NCBI GenBank assembly: GCA_903896425.1
Contig: CAITXW010000474.1
Location: forward strand, 1-34,300
Source of the DNA: an uncultured beta proteobacterium
Lineage (GTDB): Bacteria; Pseudomonadota; Gammaproteobacteria; Burkholderiales; Burkholderiaceae_C
Direction of reading: 5' to 3'
DNA length: 34,300 nucleotides
Position numbers and translations under genes: made by a program. The notes beneath the pieces are model-generated. The model searched no databases and had not been told where the DNA came from. It was given only the letters and a program-made list of their open reading frames with translations. The first letter of the stretch is position 1; the number at the start of each line of letters is the position of its first letter. Positions 1 to 34,300 of this stretch are shown piece after piece.

Positions 1-1
1 C

Positions 2-742
2 GCGCTGGCACCCGGCGATGTAGCGTGCGTGCTGGCCGAACCGGTGATGACCAATATCGGCATGGTGCTGCCCCAGAGCGGGTTTTGGGAGCAGGCGCAA
101 GCCTTGATTCGTCGCCACGGCGCCATGTTGGTGATGGACGAAACCCACACCATCAGCAGCGGCCCTGGCGGCTATTGTCAAGCCCACGGATTGCGCGCTG
201 ATGCCGTCGTGGTTGGCAAGCCACTCGGTGGTGGAATGCCTTGCGCAGCCTATGGCTTCAGCGCCGAGTTAGCCCAACGCGTGGTGGCAGCCAAACGCAA
301 TGCGCCTGCCGGACATTCGGGCATCGGCACCACCCTGACGGCAAATCTGCTGGCGATGGCTGCCATGCGCGCCACACTGACCGAACTGATGACACCGGCA
401 ACCTACGCGCCCATGCTTGCGCTGGCAACCACGCTTGCGCAGGGCTTGCGTGCGGTCATTGCACAGCACAAGCTGCCGTGGTGCGTGACACAGGTTGGCG
501 CCCGAGCCGAATTCCAGTTTTGTGCAACGCCCCCCGTCAATGGCACACAGGCGGGTCACGCCATGAATCCCGCTCTGGAACACGCCATTCACCTCTACCT
601 GCTCAATCGGGGAGTCTTGATCACGCCGTTTCACAACATGATGTTGATCTGCCCTGACACCACAGCGGACGATGTACGCCTTCTCCTGCGGGCTTTCAAT
701 GCTGCGCTGTCCGAACTTACAGGAGATTCTTTACATGGTTAA
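2..742 (+). CDS. Class III aminotransferase (GSA-aminomutase-like), 3' part
   Basis: This is the C-terminal part of a PLP-dependent class III (omega) aminotransferase of the glutamate-1-semialdehyde aminomutase/aspartate aminotransferase-like group. The frame is open from base 2, before the first possible start (GTG at 29), so the gene begins outside the window. The motif MDETHTISSGPGG carries the Asp that would pair with the PLP pyridine nitrogen, and VVVGKPLGGGMP holds the lysine expected to form the Schiff base. The end is typical of the family. Its stop codon overlaps the start of the next gene by 8 nt (ATGGTTAA), so the two are probably co-translated, and the GntR protein may regulate this gene. 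The substrate cannot be read from the sequence. The fold and PLP lysine are secure; the reaction is not. Confidence 0.88.
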   Translation, partial: ALAPGDVACVLAEPVMTNIGMVLPQSGFWEQAQALIRRHGAMLVMDETHTISSGPGGYCQAHGLRADAVVVGKPLGGGMPCAAYGFSAELAQRVVAAKRNAPAGHSGIGTTLTANLLAMAAMRATLTELMTPATYAPMLALATTLAQGLRAVIAQHKLPWCVTQVGARAEFQFCATPPVNGTQAGHAMNPALEHAIHLYLLNRGVLITPFHNMMLICPDTTADDVRLLLRAFNAALSELTGDSLHG

Positions 743-1472
743 GAGCAGCATCCGGGCGGTGCCTCCCACTTCAACTCAGCAAGACAGCACCTATGCCACG
801 CTGCGCCAGTGGATCACGGTGGGGAAATTCGTCCCCGGTGAACGGCTGAAGATCCGCAGTGTGGCGGCCAGCCTGGGTGTCGGCGAAATGCCGGTGCGTG
901 CCGCGCTGCAACGCCTCGCAGCGGAGGGCGCGCTGGTCAATGTCCCGAATGCCGGCGTCGCGGTGCCACAGCTATCCCGGCCCGAGTTCGATGACTTGCT
1001 GCAGATGCGCATGCTGCTCGAAGGCGAAGCCGCTGAACGCGGCAGTTTGCGGCTCGACGCCGCGCAAAAGCTGACGCTCAAAAAACTATGCCAGCGCATG
1101 GCCAAGGCCTTGAAATCGGGTGATGCTGATGCTTACCTGGTTGCCAATGAAGATTTTCATGTGTTGTTGTATCGCGCGGCCGGCTCCCCCACACTGTTTG
1201 CGCTGATCGACACACTGTGGCTCAAGGCCGGTCCGATTTCAAACCAGCTTTTTGACATACCCCAGGCGAGTGCCGTCCTCAACGATGCACACGGTGACGT
1301 GGTGCGTGCCCTGGCGCACAACGACAGCGCCGCTGTGCGCCGCGCCATCGAAAAGGATATCTTTGTCGCCGGGCAATTCTTGCGGCAACTCTACGACCGG
1401 TATAGAAAACAAACCTGGACGTCGGGACCGGGTCGTCAGCAGGAGCACGTGTCCTGCATAGTTCCTGTATAG
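735..1472 (+). CDS. GntR family regulator, FCD (FadR-type) domain
   Basis: This is a cytoplasmic DNA-binding repressor or activator of the GntR/FadR subfamily, about 245 aa. An N-terminal winged helix-turn-helix (about residues 18-75, with SVAASLGVGEMPVRAALQRL as recognition region) is followed by an alpha-helical FCD ligand-binding domain. The FCD metal-site region is seen at NEDFH and DAHGD; the last usual His appears to be replaced in AIEKDI. I chose ATG 735 because AGGAGA lies 9 nt upstream and because it overlaps the stop of the aminotransferase; an in-frame ATG at 672 would lie deep inside that gene with no ribosome site. FCD regulators usually sense small organic acids and control the adjacent catabolic genes, so the aminotransferase pathway is the likely target (inference). 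Confidence 0.9.
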   Translation: MVKSSIRAVPPTSTQQDSTYATLRQWITVGKFVPGERLKIRSVAASLGVGEMPVRAALQRLAAEGALVNVPNAGVAVPQLSRPEFDDLLQMRMLLEGEAAERGSLRLDAAQKLTLKKLCQRMAKALKSGDADAYLVANEDFHVLLYRAAGSPTLFALIDTLWLKAGPISNQLFDIPQASAVLNDAHGDVVRALAHNDSAAVRRAIEKDIFVAGQFLRQLYDRYRKQTWTSGPGRQQEHVSCIVPV

Positions 1473-1611
1473 TCGCGGCCAAATTAGCAAGGACTGATTG
1501 CCAAACGCTCGGTAACGACTTGCATTGGCGGGGTTGTCGAGATGCGGTCTCCGAAAGACTCCGGTCTGGTCTGCATTGCCTTTGATTGCATGGGAATGAT
1601 GAGGTGATCAG
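1473..1611 (+). other. Intergenic region before the histidine kinase
   Basis: This 139-bp gap separates the GntR gene from the kinase gene. I see no convincing sigma-70 promoter or terminator. The only clear element is a GAGG ribosome site at 1601-1604, 7 nt before ATG 1612. Confidence 0.4.
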
Positions 1612-3870
1612 ATGAATCAGAACTTGTCAATGCTGAACGGGCGACACCTTATGCGCATCCGACTGCTGGTCGTGTCGTTCTTGTGCTGCGCCTGGATCGG
1701 CATGGCGTGTGGCGAGCAGACAGCAACCCCTTTCACGACACAAACGCTTGTCTCTGCCGAGTTGACCAGCCTGACCGGGAAGCAAACCGTTGAGTTGCCC
1801 CACATCTTGCAGTCAGGCGATTTCAATCGCAGCGGCAGCACAGTTCATTACCGCTTGGTGGTCCAATTGCCCAGACAGCCCGATGCAGCGCTGGGGGTTT
1901 TCGTCTCGAAGTTAAGCCTTTCAGGCCGACTGTCCTTGAATGGGGAGGAAGTCGGCTCTTGCGCCGAGGGGCGATTGCAGGATGTACGCTGCCTGAATCA
2001 ACCGAGTCTGTTTGTCCCGCCGAAGGGCGCGTGGCGTGTCGGAGCCAACACGCTCGACTTCGAGATTTACGCCAGTAGCAGGCAGGCCAACGGGTTGACG
2101 CCAGTGCTGGTGGCCGACGCTTATGAACTCCGTCGCGGACCCTATCGAAATAGTTACTTGTTAAAGCAGGAATTAGCCGAAGGCATTACCTGGGTATCGC
2201 TGCTGCTGGGTTTGCTTTCGCTAGCGGCGGCGCTTGTGTTACGCAGTACCTCACTGTATTTCTGGTTTGGTTTAACTTGTGTCAGCAATGCCCTGGTGAA
2301 CCTCAGCTTCTTGATTATTTACCCGCCAGTCAATGGTGACTTGTTCAGCTGGTTCATTTTCGCCAGCCGTATGGCCTCAAGCTGTCTGCTGTTACTGACG
2401 CTTGTGTACCTTTTCGCCAAGGAAGAGAGCTTGCGCTGGCTGCAACGACTGCTTGTGGCTTACTCGATTTTCGGACCGACACTGATCGCCGCCACGAACA
2501 ACAATCGCATGGTGGTGGTGGCCTTGTACGCGCCGCTTGCATTGGTGGCGCTTGGACTGTTGGTTGCCATGGTTCGATGGTCCTGGCAATCACGCCGACC
2601 TTTGCACGTGATAACGACGCTCATGCTCTGCGCTCTGTTTGCCATGGCAATGCTGGACTGGGCGCGACTGGCCGGCCGGGCAGTATTTGATGGCGTGTAC
2701 CTGATTACTTACGGTTACCCAGGCGTGATGCTGATCATTGGTGGCATGCTACTGGGCCTGCTGACTTCCGCCTTGCGCACTTCGCGCGAACTCAGCGCAA
2801 CACTGGAAGAACAGGTTGTCGCCCGAACCAAGGAATTGGGGGGCGCGCTTGAACGAATCGGACAAATGGAGCAGACAACACGTTTGCTGACAGAAAACAT
2901 TCCTGTCGGAACCTACGTGATGGAAACAACGTCAGAAGGTGTGCCACGGTTTACGTTCCTGAGTGAGCGATGGTTGAAGATGCTCGATGTGCGTCGCGAA
3001 GACGTGCTGGCAGACACGAACAGTGGATTTCGCATTGTCCATCCGGATGACTACGATGCCTTCCTGGCGCTCAACATGGAGGTCTTTGCCGAAATCAAGC
3101 CCCTTCACTGGGTAGGTCGAATTGTGGTCAATGGCCAGATTCGATGGCTCAGCGTTGAGTCAGTGCCGCGGCGTTTGGTCCAGGGTGGCGCTGTATGGGA
3201 GGGGGTGATGGTTGACATCACAGCCTACAAAGAGGCGGAAGCCAGTTTGAAATTGGCGAACCAGACCATATTGGCAGCCGAAATTGAACGCTCCAAACAG
3301 GATGAGCGCGAGCGTCTGTTGCAGGACATGCACGACGGATTTGGTTCGCAACTTTCCACTGCCCGGATCATGGCCGAGGAAGGCACCATGACCCAGGCGC
3401 AACTCACGCAAGTCTTGCAGGAATGCATGTCGGACCTGTATCTGGTAGCCGACGCCTTGCGGCAGACCGATCTCACGCTGGAGGATGCCCTCGTTGATTT
3501 CCGCTTTCGCATCGAGCGCCGCTTGTTGGGAATGTCGACGCAGGTTCACTGGAATATTCAGATTGCGCAACTGCCGGAGATCGCACAGCGCATCATCCTG
3601 CAAGTTCTGCGCATCCTCCAGGAGGCACTGAACAACGCACTCAAGCATGCGCAAGCTGGCGCGATCTGGATCGAAGCGCGGTATGAGCCCGAGCACCGCG
3701 CCTTGCTGTTGAGCGTTGCCGATGACGGCGTGGGTTTGCCGACGCCCTTGGTCTATGGACGGGGCTTGCGCAATATTCAGCGCAGGGCGCGCGAAATAGG
3801 GGCGGAACTTTCAATTCCCGCGTCTGAACCAGGCACGCGGATAAGCCTGCGCTTAATCGTTCAAGACTGA
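1612..3870 (+). CDS. Membrane histidine kinase: 7TM-DISM-like, PAS, HisKA_3, HATPase
   Basis: This is a 752-aa sensor histidine kinase. An N-terminal hydrophobic signal (about 12-34) leads to a periplasmic beta-rich sensor of about 150 residues resembling the 7TMR-DISM extracellular domain, then about seven transmembrane helices (roughly 195-395), a short coiled coil, a PAS fold (about 420-540) and a NarX/DesK-type HisKA_3 dimerisation domain. The probable phosphoacceptor is His574 in DMHDGFGSQ. The ATPase domain shows the N box EALNNALKHA (Asn674/675), G1 DDGVG (704-708) and G2 GRGLRNIQ. HisKA_3 kinases pair with NarL-type regulators, and one is encoded convergently only 22 bp away, so they are probably partners. 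ATG 1612 has a GAGG site 7 nt upstream. The ligand is unknown; DISM receptors are thought to bind carbohydrates or other small molecules. Confidence 0.9.
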   Translation: MNQNLSMLNGRHLMRIRLLVVSFLCCAWIGMACGEQTATPFTTQTLVSAELTSLTGKQTVELPHILQSGDFNRSGSTVHYRLVVQLPRQPDAALGVFVSKLSLSGRLSLNGEEVGSCAEGRLQDVRCLNQPSLFVPPKGAWRVGANTLDFEIYASSRQANGLTPVLVADAYELRRGPYRNSYLLKQELAEGITWVSLLLGLLSLAAALVLRSTSLYFWFGLTCVSNALVNLSFLIIYPPVNGDLFSWFIFASRMASSCLLLLTLVYLFAKEESLRWLQRLLVAYSIFGPTLIAATNNNRMVVVALYAPLALVALGLLVAMVRWSWQSRRPLHVITTLMLCALFAMAMLDWARLAGRAVFDGVYLITYGYPGVMLIIGGMLLGLLTSALRTSRELSATLEEQVVARTKELGGALERIGQMEQTTRLLTENIPVGTYVMETTSEGVPRFTFLSERWLKMLDVRREDVLADTNSGFRIVHPDDYDAFLALNMEVFAEIKPLHWVGRIVVNGQIRWLSVESVPRRLVQGGAVWEGVMVDITAYKEAEASLKLANQTILAAEIERSKQDERERLLQDMHDGFGSQLSTARIMAEEGTMTQAQLTQVLQECMSDLYLVADALRQTDLTLEDALVDFRFRIERRLLGMSTQVHWNIQIAQLPEIAQRIILQVLRILQEALNNALKHAQAGAIWIEARYEPEHRALLLSVADDGVGLPTPLVYGRGLRNIQRRAREIGAELSIPASEPGTRISLRLIVQD

Positions 3871-3892
3871 ATTACGAATCCGGTGCATCGGA

Positions 3893-4648
3893 TCAGATCA
3901 AGCCTTGATCGCGGGCTTTCGTCACGGCCTGCATTTGCGAGTTGGCGTCGAGTTTGCGATAGAGGTTGCGAATGTTGTACTGGACCGTTGAGAGGGCAAT
4001 GCCCATGATACGGGCGACCTCTTCGTACTTGTGGCCCTTTGAGAGGTGCTGCAGGGTTTCGAGTTCACGCGGCGACAAATTGTGCTCTGCATTGGCGCTC
4101 GTTCCGAAGGCCCCGCCGGCCATCTTGAACAGGTAGCGTGCCAGGGCCGGGGTGATCGGGTAATTGCCCAGCATCAGTTCCTGAATCGCCTGTGTGATGG
4201 CGGCTTTTGAGTCGCCTTTCAGGATATAGCCCCGTGCACCCGCCCGTATGGCCGCCAGCACGCTGCGCTCGGTTGAAATGACTGAGATCACCATGATCGG
4301 CAGGCTCGGGTATCGCCGGCGCAAGCCCCGAATAACCTCAATGCCTGAAATATCCGGCAGTCCCAGATCGACCAGCGCAAGATCAAGCCCCACCTTGTTG
4401 TCCTCACACAGGCTGAGCGCCTGACTGCCGGTTTGGCAAAAATACGTCTTGCCGTCGATGCCCAGGCTCTCGATGGCCTGGCCGATCACCTGCTCGAACA
4501 GTGGGTTGTCCTCGACCACCAGAATCCGGCGCGGGAAGAAACGAGGGTTATCGGCGTGAATTGGGATTTCTTGACTCATTGCATCGCAACTGTATTTGAA
4601 AAAAACCGACTTGTACCCCCCATGAATATAGGGGCCCCGCATGTTCAT
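3893..4648 (-). CDS. NarL/LuxR-type response regulator
   Basis: This is a two-component response regulator with a receiver domain and a C-terminal LuxR-type helix-turn-helix. The receiver begins at RRILVVEDNP; the phosphorylated Asp is residue 94 in LALVDLGLPD counted from ATG 4648, and the conserved Lys is in GYILKG. The DNA-binding domain runs from NLSPRELETL through VARIMGIALSTVQYNIRNLYRKL. The start is uncertain. ATG 4648 has a good AAAGGA site with a 5-nt spacer but adds a 23-residue leader not typical of the family. ATG 4579 (MSQEIPIH) begins where the family usually begins but has a poor ribosome site. GTG 4666 is also open. Convergent with the HisKA_3 kinase, its likely partner, and divergent from the receptor/HD-GYP pair, which is a plausible target (inference). 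Confidence 0.88.
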   Translation of the reverse strand: MNMRGPYIHGGYKSVFFKYSCDAMSQEIPIHADNPRFFPRRILVVEDNPLFEQVIGQAIESLGIDGKTYFCQTGSQALSLCEDNKVGLDLALVDLGLPDISGIEVIRGLRRRYPSLPIMVISVISTERSVLAAIRAGARGYILKGDSKAAITQAIQELMLGNYPITPALARYLFKMAGGAFGTSANAEHNLSPRELETLQHLSKGHKYEEVARIMGIALSTVQYNIRNLYRKLDANSQMQAVTKARDQGLI

Positions 4649-4773
4649 GCGGTTCCTTTCGATCACAAATTCTAGACAATTCAGAGCGCCTCAAAAAGAC
4701 AATTGCTGCGAAGCTGCTTAGTTTTGAATACCTCCGCCAGAAATACCAGCTGTTCCAACCGAACGGCATCACT
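4649..4773. promoter_or_regulatory. Divergent control region, regulator versus receptor/HD-GYP pair
   Basis: This 125-bp AT-richer gap must hold the promoters of both the response regulator (minus) and the receptor/HD-GYP pair (plus). The regulator has an AAAGGA ribosome site at its 5' end. No pair of consensus -35/-10 hexamers with proper spacing stands out on either strand, which would fit activator-dependent promoters. Confidence 0.35.
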
Positions 4774-5823
4774 GTGAAAAGACTATTACTCCTGTTGGGA
4801 CTTGTTGTCGCATTCGGCCTCGCCTGGAATTGGCTTGACGTAATCGACCTCAAGGTAGTCGGTCAACCGTCCATGACGGGTCCCATTCAAAGCGAATTGG
4901 AAAAACCGTTTTTTGAATCGCTTCGGGAAAAAACCGGCATTCCATTCAAGGTTGAGTACCGCACCATTGACGCTATTGGCTTCAAGGACAACCGGCAGTT
5001 GGCCTTGATGAAAGACGGCGTGTTTGACATGGTTTCCCTCCGGTTCCTGCAAAACAGCGAGGAAGAGCCCAGTATCCTGGGGGTTGATCCGCCAGGTTTG
5101 AATGCCAATTACCAAACAGCCCGCAAGATTTCAGCTGCCTATGCACCTGTACTGGACGAGAATTTGCAGCGCCGGTTTGGCGTGAAATTGCTGGGTATCT
5201 GGCCTTTTGGACCCCAGGTGCTTTTTTGCAACCAAGCCATCAATCACCTCGCCGACTTGAAGGGCCACAAGGTTCGGATCGGAAGTACGATTTTGGCACC
5301 CCTGATTGAATCCATAGGGGCTATCCCGGTTGTTATTCCATTCGATGAGGTTGCCAATGCGCTGGCCCTGAAGATTACAGACTGCGCAATCACAAGTCGC
5401 ATATCCGGCTACTCGGCAAAGTGGCCGGCCCATACGACGCATGTATACCCCATCGCCACGCAGATGGGTCTCAACGGTATCGCCATCCGGCTTGGAATTT
5501 GGAACAACCTGGGCGCGACTCAACAGCAGCGTCTGTCGGACGCTGTCAATACCTACATTGCAAACGTATGGTCCTACTCCGAGCAACTTGACGCTCAAGC
5601 ATCGGACTGCATCCAGGGCAAAGACAGCTGTGCACTGGGTGTGAAGTACAAACTGGTTTCTTCGCCTGTTGCAAATGACGACATCCACTTCATGCGCGAC
5701 TTTGCTTTGACCAAGTCATTGCCGACATGGGCAGAACGCTGTAACCAGCTGTCACCTGATTGCTCGACCCAATGGGAAAAAATCGTTGAGCCGATTCTTG
5801 CGCAGGCCAAACAGCCGTTATGA
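4774..5823 (+). CDS. Orphan TRAP (DctP-like) periplasmic solute receptor
   Basis: This 349-aa protein resembles the DctP family of extracytoplasmic solute receptors of TRAP transporters. It has an N-terminal signal or anchor (KRLLLLLGLVVAFGLAW), then a two-lobed binding-protein fold. The family core is recognisable at LADLKGHKVRIGS, whose Arg matches the carboxylate-binding arginine region of DctP proteins, followed by IPVVIPFDEVANAL. Two Cys pairs near the C terminus (DCIQGKDSC and RCNQLSPDC) could form disulphides. The start is GTG 4774 with only a weak ribosome site. No DctQ or DctM membrane genes are present. Instead the stop overlaps the start of an HD-GYP gene (ATGA), so the receptor probably serves as a sensor and not as an importer part (inference). 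The ligand may be an organic acid. Confidence 0.78.
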   Translation: MKRLLLLLGLVVAFGLAWNWLDVIDLKVVGQPSMTGPIQSELEKPFFESLREKTGIPFKVEYRTIDAIGFKDNRQLALMKDGVFDMVSLRFLQNSEEEPSILGVDPPGLNANYQTARKISAAYAPVLDENLQRRFGVKLLGIWPFGPQVLFCNQAINHLADLKGHKVRIGSTILAPLIESIGAIPVVIPFDEVANALALKITDCAITSRISGYSAKWPAHTTHVYPIATQMGLNGIAIRLGIWNNLGATQQQRLSDAVNTYIANVWSYSEQLDAQASDCIQGKDSCALGVKYKLVSSPVANDDIHFMRDFALTKSLPTWAERCNQLSPDCSTQWEKIVEPILAQAKQPL

Positions 5824-6977
5824 AGTACAGGCACACAAGCGCACATCAGTCGGTCGGATTTGACCTGAATATCGCTACACGCTCGCTTGATATTGTTGTC
5901 GCACTGTCCGCAGTGATCTTTGTACTCAACTTCGCGTTCGAAGTTCTGCAATCCTATGGAGCGTCATTCAGTCACCGGGCCCTGATGCTTGGTTTCATCG
6001 CAACCCTGGGGCTCTGGGCTTTTATTGAGTGTTTGTTGCTGATGAAAGGTCAAGCAAAACAGGTTTTCAAAATACTTCTGGCGCTGCTGGCGATACAAGT
6101 CGTATTGTCGATGACAAGGGCGGGTTGGTTGTACGTGGACTTGCATGCGCCGTCGTCATCCCAACTGCTGCTGGGAATTCCGCATAACAAGTGGCACCTC
6201 CTGTTCCTGATTCCATATATCTTCGTATTCCTTGGAATCCACAAAACGGTTGTAGGTCTGTTTTCCCTGAACGAACGCATCTTTGCGGCCAACAAGGAAA
6301 AGCAGATGCTGATTGCGCTCAATGCGATGGCCATGGCGCGTGACAACGAGACCGGCAATCACATTCTGAGAACTCAAATATATGCGCGAATGCTGGCCCA
6401 GCGTTTGCGGGAAATGGGCTACCACTCGGATGTACTGACCGATGATTTTATTGACCTGATGGTGAAGGCCGCCCCCTTGCACGACATCGGCAAGGTCGGC
6501 GTCCCTGATGCCATCCTGCACAAGAAAGGTGCCCTCACCCCCGACGAGTGGGTGATCATGAAGACACACACCACCATCGGCGAATCCATTCTCACAGCAG
6601 CCGTTAACAAGATGGGAAGGTCTGATGATGTACTCGACAAAGCCATCATGATTGCGGGTGGTCATCATGAGAGATGGGATGGCTCCGGATATCCACGGGG
6701 CCTCAAAGAAGAAGCCATTCCACTGGCTGCGCGCATCATGACTGTTGCCGACATCTATGACGCATTGGTGAGTCGACGTGTTTACAAAGCGAGTTGGACA
6801 CACGAGGAAGCGGTCGCCGAGATAGGGAAAATCAGCGGGGCACAACTCGACCCCCATGTGGCGATGGCCTTTGAACGCGAGGCTGCGCAATTCCGGCGGA
6901 TCGCAATGGAACTGGCTGATGATGGATCGGTGCGCCCTCTATCCGCCGCAATAGTCGTTGAATCGAGCCTGACATGA
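5820..6977 (+). CDS. Membrane HD-GYP phosphodiesterase (c-di-GMP)
   Basis: This 385-aa protein has about four transmembrane helices (roughly 24-44, 54-75, 82-100 and 125-145) and a cytoplasmic HD-GYP domain. The catalytic signatures are intact: LHDIGKVGVPDAIL with His221-Asp222, and HHERWDGSGYP with the GYP triad at 290-292, followed by AARIMTVADIYDAL and SRRVYK. Such domains hydrolyse cyclic-di-GMP at a di- or tri-metal centre. The short loops between the helices leave no large periplasmic sensor, so input may come from the receptor whose gene overlaps this one by 4 nt. A 10-bp stem hairpin lies 14 nt after the stop. The enzyme class is well supported; the link to the receptor is inferred. 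Confidence 0.92.
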   Translation: MKYRHTSAHQSVGFDLNIATRSLDIVVALSAVIFVLNFAFEVLQSYGASFSHRALMLGFIATLGLWAFIECLLLMKGQAKQVFKILLALLAIQVVLSMTRAGWLYVDLHAPSSSQLLLGIPHNKWHLLFLIPYIFVFLGIHKTVVGLFSLNERIFAANKEKQMLIALNAMAMARDNETGNHILRTQIYARMLAQRLREMGYHSDVLTDDFIDLMVKAAPLHDIGKVGVPDAILHKKGALTPDEWVIMKTHTTIGESILTAAVNKMGRSDDVLDKAIMIAGGHHERWDGSGYPRGLKEEAIPLAARIMTVADIYDALVSRRVYKASWTHEEAVAEIGKISGAQLDPHVAMAFEREAAQFRRIAMELADDGSVRPLSAAIVVESSLT

Positions 6978-6990
6978 GTTGTCTGACCTT

Positions 6991-7020
6991 TTGCTGATGC
7001 CTTTAGAACAGCGTCAGCAA
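6991..7020 (+). terminator. Hairpin after the HD-GYP gene
   Basis: TTGCTGATGC at 6991-7000 pairs with GCGTCAGCAA at 7011-7020 (ten pairs, one G-U), around a 10-nt loop. It begins 14 nt after the HD-GYP stop, as a transcript-end hairpin would, but no run of T follows. It may instead be a 3'-end stabiliser or a remnant of the decayed insertion next to it. Confidence 0.45.
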
Positions 7021-7036
7021 TGCGGATTGGATGCCG

Positions 7037-7222
7037 TCAAGTGACCGTCGGCAATGTGGAACCCGGACAACAGATTTCCCCGATTTCAGCATCGTCCATC
7101 AAGCCACTGAGCTTGGGGAACTTGGCACGAAGCTGATCAGCAACCGACCTCCATTGGGTTTTGGCGGCCTCTGCTGTGTCCTGCACAAACACGGCTGGCT
7201 GTATCGAAGCGCGGTTCGCCAC
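7037..7222 (-). pseudogene. Remnant of an IS256-family transposase
   Basis: On the minus strand a 61-codon open stretch contains FVQDTAEAAKTQWRSVADQL and then KFPKLSGLMDDAE. This matches, from memory, the conserved C-terminal part of IS256-family (mutator) transposases, which typically read like WR.VADQLR.K.PKL..LMDEAE before a DVLAYM motif. The similarity stops right after DDAE and the frame then ends. About 45 residues of a protein of about 400 remain, with no DDE catalytic residues, so this is a dead fragment. No terminal inverted repeats were found. An overlapping plus-strand open frame (7031-7282) is its shadow. Confidence 0.6.
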
Positions 7223-7265
7223 CTAAAACGGATGCTGCCGCTCAATTGGCAAAATGTAATCCAAC

Positions 7266-7661
7266 TTAGCCCAGATACTTGACGGCCAGTACCGGACAGG
7301 AGACCGATAGAAGGAGCTCCTGGGCGACGCTGCCCAAGAGGAGTTTGCCGACTGGCGAACGTTTTCTCAGCCCAATGACGAGTACCGATACCTGCAAGGA
7401 CTCTACCAATCCTTCAATCTCTTCGACGGCATTGTGGCCGCGAACGAATTGTTTTACTTCCGCATCGAGACCGCTGTCTGCCAACATTTTTTGCACACGC
7501 TCAAAGTCATGCGCATCAGCAAACGAGGGGTCGCTTTTCATCCCACCCGGGCTGGCGTTGACAACCACCAGGCGCTCGTTGCGACGTTTCGCCATTTCGA
7601 TGCCCTTGTCCAAAGCGGTCTGACCCTCGGGGCGAGGCACATAAGCAACCAGTATCGTCAT
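7266..7661 (-). CDS. Universal stress protein (UspA family)
   Basis: This 131-aa single-domain Usp protein starts with the usual first strand MTILVAYVP and ends with the ATP-binding loop GLRKRSPVGKLLLGSVAQEL followed by CPVLAVK. The Gly/Ser pattern of that loop agrees with the ATP-binding Usp type. It lies 58 bp after livF on the same strand, so it may be the last gene of the liv/CoA operon or have its own promoter in the AT-rich gap; its ribosome site is weak. Usp proteins are cytoplasmic and linked to stress survival. Its role beside a transporter is unknown. Confidence 0.9.
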   Translation of the reverse strand: MTILVAYVPRPEGQTALDKGIEMAKRRNERLVVVNASPGGMKSDPSFADAHDFERVQKMLADSGLDAEVKQFVRGHNAVEEIEGLVESLQVSVLVIGLRKRSPVGKLLLGSVAQELLLSVSCPVLAVKYLG

Positions 7662-7719
7662 GATATTTTTACTTTTCCAAAAAAATTATGGTCGACAAAA
7701 CGAACCGCGCAATGCCGGC

Positions 7720-8421
7720 TCACCGGGCAAAATACAGGTCGTGCAAGTGATCAAGGCTGACTTCTGAAGCGGGCTGGGACAAAATGACCTTGCCGCTTTG
7801 CATCAGGTAAACGTGATCGGCCACGCTGACCGCCTTATGGGTGTTTTGCTCCACCAGAATGATGGTTCGACCACCCTCCTTGAGCCGCCCAAGAATCTCA
7901 AACAGTTCGTTCACCAGGACCGGTGCCAAGCCCAGTGAGGGCTCATCAATGATCAACAACTTCGGATCCGCCATGAGGCCGCGCGCCATCGCCAGCATTT
8001 GCGCCTCACCACCCGAGAGTGACCCGGCCAACTGCTTGCGTCGCTCATTGAGTCGGGGAAACATCTGATAGGACTTGTCGAGATTCTCTCTGACGAGTGC
8101 CCGGTGCTGCTTCGGAAACGCGCCCATGATCAGGTTTTCCTCGACACTCATGTCACGGAACGTCATCCGGCCTTCTGGAATCATGGCCATTGAGACATCG
8201 GCCATCTTCCAAGTTGGCACGTCATTCAAGGATTTGCCATTGAGCTTGACCTCACCTTGCGACACCGGAATAAGGCCCATGATCGCCCGCAACAAGGTCG
8301 TCTTTCCTGCGCCGTTGGGCCCGATGATCGTGGTTAATTGCCCGCTGGCAGCCGTCAGCGACACATCCCACAGGACATTGATGGCGCCGTAACCGGCGCG
8401 GACATTGCAGATCTCAAGCAT
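7720..8421 (-). CDS. livF: Branched-chain amino acid-type ABC transporter ATPase LivF
   Basis: This 233-aa protein is the second cytoplasmic ATPase of a LivHMGF-type importer. Walker A is GPNGAGKTT, the signature is LSGGEAQM, Walker B is LLIIDEPS, and the LivF-typical IPEGRMTFRDMSVEENL is present. I chose ATG 8421, which has an AGGAGG ribosome site with a 5-nt spacer; the GTG two codons earlier overlaps that ribosome site. The start lies inside the end of livG (8-nt overlap), showing translational coupling. With LivG it would power import of whatever the upstream periplasmic receptor binds. LivHMGF relatives also import aromatic acids, dicarboxylates and amides, so the name does not fix the substrate. 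Confidence 0.95.
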   Translation of the reverse strand: MLEICNVRAGYGAINVLWDVSLTAASGQLTTIIGPNGAGKTTLLRAIMGLIPVSQGEVKLNGKSLNDVPTWKMADVSMAMIPEGRMTFRDMSVEENLIMGAFPKQHRALVRENLDKSYQMFPRLNERRKQLAGSLSGGEAQMLAMARGLMADPKLLIIDEPSLGLAPVLVNELFEILGRLKEGGRTIILVEQNTHKAVSVADHVYLMQSGKVILSQPASEVSLDHLHDLYFAR

Positions 8422-9127
8422 GGGCACCTCCTGTGTAGCTCTTGATGACGGCCGGATTGCTGAAGACTTCGTCCGGTGTTCCCTCGGCGATCAACTCACC
8501 AAAGTTAAGTACCGCCACGCGTTGGCACAAATTGCTGATGGTTTCAATATCGTGCTCGATGATGACGATGCCAACCGAAAATTTCCGGTGCAAGTCCTTG
8601 AGCATGGTCATGAAGTGGCGCTTGCCGGTTGTCTCGAGACCGGCAAACACTTCGTCAAGCAATAGCAATTTCGGATTGGTCGCCAATGCCTTGGCCACTT
8701 CGAGTGCCTTGAGTTCCGTCAGCGCCAGTTCGGTAGCGGCATTGCGTTCGCTCTTTGCGGTGAGGCTGGTGAATTCAAGAATTTCGTCAATCTTGTTCTG
8801 ATCGACTTTTCCGGTTCCGAAGCGCTGCGCAACGATCAGGTTTTGCATCACGCTGAGTTCATGCATGGGTTGCGGCACCTGGAACGTGCGACCGATTCCC
8901 ATCCGTGCGCGCTGGTAAAGCGGCGAGCGAATGACGTCGACGCCGTCAAATGTGATCTCGCCGCTGCTCGGGCTCACCAAGCCCGAGATAGCATTGAACA
9001 GCGTGGTTTTCCCCGCGCCATTCGGACCGACGAGGCCAACCACATCGTGCGTTCCAACCGCGAATGTCACATTGTCCAGCGCGGTAAGCCCACCGAACCG
9101 TACCGATATATTCTTAAGCTGTAGCAT
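8414..9127 (-). CDS. livG: Branched-chain amino acid-type ABC transporter ATPase LivG
   Basis: This 237-aa protein is the LivG-type ATPase. It shows Walker A GPNGAGKTTLFNAI, the LivG-specific region GIGRTFQVPQPMHELSV, and Walker B KLLLLDEVFAGL. The signature position reads ALTELKALEVAKAL: the usual LSxGQ is replaced by TELKALE, as often seen in LivG-like ATPases of carboxylate importers. The C-terminal NFGELIAEGTPDEVFSNPAVIKSYTG is typical of LivG. ATG 9127 has GGAGA 4 nt upstream and overlaps the end of livM by 14 nt. It forms the ATPase pair with LivF on the inner face of the membrane. Confidence 0.95.
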   Translation of the reverse strand: MLQLKNISVRFGGLTALDNVTFAVGTHDVVGLVGPNGAGKTTLFNAISGLVSPSSGEITFDGVDVIRSPLYQRARMGIGRTFQVPQPMHELSVMQNLIVAQRFGTGKVDQNKIDEILEFTSLTAKSERNAATELALTELKALEVAKALATNPKLLLLDEVFAGLETTGKRHFMTMLKDLHRKFSVGIVIIEHDIETISNLCQRVAVLNFGELIAEGTPDEVFSNPAVIKSYTGGAHA

Positions 9128-10067
9128 GGGATCTCCTTGTCAACTTGCGCAACAGCGACAGCAAGCCGTCCGGGCTGAATACAATCATCGCAACCAGCAG
9201 TACACCGAGCACCAATTGGTGCCCCGATGGAATGATGTTCTTGAAGATCAACTGGTCGATCAAATACACGACCACCGCACCAACGATTGGGCCGGTAATG
9301 GTGCGATAGCCACCGAATATGGCCGCCACAATGGGCAGGGTCACCCAAATGCCGCTGAAGGCATAGTCGGGCTCAAGAAAATTGATGTAGTGCGCGTTGA
9401 AGGCACCCACCACGCCGCACATGAAGGCCGAGACCAGCAACATCAGGCCCTTGAGCAGCGTGCTGTTGACACCGACGACGCGGGTTGCATCTTCGCTTTC
9501 GTGCATCGCCCGCAATGCCAGCCCGTAATGGCTGCGACGGATGTATTGATAGATCGCGGCAAACGCCAGAACAATGGTTAGGATGACCAGGTAGCCGCCG
9601 GTCTTGCTGCTCAGGTCATAGCCGAATATTTCAGGCAAACGCGGAATGTTTGACAAGCCGCCAGCGCCGCCGGTCACCGCAGTCCACTGGGTCGCAAGAA
9701 TCCGGAAGATATGCGCGTAGGCCAGAATGGCCAGCGCGAAATAGGGGCCCCGCAAGCGCAACACCGGCATCATGGCCAGCGACGCGACAACGGCGCCGAC
9801 GCCACCGAGCAGTATCGACAGCAGCACCGGCACACCGAGTTTCAAACTCAGGATCGATGAGACATAAGCACCAACGCCGAAAAATGCGGCGTGTCCAAAG
9901 CTGACCATGCCACCCAGGTTGCCGAGCAAAGCCCATGACAGCGCAACGCCGCCAATGACCATCGCAGCGACGACCAGGCTCATCACATAGTTGTCGCTAC
10001 CGAATACCAGCGGCACGGCGACATAGACCGTCAACAGCATGACGGCAATCGTCTTGTTGAATTTCAT
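9114..10067 (-). CDS. livM: Branched-chain amino acid-type ABC permease LivM
   Basis: This 317-aa integral membrane protein has about nine hydrophobic helices. The LivM family signature GMVSFGHAAFFGVGAY is near residue 52, and the permease loop around LALRAMHESEDATRVVGVN is the region expected to touch the ATPases. The end matches the usual GPIVGAVVVYLIDQL and LVLGVLLVAMIVFSPDGLL. The start ATG overlaps the stop of livH by 4 nt (ATGA) and has GGGAG 6 nt upstream. With LivH it forms the inner-membrane channel. Confidence 0.95.
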   Translation of the reverse strand: MKFNKTIAVMLLTVYVAVPLVFGSDNYVMSLVVAAMVIGGVALSWALLGNLGGMVSFGHAAFFGVGAYVSSILSLKLGVPVLLSILLGGVGAVVASLAMMPVLRLRGPYFALAILAYAHIFRILATQWTAVTGGAGGLSNIPRLPEIFGYDLSSKTGGYLVILTIVLAFAAIYQYIRRSHYGLALRAMHESEDATRVVGVNSTLLKGLMLLVSAFMCGVVGAFNAHYINFLEPDYAFSGIWVTLPIVAAIFGGYRTITGPIVGAVVVYLIDQLIFKNIIPSGHQLVLGVLLVAMIVFSPDGLLSLLRKLTRRSHATA

Positions 10068-10936
10068 CCTCGTCTCCCTTTTGCGCCAAACAGGCCGTTC
10101 GGCATGACGAACAGCACCAGAAGAAACAGACCCATGCCAACGAGTTCCTGCAAGGCCGAACTGGCCAGCGTGACGGTGAGTGCTTCGGCAACGCCGAGCA
10201 ACAAGGCGCCGATCAGCACACCGGGGATCGAGCCGATGCCGGCGAGCACCGTGATGATGAAGGCCTTGACCGTCAGCACACTGCCATAGGCTGGACTGAC
10301 AACGCCATAACTGTAGAGCGCCACACCGGCAACGGCGGCCAGAATACCGGCGACGATGAACGACACCAGTTCGGTGTAGCCGGGATCGATTCCCATCAGT
10401 TTGGCGGCATCACGGTTGCTCGACACGGCGCGCACGGCGCGGCCATACCAGCTGCGGGACAGCCACCACCAGAGGCCGACCATCATGACCAGACTGACAA
10501 TAAAGAACAGCACCTCGCTTCGCATGCTGTAGAAGGGGCCAACGACGATGGCCTCCTGCATCCAGTTGGAACCGGTTGAGCGCACATCGGCCTTCCATAT
10601 CAAAAGGATGAGGTTGGTCAGGATCACGCCAATGCCGTAAGTCAGGATCAGCGAATTGATCTCGCGATCCTTCTTGATGCGACCGACCACGAAATAAACC
10701 GAGACCGATGTGACGCACACCACGACCAGCGCAATGGGTATTGCGAAAATCGGATTCCAGCCCAGGCCCGACTCCACCGAGTAGGCGACGTAGGCTGACA
10801 ACAGCACGAGTTCGCCATGTGCCAGGTTGATCACTTTCATCGCGCCAAAAACCAGCGCCAGGCCGAGCGCGATCAAAGCATACGAGCCACCCTGTAACAC
10901 CCCTGAGTAGAGCGATTGCAGTATCAATTCCGTCAT
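10064..10936 (-). CDS. livH: Branched-chain amino acid-type ABC permease LivH
   Basis: This 290-aa membrane protein begins with LQSLYSGVLQGGSYALIALGL and then has VFGAMKVINLAHGEL, the classic LivH start. The EAA-like loop is RAVRAVSSNRDAAKLMGID, and the end LVLFVMPNGLFGAKGRRG is typical. It is the first transporter gene after the receptor gene, from which it is separated by a stem-loop (10964-11003). The ribosome site is a GGGG stretch upstream of ATG 10936. It pairs with LivM. Confidence 0.95.
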   Translation of the reverse strand: MTELILQSLYSGVLQGGSYALIALGLALVFGAMKVINLAHGELVLLSAYVAYSVESGLGWNPIFAIPIALVVVCVTSVSVYFVVGRIKKDREINSLILTYGIGVILTNLILLIWKADVRSTGSNWMQEAIVVGPFYSMRSEVLFFIVSLVMMVGLWWWLSRSWYGRAVRAVSSNRDAAKLMGIDPGYTELVSFIVAGILAAVAGVALYSYGVVSPAYGSVLTVKAFIITVLAGIGSIPGVLIGALLLGVAEALTVTLASSALQELVGMGLFLLVLFVMPNGLFGAKGRRG

Positions 10937-10963
10937 ATCATCATCCCCTTGATTGGTTGCAGC

Positions 10964-11003
10964 GTGGAAGCTTTGACGCCATGACTGGCGCTACCGCTTC
11001 CAC
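10964..11003 (-). promoter_or_regulatory. Intercistronic stem-loop between receptor gene and livH
   Basis: GTGGAAGC (10964-10971) pairs with GCTTCCAC (10996-11003), and inside it CGCCA (10977-10981) pairs with TGGCG (10986-10990) around TGAC. The two stems are separated by 5-nt internal loops. It lies 15 nt downstream of the receptor stop in the direction of transcription and has no T tract. In other ABC operons such hairpins protect the 3' end of the receptor message so that more receptor than permease is made; that role here is inferred. Confidence 0.6.
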
Positions 11004-11018
11004 TCCCTGGACCGCTGT

Positions 11019-12188
11019 CTACCAGGGTACGCCTGGGAAGTTCGCCTTGCCCGTTGCGTCTGACTGCGGCCAGACGATGACGATGTTATTGCCCTGGTGC
11101 TGGCCCATGCGATGGCTGAAATTCAGGTTGTCGCCATTGGCGCCGAACTGGACGCGGCCAATCAGGGTTTCCGCATCGGTCTTTCGCATCTCTTCGGCGA
11201 CACCGTCTTTTTTCAGTGTGCCCTTGTCAGCGGCGCGCGCCATGGCATTGAACAACAGCATCGACTGAACATAGCCAAACTGACCCAGATAGTCCGGTTC
11301 TTTCTTGTACAGTCGCTGATAAGCCTCATTGAAGGACTTGCCTTCAGCCGTCTTGAACTGCGCCGGGAACGACAACACAGCTGTGCCGTAGACATTGGGC
11401 ATCAGGTCCGGAAAGTCGGCCGCCATTTTCGGAGTGGCCAACGACCAGACACCGACCATCGCTTTGACACTGGGTTTGAGAACCCGCGCCGCACGCAGAA
11501 TGCCGACGTAGTCATTTTCATAACCCACCATCGCGATGACTTCCGATTTGTCCTGCAATTTGATCTTGTTGATGATCGGTTTGAAATCGGTCATAGCGGG
11601 ATCGAAGGCGTGCGTTACCACGGTCACGCCTTTGGGTACCAAAGTCTTTTCAAGATCTCGGGCCAGACCCGATGTTGCTTCCTTGGTTGAATACACAATC
11701 GACACCGACTTGACTTTCAAGTCGCTCAGCAGCCCGACCATGGCTTTCTGATAACCAGCGGAGTTATTGATCCGGAAAAAGTTCTTCCGGCCACTGTTGA
11801 CAAGACTGTCATCAACACCACCGGATGTGACATAGACCAGGCCGAGTTTGTTGGCCGCGTCCGACGCGGGCGCGATATTGTTGGAGCCGTAGCCACCATC
11901 AATCGCCAGCACACCCTGGCTCGCCAGTTTTTCAACGGCGGCAATGGCCTTGGCGGGTGCCGACTCGTTATCGACGGTAATGGCCTTGATCTTGTGCTTG
12001 CTGTTCATCTTGTTGAAGACGTCTACCGCAACCATGATGCCTTCTTGCATCCCGGCGCCGACGCGGGCCAGGGTGCCCGTCATGGGTAGCTCCACGCCAA
12101 CCAGTAATTCCTCTGCCTGGGCAGTGGACAGCCCGAGTCCACAGACCACGAATGCTGCCAGTCCAATGCGTTTAAAAGAGTATTTCAT
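11019..12188 (-). CDS. Periplasmic receptor of the liv-type ABC transporter (LivK/peripla_BP_6)
   Basis: This 389-aa secreted binding protein of the type I fold (Peripla_BP_6) captures the substrate for LivHMGF. ATG 12188 was chosen because it opens a clean signal peptide, MKYSFKRIGLAAF to a cleavage after STAQA, whereas the open frame extends 48 codons further upstream without a signal. The mature part starts EELLVGVELPMTG and contains the family features GGYGSNNIAPASDAANK and YVTSGGVDDSLV (binding cleft), then NNSAGYQKAM. It is separated from the CoA-transferase gene by 159 bp, possibly with its own promoter, and is followed by a stem-loop before livH. Members near CoA-transferase genes often bind aromatic or dicarboxylic acids; the ligand here is not readable. 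Confidence 0.92.
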   Translation of the reverse strand: MKYSFKRIGLAAFVVCGLGLSTAQAEELLVGVELPMTGTLARVGAGMQEGIMVAVDVFNKMNSKHKIKAITVDNESAPAKAIAAVEKLASQGVLAIDGGYGSNNIAPASDAANKLGLVYVTSGGVDDSLVNSGRKNFFRINNSAGYQKAMVGLLSDLKVKSVSIVYSTKEATSGLARDLEKTLVPKGVTVVTHAFDPAMTDFKPIINKIKLQDKSEVIAMVGYENDYVGILRAARVLKPSVKAMVGVWSLATPKMAADFPDLMPNVYGTAVLSFPAQFKTAEGKSFNEAYQRLYKKEPDYLGQFGYVQSMLLFNAMARAADKGTLKKDGVAEEMRKTDAETLIGRVQFGANGDNLNFSHRMGQHQGNNIVIVWPQSDATGKANFPGVPW

Positions 12189-12347
12189 TTTTTCCGTCTC
12201 GCTAGTTATTTCGACCAAGCCCTCTGAGGGATCGATTTGGAACATACAGCGCGCGCTACCACCGTTGTGCAGCACTCGCGCTTGCCTATCTGTGATGTGT
12301 CTATGGGTGTGGGTATCTCGCACTCCTTTCAATGCAGTCGCATGACA
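12189..12347 (-). other. Leader between CoA-transferase and receptor genes
   Basis: This 159-bp minus-strand leader could hold a secondary promoter for the transporter genes. A small hairpin around CCCTCAGAGGG lies near 12220-12232. No well-spaced -35/-10 pair was found. Confidence 0.3.
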
Positions 12348-13556
12348 TCAAACGATGCCTTTCGCCACCAACTCGGCTACTTTCTCGTCGGACATCGATA
12401 GCAGCGACTGCAGAACCTGCTTCGTATCCTCGCCCAAGCGCGGCGGTGCGCTGCGTATCGGCAAGCGCACACCGTCAAAGCGGTAAGGCGGGGCCAATAC
12501 GTGCACACTGCCAGCCTCTGGGTGCGGCATCGTCGTAACCAGCCCGGCATCGACCGCCCGTTTGGAGGTGAGTGCCTCATGCAAACCGGCGACCTCGCCA
12601 CAGGGAATTCCGGCCTGCGTCAGTCGCGCCAGCAAGTCCTTGCGCTTGCGACCCAGGATCTCGCGCTTGATCTCGGGCACCAGCAGTTCCCGGTTGGTCG
12701 TGCGGTTCAAGTTGGACTTGAAGCGCTCATCGGCTGCCAGATCGGGGCGTTCAATTACATCGGTGCAAAAACGCGCGAACTGGGCGTTGTTGCCGCATGC
12801 AATCACCACCGGCCCGTCTTGCGCCTCATAGACGCCGTAGGGCGTGATGGACGGATGCGAATTTCCATACCGGGGCGGATCTTCGCCCTGAAGCAGCGCT
12901 TCGAGTCCGTAGTAAGCGGTGATCATCAGGCCGCAATCGAAAAGCGCCATCCCGATGTGGCGCCCCTTGCCGGTCTTTTCCCGCTCATACAGCGCCGCCA
13001 GAACCGCTTGCGCTGCATACATGCCGGTAACCATGTCGACCACCGCCACGCCGAACTTCAAGGGCGGCTGAGTGGCCTCGCCATTGAGCGCCATCAGACC
13101 GGCTTCGCCCTGGATCACGAGGTCATAGCCGGGGCGCGCCGCTTCTGGTCCGGTGCGGTCGTAGCCGGTGATGGAACAGTAGATCAACTCCGGATGCTGC
13201 GCACTCAATTGCTCGTAACCGAGGCCCATTTTTTCGATGCCGCCGAACTTGAAGTTCTGGATGATGACGTCGCTTTTGCCCGCCAGTTCGCGCACGATCT
13301 CCTGCGCCTCTGGTGTCTGCAGGTCGAGCGTGATCGAACTTTTGTTTCGGTTGACGCTGTTGAAATATGCGGTCTCGGTCAAACCAATGCGCAAGCCCCA
13401 GTCGCGCGTATCGTCACCACGCTGCGGGTGTTCAACCTTGATAACTTCAGCACCGAGGTCGGCCAGCACCATGGCGCACCAGGGTCCGGCCAGGATGCGG
13501 GAGAGGTCAAGAACGCGCACACCTGCGAGCGGCAATGATGATTTTGTGTCTGCCAT
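12348..13556 (-). CDS. CaiB/BaiF family (class III) CoA-transferase
   Basis: This 402-aa class III CoA-transferase moves CoA from a donor acyl-CoA to a free carboxylic acid. The N-terminal PLAGVRVLDLSRILAGPWC and DLGAEVIKVEHP are classic for the family. The expected catalytic Asp is residue 174 in AVVDMVTGMY. The length is normal for the family. ATG 13556 was chosen; the codon before it is a TTG and no strong ribosome site is seen. It is transcribed after the crotonase-fold gene with a 60-bp gap and before the periplasmic receptor. It probably activates the imported acid, taking the place of the acyl-CoA ligase found in pim operons (inference). Donor and acceptor are unknown; succinyl-CoA is a common donor in this family. 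Confidence 0.93.
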   Translation of the reverse strand: MADTKSSLPLAGVRVLDLSRILAGPWCAMVLADLGAEVIKVEHPQRGDDTRDWGLRIGLTETAYFNSVNRNKSSITLDLQTPEAQEIVRELAGKSDVIIQNFKFGGIEKMGLGYEQLSAQHPELIYCSITGYDRTGPEAARPGYDLVIQGEAGLMALNGEATQPPLKFGVAVVDMVTGMYAAQAVLAALYEREKTGKGRHIGMALFDCGLMITAYYGLEALLQGEDPPRYGNSHPSITPYGVYEAQDGPVVIACGNNAQFARFCTDVIERPDLAADERFKSNLNRTTNRELLVPEIKREILGRKRKDLLARLTQAGIPCGEVAGLHEALTSKRAVDAGLVTTMPHPEAGSVHVLAPPYRFDGVRLPIRSAPPRLGEDTKQVLQSLLSMSDEKVAELVAKGIV

Positions 13557-13616
13557 CAATAGTCCAATGATTCAAGTGTTCGCTGTGCGCCAGCGCCAGG
13601 ACAGGCGAGCGTCGCT

Positions 13617-14423
13617 TTAGTTTGCATGAGGCTTACCCCGCAGCGCGACAAAATCCGCCGGTCGCTTGGCAAGAAAAGCGCCAATGCCTTCGGCCGCTTC
13701 GTCATCGCCTTGCGACTCCACCATGTACTGCGCTTCCAACTCCATTTGTGCAGCAGCGTCGGTGCCAAAGGCGTTCCAGCACAAGGCCTTGATGCGTGCA
13801 TTGGCGCGCGTCGGCCCGGCAGCAATGCGCGCCGCCAGGACCACAGCCGCCTCCAGGGCTGCGCCCTTTTCAACCAGCCGGTTCACCGCCCCCAGCGCGT
13901 GCAAACGCTCGCTGCTGATGCGCTCGCCAGTCAGGCACAGCTCACTCAGCACCTGGCGCGAGACGAACTCCGCCAGGAAAGCGGTGGCGCCACCATCAGG
14001 CGTCAGGCCGACCTTGGCATAGGCTACGCAAAAGTAGGCATCGCGGGCGACGACCAGCATGTCGCAGGCCAGCACGATCGACATCCCGGCACCGACCGCA
14101 CCGCCTTCGACGGCGGCGATCACTGGCTTGCCGCAATGGCGGATGGAACGAATCAAATCATGCAATCCGTTCAAGCGCTCGCGCCGCTGTGCCGGTGCCA
14201 TGGCGCGGCGCAGGGCTAACTGGCCGAGGTCACCGCCCGAGCAAAAGAAATCACCTGCACCGGTCAAAACAATCGCGCCCACTGCAGTATCGCTTTGCGC
14301 ATCGACCAGCGCCGCCGACAGCTCTGAATACAGCTGCATTGACAGCGCATTGCGCTTGGCCGGGTTGTTGAGGCTCAGGATGCGCACCGCGCCTTCCTGC
14401 CGGATCAATACAGCGGTATTCAT
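13617..14423 (-). CDS. Enoyl-CoA hydratase/isomerase family protein
   Basis: This 268-aa crotonase-fold protein carries the CoA-binding and oxyanion region DFFCSGGDL (about 58-65) and GGAVGAGMSIVLACD (about 107-121). The two catalytic glutamates of classic crotonases are not present: the first site reads GAGMS (Ser115) and the second site reads AYAKVG. Instead VGLTPDGG holds an Asp at 143, as in PaaG-type isomerases and some dienoyl-CoA isomerases. Isomerase activity, such as moving a double bond, is therefore more likely than simple hydration, since the fused protein upstream can hydrate. Its start overlaps the small acyl-CoA dehydrogenase stop by 4 nt (ATGA). Fold certain; reaction uncertain. 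Confidence 0.88.
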   Translation of the reverse strand: MNTAVLIRQEGAVRILSLNNPAKRNALSMQLYSELSAALVDAQSDTAVGAIVLTGAGDFFCSGGDLGQLALRRAMAPAQRRERLNGLHDLIRSIRHCGKPVIAAVEGGAVGAGMSIVLACDMLVVARDAYFCVAYAKVGLTPDGGATAFLAEFVSRQVLSELCLTGERISSERLHALGAVNRLVEKGAALEAAVVLAARIAAGPTRANARIKALCWNAFGTDAAAQMELEAQYMVESQGDDEAAEGIGAFLAKRPADFVALRGKPHAN

Positions 14424-15562
14424 ACCGCCAGCTGCTTTCCAAGATCGATGTAGCGCTGCAGATGGTGATCTTCATCGCCGAGTTGGTGGTCGATCATGAC
14501 CAGCCGTTTGGCATAGTGGGCCAAGGGCAGTTCCCAGGTCATGCCGATGCCGCCGTGCAACTGGATGCTCTCCTCGGCCACCAGGGTGCCAATGCGCCCA
14601 ATACTGAACTTCGCAGCCGACAGCGCGCGTTCGCGCGTCAGCCGGTCGGCATCCAGCGCCGCAGCAGCGTTGATCACGGCGGAGCGGGCCTGCTCGATCT
14701 CGAGCAGCAAGTCGGCCATGCGGTGCTGCAGTGCCTGGAAGCTGCCAATGAAAACGCCAAACTGTTTGCGTGTGCGCAGGTATTCAAGCGTCGCCGCCCG
14801 GGCCGCTTCCATGGCGCCGAGCGACTCGGCGCACAGCGCCAGCACGCCACGGCCGATGGCGCGCTCCAGCGTGGCGTAGCCTTGCCCGTCAATGCCCAGC
14901 AGCGCATCCGCGCCAAGGGCCAGGCCGTTAAACGTCAGTTCAGCGGCGCGGCCACCATCGATTGCTTGGTAGCCTCGCAGCACCAGGCCGGACGTCGTCG
15001 CCGGCACCAGGAACAGCGAGATACCGGTCTCGTCATCCACCGCACCCGCGGTGCGGGCTGAAACAACGAACAGGTCGCACTGCTCACCTTGCAAGACGAC
15101 GGCCTTGGCGCCGCTGAGCACCCAGCCGGTTGCGCTGCGTTCGGCGCGGCTTTGCACCCGGGACATTTCGTAATGCGAATCGGCCTCGTCGTGCGCCAGG
15201 GCCGCGATGGTGGCGCCGGCGATGAGCTCCTCCAGCACCGTTTTCTGTACCGCATTGCCCGCTGTCGCGATCGCTTCGCCTGCGAGGATCGCGCTGCCGA
15301 GCAGCGGCTCGACCACCAGGCCGCGACCCAGTGCTTCAAAGACCACGGCGATATCGAAACCAGCGCCGCCGAAGCCACCATCGGTCTCCCGGAACAGGGC
15401 ACCGATCACGCCCAGTTCGGCGAACTGCTGCCAGATCTCCGGGCTGAAGCCATGCGCTGATGCAGCGATGCGATCCCGTTTCTCGAAGCTGTACTGCTCG
15501 GCGATAAAGCGGTTCAGACTGTCCGCCAACATGCGGCGTTCTTGTGTATGTTCAAAGTTCAT
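14420..15562 (-). CDS. Acyl-CoA dehydrogenase, small subunit (PimD-like)
   Basis: This flavoprotein of 380 aa has the full acyl-CoA dehydrogenase fold: an N-terminal helical domain (to about 120), a beta domain with GAKAVVLQGEQCDLFVV, and a C-terminal helical domain with TRKQFGVFIGSFQALQHRMAD and ESIQLHGGIGMTWELPLAHY. It closely resembles, from memory, the small subunit of pimeloyl-CoA dehydrogenase (PimD). The Glu in TWELPLAHY may supply a catalytic base. ATG 15562 was chosen because GAGGG lies about 7 nt upstream; an in-frame TTG at 15583 overlaps the preceding gene. The large-subunit gene ends 10 nt upstream, so they are probably the halves of one heteromeric enzyme oxidising an acyl-CoA to the 2-enoyl-CoA with electrons going to ETF. 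Confidence 0.88.
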   Translation of the reverse strand: MNFEHTQERRMLADSLNRFIAEQYSFEKRDRIAASAHGFSPEIWQQFAELGVIGALFRETDGGFGGAGFDIAVVFEALGRGLVVEPLLGSAILAGEAIATAGNAVQKTVLEELIAGATIAALAHDEADSHYEMSRVQSRAERSATGWVLSGAKAVVLQGEQCDLFVVSARTAGAVDDETGISLFLVPATTSGLVLRGYQAIDGGRAAELTFNGLALGADALLGIDGQGYATLERAIGRGVLALCAESLGAMEAARAATLEYLRTRKQFGVFIGSFQALQHRMADLLLEIEQARSAVINAAAALDADRLTRERALSAAKFSIGRIGTLVAEESIQLHGGIGMTWELPLAHYAKRLVMIDHQLGDEDHHLQRYIDLGKQLAV

Positions 15563-15572
15563 GTTGCTGCCC

Positions 15573-16781
15573 TCACAGTCCAAGAATCATCTTGGAGACA
15601 ATGTTCTTCTGGATTTCGTTGGAGCCGCCGAAGATGGACAGCTTGCGGTTGTTGAAGTAGGCCGCCGCCGCACCGGCCGCCGCCTTCGGTCCGACCGAAT
15701 CTGCGCTATAGCCGTCTTCAAGTGCCTCTTTGATGAAGGGGCGCGCATAGGGGCCCATGGCGCGCCGGTTCAAGGAAGAAATCTCCTGACGAATCTGGGT
15801 ACCGCGAATTTTCAGCATCGAGCTTTCCGCCCCTGGCACGCCGCCACCGACCACGGCGGCAATCATGCGCAGGTTGGTGGTTTTCATGTTTTCAAGGTCA
15901 ATCTCGACGCGCGCCAAACGGGCAGCAAACGCCGGGTCTTCGTTCAAAGGCCGGCCCTTGCGCGTTTGCTTCGCTGCGACGCGCTTGAGCCGCTCCAGCG
16001 CAGCGACCGACAAGCCAACGCCAGCGATGTTGGTACGTTCATAGGTCAACAGATACTTGGCGCAGGTCCATCCCTTGTTCTCTTCGCCCACAAGGTTTTC
16101 AGCCGGCACCCGCACGTCAGTGAAAAACACCTCGTTGACTTCGTGCACACCGTCGAGCGTGATGACCGGGCGCACTTCAACGCCGGGGGTCGTCATGTCG
16201 ATCAGCAGGAAACTGATGCCCTCCTGCTTCTTCGACTCGCGGTTGGTGCGAACCAGGCAGAAGATCATGTTGGCGTGCTGCCCCAGCGTGGTCCAGGCCT
16301 TCTGCCCGTTGACGATGTAGTGCTCGCCCTGCGCATCCTGGCCGCGCGCAGCCGTGGTGCTGACCGCCGCCAGATCCGAGCCGGCGCCGGTCTCCGAGTA
16401 ACCCTGGCACCACCAGTCGGAGCCATCGAGAATGCGCGGCAGCCAGTGGCGCTTCTGTGTCTCGTTGCCGAACTTGATCAGGACCGGACCGAGCATGTTG
16501 ACGCCGAACGGAACAATGCGCGGCGCGTGCGCCAGGCAGCACTCGTGTTCGAAGATGAATTTTTCAACCGCGCTCCAGCCTGGGCCGCCGTACTGCTCGG
16601 GCCAGTGATTGGCGAGCCAGCCGCGCGCGTTGAGGATGGCATGCCATTGCTCTAGATCGGCTTTGCTCAGGTGCATGCCACTGGCGACCTGGTCGGACAG
16701 ACGAGCCGGCAGCTTGTCGGCCAGGAAGGCCCGCACTTCAGTGCGGAAATTTTCTTCTTCAGTCGTGAAATTCAAATCCAT
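15573..16781 (-). CDS. Acyl-CoA dehydrogenase, large subunit (PimC-like)
   Basis: This 402-aa acyl-CoA dehydrogenase resembles the large subunit of pimeloyl-CoA dehydrogenase (PimC). Marks of the group are WWCQGYSETGAGSDLA, NGQKAWTTLGQHANMIFCLV, LDGVHEVNEVFFTDV and YERTNIAGVG. At the C terminus, where short- and medium-chain enzymes carry the catalytic Glu (YEGT), this protein reads FGGSNEIQ, so that Glu is replaced by Gly. This suggests that the partner subunit or another residue provides the base. ATG 16781 has GAGGAG 7 nt upstream; a TTG at 16796 lies in that ribosome site. The gene follows the thiolase by 11 nt and precedes the small subunit by 10 nt. Confidence 0.9.
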   Translation of the reverse strand: MDLNFTTEEENFRTEVRAFLADKLPARLSDQVASGMHLSKADLEQWHAILNARGWLANHWPEQYGGPGWSAVEKFIFEHECCLAHAPRIVPFGVNMLGPVLIKFGNETQKRHWLPRILDGSDWWCQGYSETGAGSDLAAVSTTAARGQDAQGEHYIVNGQKAWTTLGQHANMIFCLVRTNRESKKQEGISFLLIDMTTPGVEVRPVITLDGVHEVNEVFFTDVRVPAENLVGEENKGWTCAKYLLTYERTNIAGVGLSVAALERLKRVAAKQTRKGRPLNEDPAFAARLARVEIDLENMKTTNLRMIAAVVGGGVPGAESSMLKIRGTQIRQEISSLNRRAMGPYARPFIKEALEDGYSADSVGPKAAAGAAAAYFNNRKLSIFGGSNEIQKNIVSKMILGL

Positions 16782-16792
16782 GCCAACGCTCC

Positions 16793-17974
16793 TCAATAGA
16801 TCTCAAACAGGCCAGCCGCGCCCATGCCACCGGCGATGCACATGGTGACCACGCCGTATTTCGCACCGCGACGCTTGCCTTCGATCAGCAGGTGGCCGGT
16901 CAAGCGCGCGCCCGTCATGCCGAATGGATGGCCAATGGAAATGGCACCGCCATTGACGTTGAGCCGCTCATCGGGGATGCCCAGGCGCTGCTGGCAATAG
17001 ATGGACTGCGAAGCGAACGCCTCGTTGAGTTCCCACAGACCGATGTCGTCAACGGTGAGGCCGTGGCGTGCCAGCAGCTTGGGCACGGCAAACACGGGGC
17101 CGATGCCCATCTCGTCAGGCTCGCAACCGGCCAGCGCGAGGCCGCGAAAGGCGCCCAGTGGCTGTAGATTGGCGCGTTCGGCGTCCTTGGCTTCCATCAT
17201 CACGCAGGCCGAGGCGCCGTCGGAGAGTTGCGATGAATTGCCGGCGGTGACGAACTTGTCCGCACCGTTTACCGGCGCCAGTTTGGCCAGGGCTTCATAC
17301 GTGGTGCCGCGCCGGTTGCAGTTGTCGGCATCGACCGTCACTTCTTTGCGACTGACGAGTTTTGTTTCTTTGTCGGTCACGGCCATCTCGGTCGTGCAGG
17401 CGACGATCTCGTCGCGATAACGACCGGCAAGCTGTGCCGCTTCCGTCTTGCGCTGGCTCTCGGCCGAGAATCGATCCTGCGCCTCGCGGCTGATGCCGTA
17501 ACGCGCCGCCACAATGTCGGCGGTTTCGATCATCGAAAGGTAGAGCTCGGGCTTGCGCTCGAGGATCCAAGGGTTGATGCCGCTGTCACCGTCCTCGCGG
17601 GTGCGGATCTGCGAAATGCTCTCAATACCGCCGGCAATCATGGCCGGGACGCCCTCGACAACGATGCGTCCCGCCGCCATCGCGATGGCCTGCAGACCGG
17701 AAGCACAAAAGCGGCTCGCCACGGCACCGGCGATCGTGATCGGCAGGCCGGCACGGATGACGGCTTGACGCGCCACGTTGCGGCCGTTGGTGCCTTCGGG
17801 ATAGCCGCAACCCAGAATCGCGTCCTCGATCATGGCCGGATCAATGCCGGCGCGCTCCACAGCGGCGCGCACGGCAAAGGCAGCGAGCGTGGATCCGGGC
17901 GTGATATTGAATTCGCCGCGGTGTGACTTGGTCAGTGGCGTGCGGGCGGTAGAGACGATGACGGCTTCGCGCAT
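16793..17974 (-). CDS. Thiolase (acetyl-CoA acyltransferase)
   Basis: This 393-aa thiolase cleaves a 3-oxoacyl-CoA with free CoA to acetyl-CoA and a chain shorter by two carbons, or runs in reverse. All catalytic residues are present: the nucleophile Cys90 in [12 protein letters not shown], His349 in [14 protein letters not shown] and Cys379 in [15 protein letters not shown] (the last motif is usually CVGGGMG). The N terminus [13 protein letters not shown] is standard. ATG 17974 has AGGA upstream at a fair spacing. It stands second in the operon, 30 bp after the fused hydratase/dehydrogenase, the position of pimB in the pimelate operon. Confidence 0.94.
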
Positions 17975-18004
17975 GTTGTTTTCCTGATGGATGGGTTGAA
18001 CGGC

Positions 18005-20125
18005 TTATTCGGATTGATTCAGTCTGGCGAAATCCTTGCCCTGCCCGACCAGTTCGACCAGCAAGGGCGAGGCCTGCCAGAACAAGGGGTCTTCTTTGGC
18101 GAATTCGCGGATGTCGGCCAGCACCTGGGCCAGGCCAATCGTGTCGGCGTATTTCATCGGGCCGCCGCGGTGCCGCGGAAAGCCATAACCATAGAGAAAG
18201 GTGACGTCGACATCGAGTGGTCGCAGCGCAATGCGTTGCTGTACCACGTTGGCACCTTCGTTGATCATGGCAGCCATGTAGCGGCGCATGATTTCGTCGT
18301 CGGTAAAACTGCGCGGCGTGATGCCGGCGCGCACGCGCTCGGCGTCGATGATGGCCTCCACTTCAGGATCGGGCACACCGGTGCGTGCGCCATCCGGATA
18401 TAGGTAATAGCCGCGCCCCGTCTTTTGCCCGAACCAGCCGCGCTCGCAGATGCGGTCGGCGATCTGCACATAGCGGGCCTCGGGGTTGCGTGTAGCCGCC
18501 TTGCGTTTGCGGGTCGCCCAGCCGATGTCGCCACCGGCCAGATCCGACACCTGAAAAGGCCCCATCGGGTAACCGAAGTTGCGCACGGCGCGGTCGATCT
18601 GGTAGGGCGAGGCGCCGTCTTCCATCATGTGGTCGGCCGCCTGCCGATAGGCCGCAAGAATCCGGTTGCCGATGAAACCATCGCACACGCCAGCCCGCAC
18701 CGGCACTTTGCGCAATTTCTTGGCCAGCTCAAACGCGGTGGCCACGACGTCTGCACTGACCTTGGCCGGAACCACGATCTCCAGCAATTTCATGATGTTG
18801 GCCGGAGAGAAAAAGTGCAAGCCGACGACGTCCGCCGGCCGCGAAATGCTGGCCGCAATGACGTCGATGTCGAGATACGAGGTGTTGGTGGCCAGCACCG
18901 CGCCGGGTTTGCAAACGCGGTCCAGTTCGGCGAAAACTTCTTTCTTGACCGCCATGTCCTCGAACACCGCCTCGATCACCATATCAGCGGCCGCCAGCGC
19001 GTCGTACGTGGTGCTGCCAGCGAAACGTGCCAGTGTGGCAGCCTTGGCGGCCGGTGTCATGCGGCCCTTGGCGATCAGGGCGTCGTAAACCTTTTCCACA
19101 TGCGCGCGGCCACGCGCCAGCGCCACTTCATCACGTTCAATCATCGTGACCGGCAGACCGGCCTCGAGCACAGCCACGGCGATGCCGGCACCCATCGTGC
19201 CGCCGCCGACGATGCCGACATGCGTGATAGCACGCGGCTGCGTGTTGCGCGTCTCGGGAGCCTTGAGCACTTCGCGCTCGGCGAAAAAGGCATGAACGAG
19301 TCCAGCGCGTTGCGGGCTTTCCAGGCACTGCAAGAACAGCTTGCGCTCCATGCGCATGCCCTCGTCAAACGGCTGAGTCAGCGCGACCTCAACGGCTTCG
19401 ACTATCTTCAGCGGCGAGAACAGGCCGCGCGAGATTTTGGTGGTCTGGGTACGCGCCGCCTCGATTGCAGCCTGGTTTGCTGCCCGGTCCGACAGCCCAC
19501 CTGCATCGCCCGTGCGACGAACCGGCGCCTGCGTGGCCAGCAATTCCTGGACATAGGCCAAGCCATCGGCCCGAATGTCGGTGCCGGCGCCGAGCCGGTC
19601 AACCAGACCAAGCTGGTGCGCTTCGCCAGCGCCGATGTGGCGACCGCTGAGCATCAAATCCAAAGCGGCTTTGGCGCCGATCAAACGCGGTGTACGTTGC
19701 GAGCCGCCGGCACCCGGCATCAAGCCGAGCAGCACTTCTGGCAGCCCCAGCTTGACATCCGCCGCCGCCAACCGGTAGTGCGCCGCCAGAGCGATCTCCA
19801 ACCCACCGCCCAAGGCCGCGCCATGAATCGCTGCGACCACCGGTTTGCTGCAGGCCTCGATCTGCTGGCAGACATCCGGCAATGAGGGGGGCAGAGGCGG
19901 CTTGCCGAACTCGCGGATATCGGCGCCCGCAATAAAGTTTCGCCCCGTCCCCAGGATAAGCACCGCCTGGACAGCGGGGTCGGCATTGGCTGCATCGATC
20001 GCAGCTGCAATGCCACGCCGTACGTCCACACCGAGCGCGTTAACGGGCGGGTTGTTGATGGTGACGAGAAGTACGTTGCCCTGCAGTTCGCGCGCGACGA
20101 CTTCGGTTGATGGGTTCTGGCTCAT
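18005..20125 (-). CDS. Fused enoyl-CoA hydratase / 3-hydroxyacyl-CoA dehydrogenase (PimF/FadB-like)
   Basis: This 706-aa bifunctional beta-oxidation protein has an N-terminal crotonase domain (about 1-190) with oxyanion motif NFIAGADI and both catalytic glutamates (Glu110 in LGGGLE, Glu130 in LGLPEVLLG), then an NAD-binding 3-hydroxyacyl-CoA dehydrogenase domain from about 300 (THVGIVGGGTMGAG) with GLHFFSPANIMKLLEIV, and C-terminal dehydrogenase repeats with GFIGNRI and GYPMGPFQVSDLAG. Two steps are thus covered: hydration of the 2-enoyl-CoA and oxidation of the 3-hydroxyacyl-CoA. ATG 20125 is preferred since homology begins at once; the open frame continues to 20245 but crosses the putative operators. 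It is the first gene of the operon and divergent from the IclR gene. Length fits PimF of pimelate operons. Confidence 0.93.
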   Translation of the reverse strand: MSQNPSTEVVARELQGNVLLVTINNPPVNALGVDVRRGIAAAIDAANADPAVQAVLILGTGRNFIAGADIREFGKPPLPPSLPDVCQQIEACSKPVVAAIHGAALGGGLEIALAAHYRLAAADVKLGLPEVLLGLMPGAGGSQRTPRLIGAKAALDLMLSGRHIGAGEAHQLGLVDRLGAGTDIRADGLAYVQELLATQAPVRRTGDAGGLSDRAANQAAIEAARTQTTKISRGLFSPLKIVEAVEVALTQPFDEGMRMERKLFLQCLESPQRAGLVHAFFAEREVLKAPETRNTQPRAITHVGIVGGGTMGAGIAVAVLEAGLPVTMIERDEVALARGRAHVEKVYDALIAKGRMTPAAKAATLARFAGSTTYDALAAADMVIEAVFEDMAVKKEVFAELDRVCKPGAVLATNTSYLDIDVIAASISRPADVVGLHFFSPANIMKLLEIVVPAKVSADVVATAFELAKKLRKVPVRAGVCDGFIGNRILAAYRQAADHMMEDGASPYQIDRAVRNFGYPMGPFQVSDLAGGDIGWATRKRKAATRNPEARYVQIADRICERGWFGQKTGRGYYLYPDGARTGVPDPEVEAIIDAERVRAGITPRSFTDDEIMRRYMAAMINEGANVVQQRIALRPLDVDVTFLYGYGFPRHRGGPMKYADTIGLAQVLADIREFAKEDPLFWQASPLLVELVGQGKDFARLNQSE

Positions 20126-20148
20126 ATCGGCTATTTCAAAATCAAAAA

Positions 20149-20167
20149 TGGTTCGCATAGCGAAACA
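20149..20167. promoter_or_regulatory. Palindrome in operon leader, likely IclR site
   Basis: TGGTTCGC-ATA-GCGAAACA is an inverted repeat with seven of eight pairs matching. On the minus strand it contains CGCTATGCGAA, which recurs at 20353-20363 upstream of the IclR gene. IclR-type proteins bind palindromes of about this size. It lies 24 bp before the ATG of the fused hydratase gene. Confidence 0.6.
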
Positions 20168-20181
20168 TTGGTTTGCAATAA

Positions 20182-20198
20182 TATGGTTACGAACCATA
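20182..20198. promoter_or_regulatory. Perfect 7-bp inverted repeat in divergent region
   Basis: TATGGTT-ACG-AACCATA is a perfect palindrome with a 3-nt centre. It touches a possible minus-strand -10 box (TATTAT, at 20183-20178). It could be a second regulator site for the catabolic operon; its sequence differs from the other two palindromes. Confidence 0.5.
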
Positions 20199-20352
20199 AC
20201 CGATTTTTCACCTGCAGCGCGAAAAGTTTGTGAGTTCTCTGTCACGCACCGGACATCAATCGCAGATAGCCGGCTGCGTTAGTTGGGCAACAGGGGCACG
20301 CAGTGGATCTATTTCAGGCGTGATGCAGAACAAAAATGCTTCGACAGTAGAC

Positions 20353-20376
20353 CGCTATGCGAAATTCTTGTTCGCA
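20353..20376. promoter_or_regulatory. Split palindrome upstream of iclR-type gene, likely operator
   Basis: TGCGAA (20358-20363) and TTCGCA (20371-20376) form an inverted repeat with a 7-nt centre, extended on the left to CGCTATGCGAA from 20353. The same 11-mer occurs in reverse orientation at 20152-20162. It ends 5 nt before a TTGACA box, a place suited to regulator binding. Confidence 0.55.
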
Positions 20377-20381
20377 AAATA

Positions 20382-20410
20382 TTGACAATCTCACTTCAAC
20401 TATGTAACTA
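20382..20410 (+). promoter_or_regulatory. Probable sigma-70 promoter of the IclR regulator gene
   Basis: A perfect -35 box TTGACA at 20382-20387 is followed after 17 nt by TAACTA at 20405-20410, a poor -10 match. The leader to ATG 20470 would be about 50 nt. The split palindrome sits just upstream. Confidence 0.5.
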
Positions 20411-20469
20411 TCCAGCCCAATTTATCCGGGATCGCGATCGGTTGCGACACAAACGAATGGAATCGGCAC

Positions 20470-21279
20470 ATGGAAGATCAGATTCAGACATTGGGTGATG
20501 AGGAAGTTAGCAAAGATCGGCAATTCGTTAACGCTTTGGCGCGCGGGCTCGAGATACTGCGCTGTTTTCGACCGGGAGAAAAGTACCTGAGCAACACGGA
20601 GATGGCCAAGCGAACCGGAATGCCCAAACCGACCATCTCGCGGCTCACCTACACGCTATCCAAACTCGGCTATCTCGGTTTTTCAAGCGATCGTGGGCAG
20701 TATTACTTGGGCTCAGGGGTGCTTTCGCTCGGCAACTCCCTGCTCTCCAATCTGGATGTGCGCAAACTGGCCCGCCCGGCGATGCGCGAGCTTGCTGAGC
20801 ATTCGCAAGCCAGCGTCGCCATCGGCATCCGGGACCGACTGGACATGGTGTACATCGAAACCTGCAGAAGCACTTCGGCCGTCACACTGCGCCGTGATGT
20901 CGGCTCGCGCCTCCCGATCGCCACTACCGCGATGGGCAAAGCCCTTTTATGCGCACTACCGCAAGCCGAACGCGACTTTTTGATGGACCACATCCGCCTG
21001 AATAATGAAGAAAAATGGCCGCAGATCAAAACCAATCTGGAACAGGCACTGAAGGACTATCAAGACTACGGTTTTTGCATCACGGTTGGTGAGTGGGAGT
21101 CCAACATCAATTCCGTTGGCGTGCCATTGATCGATCCAAACGGAGAAGAAATGATGGCCTTCAATTGTGGCGGTCCGGCCTTCCTGTTGCCGCGTGAAAC
21201 CTTGATGGCTGATCTCGGACCGCGCTTGGTACAACTGGTTCACAACGTGGAAGTGAATATGGGGCGTCATTCAACGTAG
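20470..21279 (+). CDS. IclR family transcriptional regulator
   Basis: This 269-aa cytoplasmic regulator has an N-terminal winged helix (about 15-80: VNALARGLEILRCF, then TEMAKRTGMPKPTISRLTYTL) and a C-terminal IclR effector domain (about 95-260) with VAIGIRDRLDMVYIE, LPIATTAMGKALL and YGFCITVGEWESNINSVGVPL. The Cys/Gly stretch NCGGPAFLL near the end is typical. ATG 20470 has a weak GGAA site upstream. It is divergent from the catabolic operon, and related palindromes occur on both sides of the shared 344-bp region, so it most likely controls the operon and itself in response to a pathway acid or CoA ester (inference). Confidence 0.93.
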   Translation: MEDQIQTLGDEEVSKDRQFVNALARGLEILRCFRPGEKYLSNTEMAKRTGMPKPTISRLTYTLSKLGYLGFSSDRGQYYLGSGVLSLGNSLLSNLDVRKLARPAMRELAEHSQASVAIGIRDRLDMVYIETCRSTSAVTLRRDVGSRLPIATTAMGKALLCALPQAERDFLMDHIRLNNEEKWPQIKTNLEQALKDYQDYGFCITVGEWESNINSVGVPLIDPNGEEMMAFNCGGPAFLLPRETLMADLGPRLVQLVHNVEVNMGRHST

Positions 21280-21317
21280 CGGACACGAAATGACAAAAGC
21301 GACGTCGTGAGCACTCT

Positions 21318-24101
21318 TCAGCAGGGCGCCTTCGGCGCAATGGCCACCGCGCAGTATTTGAATTCCGGTATCTTGCCAAAGGGGTCGAGCGCGGCGTGGG
21401 TCAGCAGATTGGCGGCCGCCTCGCGGTAGGCAAAGGGCATGAAGACCGTGCCGTCGGGCGTGCCGTCGTCGCGGCGCAAAGCGACATCGAGGCTGCCACG
21501 GCGCGAGCGCAGACTGACCCGTGCGCCGGGGAGCAATCCCATCCGATCCAACTCACGGCCATTGAGCGAGGCCGTAGCCTGCGGCTCCAGCGCATCGAGC
21601 ACGCGTGAGCGCCGCGTCATGCTGCCGGTATGCCAATGCTCCAACTGGCGCCCGGTGATCAGCGCAAACGGGTAATCGGCATCGGGCTTCTCGGCGGCGG
21701 CAATGAGCGTCGTCGGTACCAGATGCGCCTTGCCATCGGACGTGGCAAAACGTTCCATGAAGACCGTCGGCTGGCCCGGGTCATCGGCGCTCAGGCAGGG
21801 GTAGGTCACGCTGCCCTCAGCCTGCAATCGCTCCCATGTGATGCCGCCAATCGCCGCCGCCATGGCCTGTCGCATCTCTTCATAAACAGCGGCGACACCA
21901 TGGTGCTCACCCGCATAGTTCCAGTTCAGATCGAAGCGCTGCGCAATTTGCTGAATGATCCACAAATCCGCCCTCGCCTGCCCCGGCGGCGCAATCGCCT
22001 GTCGCCCAAGCTGCAGCATGCGGTCGGTGTTGCTCACCGAGCCGGTCTTCTCGGGCCAGGCCGTGGCCGGCAGCACGACGTCAGCCAACCAGGCGGTCTC
22101 GGTCAGAAAGATGTCCTGCACCACCAGATGCGACAGGCTGGCCAGGGCGTGGCGCGCGTGGTTCAGATCGGGGTCACTCATGGCCGGGTTCTCGCCCATG
22201 ATGTACATGCCGTGCACCTTGTGCGAATCGCTGTCAGCAACCAGCATCTTGTCCATGATCTCGACCACCGTGTAGCCGGGCGTGGCGTCGAGCTGACAGC
22301 CCCAGAACTGTTCGAACCAGGCGTGCGCTGCGGGGTCGCTCACGCGCTGGTAGTTCGGGAACATCATCGGAATCAGGCCGGCGTCGCTGGCACCTTGCAC
22401 ATTGTTCTGGCCGCGCAGCGGGTGCAAGCCCGAGCCCGGCTTGCCGATCTGCCCTGTCACCATGCACAGGGCCATCAGCGCGCGCACGTTGTCGGTACCG
22501 TGCACGTGCTGGCTGACGCCCATGCCCCACAAAATCATCGCTGCCTTGGCACCGGCGTAGGCACGCGCCACCTCTCGGATGCTGGCAGCGGCAATACCGC
22601 AGACCGGCGCCATCGCTTCCGGGCTGAAGCCCCGCACATCTGAGCGCACCGCTTCGAAATTGCTGACGCGCGCCGCAATGAAAGCGGGGTCGGTCAGGCC
22701 CTCGTCGATCACGGTGTAAATCATGGCGTTGATCAGGGCCACATCGCTGTCGGCCTTGAAGCGAAGATTGCGCCAGGCGTGACGATCCAGGTCGGTGCCG
22801 CGTGGATCGGCCACCACGATCTTCAGGCCGCGTTTGGCCGCGTTCTTCATCCAGGTCGCGGCCACTGGGTGATTGCTGCCGGTGTTGGAACCAATCACCA
22901 GAATCAGGTCGGCGTGCGCCACGTCGCTGACCTGGTTGCTCACCGCACCCGAGCCGACCCCTTCGAGCAGCGCGGCGACACTCGATGCGTGACACAGGCG
23001 CGTGCAGTGGTCGACGTTGTTGGAACCAAAACCGGTGCGCACCAGTTTCTGGAACAGATAGGCTTCTTCGTTGCTGCCCTTGGCCGAACCAAAACCCGCC
23101 AATGCCTTCGGCCCGAACCGATCACGCAAATTCTTCAGGCCACCCGCAGCGTGCGCCAAAGCTTCTTCCCAACTTGCTTCGCGAAAGACACTGGCCCAAT
23201 CTGCCGGGTCGCGCGTCAGCAGCAGGTCCTTGGGCACGTCGGTGCGCCGGATCAGCGGTTTGGTCAAACGGTGCGCGTGGTGCACATAGTCAAAACCAAA
23301 GCGGCCCTTGACGCACAGGCGCCCGTGATTGGCCGGGCCGTCACGCCCCTGCACGCCGATGATTTTTTCGTCCTTGACCTCGTAGCTGAGTTGGCAACCG
23401 ACACCGCAAAACGGGCAGACCGAGTCCACCACGCGGTCAACGCGCTGCGAACCGCTGCGGCCGCGCGGCAGCAGTGCACCAGTCGGACAGGCCTGCACGC
23501 ATTCGCCACAGGCCACGCAGCTGCTCGCTCCCAGAGCGTCGCTCAGGTCAAACACGATCCGGCTCTCGGCGCCACGGCGCGCGTAGCCGATGACGTCGTT
23601 AACCTGCAAGTCGCGGCAGGCGCGCAGGCAGCGCGTGCACTGGATGCAGGCGTCCAGATTGACATCGATGGCGGGGTGCGACAGATCGGGCACCACCGGC
23701 TCACGGCGCAAGGCTTGCAAAGCAGGCCGTGGCCTCACACCCAGGCGCTGCGCCCAATCGCTGAGTTCGCCATGCGGCAAGGCGGCATCATCACCGAGCC
23801 ACTTGTGGCCACGCTCGGGCAGGTCCGACAGCAGCAGTTCCAGCACCATGCGCTGACTGCTCTTGGCGCGTGCATTGTCGCTGTGCACCACCATGCCGCT
23901 GGCCGGACTGCGGCAGCAACTCGCCGCCAGCGCGCGTTCGCCCTCGATCTCGACCACGCAGGCACGGCAGTTGCCGCTCGATGGCAGGCCCTCCTTGTGG
24001 CACAGATGGGGAATATCCACACCGTGGCGCTGCGCCGCTTGCAGGATGCTCTCGCCGTCCAGGGCTTGGACCGAAGCGCCGTTCAGCGTGAACTCAATCA
24101 T
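21318..24101 (-). CDS. fdhF: Formate dehydrogenase alpha subunit (Mo/W-bisPGD, NAD-linked type)
   Basis: This 927-aa catalytic subunit oxidises formate to CO2. Domains in order: a NuoG-like [2Fe-2S] domain (Cys34, 45, 48, 62), two [4Fe-4S] ferredoxin motifs (CIQCTRCLRAC and CVACGECVQAC), a [4Fe-4S] motif at VCPFCGVGC, the molybdopterin oxidoreductase core, and the C-terminal dinucleotide-binding domain (LITGRQLEHWHTGSMTRRS). The metal-ligand Cys370 followed by His371 in TRLCHASSV is the Cys-His pair typical of cysteine-type formate dehydrogenases. It has no signal peptide, so it is cytoplasmic. Its partner is the fused NuoE/NuoF protein encoded 166 bp upstream. No fdhD-type chaperone or small fdsD gene is visible. 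It converges with the IclR gene, 38 bp away. Confidence 0.94.
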   Translation of the reverse strand: MIEFTLNGASVQALDGESILQAAQRHGVDIPHLCHKEGLPSSGNCRACVVEIEGERALAASCCRSPASGMVVHSDNARAKSSQRMVLELLLSDLPERGHKWLGDDAALPHGELSDWAQRLGVRPRPALQALRREPVVPDLSHPAIDVNLDACIQCTRCLRACRDLQVNDVIGYARRGAESRIVFDLSDALGASSCVACGECVQACPTGALLPRGRSGSQRVDRVVDSVCPFCGVGCQLSYEVKDEKIIGVQGRDGPANHGRLCVKGRFGFDYVHHAHRLTKPLIRRTDVPKDLLLTRDPADWASVFREASWEEALAHAAGGLKNLRDRFGPKALAGFGSAKGSNEEAYLFQKLVRTGFGSNNVDHCTRLCHASSVAALLEGVGSGAVSNQVSDVAHADLILVIGSNTGSNHPVAATWMKNAAKRGLKIVVADPRGTDLDRHAWRNLRFKADSDVALINAMIYTVIDEGLTDPAFIAARVSNFEAVRSDVRGFSPEAMAPVCGIAAASIREVARAYAGAKAAMILWGMGVSQHVHGTDNVRALMALCMVTGQIGKPGSGLHPLRGQNNVQGASDAGLIPMMFPNYQRVSDPAAHAWFEQFWGCQLDATPGYTVVEIMDKMLVADSDSHKVHGMYIMGENPAMSDPDLNHARHALASLSHLVVQDIFLTETAWLADVVLPATAWPEKTGSVSNTDRMLQLGRQAIAPPGQARADLWIIQQIAQRFDLNWNYAGEHHGVAAVYEEMRQAMAAAIGGITWERLQAEGSVTYPCLSADDPGQPTVFMERFATSDGKAHLVPTTLIAAAEKPDADYPFALITGRQLEHWHTGSMTRRSRVLDALEPQATASLNGRELDRMGLLPGARVSLRSRRGSLDVALRRDDGTPDGTVFMPFAYREAAANLLTHAALDPFGKIPEFKYCAVAIAPKAPC

Positions 24102-24143
24102 GGCTTGCGCGACGCATGTTGTGCCGCTCCATCAAGGCAATGC

Positions 24144-24227
24144 GTAGCCCGTATGGAGCGCAGCGCAATACGGGGTTGGCACCGCAAAGCTGTCCCCGTA
24201 TTGCGCCTTTGGCTTCATACGGGCTAC
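24144..24227. repeat. 84-bp nested palindrome (REP/MITE-like)
   Basis: Outer arms GTAGCCCGTATG (24144-24155) and CATACGGGCTAC (24216-24227) are perfect complements. Inner arms GCGCAATACGGGG (24163-24175) and CCCCGTATTGCGC (24194-24206) are also perfect complements around an 18-nt loop. Together they could form a long hairpin in the mRNA between the two formate dehydrogenase genes. The sequence resembles the dispersed GTAGCCCG-type palindromes known from many proteobacterial intergenic regions (from memory). A second copy was not found in this window. It fills half of the 166-bp gap; the rest shows nothing clear. Confidence 0.7.
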
Positions 24228-24267
24228 AAAAGCGATGACGATTGTTCTGGGTCATGATTGGCCTTCA

Positions 24268-25992
24268 TCAACCAACCTCGTGCGCAAAGTACTTCTGCAC
24301 GCAGCGCACTGGGTTCGGCGCCGCTTGGCCCAAGCCGCAGATGGAGGCGTCTGCCATGACGGTGCACAAGTCGTCCAACGTGGCCTGATCCCAGACCGGC
24401 GCTTGCATCAGTTGCAGCGCCTTGGCGGTGCCAACGCGGCACGGCGTGCACTGGCCGCAGCTCTCGGCGGCAAAGAAGCGCATGGCATTGAGCGCCGCGT
24501 CACGCGCGCGGTCGTGCTGGCTCAGCACGACGATGGCGGCCGAGCCGATGAAGCAGCCGTAGGGCTGCAGCGTGTCGAAGTCCAGTGCCAGATGGCTCAG
24601 GCTGGCCGGCAGGATGCCACCTGAAGCGCCGCCCGGCAGATAGGCATAGAGCGTGTGGCCGACCTGCATGCCGCCGCAGTATTCGTCAATCAGTTCCTGC
24701 ACCGAGATGCCGGCTGGCGCGCGCTTGACACCGGGCTGTTTGACACGGCCGCTGACGCTGAAAGAACGCAGACCGTGGCGAGCCTGACGCCCGAAGGCGG
24801 TGAACCACTGCGGCCCGTTCTCCAGGATCTCGCGCAACCCGTACAGCGTCTCGAAGTTGTGCACCAGCGTTGGCCGCCCAAACAGGCCAACCTCGGCCAC
24901 ATAGGGCGGGCGCAGGCGCGGCTCACCACGTTTGCCTTCGATGCTCTCGATCATGGCCGACTCTTCGCCACAGACATAGGCGCCAGCGCCACGGCGCAGT
25001 TCGATCTGCGGCAGCGCACAAGGCGGGTCTGCCTGCAGCAACTCGATCTCGCGCAACAACATATGGCGCGCGGCGTGGTACTCGTCGCGCAGGTAAATCG
25101 TGCAGACCTCGGTGCCCACGACCTGCGCGGCAATCAGCATGCCTTCGAGAAAGCGGTGCGGGTCGCGCTCCAGATAAGTGCGGTCCTTGAAAGTGCCGGG
25201 CTCGCCCTCGTCGAGGTTGACCACCAGCCTGCGCGGTGCGCTCTGTTCACGCACGATGCGCCACTTGCGCGCGGCCGCAAAACCGGCACCACCAAGGCCG
25301 CGCAGCCCCGAATCCTCAATGCAGTGCAGCAGGTCTTCGGCGGCTTCCTCGCCGTTAACCACGCTGGCCGCCAGCACGTAGCCACCCTGTGCACGGTAGG
25401 CATCAAAGCCAACAAAATCGACATCGGTCGGCGTGGCATCGATGCGCGCCAGCGTCTGCTGCGGCGTGTCGCTGAGCGCCCGTTGCACCGCCTGCTGCAC
25501 AGCAGCCGAATCGGCCCGCGGCAGCGCACACTGACCGACCATGACCGCCGGCGCTTGCTCGCAACGGCCCAGACAGGGCGCAGCCACCACGCGCACAGCG
25601 GTTCCCAGCAGCGCGGGCAAGCGTGCCAGCAAATCGGCCGCACCGGCCATGGCGCAACTCTGGCTGTCGCACACGCGCACCGTCACTGCGGGCGGATTTT
25701 GCCCGTCAAGCAGAACGTCAAAGTGATGGTAGAAAGTGGCAACCTCATAGACCTCGGCCAAGCCCAGGCGCATGTCGCTGGCCAGTGCCACCAGATGGCG
25801 CTCGAACAAGCCGTGGTAAGCATCGTTAAGCAGGTGCAGGTGCTCGATCAGCAGTTGGCGCGCATGGCCGTCGGGCGGCGGCGCGCCGATCAGCGCACGC
25901 AGTTCCCGCAGCGAACCTTGATCGGGCTGACGGCCCTTGAGTTGCGCCAGGCGGCGCGCGCTCTGGCGCAACGCGTCAGGCGTCACCGGCAT
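24268..25992 (-). CDS. Formate dehydrogenase beta subunit, NuoE-NuoF fusion
   Basis: This 574-aa protein passes electrons from the alpha subunit to NAD+. Residues 1-155 form a NuoE/FdsG-like thioredoxin-fold [2Fe-2S] domain with all four ligands (Cys108, Cys113, Cys140, Cys144). The rest is NuoF-like: a glycine-rich FMN/NADH site at SGLRGLGGAGF, NLDEGEPGTFKDR, GAGAYVCGEESAM, and a C-terminal [4Fe-4S] motif ESCGQCTPCRVG with a further Cys in SICGLG. The size and layout match the two-subunit formate dehydrogenase of the Methylobacterium FDH1 type better than the FdsGBA type with separate FdsG. ATG 25992 has no well-spaced ribosome site. It is the first gene of the pair. Confidence 0.92.
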   Translation of the reverse strand: MPVTPDALRQSARRLAQLKGRQPDQGSLRELRALIGAPPPDGHARQLLIEHLHLLNDAYHGLFERHLVALASDMRLGLAEVYEVATFYHHFDVLLDGQNPPAVTVRVCDSQSCAMAGAADLLARLPALLGTAVRVVAAPCLGRCEQAPAVMVGQCALPRADSAAVQQAVQRALSDTPQQTLARIDATPTDVDFVGFDAYRAQGGYVLAASVVNGEEAAEDLLHCIEDSGLRGLGGAGFAAARKWRIVREQSAPRRLVVNLDEGEPGTFKDRTYLERDPHRFLEGMLIAAQVVGTEVCTIYLRDEYHAARHMLLREIELLQADPPCALPQIELRRGAGAYVCGEESAMIESIEGKRGEPRLRPPYVAEVGLFGRPTLVHNFETLYGLREILENGPQWFTAFGRQARHGLRSFSVSGRVKQPGVKRAPAGISVQELIDEYCGGMQVGHTLYAYLPGGASGGILPASLSHLALDFDTLQPYGCFIGSAAIVVLSQHDRARDAALNAMRFFAAESCGQCTPCRVGTAKALQLMQAPVWDQATLDDLCTVMADASICGLGQAAPNPVRCVQKYFAHEVG

Positions 25993-26074
25993 CTCCGGCG
26001 CGGCGGACTTCGGCAGGTGACAGGGTGACAGGACACATGGCGGCCAAGCTTACCACCCGGACGCAAACGCTTGT
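25993..26074 (-). other. Gap before formate dehydrogenase genes
   Basis: This 82-bp region must contain the start of the formate dehydrogenase transcript. It holds a short direct repeat GGTGACA at about 26016-26030. No convincing promoter hexamers were found. Confidence 0.3.
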
Positions 26075-28012
26075 TCAGTTAACTGGCTTGCGCCGCTCTT
26101 CCTGACGCCGGGGTCCGTCGCGCCCTTCTTCTGCGTCCTTGGGCTTACCTTCGGCCGGCGTCACCCGCTGGCCCCGTGGCTCTTCTTTCGGTCCGACCTG
26201 ACCTTGCGCCGGTGCGGGTGCCGCTGCTGGTGCTGGTGCTGGTACCGCAACAGGTGCCTTGCTCGCAGGCACTGGCGCACGGGCGTCAACCGGTTTTGCA
26301 AGTGGCACTGGCACAGCAGCAACCGGCACGACAACTTTCGGCTCGGGCGCACGCGGTGGTGGCTGTACTGGTGGCTGCGGCCGAGCCTGCTGCTGTGGCT
26401 GAACCGTGGGCTGCGGCTGCGGCCGAGCCTGCTGCTGTGGCTGAACCGGGGGCTGCGGCTGTGGTCGCGCCTGCTGCTGTGGCTGAACCGAGGGCTGCGG
26501 CGTAGCTGGCATTTGCGGGCTCAACACGGGCGCGGCATTGACCGGCGCACGCTGTGGCCCATTGTCGCGACCCTGCGGTCGTGCACGCGGCTCGGGGGCC
26601 GGTGCTGGCACTTTGATTGGCGGCACGATGCGGATCACGGCCGGGCGCTCAAAACTGCGCGCTGGCGGCAAGTTGACCGCGGGTGCAGCGTTACTGCGGC
26701 GGCGCTCGCCTGGCGTCAACGGGGGCGCTGCCACGAGCGGTGCCCGGCCGAGCAGCTCGGGCGATACGCGGACCGCCGCACCCGGCACATGTTGCGAGTG
26801 AATGAAAGTGTTTCTCGGCACGGCAATCACGGCGCCGGGTATGTGTCGATTGGCGTAGCTGCGATCATCCCGGTCCCGTGTGTTGTAGCTGTTGTTGATC
26901 ACGCTGACGCTGATGACCGTGTTGCTGCGGTTGATATTTTCAAAATAACTGCGGCTGGTCACATAGGACGGCCGGTAGACTTCGCGCGGCGCCAGCGCAA
27001 ACCAGCCGATGCCCCCGCCGTTGCCACTGCTGATCGCCAGGCCGAAGTTGTCACCACCGACAAACGCCACCAAGGCTGGCGCGTAGTAGGCGCGAGTGCG
27101 CATCGGGCCTGGCACCCAGGCCCAGCGATTGCCCAGATTGGCCCAGCGGCCGTAATGGGATACGGCAAACCCCCAGGGCGCGTCATCAACCCAGGTCCAG
27201 CCCCAGGGCTCAATCCAGGTCCAATGCCCATCGCGGTAGGGTGCCCAGTCGGGTCCAACCTGATTCGGGTACCAGACGTTGCCATAAGTCGCGTCGACAC
27301 CCCAGACGCCATTGGCATCCAGGTCCTGGTAACCGATCACGTCGCGCGAGACATAGCGCGCCGACACCGAGCGGTCCAAGGCACGGTCACGCTCACTGGC
27401 CCAGCGGTCGAACTCATCGGGACGCGGCGCGGCAAGAAACTCGTTGTCGCGCAAGTCATTGCCGCGGAACCGATAACGTTGCTGCGCATCGATGAGATAG
27501 CCGGCACCCGGCCCCGATACTTCGGCCTGCCCGCTGCGCACGATGACATCGGTCAGATTGCCTTGCGGGTCCACCGCGATGCGGTAGTCACCCCGCTGGC
27601 GCAGCGTGAGCGCGAGCTGTGGCGTGATGACCTCGAACACCTGATTGGCTGCCAGACGCCGCACACGCAGGTTCAGACTGCCTTGTGTCAATTGCAGTTG
27701 CGTGCTGGCGTCATCAAGATTGAGAACCGTGATGCCGGTACTGGCATGCATGCGTATCAGCGTGCCACCGTCCTGGATTTCTGCCCGTGCGCCCTCTTCG
27801 ACCCAAAGGCGGTCACCAATGCTCAGGGGGCGATTGAGCGTGGCCTGGTCCCAGGCGTCCTCGCCCGCAACCGACAGGCTGACCGCGCCCGCCAGGTAAC
27901 CCAGACGTGCCACGCGGGACGGTGGGTCGGCGCTGGCCGCCGCGCTGAAGACCAGCGCCGCAAACCCAATGATGGAGGCAAAAGCCCGAACCCAAAAAGA
28001 CTGTGTCTGCAT
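26075..28012 (-). CDS. Secreted FecR/DUF6600 protein with Pro/Gln-rich tail
   Basis: This 645-aa exported protein has a signal peptide (MQTQSFWVRAFASIIGF to SAAASA), a FecR-like beta domain (about 30-180: LSIGDRLWVEEGARAEIQDG, VITPQLALTLRQRGDYRIAV), then an aromatic, Trp-rich domain matching DUF6600 proteins (about 220-360: YGNVWYPNQVGPDWAPYRDG, WTWVDDAPWGFAVSHYGRW), and a long low-complexity tail rich in Pro, Gln, Ala and Arg. The tail holds three 14-residue repeats and ends in a charged segment (about 600-645). ATG 28012 has GAGG 7 nt upstream. No function is established for the family; a periplasmic or envelope location is likely. It stands alone between formate dehydrogenase and apbC. Confidence 0.87.
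   Translation of the reverse strand: MQTQSFWVRAFASIIGFAALVFSAAASADPPSRVARLGYLAGAVSLSVAGEDAWDQATLNRPLSIGDRLWVEEGARAEIQDGGTLIRMHASTGITVLNLDDASTQLQLTQGSLNLRVRRLAANQVFEVITPQLALTLRQRGDYRIAVDPQGNLTDVIVRSGQAEVSGPGAGYLIDAQQRYRFRGNDLRDNEFLAAPRPDEFDRWASERDRALDRSVSARYVSRDVIGYQDLDANGVWGVDATYGNVWYPNQVGPDWAPYRDGHWTWIEPWGWTWVDDAPWGFAVSHYGRWANLGNRWAWVPGPMRTRAYYAPALVAFVGGDNFGLAISSGNGGGIGWFALAPREVYRPSYVTSRSYFENINRSNTVISVSVINNSYNTRDRDDRSYANRHIPGAVIAVPRNTFIHSQHVPGAAVRVSPELLGRAPLVAAPPLTPGERRRSNAAPAVNLPPARSFERPAVIRIVPPIKVPAPAPEPRARPQGRDNGPQRAPVNAAPVLSPQMPATPQPSVQPQQQARPQPQPPVQPQQQARPQPQPTVQPQQQARPQPPVQPPPRAPEPKVVVPVAAVPVPLAKPVDARAPVPASKAPVAVPAPAPAAAPAPAQGQVGPKEEPRGQRVTPAEGKPKDAEEGRDGPRRQEERRKPVN
26378..26503 (-). 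repeat. Three 42-bp tandem repeats inside the DUF6600 gene
   Basis: Units begin at 26378, 26420 and 26462, each 42 bp and in frame, coding for about QPxVQPQQQARPQP. The first two are almost identical, the third differs at a few bases. The unit length is a multiple of three, so copy-number change would alter the protein tail without shifting the frame. Confidence 0.75.
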
Positions 28013-28186
28013 GTCGATACCTCGCAAAATGGCGCAACTGCCGCAACCGGCAGGCCTGCCACCCTAACGCGCCAGCCGCCAGTTTGGACACCCTGCATTA
28101 CGTTCTGTTGCAATGATGGCAGGACTCAGCATACGCCACGCAGCCGAGCAGATCTGTCCGCTGGCGCACCGTTCGGCAGACGCAGA
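28013..28186 (-). other. Intergenic region, apbC to DUF6600 gene
   Basis: This 174-bp gap includes a perfect 12-bp palindrome GGCAGGCCTGCC (28049-28060) and a loose inverted repeat near 28143-28190, just after the apbC stop. Neither has a T tract. No clear promoter. Confidence 0.3.
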
Positions 28187-29278
28187 TCAGGTCTCTTTCG
28201 AGATCGTGATGGTCGGGAACTTGGACGAGAAGTCCTTGTTTTTGGCCGCAATCGCCACCGCAACCTTGCGTGCCACCGACTTGTAGATGCCCGCCACTTC
28301 GCTCTCGGAATCTGACACCACCGTCGGCTTGCCGCTGTCGGCCTGGACCCGGATCTGCATCGTCAGTGGCAACGCGCCGAGGTATTCCATACCGTATTCG
28401 GCCGCCATCTTCTTGCCGCCGTCGGCGCCAAAAATATGCTCGATATGGCCACAGTTGCTGCACACGTGCACCGCCATGTTCTCGACGATGCCCAGGATCG
28501 GCACGCCGACCTTCTCGAACATCTTGATGCCCTTGCGCGCATCGAGCAGCGCAATGTCCTGCGGTGTCGTCACGACCACGGCGCCGGTCATCGGCACGCG
28601 CTGTGACAGCGTGAGCTGAATGTCGCCGGTGCCCGGTGGCATGTCCACCACCAGGTAATCGAGATCGCGCCAATTGGTCTGACGCAGCAACTGCTCCAGC
28701 GCCTGGGTTGCCATCGGACCGCGCCAGATCATGGCCTCGTCCTGCGCCACCAGAAAACCGATCGACATCACCTGCACGCCGTAGTTCTCCAGCGGCTCCA
28801 TGGTCTGGCCATCGGTGCTCTCGGGCTGACCGCTGATGCCCATCATCATGGGAATGCTCGGGCCGTAAATGTCGGCATCAAGCAAGCCCACACTGGCGCC
28901 TTCAGCCGCCAGTGCCAGTGCCAGATTCACTGCGGTGGTGCTCTTGCCAACGCCGCCCTTGCCGGATGCCACGGCCACGATGTTCTTCACCTTGGGCAGC
29001 AACTGCACGCCGCGCTGCACGGCATGCGCCGTGATCCGCATATTGATGTTGACCGACACATTGTTGACACCAGAGACGCCTTTGGCGGCTGCGATCAGTG
29101 CACTGCGAAAGCCCGGTATCTGGCTCTTGGCCGGGTAGCCCAGATCGACATCGAAAGCCACATCGCCATCGGTGATGGCGAGGTTTCTGATCGATTTGGA
29201 CGACACGAAATCGTGCCCGGTATTGGGATCGATGACGCTCTTGAGTGCGTCCATCACTTGCTGTTGCGTTACGGTCAT
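28187..29278 (-). CDS. apbC: Iron-sulfur cluster carrier ATPase ApbC/Mrp
   Basis: This 363-aa cytoplasmic P-loop protein of the Mrp/NBP35 family holds and passes on [4Fe-4S] clusters. It has an N-terminal DUF59/MIP18-like domain (about 5-80), the deviant Walker A SGKGGVGKST (105-114), GLLDADIYGPSIP, and DYLVVDMPPGTGD. The cluster-binding CxxC is Cys273 and Cys276 in HVCSNCGH. ATG 29278 has AGGAGA 8 nt upstream. It is a single gene, divergent from the patatin gene with about 117 bp between. A housekeeping role in Fe-S maturation is likely; the nearby Fe-S-rich formate dehydrogenase is a possible client (inference). Confidence 0.96.
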   Translation of the reverse strand: MTVTQQQVMDALKSVIDPNTGHDFVSSKSIRNLAITDGDVAFDVDLGYPAKSQIPGFRSALIAAAKGVSGVNNVSVNINMRITAHAVQRGVQLLPKVKNIVAVASGKGGVGKSTTAVNLALALAAEGASVGLLDADIYGPSIPMMMGISGQPESTDGQTMEPLENYGVQVMSIGFLVAQDEAMIWRGPMATQALEQLLRQTNWRDLDYLVVDMPPGTGDIQLTLSQRVPMTGAVVVTTPQDIALLDARKGIKMFEKVGVPILGIVENMAVHVCSNCGHIEHIFGADGGKKMAAEYGMEYLGALPLTMQIRVQADSGKPTVVSDSESEVAGIYKSVARKVAVAIAAKNKDFSSKFPTITISKET

Positions 29279-29395
29279 TGGTTACTTCTCCTGAGGGCGA
29301 TAGTCTAGCGAAGAAAAAAATAACCCTTAAGGCTCTATCAAGATACGGGTTTACCCCGGGAGATGCGATTCGGATCAGGGCCAGATAATGGTTCC

Positions 29396-30670
29396 ATGCC
29401 GAATGAAACGCCCCCCAGCAATGCCACCGGCCTGATGCTCAGTGGCGGTGGCGCCCGTGCCGCCTACCAAGTCGGCGTGCTCGAAGCCATCGCCGACATT
29501 CGCAAGGCCGCCGGCGCGCCCCGCGATGTCAATCCTTTCCCCATCATCACCGGCACTTCGGCCGGCGCCCTCAACGCGGCAGCCCTGGCCTGCGGCGCGG
29601 ATGATTTCGATGGCGCCGTGCGCCGCCTGGTCGAGATCTGGAAAAACATCCATGCCGATCAGGTCTATCGCTCCGACCGTTTCAGCATGTTGCGCTCGGG
29701 CGCCTCGCTGATGGGTTTGCTGGCACTGGGCTGGCTGGTGGCGAAGTGGCAGCACAAGACACCGCGCTCGCTGCTCAACAACGCACCGCTGCACGAGTTG
29801 CTGACCCGCATGGTGCCGCTGCAACGCCTGCCGCAGTTGTTTGAACAGGGTCACATGCAGGCGCTGGCGGTCTCGGCATCGAGCTACAGCAGCGGCGAGC
29901 ACATCACTTTTTTTGAAGGAAAAGCAGAGCTTCAGCCCTGGATACGCTCGCAGCGGCGCGCCGTGCGCGAGCGCATCACCTACTCGCATCTGCTGGCCTC
30001 CTCGGCCATTCCCTTTGTCTTTCCGGCCACGCAACTGGCGCTGGAGCGGCACATGGAATACTTCGGCGACGGCTCGATGCGCCAGTCGGCGCCGATTGCC
30101 CCGGCGATTCATCTGGGTGCCAACAAGATTCTGGTGGTGGGCGCCGGGCGCATGGCGGAACCCAAGGACGAAGCCCACCTGCACATCAATCTGGCCTATC
30201 CCTCACTGGCGCAGATTGCCGGTCACGCGCTCTCGAGCATCTTTCTGGATTCGCTGACCGTGGACCTGGAACGCATTCGCCGCATCAACCAGACGATCTC
30301 GCTGGTGCCGCCCGAAGTACGCAGCGCCAGTGCGCTGCGCCACGTTGATCTGCTGCTGATCTCGCCCTCGCAACGCCTGGACGCCATTGCCACACGCCAC
30401 ATCAACGACCTGCCGCCGGCGGTGCGCACCATGCTCGGCGGCGTTGGTGTCTCAACCAAGGCCGCCGACGTGAAGGGCTCGGCGCTGGCGAGCTACCTGC
30501 TGTTTGAGTCCAATTTCACACGGGAACTGATGGCCCTGGGCTACGCCGACGCGCAGCGCCAGCAATCGGAAATCTGCAAATTCTTTGGCTGGACCGACTC
30601 GATGGCCGCAGGCGTGTGCCCGCTGCCCTCGGTCGACGTGGAGCGCCGCGTCGATCCGCTGAGAATCTAA
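29396..30670 (+). CDS. Patatin-like phospholipase
   Basis: This 424-aa member of the patatin family is a serine acyl hydrolase with a Ser-Asp dyad. The oxyanion loop is LSGGGARAAYQVG (about 15-27), the nucleophile Ser55 lies in GTSAG, and the Asp is residue 225 in FGDGSM. A hydrophobic stretch near 100-120 (LMGLLALGWLVAKW) may help membrane association. Homology starts around residue 11, so ATG 29396 is preferred; ATG 29363 would add 11 residues, but GGGAG abuts it directly. Neither start has a proper ribosome site. Its stop overlaps the stop of the convergent methionine synthase by 4 nt. It is likely to act on phospholipids or acyl esters; the substrate is unknown. Confidence 0.9.
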   Translation: MPNETPPSNATGLMLSGGGARAAYQVGVLEAIADIRKAAGAPRDVNPFPIITGTSAGALNAAALACGADDFDGAVRRLVEIWKNIHADQVYRSDRFSMLRSGASLMGLLALGWLVAKWQHKTPRSLLNNAPLHELLTRMVPLQRLPQLFEQGHMQALAVSASSYSSGEHITFFEGKAELQPWIRSQRRAVRERITYSHLLASSAIPFVFPATQLALERHMEYFGDGSMRQSAPIAPAIHLGANKILVVGAGRMAEPKDEAHLHINLAYPSLAQIAGHALSSIFLDSLTVDLERIRRINQTISLVPPEVRSASALRHVDLLLISPSQRLDAIATRHINDLPPAVRTMLGGVGVSTKAADVKGSALASYLLFESNFTRELMALGYADAQRQQSEICKFFGWTDSMAAGVCPLPSVDVERRVDPLRI

Positions 30671-31716
30671 AGCGCCGCTGTGCCGTAACGCTGGCGTGCC
30701 AGCGCCGCACCTGCTGCGAGTGCGGCGAGTTTCTTTTCTGCAACCTCGCGGCTCATCGGCGCCAGACCGCAATTGGTGCACGGGAAAATCCGGTTCTTCG
30801 GCACAAACTGCAGTGCCCGCCCGATCGTGTCGGCCACCTGCTCGGCGGTCTCAATCTCGTCGCTGGCGACGTCAATGACGCCAACCATCACGTCCTTACC
30901 CGCCAGCAGCGCCATCAGATCGGGCGGCACGTGCGAGTGGTAGCACTCCAGGCTGACCTGCTGAATACTGCTCTTGGCCAAGGCCGGGAAGATGGCCTCG
31001 TACTGGCGCCATTCTTTGCCCAGGGTTTCTTTCCAGTCGACGTTGGCCTTGATGCCGTAGCCGTAGCAGATGTGCACGGCGGTGGTACAGGTCAGGCCCT
31101 GTGCGGCACGTTCGAGCGCTTTCACGCCCCAGTCGGCCGCGTCCTGCATATAAACATTGAAAGCCGGCTCGTCGAACTGGATGATGTCAACACCATCGGC
31201 CTGCAGCGCCAGCGCCTCCTGATTGAGCAGTTCGGCAAAGGCCATCGCCATCTTGACCTTGTCGCCATAAAAACGATCCGCCACCGTGTCCACAATCGTC
31301 AGCGGCCCGGGCAGCGTGAACTTGAGCTTCTTCTTGGTGTGGGCGCGCGCCAGTTGCGCTTCAAAAGCATGGACCCGGCCCTTGAGCCGCAGCGGTGCAA
31401 TCACTTGGGGCACCTGCGCGTCGTAGCGGCCATTGCGAATGCCCATCGTGACCTTGTGCTCGAAGTCGATGCCTTCGACCTGCTCCAGAAAGCCGTGCAC
31501 GAAATGCTGGCGCGACTGTTCACCATCGCCAATGATGTCCAGGCCTGCATCTTCCTGCTCCTTGATCCACAGCAGCGTGGCGTCCGCCTTGGCCTGCTGC
31601 AGCTCGGCGCCCTGCACCTTCCACTGCGGCCAGAGCTTTTCGGTCTCGGAGAGCCAGGCCGGTTTGGGCAGGCTGCCAGCGATGGCGGTTTGAAACAGAG
31701 GGCTTGTTTGCGGCAT
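30667..31716 (-). CDS. Short cobalamin-independent methionine synthase (MetE C-domain/MesD-like)
   Basis: This 349-aa protein corresponds to the C-terminal catalytic barrel of MetE without the N-terminal domain. Zinc ligands are all present: His215 and Cys217 (HICYGYG), Glu257 (SLECYH) and Cys316 (CTNCGLAP). The substrate loop GDGEQSRQ and IIQFDEPAF are conserved. ATG 31716 was chosen since family homology begins at AIAGSLPKP; the frame is open to 31848, but that stretch looks random. Short 'core' enzymes of this type (MesA-MesD) make methionine from homocysteine with methyl donors other than methyl-folate polyglutamate; MesD of aerobic bacteria needs the DUF1852 protein MesX. MesX is not encoded in this window. 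A role other than methionine synthesis cannot be excluded. Confidence 0.88.
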   Translation of the reverse strand: MPQTSPLFQTAIAGSLPKPAWLSETEKLWPQWKVQGAELQQAKADATLLWIKEQEDAGLDIIGDGEQSRQHFVHGFLEQVEGIDFEHKVTMGIRNGRYDAQVPQVIAPLRLKGRVHAFEAQLARAHTKKKLKFTLPGPLTIVDTVADRFYGDKVKMAMAFAELLNQEALALQADGVDIIQFDEPAFNVYMQDAADWGVKALERAAQGLTCTTAVHICYGYGIKANVDWKETLGKEWRQYEAIFPALAKSSIQQVSLECYHSHVPPDLMALLAGKDVMVGVIDVASDEIETAEQVADTIGRALQFVPKNRIFPCTNCGLAPMSREVAEKKLAALAAGAALARQRYGTAAL

Positions 31717-31913
31717 GGGGTGTCCAATCAGGAAGGGGGAATCCGGGTGTGGGCTGGATTCTGCCATGGGTCTAGTCAAGACGTCGCGCTGTCGCGCCCC
31801 GGACCAGACCCTGCAATGCGCTCTGGTAGCATGCGGGCCAACAGACAAAACACCGCAACGCCAGCGTGTTCGTCGGAACCTTGGCGCACTGCTCGTTTAG
31901 CTACAGGAAATCC
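31717..31913. promoter_or_regulatory. Divergent region, methionine synthase versus efflux operon
   Basis: This 197-bp region contains the start sites of both gene sets. AGGA lies 5-6 nt before ATG 31914. No regulator gene is adjacent to the efflux genes and no obvious operator palindrome or S-adenosylmethionine riboswitch was recognised. Confidence 0.35.
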
Positions 31914-33095
31914 ATGAAGAAGACCGTTCCGTTCTCACTCCCTCTGGTTTGTGGCCTGATCGCAACCGCACTGCTTGGTTGCGGTGGCAAAGGCGATGCT
32001 GCAGCACCGGCCGCGGCGGCCAGCGCGCCAGCCGTCGCCGCGTCGGGCGCCGGCCCGGCGGTCACTGTCAGCACCGTACGCGCACTCAAACGCGATATGC
32101 GCGTGCTGCTCGAAGCAGCCGGAACAGTGTCGCCATTGACCAGCGTTGATGTGCGCTCCCAGGTCACGAACATCATCAGCAAGGTGCACATCAAAGACGG
32201 TCAATTTGTCAAGGCCGGGGAACTGCTGTTCACACTCGATGCGCGTACCGACGAAGCCAATGTCGCCAAGGCGCAGGCGCAACTGGCCAAGGACAATGCG
32301 GCACTGGCCGACGCGCAGCGGCAATGGGTCCGGGCTCAGCAACTGCTGGCTCAGAACTTCATCTCGCAGGGCGCCGTCGATACCAGCAAAGCGCAAGTCG
32401 ATTCGCAGTTGGCCGCCGTGGCCGCTGATCAGGCCGCCATCGACGCGGCGCGCGTTGCCCTCTCTTACGCCCGCATCGTGGCTCCGAACGCCGGACGCGC
32501 CGGTATCGTTGCGGTATCGGCTGGCAACGCGGTGCAGGCCAATGTCACGCCACTGGTGACGATCACACAACTCGATCCGATTGCCGTGGCTTTCAGCATT
32601 CCCCAGCGCAACCTGAGCGATGCGCTGGCCGCACTCAAGGACGGCGGCGCCGAAGTGACGGCGGCGCTGGGCGAGAAAGCCGAACGCTTCACCGGGCACC
32701 TGAAGTTTGTCGACAACGCGGTCGATGCCAACTCCGGCTCGGTCAAGGTCAAAGCGGTCTTTGCCAACCCGGGTGGCAAGCTCTGGCCCGGCGCCTTTGT
32801 CCAGGTCTCGCAGACTGTGAGCACACTCAAGGATGCAGTGGTGATACCGCAGGCCTGCGTCATCCAGAGCGCACGCGGGGCCATCGTCTACGTCGTGCAA
32901 GACGGCAAAGCGATCCTCAAGCCAGTGCAAGTCCTGTACGCACAAGGCGAGGATGCAGCGATCAGCGGTGTCAATGCCGGTGAAACCGTGGTCCTGGTCG
33001 GCAAGCAGAATCTGCGTCCCGGATCAAGCGTGGTCGAGCGCGCCAAGGGTGAAGGCGCCAACGCCGCCACCAGCAAGCAGCCGGCCCAGCCATGA
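31914..33095 (+). CDS. RND efflux periplasmic adaptor lipoprotein (AcrA/MdtA-like)
   Basis: This 393-aa membrane fusion protein links an inner-membrane RND pump to an outer-membrane channel. It has a lipoprotein signal with lipobox LLGC (Cys23), an Ala-rich linker, a first beta/lipoyl half (TVSPLTSVDVRSQVTNIISK, then VKAGELLFTLD), an alpha-helical hairpin (about 115-180, NVAKAQAQLAKDNAALADAQ), a second lipoyl half (ARIVAPNAGRAGI) and a C-terminal beta barrel and membrane-proximal region. ATG 31914 has AGGA upstream; the frame opens 48 nt earlier without a signal. It is coupled to the pump by an ATGA overlap. Substrates cannot be inferred. Confidence 0.94.
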   Translation: MKKTVPFSLPLVCGLIATALLGCGGKGDAAAPAAAASAPAVAASGAGPAVTVSTVRALKRDMRVLLEAAGTVSPLTSVDVRSQVTNIISKVHIKDGQFVKAGELLFTLDARTDEANVAKAQAQLAKDNAALADAQRQWVRAQQLLAQNFISQGAVDTSKAQVDSQLAAVAADQAAIDAARVALSYARIVAPNAGRAGIVAVSAGNAVQANVTPLVTITQLDPIAVAFSIPQRNLSDALAALKDGGAEVTAALGEKAERFTGHLKFVDNAVDANSGSVKVKAVFANPGGKLWPGAFVQVSQTVSTLKDAVVIPQACVIQSARGAIVYVVQDGKAILKPVQVLYAQGEDAAISGVNAGETVVLVGKQNLRPGSSVVERAKGEGANAATSKQPAQP

Positions 33096-34300
33096 ACCTG
33101 TCCGAACTTTTCATCCGGCGTCCGGTGATGACGATCCTGCTCAACGCAGCGATCGTACTGGCCGGTCTCCTGGGCTATCGCAACATCCCGGTAGCGGCCT
33201 TGCCGAGCTATGACACACCCGTCATCAACGTCTCCGCGACGCTGGCCGGCGCCAATCCGGAAACCATGGCCAGCTCGGTGGCGCTGATGCTGGAAAAACA
33301 GTTCCAGACCGTCCCGGGACTCAAAACCATCAGTTCCACCAGCACCCTTGGCAATACCTCTCTGACGCTGGAGTTTGACGAAGGCCGCAACGTCGACGCG
33401 GCATCGGTCGATGTGCAAGCGGCGCTGCTGCGCGCGCAGCGCTTCCTGCCCATCGAAATGACAGCAACGCCGTCCTACCGCAAGGTCAATCCGGCCGATG
33501 CGCCGATTCTTTTGCTTGCATTGACCTCGCCTTCGGTCAACCCGTCCGATCTGCAGGATTACGCCGAGCATCTGATTTCGCCGACGCTGACCACCATCGA
33601 CGGCGTAGCCCAGGTCAACATCTTCGGCGCCAAGCGCTATGCGGTACGGGTGCGCGTGCAACCGGAGGCGCTGTCGGTTCGCAACATCAGCCTGGATGAA
33701 TTGAGCGCGGCGCTCAAGGCCGCCAACGTCAACACGCCGGTGGGCACCTTCGACGGCCCGAACCAGACGCTGACATTGCAGGCGAATCGGCAACTCAAAA
33801 GCGCTGCGGATTTTTCTGACCTGATCGTCAGCACGCGTGGCGGCAACCCGGTGCGCCTGCGCGATGTAGCCCAGGTTGAAGACAGTCTGGAAACACTCAA
33901 GAGTTGGGCCACACTGAACGGTGAAAACTCCATCACCATCGTTGTGCAGCGCCAGCCCGGCGCGAATACGGTGAAAGTGGTTGACGCGGTGCGCGCGACC
34001 TTGCCCAAGCTGCAGAGCCAGATGCCGCAATCCGTCTCCATGACGGCCGTCAACGACCGCTCGGTGTCTGTGCGCGAAGCACTGCACGATGTCTCGCTCA
34101 CGCTGCTGGGCACGATTGGGCTGGTGGTGCTGGTGATCTTTCTCTTTCTGCGCCGTTTTGTCGCGACCGTGATTCCGACCCTGTCGCTGCCGGTCTCGCT
34201 GATCGGCGCGGTAGCCCTGCTCTGGGGCTTCTCCTACAGTCTGGACAACATCTCGCTGCTGGGACTGACGCTGGCCGTGGGTCTGGTGGTGGACGACGCC
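33092..34300 (+). CDS. RND efflux pump inner-membrane subunit (AcrB/MdtB-C-like), 5' part
   Basis: The gene starts with ATGA overlapping the adaptor stop and is open to the window edge; 403 residues are seen of an expected 1020-1050. Features: first membrane helix after NLSELFIRRPVMTILLNAAI, the porter-domain opening NIPVAALPSYDTPVINVSA and ANPETMASSVALMLEKQF, further porter subdomains to about 330, then helices 2-4. The proton-relay pair Asp401-Asp402 is present in GLTLAVGLVVDDA. The sequence is closer to the MdtB/MdtC-type branch than to AcrB, judged by eye. It exports small molecules using proton flow. Confidence 0.94.
   Translation, partial: MNLSELFIRRPVMTILLNAAIVLAGLLGYRNIPVAALPSYDTPVINVSATLAGANPETMASSVALMLEKQFQTVPGLKTISSTSTLGNTSLTLEFDEGRNVDAASVDVQAALLRAQRFLPIEMTATPSYRKVNPADAPILLLALTSPSVNPSDLQDYAEHLISPTLTTIDGVAQVNIFGAKRYAVRVRVQPEALSVRNISLDELSAALKAANVNTPVGTFDGPNQTLTLQANRQLKSAADFSDLIVSTRGGNPVRLRDVAQVEDSLETLKSWATLNGENSITIVVQRQPGANTVKVVDAVRATLPKLQSQMPQSVSMTAVNDRSVSVREALHDVSLTLLGTIGLVVLVIFLFLRRFVATVIPTLSLPVSLIGAVALLWGFSYSLDNISLLGLTLAVGLVVDDA

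Follow-up and report, generated by a model that had tools for sequence, protein, structure and literature searches.

Gene organization of the locus

We analyzed a stretch of 34,300 nucleotides (hereafter, the window) from a draft genome of 3.5 Mb, which consists of 525 contigs and is 85% complete. The features considered in this study are listed below. L009 denotes the sister locus, found in genome G851.

1612..3870, + strand: sensor kinase gene (PAS, weak HisKA_3, HATPase); 90% protein identity in L009
3893..4666, − strand: LuxR/NarL-type response regulator gene, divergent from the receptor gene; 95% identical in L009
4774..5823, + strand: DctP-family (TRAP-type) solute receptor gene; GTG start, 349 aa, hydrophobic N-terminus, R168 kept
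5791..5850, no strand: break point of similarity to L009; ~95% DNA identity before, ~50-75% after
5820..5823, + strand: ATGA overlap of the receptor stop codon and the HD-GYP start codon, from the CDS coordinates
5820..6977, + strand: HD-GYP gene; ATG start, 385 aa
5820..6263, + strand: four-helix membrane domain, residues 1-148, by hydropathy; no Pfam family
6303..6974, + strand: HD-GYP domain, from about residue 162, by HD_5 match, structure alignment and motifs

An earlier note on this DNA had described, within 4774-6977, a DctP-like gene overlapping by ATGA with an HD-GYP gene, and our analysis confirmed both the coordinates and the protein families. Genes for a universal-stress protein and a branched-chain-type ABC transporter follow 3′ of the HD-GYP gene on the opposite strand. 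G+C content was 0.53-0.58 over positions 1001-12000 and 0.59-0.67 in the remaining window, except for 20-21 kb (0.54). A foreign origin by composition was considered and rejected, because the low-G+C stretch also includes ordinary transporter genes and is not specific to the receptor/HD-GYP pair. No tRNA was found in the window. A pattern scan of positions 4600-7300 gave nine terminator-like sites against 2.9 expected by chance, and no promoter-like site against 1.9 expected; neither result was used as evidence.

Characterization of the receptor and the HD-GYP protein

The receptor scored 58.6 bits against Pfam DctP PF03480 (cut-off 23.4) and 79.6 bits against NCBIfam TRAP_S1 (cut-off 50), but only 45.5 bits against the narrower TIGR00787 dctP, whose cut-off is 175. 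Therefore, it is a true but distant member of the DctP family. Twenty-four solved structures were related to it, with E values from 1e-12 to 7e-6. AlphaFold2 models of the receptor and of the membrane domain, each built on a two-row alignment, were poor (mean pLDDT 32 and 54, respectively, the latter with four helices) and were not used as evidence.

The second protein matched HD_5 with 108.4 bits. Its residues 162-368 aligned with the solved HD-GYP proteins 4r8z and 4mcw, the best match being the c-di-GMP phosphodiesterase 4r8z (E 3.9e-43). The motifs ETGNH (177), HDIGK (221), THTTIGE (249), HHERWDGSGYP (282) and VADIYD (309) are present, and these contain what we take to be the metal-binding residues. 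The protein probably breaks down c-di-GMP. Hydropathy analysis indicated four helices, starting near residues 25, 55, 81 and 127, that are connected by short loops, with no large periplasmic domain. Thus, the earlier description of a four-helix HD-GYP protein with intact motifs and no such domain was borne out. The charges of the membrane domain suit an N-terminus and a helix 2-3 loop on the inside, so that two short loops, of about 12 and 23 residues, would face outward.

No Pfam family was found for the membrane domain. We considered whether it is a remnant of DctQ, as both have the same number of helices and a P-x-x-x-W motif before helix 4. However, a Pfam search of the domain did not find DctQ, and hhalign comparison with 23 DctQ sequences gave probabilities of only 0.1-0.5% (E 0.13-0.32, with two and five rows). 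Since the P-x-x-x-W motif is also missing from the kinase and GGDEF-EAL versions of the domain described below, the remnant was dropped as a claim of homology; the two may have a common fold.

No fitting transporter in the draft genome

Profiles built here gave no DctQ or DctM match within positions 1-14000 of the window, and a receptor encoded together with DctQ and DctM, the hallmark of a TRAP transporter, is thus not what lies at this locus. Genome-wide, 13 DctM and 9 DctQ matches were obtained, some at contig ends, and all of them were on contigs other than the receptor's, in agreement with the earlier note. We then compared the DctM proteins of this genome with four DctM proteins encoded beside the closest transport relatives of the receptor. 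Identity was at most 44%, whereas those four share 57-83% identity with four others of their kind, indicating that the draft contains no fitting transporter. The earlier note had also raised the case of a DctQM pair elsewhere that uses this receptor. No DctM in the draft fits that case, although the lack of one in a genome that is 85% complete is no proof.

Six copies of the membrane domain in the genus

When the membrane domain was used as a single query sequence against 399 order genomes, ten weak hits (E 0.0017 to 0.034) were obtained in addition to the window, and plasmids yielded none. The receptor also served as query against 89 genomes of the genus. The surroundings of 20 of the 29 further matches were examined; the remaining nine had E values of 1.2e-33 to 8.2e-31, and the one in G602 is L215, which was already included. 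A five-row profile of the membrane domain detected six genes in the 89 genus genomes, namely those of the window, G851 (L009), G863, G867, G848 and G868. In 222 family genomes, the profile detected no copy besides the window's. The six loci come from a single genus and represent five species besides the window's; all are multi-contig drafts, and the window and its sister are close kin.

The outputs attached to the membrane domain were of four kinds: HD-GYP, PAS-HD-GYP, three PAS-kinases and PAS-PAS-GGDEF-EAL. In all six cases, a DctP gene lies directly 5′ of the membrane-domain gene. Four of these receptors are complete, the fifth is truncated at a contig end and the sixth has an internal deletion. 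In G863 and G867, a receptor 42-43% identical to the window's is followed, after ~50 bases, by a PAS-HisKA-HATPase kinase. In G848, the receptor cut by the contig end is followed, after a ~50-base gap, by a PAS-PAS-GGDEF-EAL protein. These gaps differ from the ATGA overlap of the window and the overlap that is also found in the sister.

The first 160 residues of the kinase and GGDEF-EAL proteins correspond to the four-helix domain of the window. A profile made only from these proteins and run against 8972 sequences recovered both the window copy (E 2e-11) and that of the sister (E 4e-7). For whole frames, the same search gave 9e-11 and 9e-6, respectively, and the next best value was 0.8.

In G868, a short frame before a PAS-HisKA-HATPase kinase contains the start and the end of a receptor, the middle being missing. 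This gap may be a real deletion or an assembly fault, and the intact-looking kinase may work without a receptor, unless the assembly is wrong there. Among the six genomes, only G868 reaches 90% completeness with contamination of no more than 5%.

The earlier note had made conservation of the two-gene pair a test of its proposal. The exact combination of DctP and HD-GYP was found only in the window and one sister; in the wider form, a DctP gene of this clade beside the membrane domain, the pair was present at six of six places. Neither this test nor the one on a DctQM pair elsewhere refuted the proposal. Such a wider pair with varied outputs is stronger evidence for coupling than one repeated pair, although the deleted receptor counts against it.

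Receptors next to the membrane domain form a separate clade

All five examined DctP genes of the window's clade were followed by the membrane domain, and all seven of the other strong genus matches examined (L257, L260 and L262-L266) were followed by DctQM. In the phylogenetic tree, the five receptors beside the membrane domain (signalling receptors below) formed one clade against 24 transport receptors, with support of 100/99; the deleted receptor of G868 was in no tree. The branches of the signalling receptors are long, and the program cautioned that joins of this kind may be false. The clade was kept when the tree was rebuilt without the window pair (100/100), without G848 (100/99) and without four long rows (100/99). 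These rebuilds make long-branch attraction less likely as the cause of this clade.

R168, the family arginine that presumably binds the carboxylate of the ligand, and the cysteines 152, 204, 279, 286, 323 and 330 occupy columns common to the signalling clade and 15 transport relatives. The signalling receptors keep 64 of the 147 columns that are common to at least 14 of these 15 relatives. At nine positions, the five signalling receptors share a residue that is present in no more than one of the 15 transport relatives; 170 and 208, both of which adjoin conserved motifs, are among these positions. These clade-specific positions suggest that the ligand may differ from those of the transport relatives.

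The N-termini of the signalling receptors consist of KR or QR followed by 15-17 mostly hydrophobic residues, whereas those of most transport receptors end in A-x-A. By a simple rule, a loose cleavage site was found in 4/4 signalling and 58/59 transport receptors, and a strict A-x-A in 2/4 and 50/59, respectively; the rule, applied to see whether the signalling receptors lack a signal peptide and are anchored in the membrane, did not separate the two groups.

Break of similarity between the window and its sister locus

The receptor of L009 is 95% identical to that of the window, and the kinase and regulator genes upstream are similarly kept. In contrast, the two HD-GYP proteins share only 52% identity in either half, and that of the sister carries an additional PAS domain. 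At the DNA level, identity between the two loci is 69-90% over 1650-2250 and ~95% from ~2250 as far as the receptor stop codon. In the consecutive 30-base bins leading up to position 5821, there were 1, 2, 3 and 6 mismatches, and the following bin had 15. Similarly, dS was 0.10 in DctP compared with 0.93 in the membrane domain. The likeliest explanation for this pattern would be recombination at the gene junction, by which either the enzyme was replaced or the part 5′ of the enzyme was imported. The sensor kinase was not seen in the stretches examined around the other membrane-domain copies; it and the LuxR/NarL-type regulator are neighbouring genes and at most putative members of the system.

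The receptor dN/dS relative to the sister was 0.22, indicating purifying selection. The first 270 codons had 6 amino-acid and 17 silent changes, and the last 78 had 11 and 5, respectively (Fisher p 0.011, for a split that was set after the data were seen and a stretch that borders the break point). The excess of amino-acid changes at the 3′ end could reflect co-adaptation with a swapped enzyme.

Within the membrane domain, helix 1 (16/21 residues), outer loop 1 (9/12) and helix 4 (15/22) were better kept between the window and the sister than helix 3 (11/19), helix 2 (7/20) and loop 3 (6/23). A kept outer loop 1 beside a near-constant receptor is what would be expected if this loop formed a docking surface.

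A larger clade of orphan DctP receptors in the family

A receptor search of the order and of the family, with 399 genomes each, gave a subfamily of stronger matches beside weaker DctP matches. The surroundings of 33 places from the order and 100 further places from the family were classified with profiles built here. In the resulting set of 135 loci, which contains the window and its sister, the gene after the receptor was DctQM in 56 (a label that also covers loci with only DctQ found), GGDEF-EAL in 43, a histidine kinase in 23 and HD-GYP in two, these two being the window and L009. DctQ or DctM was present only before the receptor in four loci, and none of these classes was assigned in seven, a group that takes in loci cut by a contig end.

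A quick tree placed 68 receptors in an orphan clade, comprising 43 GGDEF-EAL, 22 kinase and 3 other loci. The window and L009 were not members of this clade; they fell inside a clade of DctQM receptors (support 98-100) on a long branch flagged by the program. Most partners in the larger orphan clade have two helices ~270 residues apart, which delimit an outer domain. Thus, an orphan DctP receptor is not rare in the family, where a larger separate clade adjoins GGDEF-EAL or kinase genes, and this suggests that DctP-based sensing may be common in this bacterial family. On this tree, the coupling of DctP to signalling genes would have arisen two or more times, the window's case being the rarer.

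A possible start codon of the partner lay at exactly −4 in 30/43 GGDEF-EAL loci, compared with 12/55 for DctQ in transport loci (one more, without a usable DctQ, was left out). The receptor stop codon was TGA in 39/43 GGDEF-EAL loci. Since TGA stops alone ease such overlaps, the −4 excess is suggestive only. Kinase loci showed little excess of −4 starts (8/23).

Proposed sensor mechanism and alternative explanations

We propose that the DctP receptor and the membrane-domain enzyme form a dedicated two-protein transmembrane sensor, a reading to which we assign a probability of roughly 60% on the genomic evidence. The receptor, derived from receptors of TRAP transporters, would capture a small ligand on the outer side of the cytoplasmic membrane; an organic acid is the probable candidate. 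The receptor would then dock on the four-helix domain through the two short outer loops of the latter. Such docking would resemble that of a TRAP receptor on its membrane subunits by analogy of function only, as the domain is not recognisably DctQ. Docking, or closing of the receptor driven by the ligand, would shift the helices, in particular helix 4, which precedes the output domain. This movement would change c-di-GMP hydrolysis, in one direction or the other. In related species, a like receptor and membrane domain would act on another output (PAS-HD-GYP, histidine kinase or GGDEF-EAL). Such constancy of the receptor and membrane domain while the enzyme varies is as a ligand sensor would predict; the case rests on this constancy, on the receptor's own clade and on the lack of a fitting transporter in the draft. 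Confidence is slightly lowered because the sole good-quality genome, G868, has a deleted receptor. Overall, the proposal is partly supported, by genomic rather than mechanistic evidence; adjacency is not contact.

Alternatively, the receptor and the HD-GYP protein may be co-transcribed for one response, such as that to a shared carboxylate, without touching, the four-helix domain sensing something different, for example the membrane state or a membrane-soluble compound. The short outer loops are compatible with this explanation, an HD-GYP protein could be regulated alone, and the kinase of G868 carries the domain next to an internally deleted receptor. Nevertheless, the pairing of this receptor clade with this domain survives a change of output enzyme, and the five receptors form one clade; loose co-regulation gives no reason for these two parts in particular to be retained. 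We consider this explanation unlikely, though the most serious of the alternatives.

It is improbable that the receptor serves a TRAP transporter with DctQM encoded elsewhere, its place before the HD-GYP gene being incidental. The receptor does descend from transport receptors, and the incomplete draft contains DctM and DctQ matches of which some are at contig ends. However, the DctM proteins of the draft all fall short of the identity that the DctM proteins beside the receptor's nearest transport kin show with further members of their group. In addition, the long branch of the signalling receptors includes changes at conserved positions, and each of these receptors is accompanied by this membrane domain. 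Finally, the system may be real while c-di-GMP hydrolysis is not the main role of the HD-GYP domain, which would instead act on a different cyclic dinucleotide or serve in binding or as a scaffold. Activity is not readable from sequence, and a third solved relative, 5z7c, is named a 3′3′-cGAMP-specific phosphodiesterase, but the match to 4r8z and the motifs present make this improbable.

The dedicated sensor could belong to a modular class. In such a class, a TRAP-type receptor taken off transport, perhaps held by an uncleaved N-terminal helix, would be the detachable outer half of the sensor, and the undescribed four-helix domain, which has no outer domain, would be the inner half. c-di-GMP hydrolases, GGDEF-EAL proteins or kinases would be plugged onto this half, and the gene junction can be the point of swapping. 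We advance this generalization tentatively, at somewhat short of even odds. A transport-type receptor and a constant membrane domain with a changing output constitute a natural experiment, in which one sensor is combined with several outputs. If the contact is true, a TRAP-type receptor would signal through transmembrane helices without a periplasmic receptor domain. To our knowledge, the signals of many c-di-GMP enzymes are unknown, and a true contact would offer a tractable route to ligands for c-di-GMP networks.

Comparison with known systems

The receptor shares its family with the DctP-DctQ-DctM TRAP transporters, and its closest transport relatives precede DctQM. In contrast to these transporters, the window locus lacks both DctQ and DctM, and its four-helix domain has no significant similarity to DctQ. 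The orphan DctP loci with GGDEF-EAL or kinase genes in the same family are alike in that a DctP gene stands without a transporter beside it, often with a −4 start. They differ in their separate receptor clade and in partners that carry a ~270-residue stretch between two helices.

The closest precedent is NspS-MbaA, in which the gene for a binding protein likewise adjoins that for a membrane c-di-GMP enzyme. A periplasmic binding protein works there with the membrane enzyme as a polyamine sensor of Vibrio cholerae, and homologues occur in Sinorhizobium meliloti (PMC9602780). The systems differ in that NspS binds polyamines and is not of the DctP family, whereas the receptor of the window is a DctP protein. 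MbaA carries GGDEF-EAL and a periplasmic part. In contrast, the partner in the window is an HD-GYP protein and lacks the periplasmic ligand-binding domain that marks an NspS-MbaA-type enzyme. Similarly, a review states that in Salmonella ArtI is needed for the arginine response of STM1987 and that this response requires the periplasmic dCACHE domain (PMC8846402). The likeness to the window lies in a periplasmic binding protein combined with a c-di-GMP protein, although ArtI comes from another receptor family. STM1987 makes c-di-GMP. Domains of the binding-protein clan are also described, in the same review, as prevalent parts of GGDEF, EAL and HD-GYP proteins (PMC8846402).

The titles and abstract openings of the literature on DctP with HD-GYP or GGDEF/EAL did not describe a DctP-driven c-di-GMP enzyme. 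Thus, c-di-GMP enzymes driven by binding proteins are a known kind, and what is new here is the DctP version together with a membrane domain that is unknown to Pfam.

Junction of the receptor and HD-GYP genes and the adjoining genes

When positions 5791-5850 of the window were compared with positions 9018-9077 of L009, the locus of the sister genome (G851) carrying the same receptor and HD-GYP pair, the similarity collapsed at the junction between the receptor and enzyme genes. Apparently the enzyme gene has been swapped.

A sensor kinase and a response regulator (1612-4666) adjoin the pair in the window. Relative to the sister genome, these two genes have a history in common with the receptor/HD-GYP pair; they were not found in the fetched stretches around the other genus copies, where the four-helix membrane domain follows a DctP gene. 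Further along the window (12348-20245), the translations as read, without a domain scan, showed CoA-transferase, enoyl-CoA hydratase, acyl-CoA dehydrogenase and thiolase genes in one run, a cluster that probably serves to break down an organic acid. Elsewhere in the window's own genome, two further DctP genes (G000:C24:9195-10049 and G000:C53:27363-28205) were flanked by nothing that matched DctQM, GGDEF, EAL, HD-GYP or a kinase in the 1.5 kb fetched to each side.

Orphan DctP receptors beside other signalling genes

Across the family, a large clade of DctP receptors without adjacent transporter genes was observed, in which a GGDEF-EAL gene lies directly downstream in 43 loci and a histidine kinase gene in 22. 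Most partner proteins of this clade contain an outer stretch of ~270 residues, and a Pfam scan of this stretch in two of them (L069 and L268) found no domain. The genus adds 9 further loci of orphan DctP with GGDEF-EAL. Taken together, these signalling loci comprise L069, L070, many of L148-L223, and L267-L275.

The G868 locus

The following features were located in L282, the G868 locus:

4633-5004, counted on the reverse strand: receptor without its middle part, upstream of the four-helix kinase
within 1160-3773 (-): aromatic amino acid lyase (PF00221) and ornithine-cyclodeaminase-family gene (PF02423), downstream of the four-helix kinase

The missing receptor middle reflects either a deletion or an assembly fault. 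Matching genes, whose translations (read without a domain scan) resemble the G868 lyase and cyclodeaminase-family products, were also observed in another fetched locus, L259. The lyase and ornithine-cyclodeaminase-family genes of both loci are possible targets or a possible clue to the ligand.
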